From: Melioribacteraceae bacterium
Lineage (GTDB): Bacteria; Bacteroidota; Ignavibacteria; Ignavibacteriales; Melioribacteraceae
DNA: 64,000 nucleotides
Direction: 5' to 3'
Assembly (NCBI GenBank): GCA_022181065.1
Contig: BQMY01000115.1
Coordinates: forward strand, 1 to 64,000
Shown: positions 1 through 64,000 of the stretch, in pieces
Position numbering within the stretch: position 1 is the first letter of the stretch
How the letters are laid out: each line of letters opens with the position of its first letter
Translations under genes and position numbers: made by a program
The notes under the pieces: model-generated
Databases searched by the model: none
The model's input: the letters and a program-made list of their open reading frames with translations, nothing else
Told to the model about the DNA's origin: nothing

Positions 1-270
1 ACTCTATTAAATCAAAAATTCACACCGGATATATTATCTGATGAGAGTAATAAAATTAAAATGTTGCATTTAATCAGAACCTACTTTAAACTGGACGGGC
101 ATCACATTCAGTTTAATGTTGTTGACGCGAACACATTAAGAGAAGCACAGAAGAATCCGGAAATGTACAGGGATCTAATTGTTCGTGTGGCAGGGTATAG
201 TGATTACTTTATAAATCTGGGAAATGATCTTCAAGAAGAGATTATTCGCAGAACCGAACAGGAAATATGA
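1..270 (+). CDS. Glycyl radical enzyme, C-terminal fragment (PFL-like)
   Basis: The reading frame is open from the first base, so only the last 89 codons of a longer gene are present. The sequence carries the C-terminal glycyl radical domain shared by pyruvate formate-lyase and its relatives. It has LLNQKFTP near the start, HIQFNVVDANTLREAQKNPE in the middle, and the radical motif RVAGYSDYF, whose glycine at window residue 65 (about nt 193-195) would carry the radical. The family cleaves or rearranges carbon substrates anaerobically after activation by a radical SAM activase. The substrate cannot be told from this fragment because the active-site Cys region lies upstream. Candidates include formate C-acetyltransferase, glycerol or propanediol dehydratase, and choline lyase types. 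It converges on the sensor kinase gene with a 12-bp gap. Confidence 0.9.
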   Translation, partial: TLLNQKFTPDILSDESNKIKMLHLIRTYFKLDGHHIQFNVVDANTLREAQKNPEMYRDLIVRVAGYSDYFINLGNDLQEEIIRRTEQEI

Positions 271-282
271 ATCTTTGAGAAT

Positions 283-2571
283 TCAATTTAAGGGGAGTGT
301 GAACCAGAATTTACTCCCCTCTGATTCTTTACTTTCGAGTTCTATTTTACCACCGTTCAATTTTATAAATTCTTTTGATAACAGAAGCCCTAAGCCTGTC
401 CCTTTTTCGTTATCAGTTCCCTTATTAGAAGTATTATATTCTGAATTGAGTAGTGATTTTTGTAGCTCTTCACTCATTCCAATTCCATTATCGATAACAG
501 ATATTTTACACATACGGTTGTCAATTTCCGCTGTAAGACGTATCGTCCCGCCAGATGGGGTAAATTTAAGAGCGTTCGAAACAAGATTACGTAGTACTGA
601 GTCAATCATGTGAAGGTCGGCCAAAACGTGAATATCCGATTTGAGTTCAATTTTCAGACTGAGTTTTTTGAGATTCGCGTAATTTTCATAAATGGTTTTC
701 ACATGTTCAAATATGGCCGCTATTGAAACTCTTTCCGGATTTACGACTATTTTTCCCATCTGACTTCTTGACCAGTCAAGCAGATTATTTACCAGTTCCA
801 GGATAGATTCGGAGGATTTTTTGATTGAGGAAGATATGTTTTTTAACATCCGCGGGTCAAGTTGATCCAGTTCCGAATTAAGATAATCACAATAATTAAC
901 CAGAACGCCTGCCGGATTCCTGAGATCGTGTGAGATTATTGAGAATAATTTATCTTTCGTTTCATTGGAAGATTTAAGATCTTTATTCCTTTTACCCAGT
1001 TCCTGATTAAGTTTGTCAACTTCCCCCTTTTGCTGAGCTATTTGTTGAGCGGTTTTGTTTTTATTTTTGATCAGTACCGAAAGCGCAACAATAAGGATTA
1101 ACGCCAAAATGGTTATTATGATTATAAAGTTTCTTATACTTTTTTGATTCTCAAGTTCAGATGCCTGTAATGCTTTTTCGGCTTTCAGCAGTTCGTTTTC
1201 AGTTTCAGTTTTGGCGAGTTCAAATTTTACAATCATGTTGGTGATATTATTAACCAAATTTTCGTTGAGAATATTTTCTTTCACCTCTGTGTATTTTTTG
1301 TAGTAGTCAAAGGCTTCTTGAATTCTGTTTTCACGATTGTAAAGCTGATAGAACAAATAATAATTTTCTTTTTTAATCTCTCTTAAATTTTCTTCGAGAC
1401 TAATTTCATAACTCCTCTTCAAAGGGAGCATTATTTCATTAAAAGATTTATTTAGTTTATATAATACTCGGGCAAGATTACTATTCGCTTTTGCGATTGA
1501 AAAACCGTCATCGTAGTTTTTAGCCTGGTCTCTGCTCTTTAAATAATAAAAACGGGCAGTTTCATAGTCTTCAAGTTTTTCATAAGATTCACCAATATAG
1601 ACGTTAGTCATAGCAATCAAATTTAGATCAGAGACAATTTCCGAAATTTCAAGCGATTGAAAAAAATAGTCGAGTGCATCCTGATAATTACCAGATTCCA
1701 GATTTAATAGCCCCAGATTGTAATATGAATAAGCCGTTCCAAAATTATAAGCTGTATTTATAGATTTATTTAGTGCGTCATTAAAGTATTGCTCAGCTTT
1801 ATCAAAATAACTCATTCGCTGGAATACAGTTCCTATGTTATTAAGTGAGATTGTAAGTCCCATTGAGTCCTTCAACTCTTCCCGCAATCGTGTTGACTCA
1901 AGGAAGTATTCAAGTGCCTTCCCGTAATTACCTCTTTTCCAGTAAACAGACCCAATGCTATTAAGCGATGAAGCCATTTTGGCAGGTTTATTTAACGATT
2001 TTCGAATTTGATAAGCTTTTTCAAAATTATTTAGAGCCTCTGTAAATCTTCCTGTACGCCAGTTTGCATGACCAAGATTTGTGTAAGCTATCGATAGGGT
2101 AGAATCGATTTGCAGGGAGGTAGAAATGTCGAGATCTTTTTCGAAAAATACTAATGCGCTATCCTGGAATCCTAATCTTTCAAAACAGTATCCAAGTTCT
2201 TCATATACTTTTCTAAGTCCGTATTTATCTCTTTGCCTGCCATAAAAAGATTTTGCAATTAAGAATAAGTTTTTTGCTTCATGATATCGGTTTAATCGAT
2301 ATAGTAAAATTCCCTTATGGTATAACGCGTCAGTGTGAAGATTATCAAGACCTAATGTTTCAGTTTTGGAAATGATCTTATCTACAATTTCAAGTTTCGC
2401 GTAATTATTGGTGTCATCATCAACTTTAATATATCCAAGTAGTTTTTCTATACTGATGGAAGGGTTCTCTTCATCTAAAATTGAGAGCATAGAATCTCGT
2501 GTTAACTCTTGAGCTAACAGAGAAGATATCCCAATCAAAAAAATCATCGCTATAAATTTCAGGAAATTCAA
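283..2571 (-). CDS. TPR-containing sensor histidine kinase
   Basis: 762 residues. A signal peptide (about residues 1-20, FIAMIFLIGISSLLA) leads to an extracytoplasmic array of tetratricopeptide repeats (about 60-400, motifs such as AYTNLGHANWRTGRFTEAL). A coiled coil and one membrane segment near 480-500 (FIIIITILALILIVALSVLI) follow. The cytoplasmic part has a HisKA domain with the phospho-acceptor in SIISHDLRNPAG and a HATPase_c domain with NLVSNALKFTP, DNGIGM and GTGLGLLL. This is a common Bacteroidota/Ignavibacteria kinase architecture in which the TPR region may bind a peptide or protein. No response regulator is adjacent, so its partner and signal are unknown. It is monocistronic, with a long non-coding region upstream. 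Confidence 0.92.
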   Translation of the reverse strand: MNFLKFIAMIFLIGISSLLAQELTRDSMLSILDEENPSISIEKLLGYIKVDDDTNNYAKLEIVDKIISKTETLGLDNLHTDALYHKGILLYRLNRYHEAKNLFLIAKSFYGRQRDKYGLRKVYEELGYCFERLGFQDSALVFFEKDLDISTSLQIDSTLSIAYTNLGHANWRTGRFTEALNNFEKAYQIRKSLNKPAKMASSLNSIGSVYWKRGNYGKALEYFLESTRLREELKDSMGLTISLNNIGTVFQRMSYFDKAEQYFNDALNKSINTAYNFGTAYSYYNLGLLNLESGNYQDALDYFFQSLEISEIVSDLNLIAMTNVYIGESYEKLEDYETARFYYLKSRDQAKNYDDGFSIAKANSNLARVLYKLNKSFNEIMLPLKRSYEISLEENLREIKKENYYLFYQLYNRENRIQEAFDYYKKYTEVKENILNENLVNNITNMIVKFELAKTETENELLKAEKALQASELENQKSIRNFIIIITILALILIVALSVLIKNKNKTAQQIAQQKGEVDKLNQELGKRNKDLKSSNETKDKLFSIISHDLRNPAGVLVNYCDYLNSELDQLDPRMLKNISSSIKKSSESILELVNNLLDWSRSQMGKIVVNPERVSIAAIFEHVKTIYENYANLKKLSLKIELKSDIHVLADLHMIDSVLRNLVSNALKFTPSGGTIRLTAEIDNRMCKISVIDNGIGMSEELQKSLLNSEYNTSNKGTDNEKGTGLGLLLSKEFIKLNGGKIELESKESEGSKFWFTLPLN
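291..320. terminator. Hairpin between convergent genes
   Basis: AGGGGAGT (291-298) and ACTCCCCT (313-320) form an 8-bp perfect stem with a 14-nt loop. It lies just past the glycyl radical enzyme stop and inside the last codons of the convergent kinase gene. Neither side has a strong T-run, so a terminator role is only plausible. Confidence 0.4.
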
Positions 2572-3152
2572 ATTTTACCTGCTGTAATCAATAGGTCATA
2601 ATCGAAAAAAATAATGAGATATTAAATCGAATGAATATATTTAAGAAAGATTGTTCATCAAGTATCTTTCCGGAACTGTACCAATCTAATCAAACAATAT
2701 AAAATTAATACGTCAATAAGCAATATTAAGATATTAAAATATATGATTAATATTTTCTCTTGACGAACGGAGATGAATCTTCAGATAAACCCTTAACGCC
2801 AAAGGGTTAATAAAGACCTTACAACTCGCGAATTGGCACTTGGGCGAGAAATTCCTCTTGAAACTCGAGTGTTCTCTGATTCACATTATCATAAAATGAC
2901 TAGTCAAACAAATGTGACAAATAGTATTGATTCCGGTATGTAAAATGTTATGGTAAGTTTTAAGTACGAATCAAGGTTTGGAAAAGTCTTTGGGTATTGT
3001 GGTTTTAAAACGGGATACAAATCTATGGTCAGTTATGATGAGGATATATGTACAAAATGCCGGCTAAGATGATTGAAGCTTAAATGAAAAAAATAGATTA
3101 TAAGATGTAAATATAGTATATTGCTGAAAACTGTAAATATTGGAGTCGGTTT
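2572..3152. other. 581-bp intergenic region with short dyads
   Basis: No convincing gene. It holds the divergent promoters of the TPR kinase (minus) and the T9SS protein (plus). AACCCTT/AAGGGTT (2788-2794/2802-2808) form a 7-bp stem. A 10-bp perfect palindrome TGACTAGTCA (2897-2906) is nested inside a wider TCACATT/AATGTGA inverted pair (2881-2887/2911-2917), which looks like an operator. A 40-codon ATG frame at 2950-3072 has no ribosome-binding site and is not called. Confidence 0.5.
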
Positions 3153-4718
3153 ATGTCAAACAAAACAATTATCGTAATGTACTATATTGCAATTTTTTTC
3201 TTTTGTACTACTTTTTTGTTTGGATATCCCAATGGTATCGCCGGGTATACGCTTAAAACCAACAGTTCAGGTTGTGGTGCTTGTCATGGAACTCATAACG
3301 GATCGAGTTCTTTTGTTTTGGTTGATATTGAGGGTCCCGCAACACTTTTACCCGGAAGCACAGGGGAATACAGAGTAACAATATCAGGTGGAAACGGCAA
3401 CGATGTTGGAGTCGATATCGCATGTTCTGAAGGGGTATTAAATAAAGTTGATAATAATTTAAAAGTAGCATCGGGTGAATTGGTGCAAACTTCATCTAAA
3501 AATTATATCGGTGGTTCGTACACTTTTAATTTTACTTACACAGCACCTGCAAACCCCGGAAATGTCATACTCTACTCAACCGGAATGTCATCCAAAAAAC
3601 AGTGGAATTTTTCCCAAAACTTTGAGATTACAATCGGGGGTACAATACTCCAGGGCGAAATATCGCTCAATGAGGGATGGAATATTATTTCGGTTCCAGT
3701 TTTGACTTCAAATATGGCGGTGGATGAAATATTCCCTGATGCAACTACCGCGGCATTCGGATTTAATGGAGTTTATCAGACTGTATCGGCATTGGAAAAT
3801 GGAAAAGGATACTGGATAAAATACCCTCAACCTGATAATATTGATGTTTCCGGAACTGATGTCAGCGGAAATATTACGTTAAATGAGGGCTGGAATTTAA
3901 TAGGTCCTTTTAACACAGACATAAATGTAAATTCAATTAGTACAATCCCGTTAAATATTATTACCAGTCAATATTTTGGATATTCAAATGGTTATAGCGC
4001 AACCAATATACTGGAGCAGGGAAAAGGGTATTGGGTGAATTCTGAATCAGACGGTGAGCTGATATTAAATTCTCAACGCGGTTTATCTAAAAAGGAATTA
4101 ATACCCGAAAATTGTGAAAAAATATTATTTATTGATGCAGCGGGTAACAGAACAAGCTTATTTTGGTTGGAAGGTTCGGATTTTTCTGAATTTATTTTAC
4201 CGCCGAAACCTCCTGTTGGAGGGTTTGATATCAGATTCAAAGATGATAAGTATGTTGGCACCCTGGATAATTTCAAAGAAATCTTGCTTTCAGGGATAAA
4301 CTTTCCACTAACCATTTTTACTGAAAATAATTATAGGTTGAAGGATGCTGAAAATGGAAAAATAGTTGGAGAGGGGAAAAAGTTCATTCTGACTGATGAT
4401 AATATTAGAAGTTTAAGATTCGAAAATGAAATTTTACCAGATCAGTTGGAGCTTAATCAAAATTATCCAAATCCTTTCAATCCTTCAACAACAATAAAAT
4501 ACGCAATACCCGAGGATAGTTTTGTAAATTTGAGCGTATATTCTTCAACAGGAGAAAAAATTTGTACTATAGTAAATGATTATTCTCAGCATGGAAAATA
4601 TTCAGTCACATGGGATGGAACTGATGAGACTGGAAAAAGCGTAAGTTCCGGGACATATTTTTATCAACTTGTAACTGGTGAAAATATATTATCAAAGAAA
4701 ATGATTCTAATAAAATAG
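3153..4718 (+). CDS. Secreted T9SS-sorted protein with choice-of-anchor-V-like domain and a CxxCH motif
   Basis: 521 residues. An N-terminal signal peptide (about 1-25, hydrophobic YIAIFFFCTTFLFG) is followed by CGACH, a CxxCH motif able to bind one c-type haem, at the start of a domain that resembles the choice-of-anchor V family. Two copies of a beta-rich repeat follow, with the signatures LNEGWNIIS...GKGYW (about 171-225) and LNEGWNLIG...GKGYW (about 240-295). The C-terminus (about 435-521) is a classic type A type IX secretion sorting domain, with NYPNPFNPSTTIKYAIPE near its start and SSGTYFYQL near its end. The protein should cross the inner membrane by Sec and the outer membrane by T9SS, ending on the surface or outside. 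Its function is unknown. A haem role is inference from the single motif. A strong hairpin terminator follows. Confidence 0.88.
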   Translation: MSNKTIIVMYYIAIFFFCTTFLFGYPNGIAGYTLKTNSSGCGACHGTHNGSSSFVLVDIEGPATLLPGSTGEYRVTISGGNGNDVGVDIACSEGVLNKVDNNLKVASGELVQTSSKNYIGGSYTFNFTYTAPANPGNVILYSTGMSSKKQWNFSQNFEITIGGTILQGEISLNEGWNIISVPVLTSNMAVDEIFPDATTAAFGFNGVYQTVSALENGKGYWIKYPQPDNIDVSGTDVSGNITLNEGWNLIGPFNTDINVNSISTIPLNIITSQYFGYSNGYSATNILEQGKGYWVNSESDGELILNSQRGLSKKELIPENCEKILFIDAAGNRTSLFWLEGSDFSEFILPPKPPVGGFDIRFKDDKYVGTLDNFKEILLSGINFPLTIFTENNYRLKDAENGKIVGEGKKFILTDDNIRSLRFENEILPDQLELNQNYPNPFNPSTTIKYAIPEDSFVNLSVYSSTGEKICTIVNDYSQHGKYSVTWDGTDETGKSVSSGTYFYQLVTGENILSKKMILIK

Positions 4719-4735
4719 TGCCAAATGGCACCTCA

Positions 4736-4771
4736 AAAAAGCTTTGTCAATTAAGTCCGGCAGAGCTTTTT
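4736..4771 (+). terminator. Rho-independent terminator after the T9SS gene
   Basis: AAAAAGCTTTG (4736-4746) pairs with CAGAGCTTTTT (4761-4771) through 11 positions including one G-U, and the 3' arm ends in five T. A second small hairpin, GTGCCA/TGGCAC (4718-4731), begins inside the stop codon of the preceding gene. Confidence 0.75.
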
Positions 4772-4859
4772 GAAAAATTCTCTCTTCTTGATCAAGCCCC
4801 GCAACAAAAAGAAGAAATCTGCATCTAACCTGCATTGTATATAGTAATGAGGAAATTGC

Positions 4860-5216
4860 ATGAAAACCATTATTGGTGCTGATGGTAATAGACTTGAAGA
4901 TATTGTTGCAAAACGTTTTGGTCATGCTGATTATTATCTGATTTATGACCACAATGACAAAACATACAGTGCGATTAAAAACATCGAAGAATTACATGAC
5001 CATGATAATCTGCGTGATTTTGTCGCTTCGGGTGTAAATAATTTTGTTGTTGGAAATATTGGACCCCATGCATTCACCATTCTGAAAGAAAAAAAATCTC
5101 ACATCTTTCTTGCAAGAAAAATGAAGGTGATTGATGCCATTGAAAAATTGGAATCCGGGGAATTAAAAGAACTTTCCGAACCAACGGTCAAAAAAAGTAT
5201 TGGCCATGACCACTAA
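4860..5216 (+). CDS. NifX/NifB-C-terminal family Fe-Mo cofactor-type binding protein
   Basis: 118 residues. It matches the small dinitrogenase iron-molybdenum cofactor domain (NifX, NafY, NifB C-terminus, also found in many non-fixing anaerobes). The N-terminal MKTIIGADGNRLEDIVAKRF contains the DxxRFGHADYY-like region, and VNNFVVGNIGPHAFTIL (about 60-76) is the signature glycine loop. Several His residues lie near both ends (ELHDHDN, IGHDH). Proteins of this type bind or carry metal-sulfur clusters. No nif structural genes are present, so a nitrogenase role is not supported. The next gene, an MFS transporter, starts 15 bp downstream and is probably cotranscribed. Confidence 0.8.
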   Translation: MKTIIGADGNRLEDIVAKRFGHADYYLIYDHNDKTYSAIKNIEELHDHDNLRDFVASGVNNFVVGNIGPHAFTILKEKKSHIFLARKMKVIDAIEKLESGELKELSEPTVKKSIGHDH

Positions 5217-5231
5217 ACCTGCCTGAATAAT

Positions 5232-6479
5232 ATGCAAAACGAAAAAAGAAACTTCTATTCATATTTGTGGCATGCGATGTGGCTTTCGCTCGCTGAGACT
5301 TTCGCAGAACGTAATACCGTTTTGCCGGGGCTAATTCTGCTTGCAGGTGGTGATGAACTCGATGTTGGTTATCTGACTTCAATAATGATTGGTGTGCCAC
5401 TTATCTCACAATTATTATTTGCCTCATATTTAACCCCAAAAAAATTTAAGAAACCCTTTTTACTTTCCGGTATTTATTTGCGAGTATTTGCATTCATTGG
5501 TTTGGCATTATCGATTATGATGTTAGAAAATATGGGTACTTCGGAATTTATTTTAGTCATATTTTTATGGATGGTACTTTTTTCAGTTAGTGGGGCATTT
5601 GCGGGAGTATCTTATACAGACATAGTTGGAAAGAGTTTTACTTCCGAGACACGTAAGCGCTTTTTTGTAACCAAGCAGATAATAACAAGTACGGGTATTT
5701 TAATATCAGCCTTTTTGGTGAAGGAATTATTGATAGCAGTTGAATATCCGAAAAATTATAGCTTTTCTTTTTTCATTGCCGCGGCGCTATTATTCATAGC
5801 CTCATTCGGCTTCCTATTTTTGAAGGAAAAAGCATCAATAATTCGTAATAATTATAGCAAAATATCAGATGTATTAAAATCAATTCCTTCGGAAATAAAA
5901 TCTAACAAGAACCTTGGATACTTTATAATTATATCTAATTTAATTGGTGTTACCTTCACACTTATACCTTTTTACATAGCGTATTCAAAGACCATTTTTG
6001 ATATTTCTGAAGAAGTTATCGGATTGTTTTTAATTGCGCAATTGATGGGCATGATCTTATCGAATTTTATTTGGAGATATTTCATCAGGAAATACTCCTT
6101 CAAAGGGATGCTAAAAGCCACAATAATATTGTTAGCATCAATACCTCCGGTTGTTCTTATAATTGCTTCAATGAACTCTGTTACCATGTTTACATTAGTA
6201 TTTGTGATAGTGGGTGCGGCAATAAGCGCCCAAAAAATAACTATGGAAGGTGTACTCATTGAAATATCAGATGAATCGAACAGACCTATATATGTTGGAA
6301 TATTTGGATCACTCAATGTAACTTCCGCATTCCTGCCAATATTGAGTGGCAATCTTTTTGGCGTGATCGGTTATAGTTATGTTTTTATTATTTGGAGTTT
6401 TATTACGTTTTCAGCTTTATTCTTTGTTAATAAAATGAAGTGTCCGATCGATGTTAATGCTATCAAGGTTGATAATTAA
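5232..6479 (+). CDS. MFS-type transporter
   Basis: 415 residues, almost entirely hydrophobic, with about 12 predicted membrane segments (for example FILVIFLWMVLFSVSGAFAG and FFIAAALLFIASFGFLFL). A charged cytoplasmic loop near 195-220 sits between the two halves. The N-terminal region (LWHAMWLSLAETFAERNTVLPG) resembles MFS proteins of unknown substrate found in many anaerobes. The substrate cannot be deduced. It follows the NifX-like gene by 15 bp, so an operon is likely. A 168-bp gap separates it from the next operon. Confidence 0.8.
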   Translation: MQNEKRNFYSYLWHAMWLSLAETFAERNTVLPGLILLAGGDELDVGYLTSIMIGVPLISQLLFASYLTPKKFKKPFLLSGIYLRVFAFIGLALSIMMLENMGTSEFILVIFLWMVLFSVSGAFAGVSYTDIVGKSFTSETRKRFFVTKQIITSTGILISAFLVKELLIAVEYPKNYSFSFFIAAALLFIASFGFLFLKEKASIIRNNYSKISDVLKSIPSEIKSNKNLGYFIIISNLIGVTFTLIPFYIAYSKTIFDISEEVIGLFLIAQLMGMILSNFIWRYFIRKYSFKGMLKATIILLASIPPVVLIIASMNSVTMFTLVFVIVGAAISAQKITMEGVLIEISDESNRPIYVGIFGSLNVTSAFLPILSGNLFGVIGYSYVFIIWSFITFSALFFVNKMKCPIDVNAIKVDN

Positions 6480-6647
6480 CCTCGAGTCTCATTCATGGAA
6501 AAGTACCATGCATTAATAATTCATTTTTGATTTAATATATATTTTTATAAGTTAAATACTTAGGGGTCTGGTTAGTTCCCCGATAAGTAAAAGGATATTA
6601 GAGTCTGATAGTTAAATATTGTTTTATAAAATAAATTAAGGCAGGCT

Positions 6648-7586
6648 ATGGAAAGAAAAGATTTTCTTAAAAGAAGCGCATTAGCAATTGCGGCAACGGC
6701 ATTCAATTTCACGGCTGCCGGGAATCTGGTTGCCAGAGGCAAAAGTAGTCCCGTGGTAAAAAAAGAAGGTGACCTTGTTGCTGTGATGGGTGGAAAGCCA
6801 TCAGAAATGCTTAACCGCGCGGTAACAGAACTTGGTGGAATCAGTAATTATGTTAAGCCCGGGGATAAAGTTGTTGTAAAACCGAACATCGGTTGGGCAA
6901 AAACACCGGAAATGGCCGCAAACACAAATCCGGATGCTGTAGGGGAAATGGTTAAGCTGTGCATGGAAGCCGGAGCAAAAGAAGTTGTGATATTTGACCA
7001 TACTTGTAATGACTGGCGTACCTGCTACGAAAAGAGTGGAATTGAAGAGGCCGGTAAAAAATATGGTGCTATAATCGTTCCCGGGAATGATAAGAGTTAT
7101 TATAAAGAGGTTGATATTCCTGAAGGAATAATATTGAAAAAAGCTATGATTCATAAATCACTTCTTGAATGTGATGTTTGGTTTAATATGCCTGTCCTGA
7201 AGAATCATGGTGGTGCAAAAATGACTTTATCAATGAAAAACTATATGGGTATAGTCTGGGATCGCCAAATTTTTCACAGGGAAGGTTTGCAGCAGGCTAT
7301 CGCTGATATTTGTACATTCGCAAAGAAACCTGCACTTAATATAATTGATGGCTACAGAACCCTTACGCAAAACGGTCCAATGGGTAAAGGTGTTGAAGAT
7401 GTTCTGAATACAGGTGTTATGTTCGCGTCAAAAGATATTATTGCAGTTGATACTGCCGCGGTAAAATATTTTTCACAAATCAAAGAAATGAGTCTTGATG
7501 CGGTTTCACATATCGGATTGGGTGAAAAATTTAATCTTGGTACCACTAATCTTGATAATATGAATGTAAAACGGGTCAAGTTATAG
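6648..7586 (+). CDS. DUF362 domain protein with Tat-like leader
   Basis: 312 residues. The N-terminus MERKDFLKRSALAIAATAF has an RKxFLK motif and a hydrophobic stretch, like a Tat signal with RK in place of RR, so export is plausible. The body is a DUF362 domain with KVVVKPNIGWAKTPE (about 73-87), EAGAKEVVIFDHT (about 109-121), FNMPVLKNHGGAKMTLSMKN (about 178-197) and a C-terminal AVDTAAVKYF. The molecular activity of DUF362 is unknown, although relatives are often fused to or found beside ferredoxin domains. It is the first gene of a tightly packed operon with polyferredoxin, ferredoxin and larCEB, separated by 1 bp from the next start. A link to nickel-pincer chemistry is inference from context only. 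Confidence 0.85.
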   Translation: MERKDFLKRSALAIAATAFNFTAAGNLVARGKSSPVVKKEGDLVAVMGGKPSEMLNRAVTELGGISNYVKPGDKVVVKPNIGWAKTPEMAANTNPDAVGEMVKLCMEAGAKEVVIFDHTCNDWRTCYEKSGIEEAGKKYGAIIVPGNDKSYYKEVDIPEGIILKKAMIHKSLLECDVWFNMPVLKNHGGAKMTLSMKNYMGIVWDRQIFHREGLQQAIADICTFAKKPALNIIDGYRTLTQNGPMGKGVEDVLNTGVMFASKDIIAVDTAAVKYFSQIKEMSLDAVSHIGLGEKFNLGTTNLDNMNVKRVKL

Positions 7587-7587
7587 G

Positions 7588-8487
7588 GTGAGAAAGATCA
7601 AGTTAAATCTGAATGCCATTCGCAGATGGTTAGCATTATTCATTTTTATTGTGAGTATTATTGCGATTACCAACCTTGTTGACAAACTGCCGGGAACTGA
7701 GATTTCAATTGCCGAAATTTTCAGATTGCAGTTTGTACCTGCTTTGATGGCAGGGAGTGCGGTGATTCTTCTTGTATTAATAATTGGAACCCTGATATTT
7801 GGCAGGATTTACTGTTCCTTAATTTGCCCATTGGGTATTTTACAGGATTTGATTGATCGGATAAATAGATTAAAAATAATTAAGCGGAATAGTTTTCAAA
7901 ATATTAAGCTTAAAAAAGCTAACAGAGGTTATAATCCGGCATTAAACAAAACACGCTATTCAGTATTAGTGCTAACCGTTGTGTTATTTTTATCCGGAAG
8001 CAGTTTTCTAATACTCATGCTTGATCCATACTCTAATTTTGGCAGACTGAATGCTTCATTTGTAAGTCCGGTTATTGCGGTAATCAATAATTTTCTTGCG
8101 TCAATATTTAATATGTTTGACAACTATTATTTTGTCAAAGGTGAGTATCATTTGCCGGGCATAACAGCAGCTTTATTTTCTGTTACTGTTCTCGGAATTA
8201 TTGTTTACATGGTGCGTAAGGGTGGAAGATTATGGTGTAATAGTGTTTGTCCGGTAGGTACTTTGCTCGGACTAATATCACGCTGGTCAATTTTAAAAAT
8301 AAGGATTGATAACAGCGATTGTATTTCCTGTAATATGTGTGTTAAGGAATGTAAATGTCAATGTATTGATAGTGAAACAAACCGGATTGATCATTCAAGA
8401 TGTGTAACCTGCTTCAATTGTATAGATAATTGCAGCACAGAAGCAATTTCATTTTCATATAGGCGCAAGAAGAAGCAAGATGGATAA
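7588..8487 (+). CDS. NapH-like membrane polyferredoxin
   Basis: 299 residues with a GTG start one base after the previous stop. Membrane segments lie at about 12-28, 50-73, 128-145 and 190-208. Two NapH-type CxxxCP loops are present: YCSLICPLGILQDLI (about 77-91) and WCNSVCPVGTLLGLI (about 213-227). The C-terminus has two 4Fe-4S ferredoxin motifs, CISCNMCVKEC and CVTCFNCIDNC. The family passes electrons between the quinone pool or cytoplasm and periplasmic iron-sulfur partners. The next gene, a NapG-like ferredoxin, overlaps it by 8 bp, so the two probably work as a pair. There is no nitrate reductase gene here, so the acceptor differs from that of Nap systems. Confidence 0.88.
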   Translation: MRKIKLNLNAIRRWLALFIFIVSIIAITNLVDKLPGTEISIAEIFRLQFVPALMAGSAVILLVLIIGTLIFGRIYCSLICPLGILQDLIDRINRLKIIKRNSFQNIKLKKANRGYNPALNKTRYSVLVLTVVLFLSGSSFLILMLDPYSNFGRLNASFVSPVIAVINNFLASIFNMFDNYYFVKGEYHLPGITAALFSVTVLGIIVYMVRKGGRLWCNSVCPVGTLLGLISRWSILKIRIDNSDCISCNMCVKECKCQCIDSETNRIDHSRCVTCFNCIDNCSTEAISFSYRRKKKQDG

Positions 8488-9151
8488 ATCAAGAAGAGAA
8501 GCGATAAAAAAAGGATTTTTACTTTTTATCGGAATTGCCGCGACACCTGTTATTGCGGTTGGGGAGAAAATTGAAGAATCTTCGGGTGAAAAGTTGCTGT
8601 ATCCTCTTCCACCCGGTGCGATTTCTTTAGATAGATTTATAGAGAAGTGTACTGCGTGTCAATTATGTGTCAACCACTGCCCGACACACGTTTTAACGCC
8701 GGCTTTGTTCGAGAATGGCATACAGGGTTTTATGCAGCCGATTCTTAAATATGACGTCCATAAATTTTGTGAATTTGAATGTAAAATTTGTTCTGATGTT
8801 TGTCCGAATGAAGCGCTCGTAAAAATGCCAATTGAGGAGAAAAAGCTGGTTCAGATAGGACAGGCGAAACTTATTCTGGATAATTGTATAGTTGTAAAAA
8901 ATAATAAGGCTTGCGGTGCATGTGCCGAACATTGCCCTACAAAAGCACTAAAAATGGTACCGTATAAAGGTGTTATTACTCAACCGGAAATTGTTGATCC
9001 CGATTTGTGTATAGGATGTGGCGCCTGCGAGTCTATTTGTCCGGTTCACAAGGAAGCTTTATACATAGAACGCAATATTGTGCATAAAATTGCCAAACCA
9101 CCTTTGGTAGAGAAACAGGAACAGAAAGAAATAACTGATTTTGGATTTTAA
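8480..9151 (+). CDS. NapG/MauM-like 4Fe-4S ferredoxin with twin-arginine leader
   Basis: 223 residues. The leader SRREAIKKGFLLFIGIAATP contains a twin arginine and hydrophobic core, which suggests Tat export of a folded iron-sulfur protein. Four cysteine clusters follow: CTACQLCVNHCP (about 54-65), CEFECKICSDVCP (about 92-104), CGACAEHCP (about 145-153) and CIGCGACESICP (about 177-188). This matches the four-cluster NapG/MauM ferredoxins. The start overlaps the NapH-like gene. The pair would make a membrane-to-periplasm electron path that could serve the exported DUF362 protein encoded upstream, which is inference. Confidence 0.88.
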   Translation: MDKSRREAIKKGFLLFIGIAATPVIAVGEKIEESSGEKLLYPLPPGAISLDRFIEKCTACQLCVNHCPTHVLTPALFENGIQGFMQPILKYDVHKFCEFECKICSDVCPNEALVKMPIEEKKLVQIGQAKLILDNCIVVKNNKACGACAEHCPTKALKMVPYKGVITQPEIVDPDLCIGCGACESICPVHKEALYIERNIVHKIAKPPLVEKQEQKEITDFGF

Positions 9152-9166
9152 GCTACGGATAATAGA

Positions 9167-10399
9167 ATGAAACTCCTTTATAATTGTTTTGCCGGTATAA
9201 GCGGGGATATGAACCTGGCGGCTATGTTAGACCTGGGAATGGATGAAAATGTCTTACGTGAAGAACTGTCAAAATTGGGAATGGACGATGAATTTGTACT
9301 GGAAATCACCAGGGACGAACGCTCAGGTATCTACGGAACCAAAGTAAATGTGAAGCTAACAGCTGAAGAAACACATTCTCATTCTGATCATCATGGTGAA
9401 CATTCCCATACGCATCATCACCATCATCATACACATGATCACAGCAGGAATTTTAATGATATTTCACTGCTCATAGACAACTCAAAACTCGAAAATAATA
9501 TAAAACAAACCGCAAAAGATATTTTCCTTGAAATAGCCAAGGCGGAAGCTAAAGTTCATAATAAAAGTGTAAGTGATGTACACTTTCATGAAGTGGGCGC
9601 TGTTGATTCTATTGTGGACATAGTTGGAGCGGCAATTTGTTATCATAAGATGGGGATAAAGGAAATTGTTTCTACTCCACCGGAAATGGGGGGTGGTTTT
9701 GTCAAGTGTCAGCACGGACTCATGCCAGTTCCCGCGCCCGCAACAGTTGAAATATTGAAAGGAATTGAATGTACCACAGGCGCGGTTGATAAGGAAATGA
9801 CAACACCGACCGGTGCAGCTATTCTAAAGGTTTTGGTGAACAAATTTGAGGCAAATCCGAATTATAGTATCAAAAGAACTGCTTATGGTGTTGGACACAG
9901 AGTGACAAAAATACCTAATCTGTTGAGATTATCCGAGATCACGGCCGAAAATGAGAATAACGAAAGCATTCAGAATGTGATAGATTGCAATATCGATGAT
10001 ATGACAGCCGAGAAAATAGCCTATCTCTCAGAAAAGTTGATGAATACAGGTGCTTTGGATGTAACTATTGCTCCAATAATAATGAAAAAGGGAAGACCGG
10101 CACACAAAATCTCGATACTTGTGACAGATGTTAAATTTGATGAATGCACCAACTTGTTGTTAAAAGAAAGTACAACAATCGGCTACAGATATTATAAAGT
10201 AAATAAAGTTGAATTACCTCGCGAGACTAAAGAAATATTCACTCCATGGGGTTTAGTTCACGAAAAAATAACGAAGTTACCGGATGGTTCAACTAAATCA
10301 AAATTAGAATTTGAGGATATCAAAAAAATTGCTGTCGAGCAGAATTATTCTCTGGAGGAAGCATACGGTTTAATCGTTGAATTTACAAATTCGCTATAG
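9167..10399 (+). CDS. larC: Nickel-pincer cofactor nickel insertion protein LarC
   Basis: 410 residues. The N-terminal MKLLYNCFAGISGDM is the LarC hallmark, and SDVHFHEVGAVDSIVDIVG and PAPATVEILKG are further family signatures. LarC inserts nickel into the pyridinium dithiocarboxylate mononucleotide using CTP, completing the nickel-pincer nucleotide cofactor of lactate racemase and relatives. A histidine-rich loop (residues about 65-90, with six consecutive His) probably binds or stores nickel. In some lactobacilli LarC is made by frameshifting between two frames. Here it is one uninterrupted frame. It lies 15 bp after the ferredoxin gene and 6 bp before larE. No larA is present in the window. 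Confidence 0.95.
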   Translation: MKLLYNCFAGISGDMNLAAMLDLGMDENVLREELSKLGMDDEFVLEITRDERSGIYGTKVNVKLTAEETHSHSDHHGEHSHTHHHHHHTHDHSRNFNDISLLIDNSKLENNIKQTAKDIFLEIAKAEAKVHNKSVSDVHFHEVGAVDSIVDIVGAAICYHKMGIKEIVSTPPEMGGGFVKCQHGLMPVPAPATVEILKGIECTTGAVDKEMTTPTGAAILKVLVNKFEANPNYSIKRTAYGVGHRVTKIPNLLRLSEITAENENNESIQNVIDCNIDDMTAEKIAYLSEKLMNTGALDVTIAPIIMKKGRPAHKISILVTDVKFDECTNLLLKESTTIGYRYYKVNKVELPRETKEIFTPWGLVHEKITKLPDGSTKSKLEFEDIKKIAVEQNYSLEEAYGLIVEFTNSL

Positions 10400-10405
10400 G
10401 AATGA

Positions 10406-11191
10406 ATGGAAAGACTTGAAAGATATATTGCCGGATTTGATAAAGTAGCGATTGCGTTTTCGGCCGGAGTAGATAGTACTTTACTTGCTTTTGCAGCCAA
10501 CAAGGTTTTGGGTAAAAACGCTCTCATCTATACTATTAAAACCCCGTATATGCCTGAATGGGAAATTAAATCTGCTGTAGAAATCGGCGAAAAATATGAT
10601 TTCAACCTCAAGTTTATTGAACTGGAAACTCCTGAAAGCATAAATAATAATCCTGATAACAGGTGTTATCTATGCAAATCCGTATTGTTTAAGGAAATCA
10701 TCCAAAAAGCAAATATGGAAAATGTGGATGTAATATTTGATGGCAGCAATGTTGATGACACAAAAGAAATTCGACCCGGAATGAGAGCTTTGCGTGAATT
10801 AGGTATTCGCAGTCCATTTATTGAGTTGAGTTTCAATAAGCATGAAATAAGGAGATTATCCAGGGAAACAGGTCTTCCCACCTGGGACACTCCTTCCAAT
10901 GCGTGTCTTCTTACAAGACTTCCTTACGATTTTCAGGTTAACCCGGAATTACTTAAAAAAGTGGAGACTGCCGAAAATATTCTCAGAAAGAACGGTTATA
11001 ATGATGTAAGAGTAAGACATCATGAAGAAATAGCCAGAATAGAATTACCAACATCAAAAATAGCCGTATTTATAAATGATGAGAACAGGGAAGTAATTAT
11101 CGAGAATATTAAAGCTCTGGGTTATAAATTCGTAACACTTGATTTGGAAGGTTATAAAACTGGCAGTATGGGCGATGGAGAAAACAGATGA
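10406..11191 (+). CDS. larE: Sulfur transferase LarE for nickel-pincer cofactor
   Basis: 261 residues. The PP-loop ATP pyrophosphatase motif is FSAGVDSTLL (about residues 18-27). CYLCK lies at about 88-92, and a cysteine in SNACLLTRLPY (about 167-177) aligns with the sacrificial cysteine of Lactobacillus LarE. LarE adenylates the carboxylates of the LarB product and converts them to thiocarboxylates, either by sacrificing its own cysteine sulfur or, in other subtypes, through an iron-sulfur cluster. With this single cysteine and no extra C-terminal cysteine cluster, the sacrificial type is more likely. The gene overlaps larB by 4 bp (ATGA), showing translational coupling. Confidence 0.94.
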   Translation: MERLERYIAGFDKVAIAFSAGVDSTLLAFAANKVLGKNALIYTIKTPYMPEWEIKSAVEIGEKYDFNLKFIELETPESINNNPDNRCYLCKSVLFKEIIQKANMENVDVIFDGSNVDDTKEIRPGMRALRELGIRSPFIELSFNKHEIRRLSRETGLPTWDTPSNACLLTRLPYDFQVNPELLKKVETAENILRKNGYNDVRVRHHEEIARIELPTSKIAVFINDENREVIIENIKALGYKFVTLDLEGYKTGSMGDGENR

Positions 11192-11970
11192 TCAGTAGTG
11201 AGAAGATAGAAGCAATAAAGAATATTATCGAAAACTCGGGGATAACCAGAGATGAGTTGGTGGCAGCTTTGAATTCGGATAAATATGCGGATCTCAGTCA
11301 TACATTACTTGATATTTCACGACAGGCAAGAAACGGTCAGCCTGAGGTGGTTTTTGGTGAGAATAAAACTGCTAAACAGATTTGTGAAATTATCTCCGCA
11401 ATGAGAGAGAATGAAATTCCCGTTCTCGTTACAAGAGTAAGCGAGGAAAAATTGGAAGAGATTATTAAAAATATACCTGATGCTGTTTATTGTGAAATAT
11501 CCCGGACTATAACAATCAAGGATGACGAGGCTATTCCAGATAATAAGGCAAAAGGGAATGTGAAAATTGTAACGGCAGGTACTTCTGACCTGAATGTGGC
11601 AATTGAAGCTCAAAAAACTTTACAAATAATGGGTTTCAAATCTGATATCATAAATGATGTTGGTGTTGCCGGTATTCATCGGTTATTTGCAAGACTGGAG
11701 GAAATAAAAAAAGCTGATGTTATTATTGTAATAGCAGGTATGGAAGGCGCACTGGCAAGTGTGATTGCAGGACTTGTTAGTCAGCCGGTTATTGCTGTGC
11801 CTACCAGTGTAGGTTACGGAGCAAATTTTAATGGAATATCAGCACTACTTGGTATGCTTACATCATGCAGTGGTGGTATAACAGTTGTGAATATAAATAA
11901 TGGGTTCGGTGCAGCAAGCGCTGCTATAAGAATTTTAAATAAAATTAAACATAATGGAGATATAAAATGA
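11188..11970 (+). CDS. larB: Nicotinic acid adenine dinucleotide carboxylase/hydrolase LarB
   Basis: 260 residues. The C-terminal half has the PurE-like fold motifs IVTAGTSDLNVAIEA, DVGVAGIHR, VIAGMEGALASVIAGL and VPTSVGYGANFNGISALLGM. LarB carboxylates and hydrolyses NaAD to give pyridine-3,5-dicarboxylate mononucleotide, the first step of nickel-pincer cofactor synthesis. The similarity to PurE can mislead annotation, but the helical N-terminal region and the larC-larE neighbours support LarB. A separate genuine purE lies at 18105. It overlaps larE at its start and a 55-codon gene at its end, both by ATGA. Confidence 0.94.
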   Translation: MISSEKIEAIKNIIENSGITRDELVAALNSDKYADLSHTLLDISRQARNGQPEVVFGENKTAKQICEIISAMRENEIPVLVTRVSEEKLEEIIKNIPDAVYCEISRTITIKDDEAIPDNKAKGNVKIVTAGTSDLNVAIEAQKTLQIMGFKSDIINDVGVAGIHRLFARLEEIKKADVIIVIAGMEGALASVIAGLVSQPVIAVPTSVGYGANFNGISALLGMLTSCSGGITVVNINNGFGAASAAIRILNKIKHNGDIK

Positions 11971-12134
11971 ATTTACTTACCTCTCTACTATTTATGCATC
12001 CGGGACACCACCACGATGGTAATTTCTGGAATCAATTAATCCACTTTGCTTCTACCTATTACGTATTTATCATCGCGGGATTGTTGGGATTATTTCTTGT
12101 CAAGAAGTTTCTGTTTAAGAAGCAGGCAGATTAG
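11967..12134 (+). CDS. Small His-rich single-span membrane protein coupled to larB
   Basis: 55 residues, starting in an ATGA overlap with the larB stop. The N-terminal part contains FMHPGHHHDGNFW with four His residues (11, 14-16), then a hydrophobic span (about 28-45, FASTYYVFIIAGLLGLFLV) and a basic tail KKFLFKKQAD. I do not recognise the family. The coupling and compact operon spacing argue that it is expressed with larCEB. A role in nickel binding, or as a membrane anchor for the redox proteins of the operon, is a guess from the histidines and context. No gene follows for 220 bp. Confidence 0.65.
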   Translation: MNLLTSLLFMHPGHHHDGNFWNQLIHFASTYYVFIIAGLLGLFLVKKFLFKKQAD

Positions 12135-12354
12135 AAAGTTTTCTAAAGAGTATTATGAATTTTACCTGCTAAAATAACGGGGAAAGTAACTCAGGATTTT
12201 TGTTTCATATTTTTAGCTGTAATTCATTTCTTTTATAAGTAAGATAAGTTAAGTGAAACAAATTAGGGTTTGGTTCTTTATTTTGTTTTTGTTAAAACTT
12301 TCTTTTTTATAAAAAATCTATATGTTGTTTCTTAAATAATTTAGGCGAAATCGT

Positions 12355-13320
12355 TTGAATATTAAGAAAAAAATATTGCTCTCATTTGTTGGCCTCAATG
12401 ATGCCGGAACTCTTGTAAGAGCCGAAGAGGGAACAATATTAACCGCTTTATCGGAAGAAAAATTTGATGGAGTAATTTTAATATGGAATGAAAATTCCAA
12501 CAGTGATATTCCTTTCGTCAAAATAGTTAGCCATTTGACAGAGCAGATAAAATCCCGCAATCTTGCCAAAACCGTACAATCTTACGAAATAAATCTCACT
12601 GATGTTACAGATCATAACCTCATTTACTCTGAACTTTTAAGATTAACAGAGCGACTCGATAAATCCTCATCCAGGTTCTACACTGCCGCCATCTCATCGG
12701 GTACACCGTCAATGCAGGTTTGCTGGATATTGATGGCAGAATCCGGAGATTTTGCTTCAGAAAACCCGCTAAGACTGATACGTGTTCGTGAGAAAAGATT
12801 TGGTAAACCGATCATTAACGAAGTTAAACTTGATACATCTCTTCCAAAAATTATCAGACTTGAAGAAGAGAATAATCAGCTAAAAAAGCAGCTACTCCCT
12901 CAAATTAAAATAAATACTACTACCGGAAATGTGCTGATTGGTGACTTTGAAATACCATTCTCCCCAAATCAGTACGCTTATTACAGGTATTTCGCCAAGT
13001 GTGTTTTGGAAGATAAAGGATATATGAGGGTATCAGGCTTTTTTGTAGATAGAGTATTTCTAGAAACAATACACAGGTACCATGAAGAAACTTTCCCCGA
13101 CCTTGATTTAATGAGGGAACCGTTAAAAGAACTCATTGAAAAAAATGGTGACTATCTTGTTACAAATTTCAGGAGCAACATCAGCAAAATAAATAAAGTG
13201 ATTGAAAAGAGTTTGGTTGATTCCGGATTATGTGGACATTATAAAATAAATCAAAAGGGCGCTAGAGGAGCTAAAATGTACGGTTTGGAGATACCGGCAG
13301 AAAAAATAATCATAAATTGA
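12355..13320 (+). CDS. CARF/RtcR-N-terminal-like domain protein with C-terminal helical/wHTH-like region
   Basis: 321 residues with a TTG start, supported by AGGCGA at 12343-12348. The N-terminal half resembles the ligand-sensing domain of RtcR, a CARF-type fold: KILLSFVGLNDAG at the start, FDGVILIWNE, and the signature AISSGTPSMQVCWILM (about 115-130). RtcR itself continues into a sigma-54 AAA+ domain, but here that domain is absent. Instead a coiled segment (about 165-180) leads to a domain starting SPNQYAYYRYFAKCVLEDKG, which could be a winged helix. CARF domains bind cyclic oligonucleotides or RNA ends in defence and RNA repair. The ATPase gene downstream has its own ribosome-binding site after 81 bp. 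Function is inferred and the exact family is not certain. Confidence 0.6.
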   Translation: MNIKKKILLSFVGLNDAGTLVRAEEGTILTALSEEKFDGVILIWNENSNSDIPFVKIVSHLTEQIKSRNLAKTVQSYEINLTDVTDHNLIYSELLRLTERLDKSSSRFYTAAISSGTPSMQVCWILMAESGDFASENPLRLIRVREKRFGKPIINEVKLDTSLPKIIRLEEENNQLKKQLLPQIKINTTTGNVLIGDFEIPFSPNQYAYYRYFAKCVLEDKGYMRVSGFFVDRVFLETIHRYHEETFPDLDLMREPLKELIEKNGDYLVTNFRSNISKINKVIEKSLVDSGLCGHYKINQKGARGAKMYGLEIPAEKIIIN

Positions 13321-13401
13321 AAATTGCCGTAATGTTGCCAAAATATTTACTGCTCAATATTGCTATATATTTGTGGTCAGTTAATAAAAAAAGAGAGAAC
13401 A

Positions 13402-15072
13402 ATGTTATACAGACTCGGATTTGAAAATTATAAATCATTCAAAGATTATACAGAACTGGAAATAAAACCAATTACAGTTTTTGTAGGACCAAACAGTGCA
13501 GGGAAAAGTTCGATCTTAAAACTGGTTAAATTGCTGGCTCAATCTGTGAATTACCCTAACCCAAAGGGTGGACTTAATCTAGATGGACCATACACAAAGA
13601 TAGCAAATCAAAAAGAGTTGTATTCAAAATTGACAAAACAGAATAGTTTTTATGCGGCTATTTTAACTGAATACATTTTTGAAATGTTTCCCAATGTTTG
13701 TTATGATGAACATCCACTAATTGCTGAATTTGTATTTAATGATAAAATAACCAAAGTAATACAACATACTTCTACACCAGGCAAACTGAAAACCAGTAAG
13801 TACCTTCCAGCCTTAAGAGTTTCTGAATTTTTAATTAGTGATAGGATTACTGATAATGATATCAAAAAAGTTAAAAGAAAATTGAAAAAAAAATTTCAGG
13901 AAAAATTTAGTAATGAGCTTTTTGAAAAATTAAAGAAAGGCCTAAAAAAAGATTTTCTTTGTCCTTCGGTTAGTGAAATTATCGATACAGTTGTTGATGT
14001 TGAGCTAAAAACAGAACGTAATTTTTTTCTACATCCAATGGGTCTTAGGTACGTATTCGGTGCAATTTCCCATACTGGAATTAAAAAAGATTACAAGCGG
14101 TATTGTAAAGAAATTCCTGATAGTTTTGATATATCTAAATATGAAGTGTCGAGTGAAATCTTTTACCCAAAATCGGTAGCATCATTAGTAAATGATATTC
14201 AGAAATTAATAATTGCTTTAGAATCTGCTTCAAATGAGGACGAAATTGTTGGTATATCTTCAAAAATTTTAAAAAACATTGGTTATTTGGCCTTGGAAAC
14301 ATTTATTGAGAATATAACTCAAAATGATGAAATCCAGCGTTTAATAAATTATAATGAGAGCTTGCAAGATACATTTAAAAGCTTTATAAACATACCGCCA
14401 TTGAGGGAGCATCCACATGCCTACTATGATGTTACAAATTTGAAAAATTATTTGGGTTTGCCTGAACACATTAATGCTGAAATGATCACAAGTCCCGAAT
14501 TTTTTAATAATTTGAATTACTTGTTAAAATTGTTAGGGTTTACTTATCAAATTTCTATAAAACAAATAAATCCTTCGAAATTTGCGGATCAACTTTATTA
14601 TCTGGAACTTGTTGACTTAACCAGTAATAAACACGTAAAGATTAATAATGTGGGATTTGGTATTTCTCAAGTCTTACCTATTTTGGTCTCCTTATTAATT
14701 GGTGAAAAATCCATTACTATTATTGAACAACCAGAATTGCATCTACATCCTAATTCACAATTTGAACTAAGTCAATTGTTCTCAGTAATTTATTCAGATT
14801 ATGAAGCTATTGGTTCTGAACACCCTTCGTATGGTAGATATTTAATTGAAACACATTCCGAACATTTTATCAGAGGTTTACAAGTTCAGGTTGCTGAGAA
14901 AAAACTTAAGGCTGAAGATATTGCTATACACTATGTTTCAAAAGACGAAACAGGGTGCAGCCATGTTAAGATAATGGAATTGGATGAGAAGGGTTTCTTT
15001 AAAGAAGAATGGCCTGAAGGATTTATGGATATAGCATACAAAGCTTCCAAAAAAATGTTGTTTGGAGGTTAG
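13402..15072 (+). CDS. AAA family ATPase with DUF3696-like C-terminus (OLD/SMC-type)
   Basis: 556 residues from the ATG at 13402, which follows AAGAGAG. An in-frame TTG at 13360 is less likely. MLYRLGFENYKSFKDY opens an ABC/SMC-type ATPase, with Walker A GPNSAGKSS (about residues 31-39). The C-terminal half has the signature region VGFGISQVLPILVSLL, Walker B IIEQPELHLHP, and ETHSEHFIRGL. The tail VSKDETGCSHVKIMELDEKG followed by WPEGFMD is typical of DUF3696 proteins. The middle 300 residues are a poorly conserved helical insert. Such single-gene ATPases are common in phage-defence islands paired with an effector. The next gene starts directly after the stop, so the two are probably one functional unit. 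Confidence 0.85.
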   Translation: MLYRLGFENYKSFKDYTELEIKPITVFVGPNSAGKSSILKLVKLLAQSVNYPNPKGGLNLDGPYTKIANQKELYSKLTKQNSFYAAILTEYIFEMFPNVCYDEHPLIAEFVFNDKITKVIQHTSTPGKLKTSKYLPALRVSEFLISDRITDNDIKKVKRKLKKKFQEKFSNELFEKLKKGLKKDFLCPSVSEIIDTVVDVELKTERNFFLHPMGLRYVFGAISHTGIKKDYKRYCKEIPDSFDISKYEVSSEIFYPKSVASLVNDIQKLIIALESASNEDEIVGISSKILKNIGYLALETFIENITQNDEIQRLINYNESLQDTFKSFINIPPLREHPHAYYDVTNLKNYLGLPEHINAEMITSPEFFNNLNYLLKLLGFTYQISIKQINPSKFADQLYYLELVDLTSNKHVKINNVGFGISQVLPILVSLLIGEKSITIIEQPELHLHPNSQFELSQLFSVIYSDYEAIGSEHPSYGRYLIETHSEHFIRGLQVQVAEKKLKAEDIAIHYVSKDETGCSHVKIMELDEKGFFKEEWPEGFMDIAYKASKKMLFGG

Positions 15073-15942
15073 ATGAATCAGGAAATAGTTATTACCGATA
15101 ATCTTATTGATTATTTTGAGAATAATCCTTTAACCTTTACAAATATAACCTCCAAATTGCTCGTTGATATAATTGAACAAAATAAAATCTGTGATACCAA
15201 AAACAGAGATATTTTTTCATCGATTGTCAAAAAGATTGATACCCTATCAAATAAAAATATTCAGCAGGCATATTTTAATTTGTTTGAGAATTGGTTAGCA
15301 TCCTCGCGAATCATAGAGTGTAACGAAAATAATCATGAAAGTATTGCTCTAAACTCTAAAGACTGTATCCTTTTAGATTGCGATTTAAAAGAAAATCAAA
15401 TCAGAAAAAAAGCTATTAAACAACCTGAACTGGAATTCCACAACGATAAAAGTTTTATCAAGCCTGAACCATCGCAAAGATTAAAAAATCTTCCTTTTGA
15501 GCTAAAACTTGAAAAAGATATACCATACGATCTCGTAAAAATATTGGAGCCTTTTTTAAGGGGGAGCGGTGAGATTATTCTTAAAGACCCATATTTATAT
15601 AATTCCAAAGCTTTATTTAACCTGAGGAACATATTAAAAAATGTGGAATCGAGGGAATTTAAAATTATCACATATTCGAAGCATTATTACTTGAATCATG
15701 GAGGTAATGAAAAAGATTATCATGAATTTGAAAAATGCATTAAGGAATTTAGAAAAGTTGGTTACAAGGTATCAATTGAAAATTACAAAGCAGGGGGGCA
15801 TAAGGAAAGGTTTATTAAAACAGAGAAAGTTGTAATAACACTACCCGGTGGTTTAGATTTTTTTGATAACGAGGGGAAGCCTAATCTCAAGTATGAAAAT
15901 GAAGAGGCTTATCTCCGCGTTGATTTTATTAAATTAATTTAA
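15073..15942 (+). CDS. Hypothetical protein with possible PLD-like (MIT_C-type) C-terminal domain
   Basis: 289 residues, starting at the base after the ATPase stop. The N-terminal 120 residues are not recognised. From about 160 the sequence EPFLRGSGEIILKDPYL suggests a first beta-helix unit, and HKERFIKTEKVVITLPGG plus LDFF (about 246-267) recalls the HxRxI...GxGLDxF region of the phospholipase D-like fold seen in MIT C-terminal domains. A full HKD motif is absent, so nuclease or lipase activity is uncertain. It may be the effector or substrate-binding partner of the ATPase. Codon use is AT-rich like the ATPase. It is the last gene before a tRNA-Ser gene. Confidence 0.55.
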   Translation: MNQEIVITDNLIDYFENNPLTFTNITSKLLVDIIEQNKICDTKNRDIFSSIVKKIDTLSNKNIQQAYFNLFENWLASSRIIECNENNHESIALNSKDCILLDCDLKENQIRKKAIKQPELEFHNDKSFIKPEPSQRLKNLPFELKLEKDIPYDLVKILEPFLRGSGEIILKDPYLYNSKALFNLRNILKNVESREFKIITYSKHYYLNHGGNEKDYHEFEKCIKEFRKVGYKVSIENYKAGGHKERFIKTEKVVITLPGGLDFFDNEGKPNLKYENEEAYLRVDFIKLI

Positions 15943-16028
15943 TCAAATCAAATGATGAATTGAATATCATATCTATCTCACATCGACTAATGGAGACCAA
16001 CCAACAATAAAATTCAAATCCTCTAACT

Positions 16029-16056
16029 GGGTTCCCGCTTTTGCGGAAATGACAAT
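16029..16056. repeat. Degenerate REP-like hairpin
   Basis: TTCCCGC followed by TTTT and GCGGAA resembles the widespread ...TTCCCGC...GCGGGAATGACA repetitive element, with one base missing from the second arm and GAAATGACA after it. I see only one copy in the window, so repeat status rests on recognition. Confidence 0.35.
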
Positions 16057-16079
16057 GAAAAATTAACTTAATCCTTTAA

Positions 16080-16115
16080 AAAAGAAGAAAGGCTTCCAAA
16101 AAAATGAAAGCCTTT
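16080..16115 (-). terminator. Terminator of the tRNA-Ser transcript
   Basis: On the minus strand AAAGGCTT pairs with AAGCCTTT (plus-strand 16088-16095 and 16108-16115), followed by a T-rich TTCTTCTTT tail. It lies two bases beyond the tRNA 3' end. Confidence 0.75.
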
Positions 16116-16117
16116 TG

Positions 16118-16206
16118 CGGAGAGGGCGGGATTCGAACCCGCGATACCCCGTTAGAAGTATGACGGTTTAGCAAACCGTTGGTTTCAGCCACTCACCCAC
16201 CTCTCC
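16118..16206 (-). tRNA. tRNA-Ser (anticodon GCU)
   Basis: Read on the minus strand, the acceptor arms GGAGAGG/CCTCTCC pair over 7 bp with discriminator G. The anticodon arm is ACGGT-TTGCTAA-ACCGT, with GCT as anticodon. A long variable arm (ATAC...GTAT) marks a class II serine tRNA, and the T arm is GCGGG-TTCGAAT-CCCGC. The CCA end is not encoded. The 3' end faces the ATPase/PLD-like module, the usual side for integration of mobile islands, although no duplicated tRNA end is visible in the window. Confidence 0.96.
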
Positions 16207-16333
16207 GTGACATAGTGACCTAGTCAATAATGTAAACCGAAATATATAAAGAATAGCGCCAAAACAAAAATAAAAATCGTAATAATTCGTAAATATTTTT
16301 ATCTTTCGATAACAATAAATCCGGGGTGGAAAA

Positions 16334-16966
16334 ATGAAAAAAATTACTTTTAGTATTCTGTTTTTATTTTTGATTTCTTTGTCGAATCTGATGGCAATTA
16401 GCGGTGATCAGGAAGAACGTAAACTGTCCGAATTCTCGGATATTGAAATATCGGGCGCATTTACAGTAAAGATAATTGTTGGCGAAGAGCAGGAAGTGAT
16501 CGTTGAAACAAAAGATCCTGACCATCTGGACAATGTCATTACAAAAGTTAAAGGGTCATCCTTAATAGTTGAAATGGAAAAATCATGGTTTCAGGATTTC
16601 GAGGCGAAGATTTTCGTTAAAGTGAAAAAATTGGAAACAATTCAATCTTCTGGAGCAAATTCGATTAAAGTGCGGGGTATCGACACGGATCGTTTTAAAT
16701 TAAGTAATAATGGTGCCGGCTCAATCGATCTTGAAGGAAAAGCGGATTATGTATTGTTCAGCGTATCCGGGGCAGCTTCCATTGACGCTAAAGATTTGAA
16801 AGCTGAAGATGTTAAGATTAATATAAGTGGTGCTGCTAATGCCAGTGTTTATGCCTCTGAATCTGTTTCAGGCGATGTAAGTGGCGTTGCTAATTTGAAT
16901 TATTACGGTAATCCCAGGCATGTGGATGTTGATGATTCAGGTATGGGTAGTGTAAACAGGCGATAA
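16334..16966 (+). CDS. GIN-domain (DUF2807) secreted protein
   Basis: 210 residues. A signal peptide (MKKITFSILFLFLISLSNLMA) precedes a putative auto-transporter adhesin head GIN domain. The core is EFSDIEISGAFTVKIIVGEE, followed by repeating beta-strand units with G-A/S-x-S pattern (SSGANSIKVRGI, NNGAGSIDLEG, VSGAASIDAKDL, ISGAANASVYA), which form a right-handed beta helix. The family is typical of Bacteroidota and relatives and is thought to sit in the periplasm or on the surface. Function is unknown. It starts 127 bp after the tRNA region and lies 1 bp before purK, but a functional link to purine synthesis is unlikely. Confidence 0.85.
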   Translation: MKKITFSILFLFLISLSNLMAISGDQEERKLSEFSDIEISGAFTVKIIVGEEQEVIVETKDPDHLDNVITKVKGSSLIVEMEKSWFQDFEAKIFVKVKKLETIQSSGANSIKVRGIDTDRFKLSNNGAGSIDLEGKADYVLFSVSGAASIDAKDLKAEDVKINISGAANASVYASESVSGDVSGVANLNYYGNPRHVDVDDSGMGSVNRR

Positions 16967-16967
16967 T

Positions 16968-18095
16968 ATGATTAAAATTGGTATTCTTGGTGGTGGACAG
17001 TTAGCCCGTATGTCCTCTTATCAGGCAACAAGAATGGGCTTTGAAGTTATCATACTGGAGAAGAAAGCAAATTCTCCTGCGGGTCAGGTTTCTCAAAAAG
17101 AATTTACAGGATGGGTTGATAATCCTGAGGTTCTCGAAAAATTTGTAAAGTCCTGCGACGTAATTACGCTTGAAAACGAATTTATAGACTATAAATATCT
17201 TGAGAAGATTGAAGAAATGGGAGTCCCTGTTTACCCGTCTTCAAGAACTATTAGTCTGATTCAAGATAAGTTAGTACAGAAAAATACCTTTGCGAATTCA
17301 AATTTGCCTGTTCCAAAATTCATTGAGGTTTCTGAAGGTGTAACTTTTGATAATATTCAAGCTGAACTTGGGTCAAGATTTGTTCTAAAATCGAGAACTA
17401 TGGGTTACGATGGTTATGGTAACGCGCTTGTGACTGATGAATTATCATTTCAGGCTGGACTTGAAAAACTGTCCGGAAGGGGATCTGCGCTTATGGCAGA
17501 GGAATTTGTACCCTTCCTCAAAGAACTCGCTGTAATGGTAGTAAGAACGGAGCAGGAGATCAAGTGTTATCCGGTAATTGAGACAATCCAGAAAGACCAT
17601 ATATGTCATACTGTTATCGCACCTGCAAAGGTAAATGAATCTGTTAGTAAAAATGTAATGGATATAGCTGTTCACGCAGTTGAATCAGTAGAAGGAATTG
17701 GAATATTCGGTGTTGAATTATTTTTACTTGAATCGGGTGAAGTACTGATAAATGAGATGGCTCCACGTCCGCATAATTCCGGACATTATACTATAGAGGC
17801 CTGTATTACATCGCAATTCGAAAATCACATAAGAGCTGTTTGTAATCTACCCCTTGGCTCAGTCGACATGGTCAAACCGGTCGCTGTTATGGTTAATCTG
17901 CTTGGAGGAAGAACAGGAGATGGTGTACCTTCAAATTACAATTCTGCCTTGAATGATCCCGATGTAAAACTGCATATTTATGGTAAATCTGATTCAAGAC
18001 CCGGACGAAAAATGGGTCATATTACAATGCTTGGTGATAATAGTGAAAAGATTTTTGAAAGACTTACTGATATTGAAAATATTATTGATATTTAG
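16968..18095 (+). CDS. purK: N5-carboxyaminoimidazole ribonucleotide synthase
   Basis: 375 residues of ATP-grasp type. MIKIGILGGGQLARM is the family start. FVLKSRTMGYDGYGN is the ATP-grasp core, and NEMAPRPHNSGHYTIEA is the signature near residue 262. PurK uses ATP and bicarbonate to convert AIR to N5-CAIR in de novo purine synthesis. PurE, encoded immediately downstream, isomerises the product, so the two genes form the usual purK-purE pair. The start follows the GIN gene by 1 bp, with a weak ribosome-binding site. Confidence 0.95.
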   Translation: MIKIGILGGGQLARMSSYQATRMGFEVIILEKKANSPAGQVSQKEFTGWVDNPEVLEKFVKSCDVITLENEFIDYKYLEKIEEMGVPVYPSSRTISLIQDKLVQKNTFANSNLPVPKFIEVSEGVTFDNIQAELGSRFVLKSRTMGYDGYGNALVTDELSFQAGLEKLSGRGSALMAEEFVPFLKELAVMVVRTEQEIKCYPVIETIQKDHICHTVIAPAKVNESVSKNVMDIAVHAVESVEGIGIFGVELFLLESGEVLINEMAPRPHNSGHYTIEACITSQFENHIRAVCNLPLGSVDMVKPVAVMVNLLGGRTGDGVPSNYNSALNDPDVKLHIYGKSDSRPGRKMGHITMLGDNSEKIFERLTDIENIIDI

Positions 18096-18104
18096 GTGGA
18101 GTTT

Positions 18105-18599
18105 ATGAGAGAAGCAAATCCGAAAGTTGGAATTATTATGGGCAGCGACAGCGATTTCCCAACCATGAATGCTGCTGTAGAAATTATGAAAGATTTTGGT
18201 GTCCCTTTCGAAGTAAAGGTGGTTTCTGCTCACCGAACACCTGATGTTATGCGTGAATATGGTTCTACCGCGCATGAAAGGGGGATAAAGGTGATCATTG
18301 CCGGTGCCGGTGGAGCCGCGCATCTTCCGGGAATGACTGCATCATATACACCATTACCGGTTATTGGAGTTCCTGTGAAAAGCAGTACGCTTTCAGGAGT
18401 AGATTCCTTATATAGTATTGTACAGATGCCCGGAGGAGTTCCAGTTGCTACGGTCGCGATAGGTCAGGCAAAAAATGCCGGTTTATTGGCAGTTCAAATT
18501 TTGGCGACAAATGATGAAACTCTGCAAAACAAAATGATTGCTTATAAAAGCAAAATGGCTGAAGAATCAATGGCAAAGAACTCCAATCTGAAATATTAG
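18105..18599 (+). CDS. purE: N5-carboxyaminoimidazole ribonucleotide mutase
   Basis: 164 residues from the ATG at 18105, which is 5 nt after GGTGGA. The GTG at 18096 would place the Shine-Dalgarno inside the gene. [14 protein letters not shown] holds the GSDSD motif that binds the phosphate, VVSAHRTPD has the catalytic His, and [12 protein letters not shown] and GVPVKSS are class I PurE signatures. It moves the carboxylate of N5-CAIR to C4, giving CAIR. It directly follows purK. Confidence 0.95.
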
Positions 18600-18696
18600 T
18601 TCAGAGCTATTATAAATTCGAATCAATAGATCCGCAACACAAAACCACGAGTTATTTTCCTTAAAAAGCAAATAGAGAAATATTTCCTGATTTTCT

Positions 18697-18719
18697 TATT
18701 CTTTAGAGTAAAGAGAATA
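18697..18719. promoter_or_regulatory. Imperfect inverted repeat upstream of the sigma-54 promoter
   Basis: TATTCTTTA (18697-18705) and TAAAGAGAATA (18709-18719) are near-complementary about 110 bp upstream of the sigma-54 -24/-12 element. That is the usual distance for an enhancer-binding protein site. Assignment is inference. Confidence 0.3.
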
Positions 18720-18810
18720 ACTCTTCTTAATTATAGGAATGGTCTTCTCTAAAAGGCATCAGCACTCCATTAAAATTCTAGATTATTTACGAATATTAAA
18801 TATTTCAAGT

Positions 18811-18826
18811 TTGGCATGTAAATTGC
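18811..18826 (+). promoter_or_regulatory. Sigma-54 promoter of the hydCBA-1 operon
   Basis: TTGGCATGTAAATTGC matches the consensus TGGCAC-N5-TTGC, with GG and GC separated by exactly 10 bases. It lies 51 bp upstream of the first hydrogenase gene. Sigma-54 promoters need an AAA+ activator. None is encoded in the hydrogenase locus itself. Confidence 0.75.
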
Positions 18827-18877
18827 GTTAACCATTTCAAATAATCAAAGCTTGGTGAAGAAATTATAGGTATCCAA

Positions 18878-19384
18878 ATGCATGATCACATCTTTAACAA
18901 CTACACTGCCAAAGACAGAGGAAATCTAATCGGGTTATTACAGGATGTACAGGAAATTTACGGGTATTTACCGGAAATAGCTATGCAGGATATAGCTGAC
19001 TTCCTTGACATGCCTTTAAGTGGAATTTATGGTGTGGCTACTTTTTACAATCAATTCAGATTAACACCATTAGGTAAAAACATTATCCGGGTATGCCGAG
19101 GAACAGCTTGCCACGTTAAAGGTTCAAATGATGTTCTTACTGCTCTTGAAATTGAACTTGGTGTTAATGCCGGAGAAACAACAAGGGATAAATTGTTTAC
19201 TCTTGAGACGGTAGCTTGTATCGGCGCTTGCAGTATTGCACCGGTTATTAATATTAATGAAGAGTATTATGGCAGATTGGCTGTAAAAGAAATTCCAAAA
19301 ATAATTAACAAATACAAGAGAGAAGCCAAAGCCCTCGAAAAAAGTACTCAAGAATCAGAGAATAAAAACGCGAGTGTGAAATGA
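18878..19384 (+). CDS. hydC: [FeFe] hydrogenase subunit HydC / NuoE-like, set 1
   Basis: 168 residues. Thioredoxin-like [2Fe-2S] protein of the NuoE family. QEIYGYLPEIAMQDIADFL is the helical N-terminal region, and the cluster ligands are in CRGTAC (about 75-80) and CIGAC (about 111-115). It passes electrons between the NuoF-like flavoprotein and the hydrogenase subunit in trimeric, NAD-linked [FeFe] hydrogenases, some of which are electron-bifurcating. A basic C-terminal tail (about 145-168) is not part of the family core. The stop overlaps hydB by 4 bp. It is the first gene after the sigma-54 promoter. Confidence 0.92.
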   Translation: MHDHIFNNYTAKDRGNLIGLLQDVQEIYGYLPEIAMQDIADFLDMPLSGIYGVATFYNQFRLTPLGKNIIRVCRGTACHVKGSNDVLTALEIELGVNAGETTRDKLFTLETVACIGACSIAPVININEEYYGRLAVKEIPKIINKYKREAKALEKSTQESENKNASVK

Positions 19385-21369
19385 ATACATTTTTAGAATT
19401 ATTAGGGATGGATGGTAAAGGGCACTCACCGGAAAATCCGGTTCCTGAGTTTGTAGCCAGTTGTACAGGTGGTCCTTTAACTGAACTTAATCCTGAATTG
19501 GAAAAAAAGATTGCTGACTTAAATAAGAGTTTAAGATACGAAGTTCATGAAGAGCCTGTGATATTTGTCGGTGCTGATACCTCAGGTTTGGCGACAGGCG
19601 CGGGTAAAGTGCTTGACGCATTGCACGCGGAAATCGCAGCACAAGGTATCAATGCAAAAGTAATTAAAACAGGTGGTTATGGTTATGGTGCAATTGAACC
19701 AACGGTCGATGTGAAACTGCCAGGTAAGGAAAGAATTATTTATTCCGAAATAACACCAAAAGATATTCCGGCGTTGCTAAAGACTACAATTACTGAAAAA
19801 GCGATATACGAAAAGAAAGTTTATGCTTCACATGGTGAGGAAACACCGGGTGTTGAAAAAATATGGGATAAACCATATTTCAAAAATCAGATGCGTGTTG
19901 TCTTGAAAAACTGCGGAATAATTAACCCTGATTCTATTGATGAATATATTGCGGCAGGTGGTTTTAAGGGTCTTGATAAAGCTTTAAGACTTATGACACC
20001 TGAAGAAGTTGTTGCAGAAGTAAAAGAAGCAGGGTTAAGAGGACGCGGCGGCGGCGGTTTCCCAACAGGTATTAAATGGGAATTAGCGCTGAAGGAAAAA
20101 GCTGATCAGAAATATTTGGTTTGTAATGCCGATGAAGGTGACCCGGGCGCTTTTATGGATCGTTCAATTCTTGAAGGTGACCCATTCCAGTTGGTTGAAG
20201 GTATGATAATAGCGGCATACGCGATTGGTGCTTCATTTGGATATATATATTGTCGCGCGGAATATCCGCTTGCGATTAGAAGATTGGAAAACACCATTAA
20301 GTTGTGCAAACAGTATGGCTTGTTAGGTGAAAATATACTTGGTTCCGGTTTTAACTTTTCGTTAAAAATCAAAAAAGGAGCAGGTGCTTTTGTCTGTGGC
20401 GAAGAAACAGCACTACTTGCTTCAATTGAAGGTAAACGCGGTATGCCACGACCTCGTCCCCCTTATCCGTCAGTTTCAGGATTGTGGGGTAAACCAACCT
20501 GTATCAACAATGTTGAGACACTTGCCAATGTTGCCACAGTTATCAGTCAAGGCAGCGAATGGTTCAGCTCATTAGGAACAAAATCAAGCAAAGGTACAAA
20601 AGTATTCGCTTTATCCGGCAAGATTACTAACTCAGGTTTGGTGGAAGTTCCGATGGGTGTAACTTTGCGCGAAGTAGTTTTTGATATCGGTGGTGGAATA
20701 CCTGATGGTAAAAAATTCAAAGCGGTTCAGATTGGTGGTCCTTCCGGTGGTTGTTTACCTGATCAGGTACTTGATACTGAAGTAGATTATGAATCTCTGA
20801 AAAGTGTAGGCGCGATGATGGGCTCCGGTGGTTTTGTTGTAATGGATGAAGATACTTGTATGGTTGATGTTGCCAAGTTCTTCCTGACATTTATTCAGAA
20901 TGAGTCTTGCGGTAAATGTGTACCATGTCGTGAGGGAACAAAAAGAATGCTCGAAATTATTGAGAGAATTTCGAAAAGTTATAAAAGTACTGAAAACAAA
21001 CTTGACCAGCTTCAAAGGTTTAAAGGTATAATACACTTAAAACGTCTTGCTGAAGTAATAAAAGATACTTCACTATGCGGATTGGGTCAAAGTGCGCCAA
21101 ATCCTGTTCTTTCAGGATTACGCTACTTTAAAGAAGAATATGATGAACATATTTTTGACCGTCGTTGCTCGGCAGGAGTATGTAAAGAATTGCTAACATT
21201 CAGCATAAATACAGATGCATGTTCCGGCTGTGGTCTTTGCGCCAGAAAATGTTCAGTTGATGCTATCATTGGTGATAAAAAACAACCGCATCACATAATC
21301 GAGAGCAAATGTATTAAGTGTGGTATGTGTGTCGAAACATGTCGCTTTGATGCAATACTTGTTAGTTAA
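19381..21369 (+). CDS. hydB: [FeFe] hydrogenase flavoprotein subunit HydB / NuoF-like, set 1
   Basis: 662 residues. Domain order: degenerate thioredoxin-like domain (about 58-140), NuoF core with NADH/FMN sites (GLRGRGGGGFPTGIKW, CNADEGDPGAFMDR, GAGAFVCGEETALLASIEG), SLBB-like region, and a 4Fe-4S site in CGKCVPCREGTKRM with the later LCGLGQ. The C-terminus has two ferredoxin clusters, CSGCGLCARKC and CIKCGMCVETC. The protein oxidises NADH or reduces NAD+ and relays electrons to HydA. The N-terminal domain has lost the cysteines that normally bind [2Fe-2S]: VGADTSGLATGAG and KTGGYGYGAIEP stand where cysteines are expected. Overlaps hydC; hydA starts 29 bp downstream. Confidence 0.93.
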   Translation: MNTFLELLGMDGKGHSPENPVPEFVASCTGGPLTELNPELEKKIADLNKSLRYEVHEEPVIFVGADTSGLATGAGKVLDALHAEIAAQGINAKVIKTGGYGYGAIEPTVDVKLPGKERIIYSEITPKDIPALLKTTITEKAIYEKKVYASHGEETPGVEKIWDKPYFKNQMRVVLKNCGIINPDSIDEYIAAGGFKGLDKALRLMTPEEVVAEVKEAGLRGRGGGGFPTGIKWELALKEKADQKYLVCNADEGDPGAFMDRSILEGDPFQLVEGMIIAAYAIGASFGYIYCRAEYPLAIRRLENTIKLCKQYGLLGENILGSGFNFSLKIKKGAGAFVCGEETALLASIEGKRGMPRPRPPYPSVSGLWGKPTCINNVETLANVATVISQGSEWFSSLGTKSSKGTKVFALSGKITNSGLVEVPMGVTLREVVFDIGGGIPDGKKFKAVQIGGPSGGCLPDQVLDTEVDYESLKSVGAMMGSGGFVVMDEDTCMVDVAKFFLTFIQNESCGKCVPCREGTKRMLEIIERISKSYKSTENKLDQLQRFKGIIHLKRLAEVIKDTSLCGLGQSAPNPVLSGLRYFKEEYDEHIFDRRCSAGVCKELLTFSINTDACSGCGLCARKCSVDAIIGDKKQPHHIIESKCIKCGMCVETCRFDAILVS

Positions 21370-21398
21370 CTTTTAGAAATATGAATTTGGGAGTTAAA

Positions 21399-23135
21399 AT
21401 GGTTGAGTTGACCATAAATAATATAAAAGTAAAAGCAGAAGAGGGAATGACCATCCTTGATGCTGCCAAGTCAGTTGGTATAAATATTCCTACTCTTTGT
21501 CACATGAAAGATCTATTTCCCACAGGCGCGTGCAGGATTTGTGTTGTTGAAGTTGAAGGTATGAGAGGTTTGATTCCATCATGCGCCTATCCTGTTGCCG
21601 AAGGGATGAAAGTTGATACTAACTCGGCAAGAGTGAGAACCTCGAGAAAAACTATTGTTGAGTTACTTGTAGAAAATCACCCGCAGGATTGTTTGATATG
21701 TGTTAGAAATAAAAACTGCGAACTTCAGGATCTATCAGAAAAATATGGATTGCGTGAACACAGGTTTGTTGGAGAGAAGAAGGACCATGCGATAGATATC
21801 TCTTCACCTTCAATGGAACGTGATCCGGCTAAATGTATCCTCTGCGGCAGATGTGTGAGAACTTGTAATGAGATACAGAAAGTTGGCGCGATTGATTTCA
21901 CTAATCGCGGTTTCCAGAGTAATGTTACAACACCTTACAACAAAGGTTTGAATGTTAGTGACTGTATCTTGTGCGGGCAGTGTATTCTTGTTTGTCCTAC
22001 TGCGGCACTCCGAGAAAAAAGTCATGCAAAAGAAGTTGTAAGCGCTATCAATGACAAGAAAAAATATTGTGTAGTACAAATAGCTCCAGCTGTTCGCGCC
22101 ACTTTGGGTGAAGAATATAATCTTCCGCTTGGTGCAAATGTAACGGGACAAATTGTTACCGGTTTAAGAAGATTAGGATTTAAAAAAGTATTTGATACCA
22201 ACTTCAGTGCTGACCTTACCATTATGGAAGAAGCAACAGAATTTCTAAACAGAGTTGAGAATAATGGTGTTCTGCCTATGTTCACAAGCTGCTGCCCCGG
22301 TTGGGTAAAATACATTGAACAAGACAAACCTGAGCTTTTGGATCATGTTTCGTCTTGTAAATCTCCTCATGAGATGGAAGGCGCAGTTCTCAAGACTTAC
22401 TACGCTAAAAAAATGGGTATTGATCCGAAAGACATGTTCGTTGTTTCAATTATGCCATGTACAGTTAAAAAGTTCGAATCAAACCGTCCGGAACTTTCCG
22501 AAGAACACAATCCTGATGTTGATGCTGTATTAACTACTAGAGAACTTGTAAGGTTATTCAACATGGCAGGTATTGATTTTAATGATTTGCCGGAAGAAGA
22601 TTTTGATCATCCGTTGGGTGAATCAACCGGTGCAGCTGTTATATTTGGTACTTCAGGTGGTGTTATGGAAGCTGCTGTAAGAACTGCTTATAATATGCTT
22701 ACTAAAAAAGAACTCGAAACGCTTGAGTTGAACGCGATAAGAGGCAATGATGGCATTAAAGAAGCAGAGCTTGATATTGAAGGCACCAAAGTAAATGTAG
22801 CTGTTGTTAATGGTATTGGCAATGTTGACAAGGTACTGGATGATATTAAACAGGGTAAATCGAAATATCATTTTGTTGAAGTGATGGCTTGCCCTGGCGG
22901 CTGTATAAATGGAGGCGGTCAGCCTATCCATCAGAAACCTGAAAAAATAAAAAAACGTATTCAGGCTCTTTATGAAATAGATGAAAAGATGAAGTTTAGA
23001 AGATCTCATGAAAACGAAAGCGTTCAGAAATTGTATGAAGAGTTTCTGGGTGAACCCAACAGCCACAAATCGCACGAATTGCTACATACCAGGTATGTTA
23101 ACAGACGCGAAATATTGGGAAAAGGTAAACGTTGA
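21399..23135 (+). CDS. hydA: [FeFe] hydrogenase catalytic subunit HydA, set 1
   Basis: 578 residues from the ATG at 21399, which follows GGGAG. An in-frame ATG at 21381 lacks this spacing. Domains: plant-type [2Fe-2S] (C34, C45, C48, C62), His-ligated 4Fe-4S (HPQDCLICVRNKNC, 94-107), two 4Fe-4S ferredoxin clusters (CILCGRCVRTC, CILCGQCILVC), and the H-cluster domain. All three H-cluster signatures are canonical: TSCCPGW (296-302), MPCTVKKFE (352-360) and EVMACPGGCINGGGQP (494-509). A small-subunit-like tail ends with LLHTRY. The enzyme reversibly makes H2 in the cytoplasm using electrons from HydBC. The maturation genes hydEFG are not in the window. Confidence 0.96.
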   Translation: MVELTINNIKVKAEEGMTILDAAKSVGINIPTLCHMKDLFPTGACRICVVEVEGMRGLIPSCAYPVAEGMKVDTNSARVRTSRKTIVELLVENHPQDCLICVRNKNCELQDLSEKYGLREHRFVGEKKDHAIDISSPSMERDPAKCILCGRCVRTCNEIQKVGAIDFTNRGFQSNVTTPYNKGLNVSDCILCGQCILVCPTAALREKSHAKEVVSAINDKKKYCVVQIAPAVRATLGEEYNLPLGANVTGQIVTGLRRLGFKKVFDTNFSADLTIMEEATEFLNRVENNGVLPMFTSCCPGWVKYIEQDKPELLDHVSSCKSPHEMEGAVLKTYYAKKMGIDPKDMFVVSIMPCTVKKFESNRPELSEEHNPDVDAVLTTRELVRLFNMAGIDFNDLPEEDFDHPLGESTGAAVIFGTSGGVMEAAVRTAYNMLTKKELETLELNAIRGNDGIKEAELDIEGTKVNVAVVNGIGNVDKVLDDIKQGKSKYHFVEVMACPGGCINGGGQPIHQKPEKIKKRIQALYEIDEKMKFRRSHENESVQKLYEEFLGEPNSHKSHELLHTRYVNRREILGKGKR

Positions 23136-23162
23136 TTCAGTTTCTATGTTTGGTTTTATTAC

Positions 23163-23186
23163 AAGGGTTGTCGTATGATAACCCTT
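23163..23186 (+). terminator. Hairpin between hydA-1 and the sensor kinase gene
   Basis: AAGGGTTGTC and GATAACCCTT pair over 10 bp with one G-U and a GTAT loop. A weak TATT run follows. It could partly terminate the first hydrogenase transcript or process the mRNA. The downstream gene has its own Shine-Dalgarno (AAGGGAAAAGA). Confidence 0.5.
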
Positions 23187-23211
23187 TATTCTAACAACAA
23201 AGGGAAAAGAA

Positions 23212-25203
23212 ATGACAAACATAGTCACCACAATCGGTCAGAAATGCAGAAGATGTTATTCCTGCATCAGGGAATGCCCGGCAACCGCCATAAAGGTAAT
23301 GAACGGACAGGCTGTTGTAATTAACGACAGATGTATAAGTTGTGGTCATTGTGTTACAGTTTGCTCCCAACATGCAAAAGAAATCCACAGCGACATCGAC
23401 AAAGTATTATATGATATTCTTCCCACAGGTAATGCGGTTATCATAATTGCGCCGGCTTTTGCTGCTTCTTTCCCCGATAATTATAATAAACTCCCTACAG
23501 CATTGCGACATGCCGGATTTAATCAGGTGTGCGAAACCGCGTTTGGCGCTGATCTTGTCAGCAATGTTTATAAAAAGTATTTTGAAGAGAATTCTGATAA
23601 AACCATTATTAGTTCACCCTGCCCGGCAATCTATAATTATATTGAAAAGTATTTTGTAGAATTATTGCCCAATCTGGCAAAAGTTGTTTCGCCGATGATA
23701 GCGATGGGAAGGTATTTGAAGAACCAACTGGGCGAATCGACCAAGGTTGTGTTCGCGGGACCATGTGTCGCCAAAAAAAGTGAATACCTTGATGCCGGAG
23801 TTGATGACGCTATTGATGCGGTTCTAACTTTTTCCGAGTTGAAAGAGATTTTCAGTACGTTGAGGATATCCATTGATGAACTTGAAGAATCAAAAATGGA
23901 TCCTCCATACGCCAATATTGGTAAATCATTTTCACTTGCAGGCGGACTCTTAAAAACCGCTGAAATCAATGGCGATATTCTCGCGAAAGATATAATTGTT
24001 GTTGAAGGGATGGAGAAAGTTAAAGAGGTTATAAAAGATATAGCAAACAACAAAATAAATTCGAAGTTTGTAGATATTCTGTTTTGCGAGGGGTGTATCA
24101 GCGGACCTGCAGTTGACAGCGAGTTAAACTACTATTCACGACGTGAGAAGGTAATTAATTACATTGATGAACATATCCAGGATGTTGATAAAAACGTTTG
24201 GAGATCTGATCTGTTTAATAGTAGAGGAATAAATCTTGGCAGGGAGTTCGCGGATAAAAATCAGCGCAGACCGATGCCCGGTGAAACAAAAATTAAAGAG
24301 ATTCTTGCAAAAACTGAAAAGGTAAGAAAAGAGGATGAGCTTAACTGCGGTGCATGCGGTTATCCAAGTTGTCGCGAGTATGCTGTTGCGGTTGCAAAGG
24401 GATTAGCTGAAGAGGATATGTGTCTTCCTTATCTGATCGAAAAACTGGAGATAGCTAACGCCGAGTTGAAGAACACTCAGGATCAATTACAGAATGCTGA
24501 AAAACTGGCTTCAATAGGTCAGCTTGCCGCCGGAGTAGCTCATGAAATCAATAATCCGCTTGGTACAATAATGTTATACTCTTCTATGCTACGAAGAGAC
24601 ATTGAAGCAAAAAAATGCACTGAACAAAATGTTGATGATTTAAGGATGATAATTGATGAGGCAAACAGATGTAAAAATATTGTTGCGAATTTACTGAATT
24701 TTGCACGTCATGGTAAACTCAAGATAAGTTTGATAAGTCCGCTTGAGATTGTAGATTCAATTGTTAAATCTGTGAAGATCAAACCGGATTGTAAAGATAT
24801 AAATTTCAATTTAAATGAAAAGATAGGCGATTTAAAGATTGAAGGTGATAAGGATCAGGTAAAACAGGTATTGTTGAATTTAATTAATAATGCATGCGAA
24901 GCTATGGATGATGTCAAGATGAGAAATGTCACTATCAATCTGGAAGAAAAGGATGATTATTTCGTTGCTGATATAATAGATACCGGTTGTGGCATACCGG
25001 AAGATAATATGAAAAAACTTTTTACACCGTTTTTTACAACAAAAAAAATGGGAAAAGGTACAGGTCTCGGATTGGCGATCAGTTACGGAATAATCAAAAT
25101 GCACAGGGGAGATATAAAAGTAAAAAGCACAGTTGGTGCCGGTACTATTTTTACAATAAAACTTCCTGTTAAACTTTCACATCAGAAAACAATATTGAAT
25201 TAA
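23212..25203 (+). CDS. Hydrogenase-like H-cluster sensor fused to histidine kinase (HydS-HK)
   Basis: 663 residues. Two ferredoxin clusters ([11 protein letters not shown] 12-22, [11 protein letters not shown] 41-51) lead to a sensory-type [FeFe] hydrogenase domain. Its signatures are divergent: SSPCPAI (134-140), GPCVAKKSE (183-191) and FCEGCISGP (291-299). Four cysteines (C137, C185, C292, C295) remain as possible H-cluster ligands, while proline replaces the proton-relay Cys. A further Fe-S motif, CGACGYPSC with C404, follows, then a coiled linker and a kinase: His[18 protein letters not shown] (H444) and HATPase_c with [12 protein letters not shown] and [10 protein letters not shown]. No membrane segment is visible, so it is probably cytoplasmic. 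By analogy with group C/D hydrogenases it probably senses H2 or redox state and phosphorylates the neighbouring receivers. Confidence 0.88.
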
Positions 25204-25215
25204 GGAGTATATAAA

Positions 25216-25620
25216 ATGACTATTCAGGAAAGAGTAAAAAAAATTCTGCTTGTTGATGACGATTTTGATTTGCTGGAACAGAATAAGCTTTTGCTCGAGT
25301 CAAGAGGTTTTACAGTAGTAACCGCGGATTCAGGAAGCGCGGGTTTTGAAACTTTCAAGAAAGAAATGCCAGACGCGGCAATCGTTGATTTAATTATGGA
25401 AGAGCATGACGCCGGATTTGTATTGTGCCATAGAATTAAAGGTACCAAATACGGTAAAAGAATTCCGGTACTTATGCTTACATCGGCAACTTATGATACA
25501 GGTTTCAAGTTTGGCGCGGGTACTGATGAAGAGAAAGAATGGATTAAATGTGACGGTATCCTTAACAAACCTGTAATTGTTGAAGAATTACTCACAAAAT
25601 TGGAAGATTTTTTTGAATAA
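25216..25620 (+). CDS. Stand-alone receiver-domain protein
   Basis: 134 residues, a single response-regulator receiver with no output domain. Acidic pocket LLVDDDFD, phospho-acceptor in AAIVDLIMEEHDAGF, the Thr/Ser position in LTSA, and the conserved Lys in LNKP are all present. Between strands 4 and 5 there is an insert with GFKFGAGTDEE, which is shared with the receiver at 27191 and is not usual in CheY-like proteins. It follows the HydS-kinase gene by 12 bp with AAGGAGTAT as ribosome-binding site, so it is the obvious phospho-acceptor of that kinase. It may act as a relay or phosphate sink because it cannot bind DNA. Confidence 0.88.
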   Translation: MTIQERVKKILLVDDDFDLLEQNKLLLESRGFTVVTADSGSAGFETFKKEMPDAAIVDLIMEEHDAGFVLCHRIKGTKYGKRIPVLMLTSATYDTGFKFGAGTDEEKEWIKCDGILNKPVIVEELLTKLEDFFE

Positions 25621-25689
25621 CCGAAAATAATTGTTTTATAATTAATAAAGTTCTTTATAAGTTTAAGATACAAAAATCTTATTAATGGT

Positions 25690-27168
25690 TTGGAAGACAG
25701 AAATCCGTACATACTGATTGTAGATGACGAAAGAGGTCTTCGCCTTGGAACTCAAAGGCTGCTTCAAAGTGAAGACTTCACTGTCGATACTGCAGAAAAT
25801 GGTACCGAAGGTATTTTATTGGGTACCAGGAATGACTATGATCTCGCTATTATAGACATGAAAATGCCCGATATTGATGGACTTGAAGTATTAAAGGAAA
25901 TCAAAAAGGCTCGTCCTAATACTGTATGTTTTATCGCTACCGCGTTTGCGAGTTACGATACTGCCATTGAAGCTACCAGAATAGGGGCTTACAGTTACAT
26001 TCCAAAACCATTTACACCGGAAGAACTGCTTCATCAACTTGAAAAAGGTTACAACCAGCGTGTTTTAACAATTGAAGCGGAAAAATTAAGAAAAGAAAGG
26101 GAAGAACGACTCCTCGAACTTGCAAGTGAGCAGAGCAGATTGAAGACTATCATTAATTCCATCTCGGGTGGAGTGTTAGTAGTCAATAAGTCCGGGGAAG
26201 TGGTTTATTTTAATAATGCCGCTCTTAAAAACCTCAATCTCGATAGCCTCACCATAGGTCAGTATATTCTCGATAAAATTCCGGAAAAAGCTACTGAAAT
26301 AGTTTCCGGTTTTATTGATGGCGCTACGGCCGAAAACCTTACAAAATCAATACAGATAGAACTTATCAAGGATACGCTTTTTGTTGAGATTATCTGCAGC
26401 ACAGTATTAAACAATGACAGTTCATTTGCCGGTGTGGTTCTGATCATCAGAAACATAACCGAAATGAAAAAGATTGAACTGGTAAAATCGCAGTTTGTTT
26501 CTATGGTTGCTCATGAACTCAAAACACCGGTCGCGGCAGTTCAGGGTTTTCTCAAGATAATCCTTGATGATTCAATTCCAATAACCGAAGATCAGCAGAG
26601 GGAATACCTTTCCCGGTCAGTGGGAAGATTGCAAGGTCTTCTGGACCTGGTTAACGATTTGTTAGATATCTCAAGAATGGAATTGAAAACAAAACAGCGG
26701 GAACTTGGTTCTCTGAGATTAAAAGAGATATTGGAATCTACAGTTCAATTTTTGAAGTTTGAGTGTGAACATAAAAATATTCAGGTTATTTCCGGTATTC
26801 CTGATAATCTACCTGTTTTGCACGCCGATCATAACGAATTAACAAGACTCTTTACTAACATAATCAGTAATGCGATTAAGTATAATATAGAAAACGGTAA
26901 AATATTTATTACTGTCACCGAAGAAAAACATTATCTCGTCATAGCTATTTCTGATACAGGGATTGGTTTGAAAGAAGAAGACCGCAAGAAGCTATTCCAT
27001 GAGTTTTTCAGAGCAAAAAATGAAAAAACACGTGGAATTAGTGGTACCGGATTAGGATTGACGATTGTTCAGCGAATTGTTGACAGTTATCATGGAAAAA
27101 TTACCGTTGAAAGTGAGTACGGAAAAGGTTCAACCTTTAAAATATATTTACCTAAAACTAACAAATAA
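25690..27168 (+). CDS. Hybrid signalling protein: receiver - PAS-like - histidine kinase
   Basis: 492 residues with a TTG start at 25690 and no clear Shine-Dalgarno, so the start is tentative. An N-terminal receiver (about 6-120, LIVDDERGLR and IIDMKMPDIDG) is followed by a coiled linker, a PAS-like domain (about 150-255, INSISGGVLVVNKSGEVVYF), HisKA with SMVAHELKTPVAAVQGF and HATPase_c with NIISNAIKYN, DTGIGL and GTGLGLTIV. No membrane segment is seen. It probably receives phosphate from the HydS kinase through its receiver and passes a modified signal on, for example to the receiver at 27191. It lies within the cassette between the two hydrogenase sets. Confidence 0.85.
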   Translation: MEDRNPYILIVDDERGLRLGTQRLLQSEDFTVDTAENGTEGILLGTRNDYDLAIIDMKMPDIDGLEVLKEIKKARPNTVCFIATAFASYDTAIEATRIGAYSYIPKPFTPEELLHQLEKGYNQRVLTIEAEKLRKEREERLLELASEQSRLKTIINSISGGVLVVNKSGEVVYFNNAALKNLNLDSLTIGQYILDKIPEKATEIVSGFIDGATAENLTKSIQIELIKDTLFVEIICSTVLNNDSSFAGVVLIIRNITEMKKIELVKSQFVSMVAHELKTPVAAVQGFLKIILDDSIPITEDQQREYLSRSVGRLQGLLDLVNDLLDISRMELKTKQRELGSLRLKEILESTVQFLKFECEHKNIQVISGIPDNLPVLHADHNELTRLFTNIISNAIKYNIENGKIFITVTEEKHYLVIAISDTGIGLKEEDRKKLFHEFFRAKNEKTRGISGTGLGLTIVQRIVDSYHGKITVESEYGKGSTFKIYLPKTNK

Positions 27169-27190
27169 GTACTTAACAGTGGGAGAAAAT

Positions 27191-27556
27191 ATGGCACTTA
27201 TTGCAATTATTGATGATGATCCGGATATCATCGAAGCCAGTAGTCTTGTTCTTAAGTCAAAAGGTTATGAAGTTGTAACAGCTTCAAACCCGGATGACGG
27301 CTTCAAGATAGTAACAGAAAACAACCCGGATTTAATTATCCTTGATGTAATGATGGATGAACCGGATGACGGTTTTTTCCTGGCGCAGAAATTTAAAAGA
27401 AACAATATCACTACACCAATACTGATGTACACATCAGTTTCAAAAACGATTGGTTTTGAGTTTGGTTCAGGCGACATGGTACCGGTTGAGGATTTTGTTG
27501 AAAAACCAATATCACCCGATCAATTAATTGAAAAAGTTAAAAACTTACTTAAATAA
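27191..27556 (+). CDS. Stand-alone receiver-domain protein, paralogue of 25216
   Basis: 121 residues from the ATG at 27191, which follows GGGAG by 5 nt. A longer in-frame extension to 27065 runs through the kinase gene and is rejected. The receiver has IIDDDPD, phospho-acceptor ILDVMMDEPDDGFF, YTSVS, and Lys in VEKP. It shares with the receiver at 25216 both the longer loop after the phospho-acceptor and the GFEFGSGD insert. The two probably arose by duplication. It has no output domain. It lies 15 bp before hydC-2 and may be cotranscribed with it. Confidence 0.88.
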   Translation: MALIAIIDDDPDIIEASSLVLKSKGYEVVTASNPDDGFKIVTENNPDLIILDVMMDEPDDGFFLAQKFKRNNITTPILMYTSVSKTIGFEFGSGDMVPVEDFVEKPISPDQLIEKVKNLLK

Positions 27557-27571
27557 CCGGGAGGAGTGATA

Positions 27572-28045
27572 ATGTTAGTGGTAGAAAAAAATTCTCTTAC
27601 CGCTGAAATAGAAGCTATGGTAGAAAAATACGGTAACTCACGCTCATCGTTGCTTCCTATTTTACAAGATGTTCAGAGAAATCATAAATTCGTTTCGGAA
27701 TTCGCTCAACAGGAAGTAGCCAGATTACTGGATATTCATCCTGTTGAAGTTTACAGTGTTATTTCATTCTATTCTTTCCTTCATTCTAAACCTATGGGCA
27801 GAAATATTGTCAGACTTTGTCAAACGATTACTTGTGACATGATGGGTAAAGTAAATGTAGCGAAAGCCATTGAAAGGGAACTTGGTATTTCTTTCGGTGA
27901 AACAACAAAAGATAACAAATTTACTCTCGAATATGCCAACTGCCTCGGTATGTGTGATCAGGGTCCCGCAATGCTGGTAAATGATAAAATTTATCCGCGT
28001 CTCACACCTGAAAAAGCAGTTGAAATTCTTAATGAGATAGGGTGA
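27572..28045 (+). CDS. hydC: [FeFe] hydrogenase subunit HydC / NuoE-like, set 2
   Basis: 157 residues from the ATG at 27572, preceded by GGGAGGAG. A GTG six bases earlier lies inside that signal. It has the NuoE-family thioredoxin-like fold, with RSSLLPILQDVQRNHKF in the helical region and [2Fe-2S] ligands in CQTITC (about 84-89) and CLGMC (about 125-129). It is clearly diverged from the set 1 protein and lacks its basic tail. It should carry electrons between HydB-2 and HydA-2. It follows the receiver gene by 15 bp, so signalling and the second hydrogenase appear to share a transcript. Confidence 0.9.
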   Translation: MLVVEKNSLTAEIEAMVEKYGNSRSSLLPILQDVQRNHKFVSEFAQQEVARLLDIHPVEVYSVISFYSFLHSKPMGRNIVRLCQTITCDMMGKVNVAKAIERELGISFGETTKDNKFTLEYANCLGMCDQGPAMLVNDKIYPRLTPEKAVEILNEIG

Positions 28046-28052
28046 GGTTAAC

Positions 28053-29261
28053 ATGGATGAAAATAAAATAGCAAGAGATGGAGCAGTTATATTTTCTGAA
28101 TATACTCGCGGTGAAGTAATTAAAAAAGTAGTAGAACTTAACCGTGATGATATACTGTTCGAACTAAAGGAATCTAAACTGAAAGGTAGAGGAGGAGCCG
28201 GATTTCCTACATCTACCAAATGGATGCTTACCGCAGCTGCTAAAGCGGATAACAAGTACGTAATATGCAATGCGGATGAAGGCGAACCGGGTACATTTAA
28301 AGACAGAGTTTTGTTGCTGGAATATCCTGAGCTTGTTTTTGACGGTATGGTTATAGGCGGTTATACAGTAGGCGCAAAATACGGTATCGTTTACCTTCGT
28401 GGTGAATATGAATATATGCTTAAATCTCTTCAGGATTATCTTGAAGCTATGCGTAATGAGAATCTTCTTGGTAAAAACATCTGCGGTAAAGAAGGTTTTG
28501 ATTTCGATATAGAGATCAGACTTGGTTCCGGCGCGTATGTTTGTGGTGAAGAAACTGCTTTGATTGAATCACTCGAAGGCGCGAGAGGCGAAGCAAGAAA
28601 TCGTCCTCCATATCCTGTTAATACAGGTTTTATGGGCAGACCTACTTCTGTAAATAATGTTGAAACATTTGCCTCGGTTGTACACATTGTAACCAAAGGC
28701 GGACAGTGGTTTAAGCAGCATGGAACAGATAAATCAACAGGTTCAAAATTATTCTCGGTATCCGGAGATTGCGCAAACCCCGGAGTGTATGAATTACCAT
28801 GGGGTACTACAATTAACGAATTATTGGATAAAGTTGGTGCTGTTAATACAAAGGCAGTACAGGTTGGTGGCGCCTCCGGTGTATGTCTCTCAAAAGATCA
28901 GTTTGAAAGACAGCTAGCCTATGAAGATGCTGGTACCGGTGGTTCAATAATGATTTTTAATGAATCACGTGATATGGTTCATGTACTTAAAAACTTCATG
29001 GAATTTTTTGTTGAAGAAAGTTGCGGACAGTGTACACCTTGCCGTATTGGTAATGTAAAACTTCTTGAAGGAGTTGAAATGATCGAAAAAGGTGAATACA
29101 CCTTCAGATATATCAATCAACTCAAGGAATTGGGCGCTACTATGCAGGTTGCCTCAAAATGTGGTTTGGGTCAATCAAGCCCTAACTCATTTATTTCTAT
29201 TTTAGAAAACTTTAAGGAAGAAATTTTCAATAATGGTAACGGAGGTACTAATGGAAAATAA
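28053..29261 (+). CDS. hydB: [FeFe] hydrogenase flavoprotein subunit HydB / NuoF-like, set 2 (short form)
   Basis: 402 residues, consisting essentially of the NuoF core. KGRGGAGFPTSTKW is the NADH site, CNADEGEPGTFKDR the FMN region, and GSGAYVCGEETALIESLEG a further signature. CGQCTPCRIG plus KCGLGQ form the 4Fe-4S site. It has neither the N-terminal thioredoxin-like domain nor the two C-terminal ferredoxin clusters found in set 1, so its electron wiring is simpler. It would oxidise NADH or a similar cofactor and pass electrons to HydA-2. It starts 7 bp after hydC-2, and its end overlaps the start of hydA-2 by 11 bp. Confidence 0.93.
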   Translation: MDENKIARDGAVIFSEYTRGEVIKKVVELNRDDILFELKESKLKGRGGAGFPTSTKWMLTAAAKADNKYVICNADEGEPGTFKDRVLLLEYPELVFDGMVIGGYTVGAKYGIVYLRGEYEYMLKSLQDYLEAMRNENLLGKNICGKEGFDFDIEIRLGSGAYVCGEETALIESLEGARGEARNRPPYPVNTGFMGRPTSVNNVETFASVVHIVTKGGQWFKQHGTDKSTGSKLFSVSGDCANPGVYELPWGTTINELLDKVGAVNTKAVQVGGASGVCLSKDQFERQLAYEDAGTGGSIMIFNESRDMVHVLKNFMEFFVEESCGQCTPCRIGNVKLLEGVEMIEKGEYTFRYINQLKELGATMQVASKCGLGQSSPNSFISILENFKEEIFNNGNGGTNGK

Positions 29262-31170
29262 AGACACACAAAGGGCTCCTGTCAGCCAGAAGCCTCATTC
29301 AGTCGATAAACCTGCCGATACCACTACTATTGGCGGAACAATCTCGATTGAAATAAACAACGAAAAACATACAGTGCCTCTGGGTACTACTATATTAGAC
29401 GCTTGTAAAATGACTGGAATTCATGTTCCAACTTTATGCCATCATGATGATTTATGCATTGCGGGGGTTTGTCGTGTATGTATGGTTGAAGTTGAAGGTA
29501 TGAGAACCTTGCAGGCTTCCTGTGCTTTCCCAATCACATCTCCAATTAAAATTCATACTTCCACACCTATGGTAAGAAAAGCACGCCGTCATGTGATAGA
29601 TTTAATGCTGAGTGAGCATCACGGTGAATGTTATTCATGTGTTAGAAATAATAATTGCGAATTGCAATCACTTGCCAATGAATATGGTGTAGATAAATAT
29701 ACATTTGGTCATGTCGAAAAATCACGTTTTGAGATTGATAACTCATCATTCTCTGTAATTCGTGACATGGATAAATGCGTTCTTTGTAAACGTTGTGTGA
29801 GAACCTGTATCGATCTTCAGGAGGTTGGAGTTCTCGAATCAGTTGACAGAGGAGACAAAACTCATATCAGCACATTCATGGAAAAAGACCTTGCTGATGT
29901 TATTTGTATTAACTGCGGTCAGTGTATTAACAGATGTCCTACCGGCGCATTACATGCAAACGATCCATCCGATGATATCTGGAACGCTATAGATGATCCG
30001 AAAAAGCATGTTGTTATTCAGACAGCACCTTCACCTCGCGCCGCAATTGGTGAAGAATTTGGTCTTGAAGCAGGTCATTCAATGACTCAGGAACTGAATA
30101 CCGCGTTAAGACGAATTGGTTTTAATGCTGTTTTCGATACTAACTTCACCGCTGACCTGACAATTATTGAAGAGGGTACAGAGCTTATTATCAGATTATT
30201 CAAAGCTCTTGTTGAAAAAGATGAAACAGTTGCTCTTCCTCAGTTTACATCGTGTTCACCAGGGTGGGTAAAATATCTTGAACATTATTATCCTGAATAT
30301 GTTGATAACCTGTCATCAGCAAAATCTCCTCAGCAGATGTTTGGCGCATTGATAAAAACTTTCTATGCCGAGAAAGCTGGAATTGATCCTAAAGATATGA
30401 TTTCTGTTGCGGTCATGCCTTGTTCTGCCAAGAAGTTCGAATGTAACAGACCGGAGATGGCAGATTCCGGTTATCAGGATGTTGATTACGGTCTCACAAC
30501 AAGAGAACTTGCAAAAATGATCAAGGAAGCAGGTATAAATCTTCCTGAAATGCCAAAAACTCATTTTGATAATCCTTTTGGTGACGCATCAGGCGCGGGT
30601 CTTATATTTGGTGCGACCGGTGGTGTTATGGAGGCTGCGATTCGTACTATCGTAGAATTCGTACTTGGTAAAAAAGCCGAAGATGTTTTTGAAAAAGCGA
30701 ATGTAATTCCTGTTCGTGGGTTCGAAGGTGTTAAATATTACGAAATACCTCTTGGTGATCAATTTGGACCAGTTCCAGCATTGATTCAACATCTTGTTCC
30801 AAACTGGGATTGGTTAGCCGGCGCTACTTTGAAAGTCGCGGTGGCTCATGGTACAGCAAACGCCAAAAAAATCATGGAAGACATCAAAGCGGGCGGTAAA
30901 TTCAGTGAATGTCATTTTATCGAATTTATGGCTTGTCCAGGCGGTTGCCTTGGCGGTGGCGGACAACCAATACCAACTAACGAAGAGATTCGTAAAAAAC
31001 GCGCTCAGGCGATTTACGCTGAAGATGAATCACTCGAACTCAGAAAATCGCATGATAATCCGCATGTTGTAAAATTGTATGAAGAGTATCTGACTGAAGG
31101 CCCGTGCGGTCATCTTTCTCATAAGCTTCTACATACACATTACACTAAACGCGGCAAATATATTGCTTAG
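29251..31170 (+). CDS. hydA: [FeFe] hydrogenase catalytic subunit HydA, set 2
   Basis: 639 residues from the ATG at 29251, which follows GGAGG by 5 nt. The frame is open from an ATG at 29233. A 28-residue Pro/Thr-rich leader precedes [2Fe-2S] (C63, C69, C74, C77, C91), His-ligated 4Fe-4S (HHGECYSCVRNNNC) and two ferredoxin clusters (CVLCKRCVRTC, CINCGQCINRC). H-cluster signatures: TSCSPGW (333-339), MPCSAKKFE and EFMACPGGCLGGGGQP. The second Cys of the usual TSCCPGW is serine (S336). An insert rich in aromatic residues (GPVPALIQHLVPNWDWLAG) precedes the third signature. It is distinct from set 1, which suggests different kinetics or partners. A strong terminator follows. Confidence 0.94.
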   Translation: MENKDTQRAPVSQKPHSVDKPADTTTIGGTISIEINNEKHTVPLGTTILDACKMTGIHVPTLCHHDDLCIAGVCRVCMVEVEGMRTLQASCAFPITSPIKIHTSTPMVRKARRHVIDLMLSEHHGECYSCVRNNNCELQSLANEYGVDKYTFGHVEKSRFEIDNSSFSVIRDMDKCVLCKRCVRTCIDLQEVGVLESVDRGDKTHISTFMEKDLADVICINCGQCINRCPTGALHANDPSDDIWNAIDDPKKHVVIQTAPSPRAAIGEEFGLEAGHSMTQELNTALRRIGFNAVFDTNFTADLTIIEEGTELIIRLFKALVEKDETVALPQFTSCSPGWVKYLEHYYPEYVDNLSSAKSPQQMFGALIKTFYAEKAGIDPKDMISVAVMPCSAKKFECNRPEMADSGYQDVDYGLTTRELAKMIKEAGINLPEMPKTHFDNPFGDASGAGLIFGATGGVMEAAIRTIVEFVLGKKAEDVFEKANVIPVRGFEGVKYYEIPLGDQFGPVPALIQHLVPNWDWLAGATLKVAVAHGTANAKKIMEDIKAGGKFSECHFIEFMACPGGCLGGGGQPIPTNEEIRKKRAQAIYAEDESLELRKSHDNPHVVKLYEEYLTEGPCGHLSHKLLHTHYTKRGKYIA

Positions 31171-31174
31171 TTAG

Positions 31175-31206
31175 AAAAGCCGCTCAAAATGAGCGGCTTT
31201 TTTTTT
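31175..31206 (+). terminator. Strong terminator closing the hydrogenase locus
   Basis: AAAAGCCGCTC (31175-31185) pairs perfectly with GAGCGGCTTTT (31191-31201) around AAAAT and runs into a stretch of T. Confidence 0.95.
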
Positions 31207-31306
31207 ATACTGAATATATTTCGAAAATAAAATATTTTATTACGTTGAATTTCAGATAAATACTTTTTATTTTTTGAAAAGAACTATGTTAATTGAGCAA
31301 AAATAC

Positions 31307-31375
31307 ACCCTGTTTAATCAACCTTTTTATTATATTACCCAATATTTTTTGTTCCTGTTCATTTCTAAACAGGGT
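31307..31375. promoter_or_regulatory. Inverted pair of 10-bp sites upstream of the actin-like gene
   Basis: ACCCTGTTTA (31307-31316) and TAAACAGGGT (31366-31375) are perfect reverse complements separated by 49 bp. The second ends 45 bp before the start codon. Paired sites like this could bind a repressor that loops DNA. No known regulator is assigned. The rest of 31207-31420 holds nothing else I recognise. Confidence 0.45.
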
Positions 31376-31420
31376 AATGCCTATATTGCAAATAAAATGT
31401 ATCTAAATTAGGAGATAAAC

Positions 31421-32440
31421 ATGAAGTCTTTACTGTTTCCGAGTGTTCTCGAAAAACATAACGATGAGCTTAAAAATTTGTCATCAAATCTTATCCAGAG
31501 CTTAAAAGTTTATCATGAGGACACTGGTTACGTTGTTGGTGAACTTGCCATGGTAGAGGGTAAATCTCCTCATAAAATAGTAAATAGTTCACCTGATGAT
31601 AAAGACTATCAGGTTTTGGCAAAATCGAGTTTAGTAGTTTTGAACAAGATCATAAATCAGCCGCTTATTCTAACCGTTGGCTTTCCTTATTCTACATACC
31701 AGATTTTTCGTGAAGACGCCGCGAATTTTTTCAAAGGTAAACATGAGGTGAAACATGACATTTTTACCCTTGGTAAAAACAAAGGTCAGAACGTGGGTAT
31801 AGAAGTGGAAAGTGTTGAAGTAATTCCTGAAATTATTGGTTGCAGCCTTGCTGTAAGAAGTAAAAAGAAAGTTAAAGGTGGTTGTTTTGTCGTAAATATT
31901 GGCTATGGTACGTTTGAAGCTTGCCTTACAAATGATTATGGTATTGTGGACAGAACTGTAATTTCACGCCCGGGTATTCGTTACGCTATTGATACGGCGA
32001 TGCGTGAATTGAGTCAGAAAAATTATCTTGGTTTGAGAACTGAACATCAGTTTGATAGCAGTTTTCAGAAAGGTTCAATTATATTAAGCAGAAAAAAAAT
32101 AGATCTTGCTCCGGTAAGAAAGAACGTTTTGAGAAAGTATTTTGAAGAAATTATTTCTCCTGCAATCAGAAATACATGGCAGGATGATGATTTCAGTATT
32201 TCATCAGATCTATATATAGCTGGCGGCGGTGCCCATTATGAAGATTTAATTGATTACTTCAGGGAAGAATTTGGTGATTTTCTGAATATTGAAGTAATTG
32301 ATGATCCGCAATATGCCGTTAGTCAGGGTTATTGTTATCGTTCATACAGACTTTCTGATGATAAATCGAGGTCGGTTGGTATTGATATAGGAAATGCTCA
32401 AACGGTAATTTCGTTTTACGATGAAGAAGAGATTGGCTAG
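31421..32440 (+). CDS. ParM/StbA-like actin ATPase with permuted phosphate-1 motif
   Basis: 339 residues. Start fixed by AGGAG and an in-frame TAG just upstream. The order of actin-fold motifs is unusual. The protein opens with SLLFPSVLEKH, which in ParM/StbA proteins comes after the first strand pair, then has TGYVVGELA, LILTVGFPYSTY and the phosphate-2 region FVVNIGYGTFEACL. The adenosine motif LYIAGGGAHYEDL and DPQYAVSQGY follow. Only then, at the very C-terminus (319-339), comes the phosphate-1 motif VGIDIGNAQTVISF. This is what a circular permutation would give. Phosphate-2 has Asn where Asp is usual. The protein probably polymerises with ATP. It may segregate DNA or act as a cytoskeleton. 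No DNA-binding adaptor (ParR) is adjacent. A terminator follows. Confidence 0.82.
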   Translation: MKSLLFPSVLEKHNDELKNLSSNLIQSLKVYHEDTGYVVGELAMVEGKSPHKIVNSSPDDKDYQVLAKSSLVVLNKIINQPLILTVGFPYSTYQIFREDAANFFKGKHEVKHDIFTLGKNKGQNVGIEVESVEVIPEIIGCSLAVRSKKKVKGGCFVVNIGYGTFEACLTNDYGIVDRTVISRPGIRYAIDTAMRELSQKNYLGLRTEHQFDSSFQKGSIILSRKKIDLAPVRKNVLRKYFEEIISPAIRNTWQDDDFSISSDLYIAGGGAHYEDLIDYFREEFGDFLNIEVIDDPQYAVSQGYCYRSYRLSDDKSRSVGIDIGNAQTVISFYDEEEIG

Positions 32441-32448
32441 ATAAAAAT

Positions 32449-32471
32449 CCGGGTTTCAAACCCGGTTTTTT
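32449..32471 (+). terminator. Terminator after the actin-like gene
   Basis: CCGGGTT (32449-32455) and AACCCGG (32459-32465) form a GC-rich stem with a 3-nt loop, followed by six T. Confidence 0.92.
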
Positions 32472-32558
32472 ATTGTTATTTTAATGGATGATATATCTTT
32501 AGATAAACTATTAGTACATCAGAGTTGTTGTGTATAGATAAAAGCTCAGGATATTTTT

Positions 32559-33242
32559 GTGTCAGAACAAGAAGAAATATTGAGGAAAGAATTCGGGAAA
32601 CTTCTTTCTGACGATTACTGTTACTTGTCGCACTCTTTTAAGGTTGATGGAAACTTGTATAGCCCCACTTCTGTAATGCTCGAAGGAGTAATTGAAGGGG
32701 ACTTATTTTCGGAAGGTAACGTTTTTATAGAAGAAGGCGCAGTAGTTAACGGTAATGTCTCAGGTGATAATGTTGTAGTGTACGGTACGGTCAGGGGTAG
32801 TATTGCCGCAAGAGAGAAGTTGGGATTACATAAAAACGCGTGCGTTGAGGGTAACGTCGCATCGAAAAATTGCGTGATTTCCGGTGAAGTATCTTTAAGC
32901 GGACAGGTGAGTTTTTCAAAAGAGAACGAGGTTGACACTTCTTTCGAATACCCTGAAATTAAAGTGAAGCCTCCCAAAGTTAAAACCACCGGTGTTCAAA
33001 AAATTAAGAATAAGAACCAAAAAGCAAAAAAAGAATCCGAAGATTTGTTGCTACCGCTATATCCTGAAATGAAAGATGATAATTTAAAGTCAATCAAACA
33101 AAAATCTAAAGATTCAGAAATACCAAATGTTACGGAAGATTCTGTTAATGAGAAAAAGCAGGATTCTTCTAAACAGAAACGAACAAGCGATAAGGGAAAA
33201 AGCAGAATAGACCTGCTGGATTCAGATCATTCATTATGGTGA
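32559..33242 (+). CDS. Bactofilin
   Basis: 227 residues with a GTG start, CTCAGGA 8 nt upstream. Residues about 35-120 are the polymer-forming cytoskeletal (bactofilin) beta-helix, with repeats of the type LEGVIEGDLFSEGNVFIEEG, AVVNGNVSGDNVVVYGTVRG and ACVEGNVASKNCVISG. A long, lysine- and serine-rich tail (about 135-227) is low complexity and probably disordered. Bactofilins form nucleotide-free filaments that position wall enzymes or cell poles, and in some bacteria they influence motility. It follows the actin-like gene but after a terminator, so it has its own transcript. Its end overlaps the convergent gene by 9 bp. Confidence 0.85.
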   Translation: MSEQEEILRKEFGKLLSDDYCYLSHSFKVDGNLYSPTSVMLEGVIEGDLFSEGNVFIEEGAVVNGNVSGDNVVVYGTVRGSIAAREKLGLHKNACVEGNVASKNCVISGEVSLSGQVSFSKENEVDTSFEYPEIKVKPPKVKTTGVQKIKNKNQKAKKESEDLLLPLYPEMKDDNLKSIKQKSKDSEIPNVTEDSVNEKKQDSSKQKRTSDKGKSRIDLLDSDHSLW

Positions 33243-34502
33243 TTTTTGTACATAGATCTGGAGAACGCTTTTATAAAGATTTGATTCATCCGATTCAAAA
33301 TGAAATTTTATAGTTTGCCTGTCATAATTTGCCTGCTTGTCACTTGAATTGAATTTTTTTGTCTTATTCAGATCAATGCCAAATTTTTCAAATTCGTATT
33401 TCAAAAAGTCACCGATTGATTCATTCAGATATTCGAATTTTGTATTAAGATCAGTTTCTTCTGAAATCTCACTGGATTTTATATTCAAGATCGCGTTCTG
33501 TTCCCCGGCTAATATTAGTTGGATAAGAACTGATGAATCAGAAGTTGCAAAGTAAGAGACTACTTCAAGATCAAGTTTAACAGAGGCAAATATTTCCGAG
33601 TGTTTGCGTACCACCTCCATACCGGATTCCAGGTCAAAGATGTATTTAACTACACTCCCGAGTTTTTCTCCTCCCATTTTATTGATAATGTGAAGATAGG
33701 TTTCACCCATTTTCCCATGCTGATAAAATCTGTCAGAAATCTGTTTCATCATTTTTGATGGGAAAAAAGATTTTAGCATAACACCATCATATCCCCGGGT
33801 TCTTTTTAAATTCAATTCATTGAAAGTAGTTGCGAAAACTTTTAGTTCCTCAGTCATATCCAGTTCGCGCAATTTGTTTAGAAGGAAATTATCCTGTGTT
33901 GCATTCAGTTCCAGAGAAATGATGACAACCTCCGGCTCATGTTTAACATATAGGTCGAGGCATTCAAAAGTTGAAGAACCTTCAATTATCTCAAATTCAA
34001 ATGACAAAAGCCGGCGAAGAAAATTTCGAAAAGCCTTGTCGACGTCAATGAGCAGCAGATTCCTTTTGGGCTGTTTTTTGTCGGGTAATTCTTTTCTGGA
34101 CCTATTTTTGGATATCCTGCTTTTATAACCGGAAATAATTTCTCGCAATCGAGCGTATGTTTCGTTATAACTTAGTGGTTTCAGAATATAATCCTGTATC
34201 CCAAGATCCACAAGTTGTTTAACAGTTGCCTTGTCGGAATGAGCTGTGATCGCTATAATGGGTAAATGTTTATATTTAGCGTGATTTCTTACGGTTGACA
34301 AAAACTCAATTCCGTTCATCAAAGGCATGCTGATATCGAGAAAGACAATATCAGGACTGTCGTGTTCAAGAACTTTCAGGGCTTCAATTCCATTTCCAGC
34401 TTGTACAACGTCATAACCAAACTTGTTGATTATAAGTTTTACCATGAATGTTCTTACAATATTATCATCATCAACTATAAGAGTTTTTATTGTCTTGTCC
34501 AT
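33234..34502 (-). CDS. Double-receiver protein with CheX-like C-terminal domain
   Basis: 422 residues. The first receiver (about 6-125) is complete: LIVDDDNIV, phospho-acceptor in FLDISMPLMNG, ITAHS, and Lys in LKPLS. The second (about 148-260, NLLLIDVDKAF) has serine-leucine (IISLELN) where the phospho-acceptor should be, so it is a pseudo-receiver. The C-terminal 150 residues look like a CheX/CheC-type phosphatase domain, with FEYLNESIGDFLKYEFEKFG, where ExxN would be the catalytic pair. It could dephosphorylate a CheY-type protein under control of its own receiver. The gene lies divergent to cheW, which shares the 194-bp promoter region, and this supports a chemotaxis role. Confidence 0.75.
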   Translation of the reverse strand: MDKTIKTLIVDDDNIVRTFMVKLIINKFGYDVVQAGNGIEALKVLEHDSPDIVFLDISMPLMNGIEFLSTVRNHAKYKHLPIIAITAHSDKATVKQLVDLGIQDYILKPLSYNETYARLREIISGYKSRISKNRSRKELPDKKQPKRNLLLIDVDKAFRNFLRRLLSFEFEIIEGSSTFECLDLYVKHEPEVVIISLELNATQDNFLLNKLRELDMTEELKVFATTFNELNLKRTRGYDGVMLKSFFPSKMMKQISDRFYQHGKMGETYLHIINKMGGEKLGSVVKYIFDLESGMEVVRKHSEIFASVKLDLEVVSYFATSDSSVLIQLILAGEQNAILNIKSSEISEETDLNTKFEYLNESIGDFLKYEFEKFGIDLNKTKKFNSSDKQANYDRQTIKFHFESDESNLYKSVLQIYVQKSP

Positions 34503-34567
34503 ATTAAAACAGAATTTGAGTGTACAATACCACGATTATAATAATAATTAATTATCGTAAATATAAG

Positions 34568-34594
34568 TAAAAGTTTAAACATCATACCCGATAT
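34568..34594 (+). promoter_or_regulatory. Sigma-28 promoter of the cheW operon
   Basis: TAAA (34568-34571), 15-nt spacer, CCCGATAT (34587-34594). It matches the flagellar sigma factor consensus TAAA-N15-GCCGATAA at 6 of 8 positions in the -10 element. It sits 102 bp before the cheW start. Confidence 0.65.
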
Positions 34595-34696
34595 ATGTTT
34601 CATGATTGTAGATTACAGATTACATTAAACTAACGATCATTTTTTACGATACTGTTAGTGGATAAATACTTCTTTATTTCATCATAGGACAAGCTT

Positions 34697-35185
34697 ATGA
34701 ATACAGACATGGAAAACAAACAGGATCTTTCAGATCTGCTACAATTGGTGAGTTTTAAAATTGAAGATGAAGAATTTGGTATCGATATACTGAAAGTGCA
34801 AGAAATCAACAAGATGCTTAAAATTACAAAAGTGCCTAACGCGCCTGAATTTGTGGATGGTGTTGTTAACCTCAGAGGTAGAATTATTCCCGTAATTGAT
34901 CTTAGAACTCGCCTTGGCATGCCAAGAAAAGAATATGATAACAAGACACGAATTGTTGTGGTAGAACTGGATGGAAACACTATCGGGTTTATAGTGGATG
35001 AGGTCAGTGAGGTCTTGCGAATTCCTCGTAATATCACAGAACCACCTCCACCCATGGTTGCGGGCATTAATAGTGATTATATTACGGCTGTTGGAAAACT
35101 GGAAGACAAATTGTTAATTCTTCTGGATCTTGAAAAAGTTTTCGCTAGCGATGAAATTGACAAATTAGGTAAAATGAAAAATTGA
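34697..35185 (+). CDS. cheW: Chemotaxis coupling protein CheW
   Basis: 162 residues. A CheW domain of the usual length, with LVSFKIEDEEFGIDILKVQE, the signature VNLRGRIIPVIDLR (about 57-70) and IGFIVDEVSEVLRI. CheW links methyl-accepting receptors to CheA. It is separated from the main chemotaxis operon (51-58 kb) and leads a small operon with a J-domain protein and a coiled-coil membrane protein. A sigma-28 promoter lies upstream, consistent with coordination with flagella. No chemoreceptor gene is in the window. Confidence 0.95.
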   Translation: MNTDMENKQDLSDLLQLVSFKIEDEEFGIDILKVQEINKMLKITKVPNAPEFVDGVVNLRGRIIPVIDLRTRLGMPRKEYDNKTRIVVVELDGNTIGFIVDEVSEVLRIPRNITEPPPPMVAGINSDYITAVGKLEDKLLILLDLEKVFASDEIDKLGKMKN

Positions 35186-35189
35186 TAGA

Positions 35190-36194
35190 ATGACAGATAT
35201 AGAACGAGTCAGGGAAGCAGCCGATTTTCTCCTTGATGAAGAGAAATATGATCTGGCTTTTGTTGTTTATAACGAGATTTTTGACAGAATCTGGAGCGCC
35301 ATAGGTTTTGCTCAGAATGGTATAAGTGAGTTTTCCAGGGGATTTCTGAGTAACAATTTCCGTTCCTCTGTTGATTTTAACAACCACTTTACCGAAAAAG
35401 CTGTTAGTTCTTTGTTTATAAGCTGGTTTAATCTGGATTTTGATCAAATTCAAATTGAACTGGTCTTTGCTGTTTACGGAAAAATCCAGTGTATTGGAAG
35501 AAGTACAAAACTTAAAAACAGCGAAAAATATAATGATGTATTAAGTGAATATGTGTTGCTATACATGCTGGTTCTTTACGGTGCTGATCAAAACTGGCTC
35601 AAAGCTGTGCTGAGAATATCAACTCCAGTGATGAAAAATAACAAATTGGTACGGTTAAGATTAAATCTTGACGAGTTTAAACTGGAAGAGACTTTGCTCG
35701 ATTATTCACCCAAAATAAAAAATACACAATGGGCGTTTTTAAATAATCTACTCCAGGAATATCTTGTAAGTTCCGGAAATGGTAATTCAGCTTTTTATAC
35801 AAAGATCAGCAGGGAAACAGACCGAAATTACAAACGGAAGGATAACCGAAAAAAAGAGCACAAAAAAGAAGAGAAGAAAGAATACAAACATTACGAAAAA
35901 TATGAACGTTATGAAAAATATGAACGATTTGAAAGTAGGTCATCAAATCAGAATGAAGAAGTAGATCCTGAAAAACTTTCAAACGAAGAAAAAGCCAGGT
36001 ACTATGGTGATATTTTGAAGTTAAAAGGTAAAGTTACAAAAACAATGATCCGACATAAATACCTTGAATTGATTTCTCAATATCATCCCGATAAGGTTGA
36101 TGGTTTAGGGCCTGAGTTAAAAGAACTGGCACATAAAAAAACGCAGGAAATTAATACCGCGTATCAATGGATGAAAATAAAATATAATATATAA
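35190..36194 (+). CDS. J-domain (DnaJ-like) protein with unknown N-terminal domain
   Basis: 334 residues, starting 4 bp after cheW. The N-terminal 200 residues are helical and unrecognised. A highly charged stretch (about 210-245) contains the near-tandem YEKYERYEKYERFE repeat. The C-terminus (about 270-330) is a J domain with the HPD tripeptide in ISQYHPDKVDG, so it should stimulate an Hsp70 (DnaK). The J domain is at the C-terminus, as in TerB/DjlA-like proteins, but no TerB is recognised. The role near chemotaxis genes is unknown. Confidence 0.8.
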   Translation: MTDIERVREAADFLLDEEKYDLAFVVYNEIFDRIWSAIGFAQNGISEFSRGFLSNNFRSSVDFNNHFTEKAVSSLFISWFNLDFDQIQIELVFAVYGKIQCIGRSTKLKNSEKYNDVLSEYVLLYMLVLYGADQNWLKAVLRISTPVMKNNKLVRLRLNLDEFKLEETLLDYSPKIKNTQWAFLNNLLQEYLVSSGNGNSAFYTKISRETDRNYKRKDNRKKEHKKEEKKEYKHYEKYERYEKYERFESRSSNQNEEVDPEKLSNEEKARYYGDILKLKGKVTKTMIRHKYLELISQYHPDKVDGLGPELKELAHKKTQEINTAYQWMKIKYNI

Positions 36195-36196
36195 TT

Positions 36197-38029
36197 ATGA
36201 TATCAGAAAATATTCAACATAAAAATTTCCATTACCTTAAATTGGTAGAATTGGGCGAGGAATATTTTAATTACAACCCCAAATCGCATAGCGATCCGAT
36301 AAACAATATTAAGGAAGCGGTAAAGTTTACAAAATTCTCGCTACCTGCCCACCTTGGTGAATATTTTATAAAATATTTTCAGGGACCGGTTTTCTGGATT
36401 ATCGATCATTCCCTTGTGAAATATCTGGAAGATTATATTGTTAAAAACGTCAAGACAAATATTGATAATTTCAATCTTGCGAAAGAATTATACACAAAAT
36501 GGACTATCAACAGAAACCCCGATGAAAAAAAATATATTGCTGCTTCCGCGGCTCGATTGATTGAAAAAAACCAGAAAGATTCCTGCTTTTTACTGAATAT
36601 TTATCTAGCGGTAATACTGACATACGAACGGTCGATATACAATCCTAAAAGAGCAAATGAGCTTTTCGAAAATATCGTCCGGGAAATAGAAAATGAAAAC
36701 CTGGAAAATTCTAAAAGTAATGAACTGAAATATTATGTTCTTATATATTGGGCTTTCCTTTATTTTACAAATGAAAAATATGATGAAGCCAAACTAAGGT
36801 TACAGGAAGCAAAAGCGATCCTTCCAGACAACTATACAGCCGGTGTTTATCTAACAATTTGTGAAATTATACTTGGTAATTCACTAAGCATAAGGGGTTC
36901 TCTAAATTCCATAATTGAAATGGATTTACGCAGAGTACAACATGCGGCAGAGCAAAACAATTTTAAGATGTTTGATTATTTCCTCTCGAATAACTTCATT
37001 TCAGCAATCTTCAGTTTTCCCAATATCTGGGTAATCTATGAAGATTTCGAAAATATTCTTGATGCCGAGATGAGCAGATTTGAATACGCCTCAAGTCAAA
37101 TTTCGGATAAGGTTAAACGTATTAAAAATTTTCCTTCAACCGAATACATTCATAATGAGCAATGGACTACATTGTCATTTTTTGATAAGGTTTTGGAAAA
37201 GTATAATACACACAAATCCTTTCTATATATAAGGTGTATGAATTTTCTCTTCAAGAAAATATCCGGGATATCTGATGAAATAGTTATCAATATAAAAAAT
37301 TCATTTTCGATTGATATTGAAGAGAAGATTAAAACTTATACCGTAGGCATAAAAGAGCACCAGGAAACTTTGGTTGAGTATAAGCAAAACCTTGAAGAAG
37401 AAAAAAAAGAAAACAAAGATAAAGAAAAAGAAGCGATAGAAGTTTTTGAGAATAAACTTGAGAACGAAATTACTACACTTGAGGATCGTATAAGTAACCT
37501 GCACAATGTTGAAGACCTGAATCCACGTCACGCCTTTCAGAACGCGATAACCATAGGAATTATGATTGTATTGCTGGTCTCCATATTAGGTGGCTTTGCC
37601 GGATATTCCAATACATTCGGAATATCAGGGGGAAATTTGAGCAAAGTTGTATCAGGTGTAATAATGAGTGGGTTAAAATGGGGTGTTATAGCCGCGGTTC
37701 TTGTTGTAATATATGCAGTCCTGGCGGCAGGCTCTGTTGTGCTTGAAAAATCAAATCAAAGGATGAAACTGATTAAAAAGATCAGCGATCTGAAACGCAT
37801 GAAAGATTCTGCTATTGATAAGATCAAGAAAAAATATGCCGATATAGAGGTAGCGATCAGTGAAGAGTATAAACTTAAAATTGAAGAAAAAGAGAAAACC
37901 TTAAATAACTATATTAAGGAAAAAGAAGAAAAAGAAGCCGATTATTATAAAGAAGTAGAAGATACAATTCAGTACGAAATTGACAGATTCATTCAATTTA
38001 TAAGTGCCGAAAAGGAAAATAATGGCTAA
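36197..38029 (+). CDS. TPR/coiled-coil membrane protein of unknown function
   Basis: 610 residues. The first 300 contain helical repeats with a TPR-like YDEAKLRLQEAKAILPDNYT region. A long coiled coil (about 370-440, many Glu/Lys) precedes two membrane segments (about 452-478, FQNAITIGIMIVLLVSILGG, and about 494-518, GLKWGVIAAVLVVIYAVLAA). A second coiled coil runs to the C-terminus. Both ends should lie on the same side of the membrane, probably the cytoplasm. I do not recognise a family. It follows the J-domain gene by 2 bp, so the two probably work together, possibly as a membrane scaffold with the Hsp70 co-chaperone. Confidence 0.7.
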   Translation: MISENIQHKNFHYLKLVELGEEYFNYNPKSHSDPINNIKEAVKFTKFSLPAHLGEYFIKYFQGPVFWIIDHSLVKYLEDYIVKNVKTNIDNFNLAKELYTKWTINRNPDEKKYIAASAARLIEKNQKDSCFLLNIYLAVILTYERSIYNPKRANELFENIVREIENENLENSKSNELKYYVLIYWAFLYFTNEKYDEAKLRLQEAKAILPDNYTAGVYLTICEIILGNSLSIRGSLNSIIEMDLRRVQHAAEQNNFKMFDYFLSNNFISAIFSFPNIWVIYEDFENILDAEMSRFEYASSQISDKVKRIKNFPSTEYIHNEQWTTLSFFDKVLEKYNTHKSFLYIRCMNFLFKKISGISDEIVINIKNSFSIDIEEKIKTYTVGIKEHQETLVEYKQNLEEEKKENKDKEKEAIEVFENKLENEITTLEDRISNLHNVEDLNPRHAFQNAITIGIMIVLLVSILGGFAGYSNTFGISGGNLSKVVSGVIMSGLKWGVIAAVLVVIYAVLAAGSVVLEKSNQRMKLIKKISDLKRMKDSAIDKIKKKYADIEVAISEEYKLKIEEKEKTLNNYIKEKEEKEADYYKEVEDTIQYEIDRFIQFISAEKENNG

Positions 38030-38064
38030 TATTAGTCAGTGTAATATCTTTATACAAATAACAG

Positions 38065-38139
38065 GTAATAATTACCAAATAGGGCATATTTTATTTTTGG
38101 CACAAATAGTGATTATATAAAGTATTCTGTAATAATTAC
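38065..38139. promoter_or_regulatory. Two copies of GTAATAATTAC before the glycosyltransferase operon
   Basis: The same near-palindromic 11-mer GTAATAATTAC occurs at 38065-38075 and at 38129-38139, 64 bp apart. The second copy ends 4 bp before the start codon, so a bound regulator could block initiation. The pair may be operator sites. A TTGGCAC (38097-38103) lies between them but lacks a proper -12 partner for sigma-54. Confidence 0.45.
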
Positions 38140-38142
38140 TGC

Positions 38143-39828
38143 TTGTATAAATTGGAAAATAAAATATTAGTATCCGCAATAGTTTCAGTTTATAATTCTG
38201 AAAAATATATCGAAGAATTACTTGTCGATCTCACTTCCCAGACTCTTTATGAAAATGGATCCCTCGAGATTGTTATTGTTAACTCAGGGTCTGAGGAAAA
38301 TGAAGAAGCAATCATTCAAAAATGGCAACGTAATCACGATAACATTACTTATCTAAAAACCACCGAAAGAGAAACGATCTATCAGGCGTGGAACAGGGGA
38401 ATTCTGGCCGCGAAAGGAGAATACGTTACAAACGCCAATACTGACGACAGACATCGTGAAGACGCGCTTGAAATAATGTATAATCATTTTATCTCTAATC
38501 CCGATGCCGACGTTGTGTACGTGAATTCTCTCAAAACGGAAGTGCCCAATGATACTTTTTATTCTACCGTACCAAAAACCGGTATGGCATGGATAGATTT
38601 TGATCCCGACCTTATATTATTTGGTTGTTATATCGGACCACAGCCTATGTGGAAAAAATCATTGCATGATCGATTTGGATTATTTGATGATAATCTCAAA
38701 GTTGTCGGTGATTATGAATTCTGGTTGCGAATTGGCAAAAAAGCGAGATTTCATCATATCAACGAGTTTTTAGGATTATATTACTTCCATTCCGAAAGCG
38801 CGGAGCACCGCAATAATTCTTTAACGGAAAAGGAGAATGATGAAGTACAGAAATTCTATGTGTTACGTTACCTTAAAAGTGAAAAAGAAATAGCCCGAGT
38901 CAAGAGCAAGGTAGAAATTGTTGCTACTCAGATTGGAAATGATTTTTACAGGCAAAACGCTTTTAAATTGCTTGATTATTGCGATAAGAGGTTAACCGGG
39001 ACTATTGATAAAAGCACTCAGGTTACGAATAAAGAAGAACTAATATCTTCGCTTAAGAAAAATGAAAGAGCGGTTTCATTTAATATTCTTGAAGATTATA
39101 TTAATACTGAAGTATTAGAAGTAAATAAAGAGTTACAAACTCTTCAAAATTTCGTATTTTCAGACGATGAAGAGTTGTATTATCAACATTGGGTCAATGT
39201 TTTTCAAAAATATAGTAAAGGTTTAGAAATGGATGGCGACAAAAATCAGCAATTGGATAAGCTGGTAGAAATTGGGATAGAACATCTTGAACAGAAACAA
39301 TTCAGCCAGGCAAAAGAAAAATTTCTGGAAGTTTTATCTATCTCGGCTAATAATATGGATGCTCTGAATAATTTATCTGTTGCGGAAGCCTTTTTGGGAA
39401 ATTACGAGCAATCGGCAAAATATATTAAAAAGGTTTTTGAGCTTGACCCTGAGAATAAAATCGCCACCCATAATCTTAATTATCTCGATTCACTTGTTCA
39501 CGAGATGAGTGCTCCTCGTTCTGAAAATGAGCAAATTCAAACCGCTGAAGAACTGATTGAAGCAGGTAATCTTGACGATGCTGAACAGATCCTTATGAAT
39601 CTGGTGGCGCTTGACAATAAAAATCTGGATGCTCTCAATGACCTTTCGGTTGTAAAAATACTAAGAGGTCAATATGAAGAAGCTATAAAATATATTGATA
39701 GTGTTCTTGAACTTGATTCAGGAAATGGTACCGCAATTGAAAATCTTAGCACTCTTGAAAGTCTTGTTGACAAACAACTGAAAGATGTCAGAAATCAAAT
39801 TGAGGAAGACGGGAATGAAAGAAATTAA
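38143..39828 (+). CDS. Family 2 glycosyltransferase with TPR repeats
   Basis: 561 residues with a TTG start and no strong Shine-Dalgarno, so the start may shift. The GT-A domain starts VSAIVSVYNSEKYIEELL and includes the substrate-binding TNANTDDRHRED (about 107-118, DxD-like) and GDYEFWLRIGK (about 189-199). TPR-like repeats follow (for example LDKLVEIGIEHLEQKQFSQA and ALNNLSVAEAFLGNYEQSAKY). It probably transfers a sugar from a nucleotide donor to protein, with the TPR region binding the acceptor. It is the first of four genes that run up to the flagellin locus, suggesting flagellin glycosylation. This is inference from context. Confidence 0.82.
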   Translation: MYKLENKILVSAIVSVYNSEKYIEELLVDLTSQTLYENGSLEIVIVNSGSEENEEAIIQKWQRNHDNITYLKTTERETIYQAWNRGILAAKGEYVTNANTDDRHREDALEIMYNHFISNPDADVVYVNSLKTEVPNDTFYSTVPKTGMAWIDFDPDLILFGCYIGPQPMWKKSLHDRFGLFDDNLKVVGDYEFWLRIGKKARFHHINEFLGLYYFHSESAEHRNNSLTEKENDEVQKFYVLRYLKSEKEIARVKSKVEIVATQIGNDFYRQNAFKLLDYCDKRLTGTIDKSTQVTNKEELISSLKKNERAVSFNILEDYINTEVLEVNKELQTLQNFVFSDDEELYYQHWVNVFQKYSKGLEMDGDKNQQLDKLVEIGIEHLEQKQFSQAKEKFLEVLSISANNMDALNNLSVAEAFLGNYEQSAKYIKKVFELDPENKIATHNLNYLDSLVHEMSAPRSENEQIQTAEELIEAGNLDDAEQILMNLVALDNKNLDALNDLSVVKILRGQYEEAIKYIDSVLELDSGNGTAIENLSTLESLVDKQLKDVRNQIEEDGNERN

Positions 39829-40693
39829 TAAGCTTACTGATCAGGCTTACCAATTTTTTGAAAAAAAAGAGTATCAAAAAGCGTTAGACAGTATTGCTGA
39901 AGCAGAAGTGAGGATTGATAATCTTTCTACTGATAACTTGTCTGCTAAAGAGTTCTCTGATATGAAGAGCAGTCTACTCAATTTTAAAGGATTTAATTTC
40001 CTTGCCATTAATGATATTGAGACGGCTAAAGTATGTTTTGAAGAATCTCTTAAGTTGAACCCCAATTCCTCGCAGGGGTGCGCGGGTCTGGGTGAGGTCT
40101 TTTATCTGGTTAATCTTGATACAGAATCGAAGGTTATGTTCGAATGGGCCATTGATTTTAATCCCCTCAACCAGTTTGCTATTTCAGGGTTAGCTAAAGT
40201 AAATAAAAATATGGGTTTACCCCCAAATCACAATACGCTAAATCTTGAAACGACACTTAAGAAAAGTCACATATTTTACAGATTGCTTGGTAGCGCGTAT
40301 CAATTATTCAATGAGAGCAAATTTGCGGAGGCTTTAGATAAGATTGATGAAGCAGAATCAATGTTTAAGATCAATCTGAAGAGCAATGAGGAAATTAACA
40401 AAATAGCGACTCTTGAAAACTTTAAGGGTTTTAATTATCTCGCTCTTGACAAGTATACCGAGGCAAAGGACTGTTTTGAACGTTCACTTAGTTTTAATCC
40501 TGATTCATCGCAGGCCTGTGCAGGTCTGGGAGAGATATTGTATCTGGAGGGCAATGATAAAAAAGCAAAAACAATGTTCGAATGGGGTATTAAAAATAAT
40601 CCCGCCAACGAGTTTGCTCGTCAAGGTTTGGCAAAAGTAAATCAAAATCTGGGTTTTGAGGAAACACATAATTCGATTGATGAAGAGAAGTGA
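39815..40693 (+). CDS. TPR protein with duplicated halves
   Basis: 292 residues from the ATG at 39815, which follows GGAAGACGGGA. It is built from two homologous halves of about 140 residues, each with a TPR segment: TDQAYQFFEKKEYQKALDSI, FKGFNFLAINDIETAKVCFE and CAGLGEVFYL in the first, and LGSAYQLFNESKFAEALDKI, FKGFNYLALDKYTEAKDCFE and CAGLGEILYL in the second. It carries no catalytic domain, so it probably acts as a partner or acceptor-binding module of the flanking glycosyltransferases. It overlaps the preceding gene by 14 bp, and the next starts 1 bp after its stop. Confidence 0.78.
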   Translation: MKEINKLTDQAYQFFEKKEYQKALDSIAEAEVRIDNLSTDNLSAKEFSDMKSSLLNFKGFNFLAINDIETAKVCFEESLKLNPNSSQGCAGLGEVFYLVNLDTESKVMFEWAIDFNPLNQFAISGLAKVNKNMGLPPNHNTLNLETTLKKSHIFYRLLGSAYQLFNESKFAEALDKIDEAESMFKINLKSNEEINKIATLENFKGFNYLALDKYTEAKDCFERSLSFNPDSSQACAGLGEILYLEGNDKKAKTMFEWGIKNNPANEFARQGLAKVNQNLGFEETHNSIDEEK

Positions 40694-40694
40694 T

Positions 40695-42206
40695 ATGCCA
40701 AAGCTCTCACTTTGCATGATTGTTAAAAATGAAGAAAATTATTTGGGTGATTGCCTAAAATCTGTAAAGGAAGTTGTCGATGAAATTGTTATTGTTGACA
40801 CAGGTTCATCCGATAATACAGTTAATATTGCCAGAGAATATGGTGCGAAGATTTTTCACTTTGAATGGATAAATGATTTTTCCGCCGCAAGAAATTATGC
40901 GCTATCAAAAACTACAGGTGATTGGATACTCTATCTTGATGCCGATGAAAGACTGGCTCCGGAAAGTTATAATGAGGTATCGGAAATAAAACGAACTACT
41001 GTAAAAGCCGGTTTCTACTGTAACGTAATCAGTTTTGATGAGCATAACTCCAAACCGAATATTATCAGATATAACCGACTATTCAAAAATAGTGCTGATA
41101 TAAGATTTGAAGGGAAAATTCACGAACAGATAGTTCACTCTTTGAAAAAAAACGAGTATGAATTATTTGAATCGGGCGTGAAGATTTTTCATGAGGGTTA
41201 CAATATTCCTCAACATATGATGCTCGAGAAAGCAAATCGTAATCTTGAACTTTTATTGGAAGAGTATAAAAAAGATAAAACAGATTATGTGATTTTTCAA
41301 ATTGCCCAAACTTATGGTGTATTAATAGATAACGAAAAGGCAATTGAATATTTCGATAAAATTATCAAGTCTCCAACCAGTTCAAATCATTTTAAATCCC
41401 ACGCGTTCAGATATAAAGCCGCGGTTGAATTCCAGAATAACAAAAATATTGATAAAGCTTTGGAGTTTGCGTTAAAAGCAGAAAAGTTTTTTGACCGGGA
41501 ACCAATTCTAAACTCTCTTCTGACGAAAATATACCTTAATAAAAAAGAATTCAGTAAATCTGTTTTTTATGCCAGGAAAGCATTGGAAGTAAACAGGTCT
41601 GATGATAATGTAGAATTCAGATTAAATCTGGATGAAAACGCGTTATTGTTGATCGCTCTTCAGGCATCAATTGAAGGAGAATTAAGTAAAGATTTCGATT
41701 ACTTTTACGAAGAGTTCAAAAAAGTTGATAAGGGTAGTGATAAAAATATCAGTTATTTTGTTGATCTGGTAAATAAATTGAAGAATAATCTTTCCTTAAA
41801 TGTAAATGAACTAAACACTTTACCGATAGTATCAAACTTTGCGAATGTTAATCTGCTACTTGCCATGATTGAAAGATGGCGAACACCTGAAGAAAAGCTG
41901 AATATTCTGGAGAAATTTCCGATGGAGTTAAGGAACGCCTGGTATCACTTCATCAAAGGCAGCTCACTTATCAAGATCGGTGAACTGAAGAATGCGATCA
42001 AGGCACTGGAAATATCAATGAGGAATAAATTTTATAATCCCGCTTTATACTTTTTTCTTGTTTCCGCGTCAATCGAAAGCGGCAATCATGAAAAGTTACC
42101 ACTATATATTGAAAAAGCTGAAAAAATGTTCAAGGATGATCCGGATAATTACTCCAGAATTATGTTGCTTAAAAATAAGTTAACTCCGCTGCTCAAAGGA
42201 AAATGA
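40695..42206 (+). CDS. Family 2 glycosyltransferase with TPR-like C-terminus
   Basis: 504 residues from the ATG at 40695, one base after the previous stop. The GT2 domain is typical of the SunS/TPR-linked group: LSLCMIVKNEENYLGDCLKS, VDTGSSDNTVNIA, FSAARNYAL and the metal-binding LDADERL (about 88-94). C-terminal helical repeats (about 240-500) resemble TPRs. Such proteins glycosylate flagellin or other surface proteins in several phyla, and the enzyme lies in the same operon as its paralogue at 42203. The stop overlaps that gene by 4 bp (ATGA). Confidence 0.85.
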   Translation: MPKLSLCMIVKNEENYLGDCLKSVKEVVDEIVIVDTGSSDNTVNIAREYGAKIFHFEWINDFSAARNYALSKTTGDWILYLDADERLAPESYNEVSEIKRTTVKAGFYCNVISFDEHNSKPNIIRYNRLFKNSADIRFEGKIHEQIVHSLKKNEYELFESGVKIFHEGYNIPQHMMLEKANRNLELLLEEYKKDKTDYVIFQIAQTYGVLIDNEKAIEYFDKIIKSPTSSNHFKSHAFRYKAAVEFQNNKNIDKALEFALKAEKFFDREPILNSLLTKIYLNKKEFSKSVFYARKALEVNRSDDNVEFRLNLDENALLLIALQASIEGELSKDFDYFYEEFKKVDKGSDKNISYFVDLVNKLKNNLSLNVNELNTLPIVSNFANVNLLLAMIERWRTPEEKLNILEKFPMELRNAWYHFIKGSSLIKIGELKNAIKALEISMRNKFYNPALYFFLVSASIESGNHEKLPLYIEKAEKMFKDDPDNYSRIMLLKNKLTPLLKGK

Positions 42207-43687
42207 CAACCCCTCTCCTGACATTATCAATGATTGTAAAAAATGAATCGAAACATCTGTCAAGATGTCTCCAATCTGTACAAGGTCTGGCAGATCAAAT
42301 TGTGATCGTGGATACAGGTTCTACAGATAACACAATAAAGATAGCACAGTATCATGGTGCTGAAGTATATAATTTCACCTGGAATAATAATTTCTCGGAT
42401 GCCCGAAATTTTGGTTTGATGAAGTGTCGTGGAAATTACATACTTTATCTCGACGCTGATGAATATTTATCAGAAAAGTCTTATAAAATATTGAAACATT
42501 TAATAACCTCAGGAAAAGCAGGGGGTTTTATTTGTAAGGTTATCAATTTAATGCCGGATGGTCAAAACCTTATAATGAATTATCCGCGCCTCTTTTCAAA
42601 TATTCAGGGGTTAAAATTTTCAGGGCAAGTGCATGAACAAATTGAATCTTCATTACTTGAAAACAATGTACCCCTTATCGAGTCTGATGTGGAGATAATT
42701 CATACTGGCTACAATGCTAGTGATACAGTTCTAAAGGAGAAGGCGAAACGTAATCTGGTGATTTTGCTGGAAGAGCTGAGGATTAAACCTACCGGATATA
42801 TCTATTATCAGCTTGGAAATACTTACTCTGTCCTGGATAAAACTGAAGAAGCTATTAATAATTACCATACGGCATTCAGTTCTGCGGATTTATTGCCTGA
42901 ATATAAAACATTTTCAGGACTATATCTGGCAGAGAAATTTATACAAACCGGACGCTACAGAGACGCGTTGGAAATACTAAAAGTTGTTAATCTCCTGCCG
43001 GATCTATCACTTAGTGATCTGATCACAATTTGCGAATTAAGCACCAGTCTTGATGATTCTGATTTTTTAACTGGTATTATTTATAAGACTGTGAAAGAAC
43101 TCAAGTATGATGCCGGCTCAAAAAAAGCCGTTGTAAGAGAAATCAATAAAAATGATCTAATAATCAAGTTGGTAAGATATATTGCAGAAATAATTTCCTT
43201 CCATAGAATTGATTATCTCGATACAAATCTACCAATAGAATTAAAAGATTTTATTTTTTATCAGGAAATAAAATACTTCCTTGAAACTCATGATTTGCAA
43301 ATTCTAATCAGTTTGCTGGAGAATATCTCACCTTATGGTGCCGGATCTTTATCCCAGCTGGTAAAAAGATTTATTGAGAAAAAAGAGCTAAAACATTCCA
43401 TTGAAGAAATTGTATTAAGATTCCCTGATTCGGAAGAAACAAACCTTGTTTTAGCTGAAATAAGGATAGAAGAAAAAAAGTATGCCGAAGCTACCGATAT
43501 TTATAAAAATCTCATCAGGAATAATCCACAAAAACCGGCACTCTATTTTTACCTGATTGGGCTTCTTAAAGAAACAGGGCAAACCTCCGATCTTGAGCAA
43601 TATCTTTCACAGCTGGAATATTACTTTTCTCATAACCCCTTAATACAGCCTAGAATCGAGTTATTAAAGAGCAAAATCCTTAAATAA
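42203..43687 (+). CDS. Family 2 glycosyltransferase with TPR-like C-terminus, paralogue
   Basis: 494 residues. It is closely related to the gene at 40695: LTLSMIVKNESKHLSRCLQS, VDTGSTDNTIKIA, FSDARNFGL and LDADEYL (about 91-97). The last 250 residues form helical repeats that include YAEATDIYKNLIRNNPQKPA. The two enzymes may add successive or alternative sugars. The operon ends 294 bp before the first flagellin start, and no terminator is evident between them. The flagellin has its own sigma-28 promoter. The paralogue pair next to flagellins supports a flagellar glycosylation island. Confidence 0.85.
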   Translation: MTTPLLTLSMIVKNESKHLSRCLQSVQGLADQIVIVDTGSTDNTIKIAQYHGAEVYNFTWNNNFSDARNFGLMKCRGNYILYLDADEYLSEKSYKILKHLITSGKAGGFICKVINLMPDGQNLIMNYPRLFSNIQGLKFSGQVHEQIESSLLENNVPLIESDVEIIHTGYNASDTVLKEKAKRNLVILLEELRIKPTGYIYYQLGNTYSVLDKTEEAINNYHTAFSSADLLPEYKTFSGLYLAEKFIQTGRYRDALEILKVVNLLPDLSLSDLITICELSTSLDDSDFLTGIIYKTVKELKYDAGSKKAVVREINKNDLIIKLVRYIAEIISFHRIDYLDTNLPIELKDFIFYQEIKYFLETHDLQILISLLENISPYGAGSLSQLVKRFIEKKELKHSIEEIVLRFPDSEETNLVLAEIRIEEKKYAEATDIYKNLIRNNPQKPALYFYLIGLLKETGQTSDLEQYLSQLEYYFSHNPLIQPRIELLKSKILK

Positions 43688-43815
43688 ACTCCTCCTCCAC
43701 AAAATTAATGACTTTGGTATTAAACAAAAATTATACTTTACCGATAATGAAGTAGAAGTAAAATTCTACTGTTCTTAAAAAAATGAAAAAGTCAATAAAA
43801 AAAGTAATATTTGAC

Positions 43816-43842
43816 TAAACTTCTGAAATCGGTAAACGATAA
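43816..43842 (+). promoter_or_regulatory. Sigma-28 promoter of flagellin 1
   Basis: TAAA (43816-43819), 15-nt spacer, AACGATAA (43835-43842). The flanks GAC before and TGT.ATTAG after are shared with the promoter of flagellin 2. Predicted leader is about 130 nt. Confidence 0.85.
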
Positions 43843-43904
43843 TGTAATTAGAAACAAAAAAGGTTAATACCGAAAAAAGGAATAAATAACATAATGTAAA
43901 ACAA

Positions 43905-43959
43905 GAGCGGGACCTCATAGAGGACGCTCCGAATTCGACTAACCGACTGAAGTCGAATT
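43905..43959 (+). promoter_or_regulatory. Two stem-loops in the flagellin 1 leader
   Basis: First hairpin: GAGCG...CCTC-ATA-GAGG...CGCTC (43905-43929). Second: AATTCGACT (43932-43940) pairs perfectly with AGTCGAATT (43951-43959) over 9 bp with a 10-nt loop. The Shine-Dalgarno GGAGG follows 12 nt later. The pair may stabilise the mRNA or control translation of this highly expressed gene. Confidence 0.65.
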
Positions 43960-43980
43960 AGCAACCACAGGGAGGTTAAC

Positions 43981-44862
43981 ATGTCACTATTTCGTGTGAA
44001 TACGAACATGGGTGCGGTACACGCCTACAACGCACTATCAAAAGCCAACAACATGACTTATGATGCTCAGCTAAAGTTGGCAACTCAAAAACGAATTAAC
44101 TCAGTAGCCGATGATACTTCAGGTTTTGCGGTTGGAAAATCGCTTGACCAGAAAGTTCAATTAATGGAAGCTGCTCGAAACAACGTTGGTTCGGCAAAAG
44201 ATATGCTTGCTACTTCGGAAGCACAGCTTATCAATATTAAAGACCTTGTAACTCAGGTTAAAACAAAAATTGCCGACTCTTCTAACCCGGCTGCTGATAC
44301 ACAGCGCATAGCTGATGATATCAAAGCAATGGCCAATGAAATCGAAACTATTTTCAAGAACACCAAATACAATGATACAAATCTTCTTATTTCCAGTGCA
44401 AACGGCGCCGGAAGTTCATTTGTATTCCAGACCGGTGCAGATTCCTCTGATACTCTTACAGTCAACTATCAGAACGGACTTGTAGGTACATATACTGCCG
44501 GCTCAACAGGTGGTGTGAGTAAAGAAGTATCTGACGCGATAACAACAATTGGTTCATTACCAGCATCGGGTACAACAATTGCGTCAATCTCGGCAATTAA
44601 CACAACATTAACAGCTTTTGAAACAAAAGTTGATGATGCGCTTTCAAGCATTGGTAACTCGGTACAGCGACTTGATATTAAAGATGAATTTCTTACATCC
44701 GCAATTTCAAACTCAAAAGCCTCTGTATCCAGATTGTTTGACGCTGATATGGCAATGGAACAGTTAAATGCAACAAAAGGACAGATGGCATCACAGGTTG
44801 CCACTTCAATGTTCTCTCAATTGAATATGGCTCCTCAGAACGTATTACAGCTGTTCAGATAA
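43981..44862 (+). CDS. fliC: Flagellin, copy 1
   Basis: 293 residues. N-terminal D0/D1 (FRVNTNMGAVHAYNALSKAN and TQKRINSVADDTSGFAVGKS) and C-terminal D1/D0 (LFDADMAMEQLNATKGQMAS, then FSQLNMAPQNVLQLFR) are classic. The variable centre (about 140-220) is short and rich in Ser, Thr and Gly, offering many O-glycosylation sites, which fits the glycosyltransferase genes upstream. It forms the flagellar filament after export by the type III apparatus. It has a sigma-28 promoter, structured leader and a following terminator, so it is a single-gene transcript. The paralogue at 45386 is very similar. Confidence 0.97.
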   Translation: MSLFRVNTNMGAVHAYNALSKANNMTYDAQLKLATQKRINSVADDTSGFAVGKSLDQKVQLMEAARNNVGSAKDMLATSEAQLINIKDLVTQVKTKIADSSNPAADTQRIADDIKAMANEIETIFKNTKYNDTNLLISSANGAGSSFVFQTGADSSDTLTVNYQNGLVGTYTAGSTGGVSKEVSDAITTIGSLPASGTTIASISAINTTLTAFETKVDDALSSIGNSVQRLDIKDEFLTSAISNSKASVSRLFDADMAMEQLNATKGQMASQVATSMFSQLNMAPQNVLQLFR

Positions 44863-44878
44863 TAATTAAACAAAATAG

Positions 44879-44908
44879 CCCGGTCTGATAAGATAAGGAC
44901 CGGGTTTT
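44879..44908 (+). terminator. Terminator after flagellin 1
   Basis: CCCGGTC (44879-44885) and GACCGGG (44898-44904) pair over 7 bp, followed by TTTT. Confidence 0.88.
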
Positions 44909-44936
44909 AATTAAAAACTCTAAACAGGGTAAAAAA

Positions 44937-45278
44937 ATGTATAGTAGTGCAAGAACATATCAAAATAACGGTGGCGTAAATCAGTATCTCATGAAAGAAA
45001 TACTGGAAGCTTCCCCCGAACAGCTCTTGATGAAAGTGTACGATTATGCTATCGTGAACGCTCAGAAAAAAGATATGGCGAAAACTAACAGCGCTCTGCA
45101 GGAACTGATAAATGCACTTCGTTACGACGGGGGAGAAGAAGTTAAGGAATTCTCACTCGGATTACTGAAACTTTATAACTTCTGCAAAGAGCAGACCAGA
45201 AAAGGAAATTTCGACGTGGTACACGAGATTTTAACCGAACTTAGAAATTCCTGGTTACAAATTTTCAAGAAAAAATAA
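44937..45278 (+). CDS. fliS: Flagellin export chaperone FliS
   Basis: 113 residues, the usual FliS length. Typical start ARTYQNNGGVNQYLMKEILE with EQLLMKVYDYAIVNAQKK (about 29-46), then ALRYDGGEEVKEFSLGLLKL. FliS binds the C-terminus of flagellin in the cytoplasm and prevents early polymerisation. It sits between the two flagellin genes, which it presumably serves. The promoter of flagellin 2 starts just past its stop. Confidence 0.93.
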   Translation: MYSSARTYQNNGGVNQYLMKEILEASPEQLLMKVYDYAIVNAQKKDMAKTNSALQELINALRYDGGEEVKEFSLGLLKLYNFCKEQTRKGNFDVVHEILTELRNSWLQIFKKK

Positions 45279-45287
45279 AATGAAGAC

Positions 45288-45314
45288 TAAACATTACATA
45301 TTACCATACGATAA
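45288..45314 (+). promoter_or_regulatory. Sigma-28 promoter of flagellin 2
   Basis: TAAA (45288-45291), 15-nt spacer, TACGATAA (45307-45314), with the same GAC and TGT.ATTAG flanks as the flagellin 1 promoter. It begins 10 bp after the fliS stop. Confidence 0.85.
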
Positions 45315-45334
45315 TGTTATTAGGATTTTAACTC

Positions 45335-45354
45335 GCCTGATAAGGATATCAGGC
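45335..45354 (+). promoter_or_regulatory. Stem-loop in the flagellin 2 leader
   Basis: GCCTGATA (45335-45342) pairs perfectly with TATCAGGC (45347-45354) around AGGA. It lies 20 nt before the Shine-Dalgarno GGAGGT, in the same position as the flagellin 1 leader hairpins but with different sequence. Confidence 0.6.
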
Positions 45355-45385
45355 ATTATATCAATAAACCACATGGAGGTATAAA

Positions 45386-46270
45386 ATGTCACAATCATTC
45401 CGCGTAAACACGAATATGGGTGCATTAAATGCATACAATGCACTCTCGAAAGCGAACGACTCAACTTTCAACGCTCAGTTGAGACTAGCTACTCAGAAGA
45501 GAATTAACTCTGTAGCCGATGATACTTCAGGTTTTGCAGTTGGTAAAGCTCTTGATCAGAAAGTTAAACTTATGGAAGCTGCTCAGCGTAACGTTGGTTC
45601 TGCACAAGATATGCTTGCTACTTCTGAAGTTCAGCTAACTTCTGTAAAAGACCTTGTCACACAGATCAAAACCAAAATTTCAGACGCTTCTAACCCGGCA
45701 GCCGACCAGCAGAGAATTGCTGATGATATAAAAGCAATGGGATCTGAAATTGAAAGTATCTTCAAAAATACCAAATACAATGACACCCAGTTGCTTGTCT
45801 CTACATCTACAGGTAACACAGGTACATTTACATTCCAGACAGGTGCTGCTTCTTCAGATACTTTGGGTATCGACTTTGCATCAGGTCTTGTTGGTACTTT
45901 ATCACAGGGTGGAGCTTCAGGTATTGCTTCTGAAGTTAAAACCGCGCTTGCTTCAATCAGCGGTCTTCCAAGTAGCGGTAGTACAATTGCAAATATCCAG
46001 GCAATTGAAACAGCTCTTAACTCGTTCGAAACCAAAGTTGATGATTCACTTTCAAAAATTGGTAACCTTAGTCAACGACTTGATATTAAAGATGAATTCC
46101 TTACCTCGGCTATTTCAAATTCCAAGGCATCAGTATCAAGATTGTTCGACGCGGATATGGCTATGGAGCAGTTGAATGCAACCAAGGGTCAGATGTCATC
46201 ACAGGTAGCGACATCAATGTTCTCGCAGTTGAATATGGCTCCACAGAGTGTATTATCACTAATGCGATAA
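45386..46270 (+). CDS. fliC: Flagellin, copy 2
   Basis: 294 residues. It shares the D0/D1 ends of copy 1 almost exactly (RVNTNMGALNAYNALSKAND, QKRINSVADDTSGFAVGKAL and LFDADMAMEQLNATKGQMSS), while the central region and a few helix positions differ. It has its own sigma-28 promoter and leader hairpin. Two similar flagellins may form mixed filaments or be used in different segments. The Shine-Dalgarno GGAGGT lies 6 nt before the ATG. Confidence 0.97.
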   Translation: MSQSFRVNTNMGALNAYNALSKANDSTFNAQLRLATQKRINSVADDTSGFAVGKALDQKVKLMEAAQRNVGSAQDMLATSEVQLTSVKDLVTQIKTKISDASNPAADQQRIADDIKAMGSEIESIFKNTKYNDTQLLVSTSTGNTGTFTFQTGAASSDTLGIDFASGLVGTLSQGGASGIASEVKTALASISGLPSSGSTIANIQAIETALNSFETKVDDSLSKIGNLSQRLDIKDEFLTSAISNSKASVSRLFDADMAMEQLNATKGQMSSQVATSMFSQLNMAPQSVLSLMR

Positions 46271-46288
46271 TTACTGACATCAATTTGC

Positions 46289-46310
46289 GCCCCGGCTTGC
46301 CGGGGCATTT
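46289..46310 (+). terminator. Terminator after flagellin 2
   Basis: GCCCCGG (46289-46295), loop CTTG and CCGGGGC (46300-46306) form a strong stem. The T-run (ATTTTC) is short. Confidence 0.8.
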
Positions 46311-46369
46311 TCATATAAATTTTATAAAATTGTTTTATAAAAATTTTTGCATTTTAAAGGGTAGAGGTT

Positions 46370-48163
46370 ATGTCGTACGACATTCTTTCAACATCCTACA
46401 TAAATAACATGGTTAGCAATTATTCATACATGGAGTATGAAAATAAAATCGCGCCATTAAAAACCCGCCAGGATAAATATCAGCGTATATCTGACGGGTA
46501 CTCTACGCTTGACGGTAAATTGGAATCATTGAAGGATTTACTTGAGGATTTGAAAGAAACAGGCAGCAGTTCCATTTTCGCAAACAAAGCTACTTCTACT
46601 ACTGATTCAAAATTCGTTACTGCTACAGCTAGCAGCAGTGCGATAACAAGTAATTACAATTTCAGGATAAATTCACTAGCGAGGAATGACATTGCAATTT
46701 CCTCTGATCTTGATTCTGATACCGCAAACGCGATTACCGGAACTCATACTTTTCAGATAAAATCAGGTGATGGTGAAGGTGGGGAATTTGTTTCAAATAT
46801 TGAGGTGGAATTTGAAGCCGATGAAACAAATGAAACGATGTTGGAAAAAATTGCCAATGCAATTAACAATGACAAAGGATATGTTACATCATCCGCAATG
46901 GACGCAACTTCTACGTTCACAGGTTCCGGATCTTTTGTAATCGATATGAACGGGGAAGAAACCACTATAGATTATGATTATTCATCTGGTGCCACTTATG
47001 AAGAAGTAATTGATGATCTAGTTGCCCAAATAAGTGATGATGTTGATGGCGTTATTGCCGAAAAAGTAGTTGATGGCTCGAATGTAAGTCTAAAGCTTAA
47101 AGTTGATGATAACAATGATTACATAACTATTGACCAGACAACAGATACAGGTTCATTATTGGGAAGCGGTGAACTAAACCTGAATGCTATAAAGGAGAAG
47201 AGCGCGGCAGGAACTGTATCCGCTTCCGCTTTTGCTCCAACAACGGCAACTTCCCAGCTTTCCATTACCGCAAAGAACACAGGTGTAGATTATAGAATTA
47301 GTTCCTTACTCGATACCGGAAGCAGCACAGCTCTAACAGAAGTTGGATTGAATTTGGGAGCGGCGAGACCTGACTATGATCAGGCACAGGATCCTGACAC
47401 TCCCGGATTTATGTATTCTGATATAACTGACGCAAACAATGAATTAAACGCTCGCTTTTCAATGAACAACATCGACATTCAGAGAAGCAGCAATATTATA
47501 AGTGATTTGGTAAATGGTGTAACTTTCACAATGAACGCCGCTATGGATACTGAGGATAGTGATGTGAGTGTTACAGTTAATAATGATATCGAAGGTTCGA
47601 AATCAAAAATTGAAGATTTTGTTAGCAAATTCAACGATGTTTATAAATACATTAAAAATAATAGTCAGAACATGAGTGGTTATCGAGGTATCTTCCTTGG
47701 TGATTCGAATGCTTCCTCACTTCTGAGTAATTTTCGTATTACTGCCTACTCTCAAGTTGATGGAATTACAAGTGGTAACATTGATGATCTAAATGAAATT
47801 GGTCTTGAATTTGATTCTTTATCAGGATTAAAAATTGCAGATAGCAATACTCTGGAGAAAAAATTATCAGAAAATATTTCTCAGGTAGAGAAACTATTTA
47901 ACTCCTCAAATGGCATCGCTAATCAGTTATATGACGCAATAGACCCTTATCTTGGTAGTGACGGTTATATAGAAAGTTTGAAAAGCTCGTATGGCCGGAA
48001 CATTAAGAGTATTAAGGATAAAATTACCAGTACTCAAACGCGAATTGATGACAGCTCTGATACATTAAGGGGTAAATACGAAGACCTCCAGTTACAACTT
48101 ATGAATTTTTACAGCATGCAAAGTATGATGAGCAGTTTGTCATCTTCAGGATTTTATTACTAA
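46370..48163 (+). CDS. fliD: Flagellar filament cap protein FliD
   Basis: 597 residues. The N-terminal FliD_N region includes MSYDILSTSYINNMVSNYSY and YQRISDGYSTLDGKLESLKD. A variable Asp/Ser/Thr-rich centre follows, and then the conserved C-terminal part with SKFNDVYKYIKNNSQNMSG, RGIFLGDSNASSLLSNFRI and a terminal coiled coil (YEDLQLQLMNFYSMQSMMSS). FliD caps the filament tip and helps flagellin fold. The stop overlaps the next gene by one base (TAATG). Confidence 0.94.
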   Translation: MSYDILSTSYINNMVSNYSYMEYENKIAPLKTRQDKYQRISDGYSTLDGKLESLKDLLEDLKETGSSSIFANKATSTTDSKFVTATASSSAITSNYNFRINSLARNDIAISSDLDSDTANAITGTHTFQIKSGDGEGGEFVSNIEVEFEADETNETMLEKIANAINNDKGYVTSSAMDATSTFTGSGSFVIDMNGEETTIDYDYSSGATYEEVIDDLVAQISDDVDGVIAEKVVDGSNVSLKLKVDDNNDYITIDQTTDTGSLLGSGELNLNAIKEKSAAGTVSASAFAPTTATSQLSITAKNTGVDYRISSLLDTGSSTALTEVGLNLGAARPDYDQAQDPDTPGFMYSDITDANNELNARFSMNNIDIQRSSNIISDLVNGVTFTMNAAMDTEDSDVSVTVNNDIEGSKSKIEDFVSKFNDVYKYIKNNSQNMSGYRGIFLGDSNASSLLSNFRITAYSQVDGITSGNIDDLNEIGLEFDSLSGLKIADSNTLEKKLSENISQVEKLFNSSNGIANQLYDAIDPYLGSDGYIESLKSSYGRNIKSIKDKITSTQTRIDDSSDTLRGKYEDLQLQLMNFYSMQSMMSSLSSSGFYY

Positions 48164-48492
48164 TGGAAAACCTGGAAAGAGACATAAAAAGAGCAGAAAA
48201 GCAGTTGATAGAATTCAGTACTTTACTTGATACCAAAACTGTACTAAATTCCGACAGGTCGAAAAATGTTTCAGTGCTTTTTGAAGAAATTGGTAAATTA
48301 CGTTCGGAGATGATGAGTCAATATCCCCGACACGAGTTGCAAAAATTTAACAAAAATTTTGCTATATTAGTTAAACAAATTCAAATTAAGCTCGATAATG
48401 TTATTAATAATACAGAGTCTGAAAAGAAGGCAATATCCGAACGCTTAAAAAAACTGTCAGTAAAAAAGAAATTATCAATCTACAACAGGTGA
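48163..48492 (+). CDS. FliT-like small coiled-coil protein
   Basis: 109 residues, helical, charged and rich in Lys/Glu (MENLERDIKRAEKQLIEF at the start). Position directly after fliD, and size, match FliT, the export chaperone for FliD. Sequence signatures of FliT are too weak to confirm this. It is translationally coupled to fliD through TAATG. The following gene, flgM, starts 4 bp after the stop. Confidence 0.6.
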   Translation: MENLERDIKRAEKQLIEFSTLLDTKTVLNSDRSKNVSVLFEEIGKLRSEMMSQYPRHELQKFNKNFAILVKQIQIKLDNVINNTESEKKAISERLKKLSVKKKLSIYNR

Positions 48493-48496
48493 TAAA

Positions 48497-48763
48497 TTGA
48501 ATATCAACAAGATATCCAACGTTTACAGCAACGCATACACAAATAAAGCTTTCGAGAAAAAAACTCCGGAAGTTAATGAATCTCAGAAAGTGAAGGATCA
48601 ACTTGAAATTTCGGCAGAGGCTAAGGTTATGAATAAAAAAGCCGAACAAGCAAAAGATCTTGGACAAATAAGGGAACGTATTGATAGTGGGTACTACAAT
48701 AATCAGGAAGTTACTGATGCAATTGTCGCAGGACTTTTGAAGGACGTTAAAAATCAGGGATAA
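48497..48763 (+). CDS. flgM: Anti-sigma-28 factor FlgM
   Basis: 88 residues with a TTG start. The C-terminal half fits the FlgM domain: DQLEISAEAKVMNKKAEQAK followed by IRERIDSGYYNNQEVTDAIV and AGLLKDV. FlgM binds and blocks the flagellar sigma factor until the hook is complete, and is then secreted. The presence of at least three sigma-28 promoter-like sites in the window fits this role. The sigma-28 gene itself is not in the window. Confidence 0.82.
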   Translation: MNINKISNVYSNAYTNKAFEKKTPEVNESQKVKDQLEISAEAKVMNKKAEQAKDLGQIRERIDSGYYNNQEVTDAIVAGLLKDVKNQG

Positions 48764-48868
48764 TTTAGAAAAATCACATCTAATTATATAATCATTGTTT
48801 ATTTGTTGTAAAAAAATCACTAAATTATTGACATGCCTAATTGGCGATAAAATTCTCTTTAATTAGAT

Positions 48869-49597
48869 GTGATTGATTCCCTGATGCAAGAAGACAGTAT
48901 TCAAACCAATAAACTTGAAATCCTAGGAAAACTTACCGCAAGTTTAATCCATGAAATCAGGAATTCTCTCTCCGTTATAAAATTCAACCTCGAATATTTG
49001 GAAATGCTGAAGGCAGAATTGCCGGAAAACGCAAATGAATCGGTTGTTGATTCAGCAGCGGCTACATCCAGAATTCAATACCTTGTAGATAATCTTCTCA
49101 GTTTTTCGCGTAAAAGTCCCGGCAACTTCGAATACGTCTCGGTTAATCGTATTGCAGAAGACGTTGGCAATATTATCCAGGTGAGCGCCTCCAAAAAAAA
49201 TGTAAAAGTATATTTTGATTTTGACTACAGTATTCCAAGATTATATGTTGATTCGAACAAGATTTTTCAGGTATTCATCAATCTTGTTACAAATGCGGTT
49301 GAATCAATAGAAGGAACCGGTGAAGTAAGTTTGAAGAGTTATTTCAGGAAGGAATTGCTCGATGATATTTACATTTGGGAGATAACCGATACCGGCAAAG
49401 GTATCCCTGATGATGTTAAAGAAAAGATTTTCAATGATTTTTTCACAAATAAAAAAAATGGTACCGGGTTAGGTTTAGGTGTTTGTAAACGTTTACTCGA
49501 GGATAACAACGCGGAAGTAAACTTTGAGAGTGAAGCAGGCAAGGGAACCAGCTTTTTTATTAAATTTTATCCGGATCAAAATCAGGCAAATATATGA
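48869..49597 (+). CDS. NtrB-like soluble histidine kinase (FlgS-type)
   Basis: 242 residues with a GTG start at 48869; the ATG at 48884 is an alternative. Short and without a membrane segment. HisKA with LTASLIHEIRNSLSVIKFNL (phospho-His), then HATPase_c with NLVTNAVESIEG, DTGKGIPD and GTGLGLGVCK. The following gene, a sigma-54 activator, overlaps by 4 bp. Together they resemble the FlgS-FlgR or FleS-FleR pairs that activate middle flagellar genes once the export apparatus is built. Location between flgM and the chemotaxis operon supports this. GGCGATAA at 48843-48850 resembles a sigma-28 -10 but has no matching -35. Confidence 0.85.
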   Translation: MIDSLMQEDSIQTNKLEILGKLTASLIHEIRNSLSVIKFNLEYLEMLKAELPENANESVVDSAAATSRIQYLVDNLLSFSRKSPGNFEYVSVNRIAEDVGNIIQVSASKKNVKVYFDFDYSIPRLYVDSNKIFQVFINLVTNAVESIEGTGEVSLKSYFRKELLDDIYIWEITDTGKGIPDDVKEKIFNDFFTNKKNGTGLGLGVCKRLLEDNNAEVNFESEAGKGTSFFIKFYPDQNQANI

Positions 49598-50985
49598 AAC
49601 CCAGAATACTAATTGTTGATGACGATAATCTTGTTTGTACATCCTTAAAACGTCTGCTCGTAAAATTAAATTTTGAGGTTGATATATGTCTCGAGGGTGA
49701 AAGAGCCATCGAAAAAATAGAACAGTTTTATCCGGACGTTGTTTTATTGGATATTTACCTGACATCAGTTAGTGGTCTGGATATTTTGAAGGATATTCAG
49801 GCAAAACACGCCGGTGTGCCTATAATAATGATCACCGGTTATGCCGATGTTAATATTGCTGTTGAAGCAATGAAAAGTGGAGCTTACGATTTTCTTCTGA
49901 AACCACTAGATATAGACCAGCTTCAGTTAGTAGTTAACAGGGCGATCGAAAATCTCAACCTGAAGAGCGAAGTTGAAAAATTACATGAACTTCATAAACA
50001 GGATATCCTTACTCGTGAATATTTTGGTAAAAGCCCTAAAATATTGAACCTTGTCAAATCGGTAGAAAAAATTGCTCAAAGCAGCGATACAACAATGCTT
50101 ATTGAAGGTGAAAGTGGTGTAGGTAAGGAAGTATTCGCTAAATATATTCACCAGCAGAGCCCGAGAAAGGATAATGTATTTATACAGATAAACTGTGCGA
50201 CAATTCCAAAGGAACTCGCGGAGAGTGAATTATTCGGTCATGAGAAAGGAGCCTTTACAGGTGCTTCTCAAAAAACGAAACTTGGCAAATTTGAGCTTGC
50301 CGAAGGCGGAACTATCTTACTTGATGAGATTGGGGAATTATCTCTTGAATTACAGGTCAAGCTTTTAAGAGTCCTCCAGGAAAAGAAATTTTTCAGGGTA
50401 GGTGGGGAGAAAGAAGTATCAATTGATGTGAGAGTGCTTGCCGCTACAAATAGAAATCTTGAGGATGAAATAAAAAAGGGAAATTTCAGGGAAGACCTCT
50501 ATTACAGATTAAATGTTGCGCGCGTGATTGTTCCGCCACTGAGAGAACGTAAACAAGATATACCTTATTTAGCATACTCATTTTTAAGAGAATTTTCTGT
50601 GAAATTCAATAAAGATATAAAAGGTATATCTGAAGAAGCTATTAAAGCATTGCAGGCATATTCATGGAAAGGAAATATCAGAGAGCTCAGGAATATTATG
50701 GAACGTGCTTTATTACTTCTGGAAGATGATTATCTGCAGGAGTTTCATGTAGTACCGTTATTTGATACTCGTAATAAAGCTGGTGTCGATAGTGATCAAT
50801 TTGTACTTAAAGTACCAACTGATGGGATTAAAATCGACATCGTTCTCAAAACGCTTATTCAAAAAACCCTTGAAATTACTAGTGGAAATCAGGTTCAGGC
50901 TGCAAAAGTGCTGGGACTTAGCAGATCTAAATTGAGATACAGAATGGAACAATTGGGTATTGAGGTTACTAAACGAATCCAGTAG
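49594..50985 (+). CDS. Sigma-54-dependent response regulator (FlgR/NtrC family)
   Basis: 463 residues. Receiver (about 4-120, LIVDDDNLV, phospho-acceptor LLDIYLTSVSG, Lys in LKPLD), AAA+ domain (about 145-370) with Walker A EGESGVGKE, the sigma-54 contact GAFTGA (in HEKGAFTGASQ), Walker B ILLDEIGEL and RNIMERALLL, and a Fis-type HTH at the C-terminus (NQVQAAKVLGLSRSKLRYRM). It activates sigma-54 promoters after phosphorylation by the adjacent kinase. The likely targets are flagellar genes. It could also act at the sigma-54 promoter of the hydrogenase operon, for which no closer activator is visible, but this is speculative. Confidence 0.93.
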   Translation: MKPRILIVDDDNLVCTSLKRLLVKLNFEVDICLEGERAIEKIEQFYPDVVLLDIYLTSVSGLDILKDIQAKHAGVPIIMITGYADVNIAVEAMKSGAYDFLLKPLDIDQLQLVVNRAIENLNLKSEVEKLHELHKQDILTREYFGKSPKILNLVKSVEKIAQSSDTTMLIEGESGVGKEVFAKYIHQQSPRKDNVFIQINCATIPKELAESELFGHEKGAFTGASQKTKLGKFELAEGGTILLDEIGELSLELQVKLLRVLQEKKFFRVGGEKEVSIDVRVLAATNRNLEDEIKKGNFREDLYYRLNVARVIVPPLRERKQDIPYLAYSFLREFSVKFNKDIKGISEEAIKALQAYSWKGNIRELRNIMERALLLLEDDYLQEFHVVPLFDTRNKAGVDSDQFVLKVPTDGIKIDIVLKTLIQKTLEITSGNQVQAAKVLGLSRSKLRYRMEQLGIEVTKRIQ

Positions 50986-51024
50986 CCCGATATACCATTT
51001 ATTTCAAATATCTCACCAGAATAA

Positions 51025-51047
51025 CGGTGTTATGCTTAATAACACTG
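51025..51047 (+). terminator. Hairpin after the sigma-54 activator gene
   Basis: CGGTGTTAT and ATAACACTG pair over 9 positions with one G-U around GCTTA. The downstream stretch lacks a solid T-run, so termination is uncertain. Confidence 0.35.
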
Positions 51048-51121
51048 GCAAATCTTCTTAGAGTTATTATTAGTTAAACCCATTCGAATATACTTTTATT
51101 AATTATTTCCAATTTATAATC

Positions 51122-51148
51122 TAAACTCTATTCATATTGCTTCGATAA
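51122..51148 (+). promoter_or_regulatory. Sigma-28 promoter of the chemotaxis operon
   Basis: TAAA (51122-51125), 15-nt spacer, TTCGATAA (51141-51148). Same architecture as the flagellin promoters. Expected transcription start is close to 51155, which argues against the GTG at 51155 as start of the first gene. Confidence 0.7.
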
Positions 51149-51187
51149 TTCAATGTGATTAAATGTATAAAAAATCAGTCACAGAGC

Positions 51188-52570
51188 ATGGAAGCCATGA
51201 ATAAAGAAACTATTTTGTTGAAATTAAGATCAACAGACCCCTCTGAGAAGATTGAAGCCATAAATACCTTTTTTGATGAGGATATCACCGAAGAATATGC
51301 TGCTGAAGTGACAAAAATGATTACAGATTCTGATAAAGGTGTTAGAAACGCTGCCGCGTCTATACTCACCTTTAAATGTGATCAGAAAGCTTGTAAAGAA
51401 CTAGTCCCTTTCATAGCGTCTGAAGATATTTCTATCAGAAACCTTGCAGGTGAAATTCTTATTAAAAATGGTAGTGTTTCAGTCCCTTCACTGGTAGAGT
51501 ACCTTGACAAAGGAAACGATGATGACAAAAAATTCATCATTGATGTATTAGGGCTAATTGAAGATTCCTCCGCAGCACCCAAAATTCATGAGATAATGAA
51601 TGTAAACAAAAACGATAACGTGCTGCTCGCATGTTTGGAGGCCCTTGGGAGACTAAAGTGTAAAGAAGCTGTAGAAGATATTATTGTAAAGTATGATGAG
51701 AATGAATTATTCAAACCTACCTGTATAGAAGCTCTTGGCTCTATTGGTACATCGTTATGTCTGGAATTTATTGTTGAGAGATATCTTATTGAAGATGAAT
51801 TGACAAAATATTCCATGATTGAGGCGTTAGGGCAGTTAGGTTTACCTGATTCAATTGAGTTTCTGGTACAACAGCTTGAAGAGTGCGAACCATCACTTAT
51901 AACTCCAACAGTTGGCGCAATATATAGTCTTGCAGAACGATACGCGATATATCCGGTTGTTAATGACAGGCTTAAGTCTGCGTTGATAGAAACAATTAGA
52001 GAAGGTGAACTTGGATACAAGAGAGCGGCTTTAAGTCTGGCGGGTGAGCTTCGAGATAAAGAATATCTGGGAGCAATATTGCATGTATATGGTATTGACT
52101 ATGGTCTGGATGAGCAGATCAAAGCAAAACTCTTCAATGAGCCTCTGTTTGTTATAGAAAATACTCCTCCATTATTATTAAGAAATGATAAAAACTCTCT
52201 TGGCCTATTAACACTTGTCAGGGATGTAATATTCAACAATGTTGAAATATTTGAGGCGGATGTTGAGCCATCTGCCATGCAAAATCTTCTTAATGGAATT
52301 GCGGAAAATCTAACTAACTCCGACGAAGAAGCAAGAAAAACATCGATGGAATTACTCTTTGTACTCGATGTTGAAACCGGCTTGTTATTCCTGGATACAA
52401 TGTTGGAAGATGATAATATGTGGAATAAAATAAGACTGCTGGAAATGTTGGAAGAAGTTAACGATGAAAGAGCAGATAATGCATTACGAACTCTTTCAGG
52501 TGATCAGGAATCAATGATCAGCGAAAGAGCGGCAACGATATTAGAAAACAGAACTGTCTCAAATTTATAG
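51188..52570 (+). CDS. HEAT-repeat protein at the head of the chemotaxis operon
   Basis: 460 residues from ATG 51188. An in-frame GTG at 51155 would be at or near the transcription start, and ATG 51197 is also possible. No strong Shine-Dalgarno decides this. The body is a series of HEAT/PBS-lyase-like helical repeats, for example TDSDKGVRNAAASIL, ASEDISIRNLAGEILIKNGS, VLLACLEALGRLKCKEAVED and KPTCIEALGSIG. The final repeat region (from about 375) contains DSDEEARKTSMELLF-like units. Such scaffolds bind other proteins. Its place immediately before cheR suggests it interacts with the chemosensory array or switch, but no function is established from sequence. A 12-bp gap separates it from cheR. 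Confidence 0.75.
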   Translation: MEAMNKETILLKLRSTDPSEKIEAINTFFDEDITEEYAAEVTKMITDSDKGVRNAAASILTFKCDQKACKELVPFIASEDISIRNLAGEILIKNGSVSVPSLVEYLDKGNDDDKKFIIDVLGLIEDSSAAPKIHEIMNVNKNDNVLLACLEALGRLKCKEAVEDIIVKYDENELFKPTCIEALGSIGTSLCLEFIVERYLIEDELTKYSMIEALGQLGLPDSIEFLVQQLEECEPSLITPTVGAIYSLAERYAIYPVVNDRLKSALIETIREGELGYKRAALSLAGELRDKEYLGAILHVYGIDYGLDEQIKAKLFNEPLFVIENTPPLLLRNDKNSLGLLTLVRDVIFNNVEIFEADVEPSAMQNLLNGIAENLTNSDEEARKTSMELLFVLDVETGLLFLDTMLEDDNMWNKIRLLEMLEEVNDERADNALRTLSGDQESMISERAATILENRTVSNL

Positions 52571-52581
52571 TTGATGAGTCC

Positions 52582-53487
52582 ATGATAAATACAAAATTTG
52601 CTAACTCGGCACTATCAAAAAATATATTAAACAAGTATTCCGGAAGTGAGTCGGTTCCTCTAACGGATGCGGCTTTTGAGGAATGGAGAAAATATATTTA
52701 TGATAGGTGTGGAATCTACTTTCAGGATAATAAAAAATATCTTCTGGAAAGCAGATTACAGAAACGGATGAAATTCCTGAATCTTGGTAGCTATCAAGAA
52801 TACTTTAAATACGTTAAATTCAGTCCGCCCGGATCTGATGAAATTAAATATCTTTATGAAGCGATAACTATCAACGAAACATTCTTTTTTAGAAATCAAC
52901 CTCAAATAGATGCTTTGGTTACTAAAATAATACCTGAACTTATGGCATCCAGACCATCTGTTGGTAGACAAAAAGTACGTATCTGGAGTGCCGCAAGTTC
53001 TTCGGGAGAGGAAGCTTACACAATAGCAATGGCGGTGACCGAATTATTAAAGCCGAAATACCCCGGTCTTGAGGTTGAAATTGTTGGAACCGATATAAAT
53101 TATGCCGTGGTTGAAACTGCACAGAAAGGTATATATAAAGAATATTCTGTAAGGAACACTCCGGCATATTACCTGAAAAAATATTTTAAAACTAGTGGAA
53201 ATACTTTTGAAATAGACCCTTCCCTGAAGAAGATGGTTTCATTTAAGGTGCTAAATCTTTACGACGATATGAGCATGCGGATGATGAGAAGTTTTGATAT
53301 AATTTTTTGCGCTAATGTGTTGATATACTTTGATCTGAAATCCAAAATTCGTGTTGTGAACCATCTTTACAATTCTCTTAACAAGGATGGGTATTTATTT
53401 ATAGGTTATTCGGAAACTTTACATGGTATTTCGAAAGCCTTCAGAGTGGTAAGTTTTCCAAAAACAATTGGTTACAAAAAGGAGTAA
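52582..53487 (+). CDS. cheR: Chemoreceptor methyltransferase CheR
   Basis: 301 residues. The N-terminal helical domain (FEEWRKYIYDRCGIYFQDNK) is followed by the SAM-binding domain. ITINETFFFRNQPQ is the family signature, VRIWSAASSSGEEAYTIAM is the SAM loop, IVGTDINYAVVETAQ the acidic motif, and FDIIFCANVLIYFD the later signature. It methylates glutamates on receptors using SAM. It also carries a 25-residue N-terminal extension. CheB, its opposing enzyme, is encoded downstream in the same operon. Confidence 0.94.
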   Translation: MINTKFANSALSKNILNKYSGSESVPLTDAAFEEWRKYIYDRCGIYFQDNKKYLLESRLQKRMKFLNLGSYQEYFKYVKFSPPGSDEIKYLYEAITINETFFFRNQPQIDALVTKIIPELMASRPSVGRQKVRIWSAASSSGEEAYTIAMAVTELLKPKYPGLEVEIVGTDINYAVVETAQKGIYKEYSVRNTPAYYLKKYFKTSGNTFEIDPSLKKMVSFKVLNLYDDMSMRMMRSFDIIFCANVLIYFDLKSKIRVVNHLYNSLNKDGYLFIGYSETLHGISKAFRVVSFPKTIGYKKE

Positions 53488-53495
53488 ATAATAGA

Positions 53496-53861
53496 ATGAA
53501 AAAGACTATTCTTTTCGCTGATGATTCCCCAACGATAAGAAAGTTCGCAACATTTGCTCTTAGTTCAAAGGGGTTTGAAATTATTTCTGTATGCGACGGG
53601 ATGGAAGCTCTTGAAAAACTTCCCGCTGAAAAAATAGATTTAGTTATTACAGACTTAAACATGCCCAATATTGATGGTTTTGAATTGATAAAGGCAATAA
53701 GAGAAAATGTTGACTATACTGATATCCCCATAATTATTCTTTCTTCGCTTGAGAGTGAAGAGGAGATTAAACGGGGGCTTTCAACAGGCGCAAATTCTTA
53801 TCTTGTTAAACCGTTCGATCCAAAACGGATGTTGTATGAAGTATCAAAATATTTGAATTAG
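53496..53861 (+). CDS. cheY: CheY-like response regulator 1
   Basis: 121 residues, a single receiver with FADDSPTIRK, phospho-acceptor in VITDLNMPNIDG, SSLES at the Ser/Thr position, and the conserved Lys in VKPFD. It is most similar to CheY proteins that bind the flagellar switch or act as phosphate sinks. It starts 8 bp after cheR, with AAGGAG in the end of cheR as ribosome-binding site. The next gene, a second CheY, starts 8 bp downstream, so the two probably divide the work of motor control and phosphate sink. Confidence 0.88.
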   Translation: MKKTILFADDSPTIRKFATFALSSKGFEIISVCDGMEALEKLPAEKIDLVITDLNMPNIDGFELIKAIRENVDYTDIPIIILSSLESEEEIKRGLSTGANSYLVKPFDPKRMLYEVSKYLN

Positions 53862-53869
53862 GGGTTAAA

Positions 53870-54247
53870 ATGAGTATGAAATTTCTTATAGTGGATGATT
53901 CGGTAACCATGAGGCGAATAGTAGCAAATTCGTTGCAAAATCTTGGTTTCAAGGAGTATGTTGAAGCATCCGATGGTAAGGACGCTTTACTTAAACTTTC
54001 GGAAGATGATACTATCAACTTTGTGATTACCGACTGGAATATGCCTAACATTTCCGGTTTGGAACTAACAAAAGCGATCAGAAGTGATTCTACACTATCA
54101 TCTATCCCGATTCTTATGGTAACTACTCGTGGAGTGAAGGAAGATATTCTGGAGGCTCTTAACGCCAAAGTCAATAATTATGTCGTTAAACCTTTCACAC
54201 CGCAAATATTAAAGGAAAAAATTGACCAGATTCTTTCGAACTCGTAA
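53870..54247 (+). CDS. cheY: CheY-like response regulator 2
   Basis: 125 residues. Complete receiver: LIVDDSVTMRR, phospho-acceptor in VITDWNMPNISGLEL, TTRG, and Lys in VKPFTPQ. The MRRI and DWNMP features are typical of motor-binding CheY. It follows AGGGG and precedes cheZ by 11 bp. It is a better candidate than the first receiver for the main CheY. Confidence 0.92.
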   Translation: MSMKFLIVDDSVTMRRIVANSLQNLGFKEYVEASDGKDALLKLSEDDTINFVITDWNMPNISGLELTKAIRSDSTLSSIPILMVTTRGVKEDILEALNAKVNNYVVKPFTPQILKEKIDQILSNS

Positions 54248-54258
54248 CGGACAATACT

Positions 54259-55026
54259 ATGAAAAAAGTAACTAACATGACAGAGCTTTTTGAAAAGCTA
54301 AATGACCTGAAGGCTGTATTCAGTTACGGTCAAAAAATTATTCCGGTGTTGCAAAGTCTTATTGACTTTATGCGTGATACTGTTCCACTTCTTGAAACTG
54401 TTAACAATTCTATCGCCGAGAGTACACGGCAAATTCCCAAAGCCTCGCATCACATTACGGATGTTACAAGCGCGACAGAATTGGCTACTACGGAGATTCT
54501 GGATATAGTTGATGTAATTTCGGGTGAAATTGATCAACTTGAAGAAAATCTCAACAGCGAAAAAGAGAAAATAGTTAAAAGAAAAGAGATTTTTGCAAAA
54601 CTTCAGAGTCAGCTCCCTGATACTGATGAAAACAAGGCTTTAGTAGAAGAATATATAAGCTATAATGCAAGTGTTGAAGCGCATGCTGAAATTGCCGAGA
54701 TTCTTCAAAATACCAAGAACAATGTATTTAATATTACACTGTCATTGCAGGTACAAGATATAACTTCTCAGCAACTTGCGGCAGTAAACCACTTGATAGA
54801 AAATGTACAGGACAAACTTGCGTCACTTATAAATGATCTCGAAACAAACGATTTTCAAAATGATACCCCTCCTGAAACAGACGATTTACGTATTTCGGCT
54901 CCTCAAAATTCAACATTCAACCCGGATGCAAAGTATGATAAATCTTCAGAGAATCAGGATATTGCCGATTCAATAGTGAAAAATACAAAAACAAGTCAGG
55001 ATGAAATAGATAAGCTATTTTCATAA
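54259..55026 (+). CDS. cheZ: CheY-P phosphatase CheZ
   Basis: 255 residues, mostly long helices, as expected for the CheZ four-helix bundle. QVQDITSQQLAAVNHLIENV contains D167 and Q171 spaced like the catalytic Asp and Gln of CheZ. The C-terminal end SQDEIDKLFS resembles the CheY-binding peptide at the end of CheZ, joined by a flexible linker (about 200-245). It removes phosphate from CheY-P and shortens the signal. It lies between cheY and cheA. CheZ is best known in Proteobacteria but also occurs in other phyla. Confidence 0.82.
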   Translation: MKKVTNMTELFEKLNDLKAVFSYGQKIIPVLQSLIDFMRDTVPLLETVNNSIAESTRQIPKASHHITDVTSATELATTEILDIVDVISGEIDQLEENLNSEKEKIVKRKEIFAKLQSQLPDTDENKALVEEYISYNASVEAHAEIAEILQNTKNNVFNITLSLQVQDITSQQLAAVNHLIENVQDKLASLINDLETNDFQNDTPPETDDLRISAPQNSTFNPDAKYDKSSENQDIADSIVKNTKTSQDEIDKLFS

Positions 55027-55033
55027 AACTGCT

Positions 55034-56905
55034 ATGGATGAAAACAACAATTATATGATGTTAGCCGATCCCGAAATGAAGGAGATCGTTGATAGTTTTA
55101 TTGTAGAGACCAAGGAAATATTGGAGCAATTAGATACTGATCTGGTATTACTTGAGGAATCACCCAGGGATTCGGAGCTGCTTAATAAAATTTTCAGGGC
55201 TTTTCACACAATTAAAGGAACATCAGGGTTCCTTGGTCTGGTAAAACTTCCAAAAGTTACTCATAAATGTGAAGACATCTTAAATAAATTGAAGAAGGGT
55301 GAGGCTGAGGTTGACTCAATTCTCATGGATGGTATTCTTGATTCCTTTGATACCATTAAAGAACTCGTTGAGTACATTGAAACCAAAAATAATGAGGATG
55401 TTGAGGTAGAAGAGACAATAAAACATCTCACTATGCTGCTTGACAGAATAGAAAACCCCGATAAATATAACGATGCAGAGTTTAATTCGGAAGACAGTGA
55501 TGAAGAGCCTGCTGAAGTAGTTGCGGAAGATGATCTGAGTGATGAAGAATTTGACAAATTGATTCAGGAAAGCTTTAACAAGCAAAACCGGGAAAATAAA
55601 GAAATAGAGAAAAAAGAAACTCCGGTTATAAAAGAAAAAGCTGAAACACAACCTGCCAAATCAAAAAATGTTGAAGTTAAGGCAAACACTCCTGTGAAAA
55701 AAGCAGACGATAGTATCAGGGTGGATGTTGAACGTCTCGATGAATTGCTGAACATAGTCTCGGAACTGGTACTTGGAAGAAATCAGCTTGCCCAGCTAAA
55801 TAATGAATTCGGGCTGGAGTTTGAAGGGACCAAATACGCAAGAGACCTTTCGGAAGCCTCAAGGCAAATTGATCTGATGACCAATGAACTTCAGTTGGTT
55901 GTGATGAAAACTCGAATGGTTAAAATTGGTAAAGTATTTAACCGTTTCCCAAGACTTGTAAGAGATCTTGCACGCGAAACAAAGAAGAATATTCGTCTTG
56001 TTATTAAAGGTGAAGAAACTGAACTTGATAAAACTCTCGTGGAAGAAATTTATGATCCGTTGGTACACCTTGTGCGTAATTCAGCTGATCATGGTCTTGA
56101 AAATGAGGAAGATCGTACTAAAGAGGGTAAAAATCCACAAGGAGTTATCACTCTTAACGCGCAGCACGAAAGTAATAATATTATCATAACTGTCGAGGAT
56201 AATGGCAGGGGAATTGATCCTGATAAAATACTTAACAAAGCCATTAGTAAAGGTTTAATAACAGAAGAACAGGCAAAAGAATTTTCCAAGCAGGATATTT
56301 TTAATCTGATTTTTGTACCAGGGTTCTCAACCGCCGAACAGGTATCGAATGTTTCAGGACGCGGTGTAGGGATGGATGTTGTTAAAACTAACGTTCTTAA
56401 ACTACGGGGTATGATCAATATAGATTCGGAAGTGGGAGTGGGTACCAGGATTAAAATTGTACTCCCTCTCACTTTGGCAATCATTCATGGTATGATAGTA
56501 AAGGTTAGTACAGAATTAGCGGTTATTCCACTTAATTCTGTTCTTGAGGTTGTGAGCGCTTCCGATAGTGAAATTTATACTATCAATCAGAAAGAAGTTA
56601 TCCATTTACGCGATATGACTATTCCCTTATTGTCAATTGAAGATATATTACGAACCTCTTCCAATGGAAAAGAGAAGGAAAAACAGTATATTGTTATAGT
56701 AAAAATTGGTGAAAAGACCTTTGGAATCAAGGTAGATGAATTAATTGGGCAGCAGGAAGTTGTTATCAAATCACTGGGTAATTATCTTGGTGATATAAAA
56801 GGTGTTGCGGGTTCTACTATCATGGGTGATGGAACAGTAGTTATGATCCTTGATCTAAGCGAAATAATAAGTAAATTGGAAAAGAAAGTTGCCAGAACAA
56901 ATTAA
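55034..56905 (+). CDS. cheA: Chemotaxis histidine kinase CheA
   Basis: 623 residues. P1 (HPt) has the phosphorylated His in FRAFHTIKGTSGFLG (about H58). A disordered acidic and Lys-rich linker (about 140-220) follows, with no clear P2 domain. P3 dimerisation (DSIRVDVERLDELLNIVSEL), P4 kinase (VHLVRNSADHGLENEEDR, VEDNGRGIDPDKI, GRGVGMDVVK) and P5 (CheW-like, from about 490) complete the protein. It phosphorylates CheY and CheB in response to receptors. The stretch SDEEFDKLIQESF (about 169-181) resembles a CheY-binding peptide and could replace P2. Its 3' end overlaps cheB. Confidence 0.95.
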   Translation: MDENNNYMMLADPEMKEIVDSFIVETKEILEQLDTDLVLLEESPRDSELLNKIFRAFHTIKGTSGFLGLVKLPKVTHKCEDILNKLKKGEAEVDSILMDGILDSFDTIKELVEYIETKNNEDVEVEETIKHLTMLLDRIENPDKYNDAEFNSEDSDEEPAEVVAEDDLSDEEFDKLIQESFNKQNRENKEIEKKETPVIKEKAETQPAKSKNVEVKANTPVKKADDSIRVDVERLDELLNIVSELVLGRNQLAQLNNEFGLEFEGTKYARDLSEASRQIDLMTNELQLVVMKTRMVKIGKVFNRFPRLVRDLARETKKNIRLVIKGEETELDKTLVEEIYDPLVHLVRNSADHGLENEEDRTKEGKNPQGVITLNAQHESNNIIITVEDNGRGIDPDKILNKAISKGLITEEQAKEFSKQDIFNLIFVPGFSTAEQVSNVSGRGVGMDVVKTNVLKLRGMINIDSEVGVGTRIKIVLPLTLAIIHGMIVKVSTELAVIPLNSVLEVVSASDSEIYTINQKEVIHLRDMTIPLLSIEDILRTSSNGKEKEKQYIVIVKIGEKTFGIKVDELIGQQEVVIKSLGNYLGDIKGVAGSTIMGDGTVVMILDLSEIISKLEKKVARTN

Positions 56906-57950
56906 AGTTTTAGTTGTTGATGATTCTGCGTTCATGCGCAAGTCTATCTCCATAATGCTCGAGGAAGATAAAAACATCAAAGTTATCGGTACTGCAAAAG
57001 ATGGAGTGGAAGGCCTTGAGCTTACTAAAAGATTAAGACCGGATTTAGTTACTCTTGATATAGAAATGCCCAGAATGGATGGACTAACCACTCTCGAAAA
57101 AATAATGAAGGAATGTCCTACTCCCGTGATGATGGTTAGCTCACTAACAACCGAGGGTGCGGAATCTACTTTGAGAGCTTTGGAACTGGGAGCGGTTGAC
57201 TTTATCCCGAAAGAACTTTCATTTGTTAACGTAAACATTATAAAAATCAGAGAAGAGCTAATTAGAAAGGTAAAGGAGATCGTATCTCAAAGATCTCTTC
57301 GTAGAAGATTCAGGAATCTGCGTGCTCCTTCATTAGTGCAAAAACAAATTGAATATACACCAAGATTTAAGTCACTCCCCAAAATTGGTTATAAAGCTGT
57401 CGCTTTGGGAATCTCTACAGGCGGTCCATTATCACTTCAAAAAGTTATACCAAAATTAACTTTTACTTCAGTACCAATGTTTATTGTTCAGCATATGCCT
57501 CCCAAATTCACAAAATCGTTATCACAAAGGTTGAATGATTTATCGAGTATCACTGTGAAAGAGGCAGAAGAAGGAGAAGTAGTTAAAAATGGTACTGTAT
57601 ATATAGCACCGGGTGGTTTTCATATGACGTTAAAAAAACATCCCGGTTTTAATACTATTCATATCTCGGAACAACCTGAAGATACACTCCACCGTCCTTC
57701 AGTAGATGTAATGATGAATTCTGTTATTGATATCTATGGTAAATACACTCTGGGAGTTATTATGACCGGGATGGGTAAAGATGGGAGTGAAGCTGTTGAC
57801 AGACTAAAGAAGGTTGGAGGTTATACAATATCTCAGGATCAGGAAAGCTGTGTAGTTTTTGGCATGCCACGTGCTGTTATTGAGATGGGCAATGCAGATG
57901 TTGTTGCCGATTTAGAAAAAATACCGGTAATTATTAACGAGGCAATATGA
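56889..57950 (+). CDS. cheB: Chemoreceptor methylesterase/deamidase CheB
   Basis: 353 residues with a TTG start that overlaps cheA by 17 bp, with GGAAAAGAAAG upstream. The receiver (about 5-125) has VLVVDDSAFMRKS and VTLDIEMPRMDGL. The esterase domain (about 165-350) has the catalytic Ser in LGISTGGPLSL, His in VQHMPPKFTKS, and Asp in IMTGMGKDGSEA. It removes methyl groups from receptors when phosphorylated by CheA. The next small gene overlaps by 4 bp (ATGA). Confidence 0.94.
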   Translation: MPEQIKVLVVDDSAFMRKSISIMLEEDKNIKVIGTAKDGVEGLELTKRLRPDLVTLDIEMPRMDGLTTLEKIMKECPTPVMMVSSLTTEGAESTLRALELGAVDFIPKELSFVNVNIIKIREELIRKVKEIVSQRSLRRRFRNLRAPSLVQKQIEYTPRFKSLPKIGYKAVALGISTGGPLSLQKVIPKLTFTSVPMFIVQHMPPKFTKSLSQRLNDLSSITVKEAEEGEVVKNGTVYIAPGGFHMTLKKHPGFNTIHISEQPEDTLHRPSVDVMMNSVIDIYGKYTLGVIMTGMGKDGSEAVDRLKKVGGYTISQDQESCVVFGMPRAVIEMGNADVVADLEKIPVIINEAI

Positions 57951-58198
57951 GCAGTAAAAAACAATTCTCCGAACCAGTTTTCAGACAATTGGATATAGAC
58001 GATGACAGACATTCCAATAATATCATTAAGGCAGGTAAAACCCAGATAAGAGGTTCTAAAAAAGTATCAGTCTTTGAGGAAAATGTTGAAGGTATCAAAG
58101 TGATATTGGAAAAAGATAAACAGGATAATATCAAGGAAATAAAGTTTCAGTGTTCATGTGGTCAAACTAAATCGATTGTGCTTGATTATTCTGACTAA
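57947..58198 (+). CDS. Small hypothetical protein coupled to cheB
   Basis: 83 residues, beginning in an ATGA overlap with the cheB stop. The N-terminal 40 residues are charged and probably flexible (FRQLDIDDDRHSNNIIKAGK). The C-terminal part forms a likely small beta unit ending in IKFQCSCGQTKSIVLDY, in which CxC resembles half of a zinc or iron-binding knuckle. I do not recognise the family. Translational coupling suggests a function in the chemotaxis pathway or the following flagellar operon. Confidence 0.65.
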   Translation: MSSKKQFSEPVFRQLDIDDDRHSNNIIKAGKTQIRGSKKVSVFEENVEGIKVILEKDKQDNIKEIKFQCSCGQTKSIVLDYSD

Positions 58199-58287
58199 TA
58201 AATGACAACTGTCTAATTTTAGCCATTCCGACAATCCGCACCCCTTAAAAATCTTAATCCCAAACAAATATTTTTATGGCATTACTT

Positions 58288-58323
58288 TTGAGTTCTTTTT
58301 TCCAGAAAGAAAAAGGAACTCAA
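58288..58323 (+). promoter_or_regulatory. Long hairpin in the flgB leader
   Basis: TTGAGTTCTTTTTTC (58288-58302) pairs with GAAAAAGGAACTCAA (58309-58323) over 15 positions with one G-U and a 6-nt loop. The 3' arm contains AAAAAGGA, a likely Shine-Dalgarno 10-17 nt before the ATG at 58328, so it may control access of ribosomes to flgB. It could also terminate upstream transcripts. Confidence 0.65.
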
Positions 58324-58327
58324 GGTT

Positions 58328-58729
58328 ATGCCAAAATTCGAAACAAAATCATTAGAAAATTTTCTCAGCTATCTCACTGTAAAAAACCATACTATCGCGA
58401 ACAATCTCGCAAACATGGGAACGGTTAATTACAAGAGAGAAGATGTGAAGTTCAAAGATGTACTAGATAGTGAGATTGGTGATGGTGCGATCAGAACTTC
58501 TAATTCTCGTCATCTTGATTTCGATGGTACCGCGGCAGGTGAAAAGAAAAGTTGGGAAATTGTCCAGGATGATCATTCCGATTATTTCTCCGGTAAAAAT
58601 AATGTTGATATTGACAGAGAAATGGCTGACCTCGCACAAAATACGATTAAATATAAATTTGCCACAAAAAAAGTAGGCAAATATTATAGAAATTTACAAG
58701 AAGTTATTAAAAACGGAGGAGCACATTGA
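58328..58729 (+). CDS. flgB: Flagellar proximal rod protein FlgB
   Basis: 133 residues. The rod-protein start SLENFLSYLTVKNHTIANNL (like ...R...iaaNiANadT) and NYKREDVKFKDVL fit FlgB, as does the C-terminal VDIDREMADLAQNTIKYKFA. FlgB forms the inner rod of the basal body. It is the first gene of a large flagellar operon and has a hairpin in its leader. It overlaps flgC by 4 bp (TTGA). Confidence 0.9.
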   Translation: MPKFETKSLENFLSYLTVKNHTIANNLANMGTVNYKREDVKFKDVLDSEIGDGAIRTSNSRHLDFDGTAAGEKKSWEIVQDDHSDYFSGKNNVDIDREMADLAQNTIKYKFATKKVGKYYRNLQEVIKNGGAH

Positions 58730-59223
58730 AAGTAGGTAATAATTTTTCCGGTTTTAATATAAGCGCCAAGGGTATGCGGGTACAAAGAAAAAAGATGAAT
58801 CTTATCGCCGAAAATATCGCGAATGCTGATACAGTTCGTGATAGTAACGGAGACCCTTATCGCAGAAAATACCTAATGGTAAATGAAATAGAAGGTTTGA
58901 ACAGTAATGCCAGCAATACTCCGGGTAAAGTATTAAGATTAGCAGGTTCCGGTGAAACCCATATACAAAACCCGTTTTTGAATTCAGAAGTTAAACAAAA
59001 CGAAGATCGCTTGATATTTAATGTTCAGGAAGACAATAGTGAAGGTGAAGTAGTTTATATGCCTGATCATCCTGATGCAGATGAAGAAGGTTATGTTGAA
59101 ATGTCAAACGTAAATATAATAAATGAAATGGTTGAAATGATTGCTGCAACCAGAAGTTACGAGGCCAATCTTACAGCAATTCAATCTTCAAAACAAATGA
59201 ATAAAGACGCGCTGGAGATATAA
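58726..59223 (+). CDS. flgC: Flagellar proximal rod protein FlgC
   Basis: 165 residues with a TTG start, supported by GGAGGAG 6 nt upstream. FNISAKGMRVQRKKMNLIAE and NIANADTVRDSNGDPYRRKY are the N-terminal rod/hook motif, and VNIINEMVEMIAATRSYEAN is the FlgC C-terminal signature. It forms the rod with FlgB. The next gene, of unknown function, starts at the base after its stop. Confidence 0.93.
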   Translation: MKVGNNFSGFNISAKGMRVQRKKMNLIAENIANADTVRDSNGDPYRRKYLMVNEIEGLNSNASNTPGKVLRLAGSGETHIQNPFLNSEVKQNEDRLIFNVQEDNSEGEVVYMPDHPDADEEGYVEMSNVNIINEMVEMIAATRSYEANLTAIQSSKQMNKDALEI

Positions 59224-59466
59224 ATGAAAATTGGTATGAATACTATAGGTAATTATTCACCATTTCAATTTAATGGAATTAATAAAGCAGCTCAGACACC
59301 AAAAGCAGAAGCAATAAATGATAATGCCATAACAACTGATGAAAAAAACTTCTTCGCGGCAAAGTATCCGGGTAATAGAGAAGAAATAATGCAGCATCAT
59401 TTTTATGGCAGAAGCGGTCAAATGTCCGGTGTTACAGTCGGTACACTTTTCAACAGGAGAGGTTAA
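59224..59466 (+). CDS. Small hypothetical protein between flgC and fliE
   Basis: 80 residues. The first 35 are low complexity and probably disordered (NTIGNYSPFQFNGINKAAQT). The second half, DEKNFFAAKYPGNREEIMQH followed by HFYGRSGQMSGVTVGTLFNRRG, looks like a conserved motif, with a glycine- and arginine-rich end. I do not recognise a named family. Its tight packing between flgC and fliE indicates a flagellar function, perhaps in rod or export gate assembly. Two bases before fliE starts, its frame ends. Confidence 0.75.
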   Translation: MKIGMNTIGNYSPFQFNGINKAAQTPKAEAINDNAITTDEKNFFAAKYPGNREEIMQHHFYGRSGQMSGVTVGTLFNRRG

Positions 59467-59467
59467 G

Positions 59468-59761
59468 ATGACAATTAACGGTCCAGATAAATTTGCGAAC
59501 CCTTTCATTCAGGAAGGTCAGTCTGTACAAAAATTCAGTAACGGCAGTTTTGGTAAAATGGTTAAAGGTTTTATCGAAGATGTGAACATGGAGCAACATG
59601 AAGCCAAATCAATGACGGAAGAGTTCATTCATGGTGGTGATGTTGAAATTCACGATGTTATGATAGCCGGTGAAAAAGCTAAAACTTCTCTCGAATTATT
59701 GATGCAGATAAGAAACAAAACAATTGATATGTATAAAGAAATCAATAGAATTCCGGTGTAA
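59468..59761 (+). CDS. fliE: Flagellar hook-basal body protein FliE
   Basis: 97 residues from the ATG at 59468, with AGGAGAGGTT just upstream. The frame is open from 59405 but this is overlap with the previous gene. FGKMVKGFIEDVNMEQHEAK and GGDVEIHDVMIAGEKAKTSL are FliE signatures, ending LLMQIRNKTIDMYKEINRIPV-like. FliE connects the MS ring to the rod and is required for export. It is followed by fliF after 3 bp. Confidence 0.92.
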   Translation: MTINGPDKFANPFIQEGQSVQKFSNGSFGKMVKGFIEDVNMEQHEAKSMTEEFIHGGDVEIHDVMIAGEKAKTSLELLMQIRNKTIDMYKEINRIPV

Positions 59762-59764
59762 ACA

Positions 59765-61441
59765 ATGGAAAAGAATTTTCTATCTGAACTTACCGCTTTA
59801 TATAACAAGCTCTCTGTCCCCCAAAAAGTAATTATCGGTGGCGCGCTATTCGCAACCGTTATACTTCTCGGAATTTTAATGGTAATATTAAATGAGCCTG
59901 AATATTCAACTCTCTTTACAAATCTTCAGGAAGAGGATGCCGGTAAAGTTGTAGAGTATCTTAATCAGGAACAAATTCCATTTCAAATTGCGGATGACGG
60001 CAAAATAATCAGGGTACCAGACGATATAGTTTATGAAACACGTTTGGGGCTTTCCAGCAAAGGTATTCCTGGTGCCGGAATTGTGGGATATGAAATTTTT
60101 GATAAAAACACAATGGGCATGAGTGAATTCATGCAAAAACTGAATTTCAAGAGGGCTATCGAAGGTGAATTATCAAGAACGATTATCCAGCAGGAAGGTG
60201 TTGAAGGAGCGCGTGTACATATTGTGATTCCTGAAAGATCTGTATTCAGGGATGAGGAAAAACCTCCTACAGCCTCTGTATTACTAAAACTTGTTGGCAA
60301 TTATGATATTCCTCAACCAAAGATAAACGCAATTATCAATCTCGTTTCCAGTAGTGTTGAAGGTCTATTACCTCAAAACGTAACTGTACTTGATTCCAAG
60401 GGTCATCTACTATCAAAAGAATCAAACGAAAATCCGTTAACTGCTGCCAGTTCAACCCAATACGAATTAAAACAAAGCGTAGAATCCTACCTTGCCAAAA
60501 AGGCACAGAGTATTCTGGATAATGTTCTGGGTTATGGTAATTCGATGATTAAAGTTGATGTTGATCTGAACTTTGATCAAGTAGAAAAAACTATGGAAAT
60601 ATTCGACCCCGAATCGCAGGTTGCCATCAGTGAACAATTGGTGAAAACAGAAAATAGCGACAGAGGGATAGGAGATTCAACTTCAAATGTAAGTGAAAAC
60701 TCAATATTAAATTATGAAATTAACAAAACTGTTCAGCGAGTTGTTGAAGGCACGGGCACAATTAAAAGAATGAGTATCGCGACAGTAATAAATGACGTAA
60801 TTGAAAAGGTTGAACAAGATGGTGAAATGGTCAATGTTTATACTCCGCGTCCACAACAGCAGATCAGGAAACTTGAAAGAATATTACGGAATGCGGTTGG
60901 ATTTGACACGCAAAGAAATGATCAGTTCAGTATTGTGAACATTCCATTTGAAACAAAACTTTATGAGATGAATGAACTTGATTCACCAACCTCCCTGGAA
61001 ACACCCATTTATGAAGATTATGATAAAATTACCAATCTGATTTTTATCTTTTTCGCTATCGGTGCATCAATATTCCTTGTTAAAAAATTATTAGGCAAAG
61101 TTCAGACAGAAAAATTACTAACCGGGCAAGTATCGGGTGGACCAAAGTTGGCTTATCAGGGTGCTGAAAAAGGGCTTAATCCCGGTGAAGACTATTTTGA
61201 AAAAACGGGTGGTCAGCAACAGCAACTGGAAATGAGTACTCAGAATCCGGAACAGCCCCAGGCAAAAAAATTAAAACCAAAAGCCTTTATGACACCGGAG
61301 GAATTAGGATCAATTGAGGAAGAAATTTCCGGTGAAGCAATAGAGAAAAAAGCACGTCAGGAAAAAATAGCTAATTACGTATCGGATAATCCGATAGATG
61401 CCGCTAAACTAATTCATGCATGGTTATATGAAGACGAATAA
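59765..61441 (+). CDS. fliF: Flagellar MS-ring protein FliF
   Basis: 558 residues. N-terminal membrane segment (about 23-43, IIGGALFATVILLGILMVIL), ring-building motifs (EPEYSTLFTNLQEEDAGKVV, PEERSVFRDEEKPPTASVLL-like region around 160-185, INLVSSSVEGLLPQNVTVLD), and a second membrane segment near 422-438 (LIFIFFAIGASIFLVKKLL). A Gln/Pro-rich stretch then leads to the cytoplasmic tail for FliG. The C-terminal end IDAAKLIHAWLYEDE matches the FliG-binding peptide. FliF forms the membrane ring on which export gate and C ring assemble. The end overlaps fliG. Confidence 0.95.
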   Translation: MEKNFLSELTALYNKLSVPQKVIIGGALFATVILLGILMVILNEPEYSTLFTNLQEEDAGKVVEYLNQEQIPFQIADDGKIIRVPDDIVYETRLGLSSKGIPGAGIVGYEIFDKNTMGMSEFMQKLNFKRAIEGELSRTIIQQEGVEGARVHIVIPERSVFRDEEKPPTASVLLKLVGNYDIPQPKINAIINLVSSSVEGLLPQNVTVLDSKGHLLSKESNENPLTAASSTQYELKQSVESYLAKKAQSILDNVLGYGNSMIKVDVDLNFDQVEKTMEIFDPESQVAISEQLVKTENSDRGIGDSTSNVSENSILNYEINKTVQRVVEGTGTIKRMSIATVINDVIEKVEQDGEMVNVYTPRPQQQIRKLERILRNAVGFDTQRNDQFSIVNIPFETKLYEMNELDSPTSLETPIYEDYDKITNLIFIFFAIGASIFLVKKLLGKVQTEKLLTGQVSGGPKLAYQGAEKGLNPGEDYFEKTGGQQQQLEMSTQNPEQPQAKKLKPKAFMTPEELGSIEEEISGEAIEKKARQEKIANYVSDNPIDAAKLIHAWLYEDE

Positions 61442-62477
61442 AAAAGATAAATTAGACGTTAGGGATAAAAAGAAAACCCAACTCTCCGGAGCAACAAAAT
61501 CAGCTCTTTTAATGATTGCGCTTGATGTTGATATTGCCGCGGAAGTATTTAAAAGTCTTGATCCCACGGAAGTTGAATTGATTTCAGCAGAAATCAGTAA
61601 AGTTCGTAATACCCCTTCTAATGTAGTTAATGATGTGATGAATGAATTTTACAGCATGATCGTCGCTCGTGAATACATGCTCGAAGGTGGTATCGATTAC
61701 GCCCAGAACATTCTTGAGAAATCTTTTGGTGTTCCCAAGGCAATGGAGATCATCGAAAAAGTAAAAGATTTAACAACATTGCGTGGTTTTGATGTTCTCA
61801 AGAAGGCCGATTCAACACAATTAGTCAACTTTCTTAATAAAGAACATCCTCAGACTATTGCATTGATTTTATCGCATCTTAGTCCGGATCAGACAGCGAA
61901 CGCATTAAAAGAATTGCCCGATTCTCTCAGAGCTGATGTTGCGTACAGAATAGCCACACTTGGTAAAATATCGCCGCAAACTCTTAAACAAATTGAAAAA
62001 GTTGTGGACGAAATGGCCGGTATGTCAATGAGTTCAGCTATGAGTAAAATTGGCGGTACAAAATCACTTGCTACAATCCTGAACAGGACAAGTGTTACTC
62101 TTAGTAAAGAATTACTCGAACAGATCGAGAACAAGAATGTAGAAGTAGCTGCCGAGATTAAAAGATTAATGTTCATCTTTGATGATATTGTTCATATTGA
62201 GGACAGGGATGTTCAGAAAATTCTTAGAAATGTTGACAGAAAAGATCTTGCGCTTGCCCTTAAAATCGCTGATGAGAAACTGCGTGACAAAATATTTAAA
62301 AATATGTCTGAGCGTGCAGCTGATCTGCTCAAGGAAGAATTGCAGTACATGGGTATGGTTAAACTTAAGGAAGTTGAAACCGCTCAGGCAGCAATTATCG
62401 ATGTTGTAAAATCGATGGAAGATACTGGCGAAATATCACTTAACGTTCGGGGAATGCTGGAAGAAGTTTATGTCTGA
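61416..62477 (+). CDS. fliG: Flagellar motor switch protein FliG
   Basis: 353 residues from ATG 61416, overlapping fliF by 26 bp. ATG 61428 is a possible alternative. Middle domain has EHPQTIALILSHLSPDQTAN with the EHPQ motif (about 139-142), and the C-terminal domain has MFIFDDIVHIEDRDVQKILR followed by DLALALKIADEKLRDKIFKN and MSERAADLLKEEL, the charged torque helix. FliG couples stator movement to the rotor and binds FliF. The downstream fliH overlaps it by 8 bp. Confidence 0.95.
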   Translation: MHGYMKTNKKDKLDVRDKKKTQLSGATKSALLMIALDVDIAAEVFKSLDPTEVELISAEISKVRNTPSNVVNDVMNEFYSMIVAREYMLEGGIDYAQNILEKSFGVPKAMEIIEKVKDLTTLRGFDVLKKADSTQLVNFLNKEHPQTIALILSHLSPDQTANALKELPDSLRADVAYRIATLGKISPQTLKQIEKVVDEMAGMSMSSAMSKIGGTKSLATILNRTSVTLSKELLEQIENKNVEVAAEIKRLMFIFDDIVHIEDRDVQKILRNVDRKDLALALKIADEKLRDKIFKNMSERAADLLKEELQYMGMVKLKEVETAQAAIIDVVKSMEDTGEISLNVRGMLEEVYV

Positions 62478-63141
62478 TGTAATTAAGCTAAAATCAAATA
62501 CAAAATTGAAAGTCAGGCTCAAAACCCCTTTCGAAGAATATGTTGCCGAGCAAGGTGTCTATAAGGAAGATGAAGAAGAAACTCCGGAGGATACAGTTGC
62601 GATTCAGGAAGCCGAATTAAATGAAAAACTCGATGCGGCATATCGACAGGGCTATAATGAAGGAATGGAATCCGCTCAGAAAGAACTTGCCCCACAATAT
62701 CACCAGGCGCTGGAAGATGAAGCCAAAAAGTTCAAGTATCTTATCGATGAATTGAACGGCAAATTTAAGGAATACGGGGATATCTTTGATCAGGCTGTAA
62801 TTGAATTATCCTTTGCTCTTGCCGAAAAAATAATTCAAAAAAAATTGGAAAAAGATAACAACATAAATGATTTACTAAGAAACGCCATTAAAAAAGTTCT
62901 TGGTGCCAATAATGTTTATGTTAGGTTAAATCCTGAAGATGTAGATACTTTGAACGAGGAGACCAAAAAGCTTTTCAATTCTGATAATTTTTCTAATATC
63001 AAATTTGAAGGAGATGATAGTATTGACCAGGGTGGATGTTTTATTGAGACAGAAATTGGCAATGTTGATGCCCGAATTTCAACTCAAATAAATGAACTTA
63101 AACGCCTCTTTAAAGACTCCAGGGAAGAGGATGCAGAATAA
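62470..63141 (+). CDS. fliH: Flagellar export ATPase regulator FliH
   Basis: 223 residues. Acidic N-terminal region, a YRQGYNEGMESAQKEL segment (glycine-spaced helix typical of FliH), and a C-terminal domain with FDQAVIELSFALAEKIIQKK, VYVRLNPEDVDTLN and DQGGCFIETEIGNVDARIST. FliH binds FliI and delivers it to the export gate. The stop overlaps the fliI start by one base (TAATG). Confidence 0.92.
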   Translation: MSDVIKLKSNTKLKVRLKTPFEEYVAEQGVYKEDEEETPEDTVAIQEAELNEKLDAAYRQGYNEGMESAQKELAPQYHQALEDEAKKFKYLIDELNGKFKEYGDIFDQAVIELSFALAEKIIQKKLEKDNNINDLLRNAIKKVLGANNVYVRLNPEDVDTLNEETKKLFNSDNFSNIKFEGDDSIDQGGCFIETEIGNVDARISTQINELKRLFKDSREEDAE

Positions 63142-64000
63142 TGGATTATCTCGAGAATGTAATAGCTGATTACAAAAGAAAGATAGATCGCTTTGAAACA
63201 ATAAAAGTCAATGGTAAAGTGACGGATGTTGTTGGACTTGTAATTGTATCATCAGGTCCGAATGTTTCACTTGGCGAAGTTTGTTCAGTTGTCGATCAGA
63301 ATGGGAAACATGTCTGTGAGTCTGAGGTAGTAGGATTTAAAGAGGGAAAGGTTCTTTCCATAGCTCTCGGTGAAGTACATAAAATATCCCCTGCCTGCGA
63401 AATAATTGCTTCAGGCAGAAATTTCGCGATTGCCGTTGGTCATGAATTGCTTGGGAGGGTAATTGATGGTCTTGGAAAACCAATCGATGGAAAAGGACCA
63501 ATAAATTGTACCCAGATGCAAAATATTCACAGGGAGCCGCCTAATCCACTTGAACGAGACCGAATAGCCGATCCGCTCCAAACAGGAGTTAGAGCTATTG
63601 ATGGACTGATCACTGTTGGTAAAGGACAACGAGTTGGTATCTTCGCAGGTAGCGGCGTTGGAAAAAGTGTTACACTGGGTATGATCGCCCGAAATACGGA
63701 TGCTGATGTTAACGTCATCACTCTCATTGGTGAACGTGGAAGAGAAGTGAGGGAGTTTATTGAAAAAGATCTTGGTGAAGAAGGTCTTAAAAAATCTGTT
63801 GTTATTGTTGCGACAAGTGACAAATCGGCATTACTCAGGATGAAAGGCGCTTTCATAGGTACTGCCATCGCAGAATATTTTCGTGATATGGGCTTAAATG
63901 TTGTTCTGATGATGGATTCTGTGACGCGATTTGCAATGGCTCAGCGTGAAATTGGTCTCACAGTTGGGGAACCTCCAACAACAAAAGGTTATACGCCCTC
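63141..64000 (+). CDS. fliI: Flagellum-specific export ATPase FliI, 5' part
   Basis: The gene runs off the window, leaving about 286 codons. The N-terminal region (KRKIDRFETIKVNGKVTDVV) is the beta-barrel domain. DPLQTGVRAIDGLITVGKGQ precedes Walker A GIFAGSGVGKSV, and LIGERGREVREFIE, LMMDSVTRFAMAQREIGL and GEPPTTKGYTPS are family signatures. FliI is the ATPase of the flagellar type III export apparatus, related to the F1 beta subunit. Coupled to fliH by overlap. Confidence 0.95.
   Translation, partial: MDYLENVIADYKRKIDRFETIKVNGKVTDVVGLVIVSSGPNVSLGEVCSVVDQNGKHVCESEVVGFKEGKVLSIALGEVHKISPACEIIASGRNFAIAVGHELLGRVIDGLGKPIDGKGPINCTQMQNIHREPPNPLERDRIADPLQTGVRAIDGLITVGKGQRVGIFAGSGVGKSVTLGMIARNTDADVNVITLIGERGREVREFIEKDLGEEGLKKSVVIVATSDKSALLRMKGAFIGTAIAEYFRDMGLNVVLMMDSVTRFAMAQREIGLTVGEPPTTKGYTP

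Follow-up and report, generated by a model that had tools for sequence, protein, structure and literature searches.

Canonical bacterial actin-like proteins of the Pfam family ALP_N (PF17989) and of PHROG 691, the SPO1-type Bacillus phage partition protein, carry the phosphate-1 motif at the N-terminus and an aspartate in the phosphate-2 motif, and relatives of this kind, with phosphate-1 at the start, are common in Bacillus phages. FcmB of Nostoc is a partition-type actin that is now chromosomal and has a role in cell shape (PMC12645912). Bactofilins build polymers that recruit client proteins, as in the pairs LmdC-BacA (PMC10945521) and PadC-BacP (PMC12448750); in the second of these it is the long disordered C-terminal tail of BacP that binds PadC. 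Pairs of a bactofilin and an M23 peptidase determine cell shape in other bacteria (PMC10945521). Here we describe an actin-like protein whose conserved motif order and adjoining bactofilin gene suggest a new kind of actin, one that works together with bactofilin.

The window, by which we mean the whole 64,000-nucleotide stretch of Melioribacteraceae contig BQMY01000115.1 that was analysed, encodes a 339-residue actin-like protein (31421-32440, + strand) that sequence, profile, rotation and family data mark as circularly permuted. Its motifs run from FPSV (residues 6-9) through phosphate-2 (VNIGYGT, 158-164), the adenosine motif (IAGGGA, 266-271) and DPQYAVSQGY (295-304) to a C-terminal VGIDIGNAQTVISF (319-332), exactly the order that the first-pass annotation had claimed. 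The new N-terminus falls at canonical strand 3, LLFPSVLE (residues 4-11; 31430-31453, +), in which P7, S8 and E11 are invariant. In the family alignment the segment VIPEI (residues 134-138; 31820-31834, +) holds an invariant E137, which we take to be the probable counterpart of the catalytic glutamate of ParM. Phosphate-2 in its full extent reads FVVNIGYGTFE (residues 156-166; 31886-31918, +), with asparagine in place of aspartate, and the adenosine motif LYIAGGGA (residues 264-271; 32210-32233, +). A linker delimited from the family alignment (residues 304-318; 32330-32374, +) then joins the canonical C-terminus to the relocated hairpin of strands 1 and 2 (residues 319-332; 32375-32416, +), which carries phosphate-1 (VGIDIGNAQT).

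The ATG of the open reading frame is preceded by a ribosome site, aggag, at 31410-31414, and the earlier statement that an in-frame TAG lies directly 5' of the start was borne out, this stop being found three codons before the ATG at 31409-31411 (+) and overlapping aggag. No phosphate-1 motif occurs in any frame within the 250 bases upstream. The idea that a missing N-terminus is supplied by another gene was rejected, as the only ALP_N-type gene in the genome is that of the permuted actin itself; the same genome also encodes a canonical MreB (G000:C90, E 6e-139) and other actin-fold genes. Terminator-like hairpins, both consensus matches only, lie in the interval behind the upstream hydrogenase gene (31173-31203, +; 14 pairs followed by a T tail) and in that between the actin and bactofilin genes (32449-32465, +). 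Because they flank the actin gene on both sides, actin and bactofilin are possibly separate transcripts in the window, and the hairpin between the two genes counts against their partnership. By open reading frame alone, two apparent sets of genes for NAD-linked [FeFe] hydrogenase subunits lie at 18878-23135 and 27566-31170, the interval between the sets being occupied by histidine kinase and receiver genes. Elsewhere in the window a long flagellar and chemotaxis cluster (43981-63141) includes two similar tandem flagellin genes (43981-44862 and 45386-46270), and a block of three genes at 12355-15942 is perhaps a defence island; its products are a possible CARF-like protein, an AAA ATPase and a third protein whose function is unknown.

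Comparison with profiles of canonical proteins shows what has moved. ALP_N matches residues 3-139 at 53.6 bits (cut-off 26.3) and begins only at profile position 18, PHROG 691 (phrog_691) matches residues 4-305 from position 26 (97.2 bits, E 2e-27), and PRTRC_D matches residues 2-305 from position 21 (27.9 bits). The same first segment is thus unmatched in three independent profiles, and this segment is the phosphate-1 hairpin that the permuted actin holds at residues 319-332. When the last 28 residues were put first, the ALP_N score rose from 53.6 to 63.4 bits with the profile now covered from 1 to 147, and the same rotation of a homologue 53% identical to the window protein raised it from 54.1 to 65.9. 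PHROG 691 responded likewise, from 97.2 to 108.0 for the window protein and from 86.2 to 98.7 for that homologue, as did PRTRC_D (27.9 to 32.7); overall, moving the tail to the front gave a higher score and completed the coverage against five canonical actin profiles.

Rotation of the family alignment as a whole gave the same picture. With hhalign, the score against five phage ParM proteins was highest when the cut fell at residues 305-318 (127.0, versus 121.1 unrotated), and that against a canonical ALP protein from another genome (G040) reached about 66.5 rotated versus 56.1 unrotated. The gain was gone when the cut was placed at residue 320, inside the phosphate-1 motif, and with shuffled tail columns none of 100 trials reached the rotated score against either of these two canonical targets. 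With MreB as target the rotated family profile scored no higher, because the local alignment stops short of the N-terminal domain. The rotation gain and the shuffled-tail control together argue that both segments are homologous to the canonical protein and stand in rotated order. Judged on its sequence, the protein is almost certainly a natural circular permutation of an ALP actin, and the permutation proposed in the first-pass annotation is well supported by homology, the rotation test and family-wide conservation. That annotation's filing under ParM/StbA holds in so far as the protein is a ParM-like actin; a more exact placement is close to Pfam ALP_N, PHROG 691 and PRTRC protein D. A match of an Alicyclobacillus phage protein to the C-terminal part (query 157-337) was set aside, the phage protein having the canonical order and the part aligned to the tail not being phosphate-1.

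The search for homologues with the same motif order, by genome scan, near-relative search and a profile search across 395 genomes of the phylum, yielded 25 full-length relatives. Together with the window protein the family numbers 26 and comes from 24 genomes, the source genome among them, all in the one phylum that was searched in depth. The order is common to all 26, and ten representative relatives are 37-58% identical to the window protein. Every member starts with [FILY]-P-S-[VIA] and ends with G-[ILM]-D-[ILM]-G-N-[AS]-x-T, so that phosphate-1, as G-x-D-x-G-N-[AS]-x-T, sits at the C-terminus and not the N-terminus in 26/26, with G320, D322, G324, N325 and T328 invariant. The linker between GY and G.DIG is near-constant in length (about 16-18 residues in all 26) and not conserved in sequence. 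Beyond the motif the chains run on for only 6 to 23 residues, and several therefore terminate directly after strand 2. ALP_N alone, run against the 395 genomes, gave 12 matches, all beginning at profile position 15-21 and hence permuted. One other genome of the same order does carry the canonical ALP actin used above as a target (L040:1489-2367), with a small open reading frame close behind it, perhaps on a plasmid or integrated element. Two genomes contain two divergent copies of the permuted actin each (family f42: L025 and L036 in G193; L026 and L037 in G237), and in G193 each copy has its own tailed bactofilin.

G268, G269 and G270 of the adenosine motif are kept in all 26 proteins, and phosphate-2 follows the pattern [SNG]-x-G-Y-G-[TS]-x-E, in which the first position aligns with the aspartate of MreB and DnaK. 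The asparagine noted there from the window sequence was confirmed, and no family member has the aspartate that ParM, MreB and Hsp70 carry at this place (0/26; Ser in 22, Asn in 2, Gly in 2), the remainder of the motif being kept. Hsc70 mutants of the D199S type hydrolyse ATP poorly, and among the structure matches was the Hsc70 D199S mutant (1QQM), whose serine occupies the same place as the phosphate-2 serine of the family. The family-wide loss of this aspartate leads us to predict ATP binding with slow or absent hydrolysis, and on these residues we lean, by a modest degree, towards impaired hydrolysis. The permuted actin consequently lacks two usual features of the actin superfamily, the motif order and the phosphate-2 aspartate.

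Two AlphaFold models, for which just two sequences were aligned, were of low confidence (mean pLDDT 41 and 47, with the tail at about 25) and too poor to locate the C-terminal strand in the fold. Foldseek and VIA-align, applied to these models, ranked ParM, BeeR, Ta0583, MamK and MreB highest (Z up to 10, aligned over about residues 148-301), which supports an actin fold for that part of the low-confidence models. That the protein has an actin fold and binds nucleotide is very probable.

Directly downstream of the actin gene in the window lies a gene for a 227-residue bactofilin (32559-33242, +; Pfam PF04519, domain at 32625-32909, 74.8 bits against a cut-off of 27.9), a partner that the first-pass annotation had passed over. 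Its C-terminal tail (32910-33239, +) ends in DSDHSLW, the tryptophan codon being 33237-33239, and is the proposed docking peptide. A response-regulator gene on the minus strand (33234-34502) is convergent with the bactofilin gene and overlaps its 3' end by 9 bases. In 17 of 22 loci, judged by six-frame open reading frames, the actin gene has a bactofilin downstream of it and on its own strand. This bactofilin is directly adjacent in 14, mostly within 250 bases and in one case at 420, the spacing in other loci being 4-20 bases or an overlap; in the other three it follows one TPR gene, and there an M23 peptidase gene lies upstream of the actin. In these last (L055, L056 and L057) the actin gene thus stands between the peptidase gene and the TPR-bactofilin pair, and ATP synthase-like genes are found just beyond. 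No bactofilin was found nearby in 5 of the 22 loci, belonging to two lineages, and in three further loci the bactofilin beside the permuted actin is untailed. The five loci without a bactofilin and the three with an untailed one mean that the partnership is not universal.

A bactofilin gene is present in 20 of 20 genomes checked, and most actin-bearing genomes have, next to the actin, an additional copy dedicated to it. What sets the dedicated partners apart is their end. All 14 finish, after the tail, with an aromatic residue at or next to the terminus (W, WS or F, mostly tryptophan), versus 0 of 21 other bactofilins (Fisher p 4e-10, a value that overstates the strength of the association since related sequences are counted as independent). 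These aromatic-tailed partners are that of the window (32910-33239) and those at L002, L053, L054, L059, L063 and L065-L072. The tails do not align between lineages, and six sampled relatives that lack the actin have an untailed bactofilin only. In the tree, tailed partners lie to either side of the midpoint root, and two changes are needed to account for the untailed lineages; one old association of actin and bactofilin with later losses is possible. No actin position was found to separate the group with tailed partners from that with untailed ones, and the comparison therefore gives no hint of a docking site. Altogether we consider a functional partnership of the permuted actin with bactofilin likely; docking of the bactofilin tail on the actin seems plausible, at somewhat less than an even chance.

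The explanation we propose begins with an ancestral ALP gene in which the strand 1-strand 2 pair with phosphate-1 would have been lost from the front and carried at the back, the linker of near-constant length joining the old C-terminal helix to the relocated pair. With the pair at the back, the new chain ends would lie at the old turn between strands 2 and 3, and the hairpin would complete the nucleotide site in domain IA within the same chain. ATP would be bound but hydrolysed slowly, if at all, and subunits or filaments in the ATP state would be long-lived; whether the protein does form filaments we judge evenly balanced. Its partner would be a bactofilin, usually a dedicated product of the neighbouring gene with a tail ending in Trp or Phe, and this tail may dock the actin onto a static, membrane-bound bactofilin polymer in an envelope or cell-shape role. 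The precedents are the binding of PadC by the BacP tail for docking (PMC12448750) and the bactofilin-M23 module for the envelope role (PMC10945521). Taken whole, a circularly permuted ALP actin working with a bactofilin scaffold in an envelope or shape role is a reading we hold with fair assurance. A more specific version, a new class of hydrolysis-impaired permuted actins that coassemble with bactofilin through the aromatic tail, possibly with the C-terminal phosphate-1 hairpin exchanged between neighbouring subunits, is speculative and on the whole unlikely.

Some alternatives accept the permutation and differ on what the protein does. The C-terminal hairpin might complete a neighbouring subunit in trans, such that swapped phosphate-1 strands hold filaments together, and its position at a free C-terminus behind a linker without conserved sequence would suit this; the near-constant length of that linker in all 26 proteins, however, fits a short local connection, and since a permutation acting in cis is the more economical account we regard exchange as improbable. 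The protein might also not polymerise at all and serve bactofilin or an envelope complex as an adaptor or switch that depends on nucleotide, as FtsA and PilM do at membranes. The missing phosphate-2 aspartate throughout the family and partner genes of scaffold or envelope type are consistent with such a role, but its closest sequence relatives are all filament-forming or partition-type actins, and we think an adaptor rather unlikely, if well worth entertaining.

A ParM-like actin for DNA segregation with merely a changed motif order is less probable still than exchange in trans. The best profile is that of a phage partition protein, PHROG 691, the PRTRC_D and ParM models match weakly, and one Myxococcus bactofilin system organises ParABS (PMC5703909), which would allow an indirect DNA role. 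Yet no relative was found on 72,556 plasmids, nor any in four scans of viral contigs, and the genes are located on long bacterial contigs, several of them chromosome-sized; the recurrent neighbour is bactofilin, and no small DNA-binding or adaptor gene recurs next to the actin in the neighbour table. That the gene is a canonical actin in decay, truncated and ending by chance in GxDxG, or the product of a sequencing error, is favoured by the missing N-terminus and by nothing beyond it. This is refuted by the family, in which 26 of 26 intact homologues, from 24 genomes, share one order and keep the motif residues invariant; the stop codon in frame and the ribosome site ahead of the ATG, with a shuffled-tail null that never reached the rotated score, also speak against it; we regard it as practically nil.

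If the permutation is as its sequence indicates, the actin fold would tolerate new chain ends inside domain IA, beside the nucleotide site, and the family would offer a natural experiment on which polymerisation features of actin require the N-terminus. With the phosphate-2 aspartate lost throughout the family, the actin is predicted to be switchless or very slow. The dedicated bactofilin with its aromatic tail suggests that the actin and bactofilin cytoskeletons are directly linked, a connection that does not appear in the bactofilin literature consulted. Our literature search, which reached few subscription journals and no preprints, found no natural permuted actin.

Set against known systems, the protein shares something with several. 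FcmB is not described as permuted in the consulted parts of its report, which name FcmC as its partner and do not mention bactofilin (PMC12645912). In the excerpts consulted for LmdC-BacA and PadC-BacP we met no actin client (PMC10945521, PMC12448750), nor, for PadC-BacP, the terminal Trp/Phe motif of the partner bactofilins (PMC12448750). With MreB the permuted actin has in common the fold, the phosphate-2 and adenosine region and a likely relation to the envelope, and it differs from it in order and in the N-terminal domain. For PRTRC system protein D (TIGR03739), residues 2-305 match positions 21-315 of the 320-position profile and, after rotation, residues 10-333 match 2-315, but the protein falls far under the curated cut-off (27.9 versus 214.8 bits) and the order in TIGR03739 is canonical. 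The closest likeness is to ALP_N and PHROG 691, which give the best profile scores, are homologous over residues 3-312 and have the same phosphate-2, adenosine and DPQ..GY blocks; in contrast to their N-terminal phosphate-1 and phosphate-2 aspartate, the permuted family carries phosphate-1 at the C-terminus and Ser, Asn or Gly in phosphate-2.
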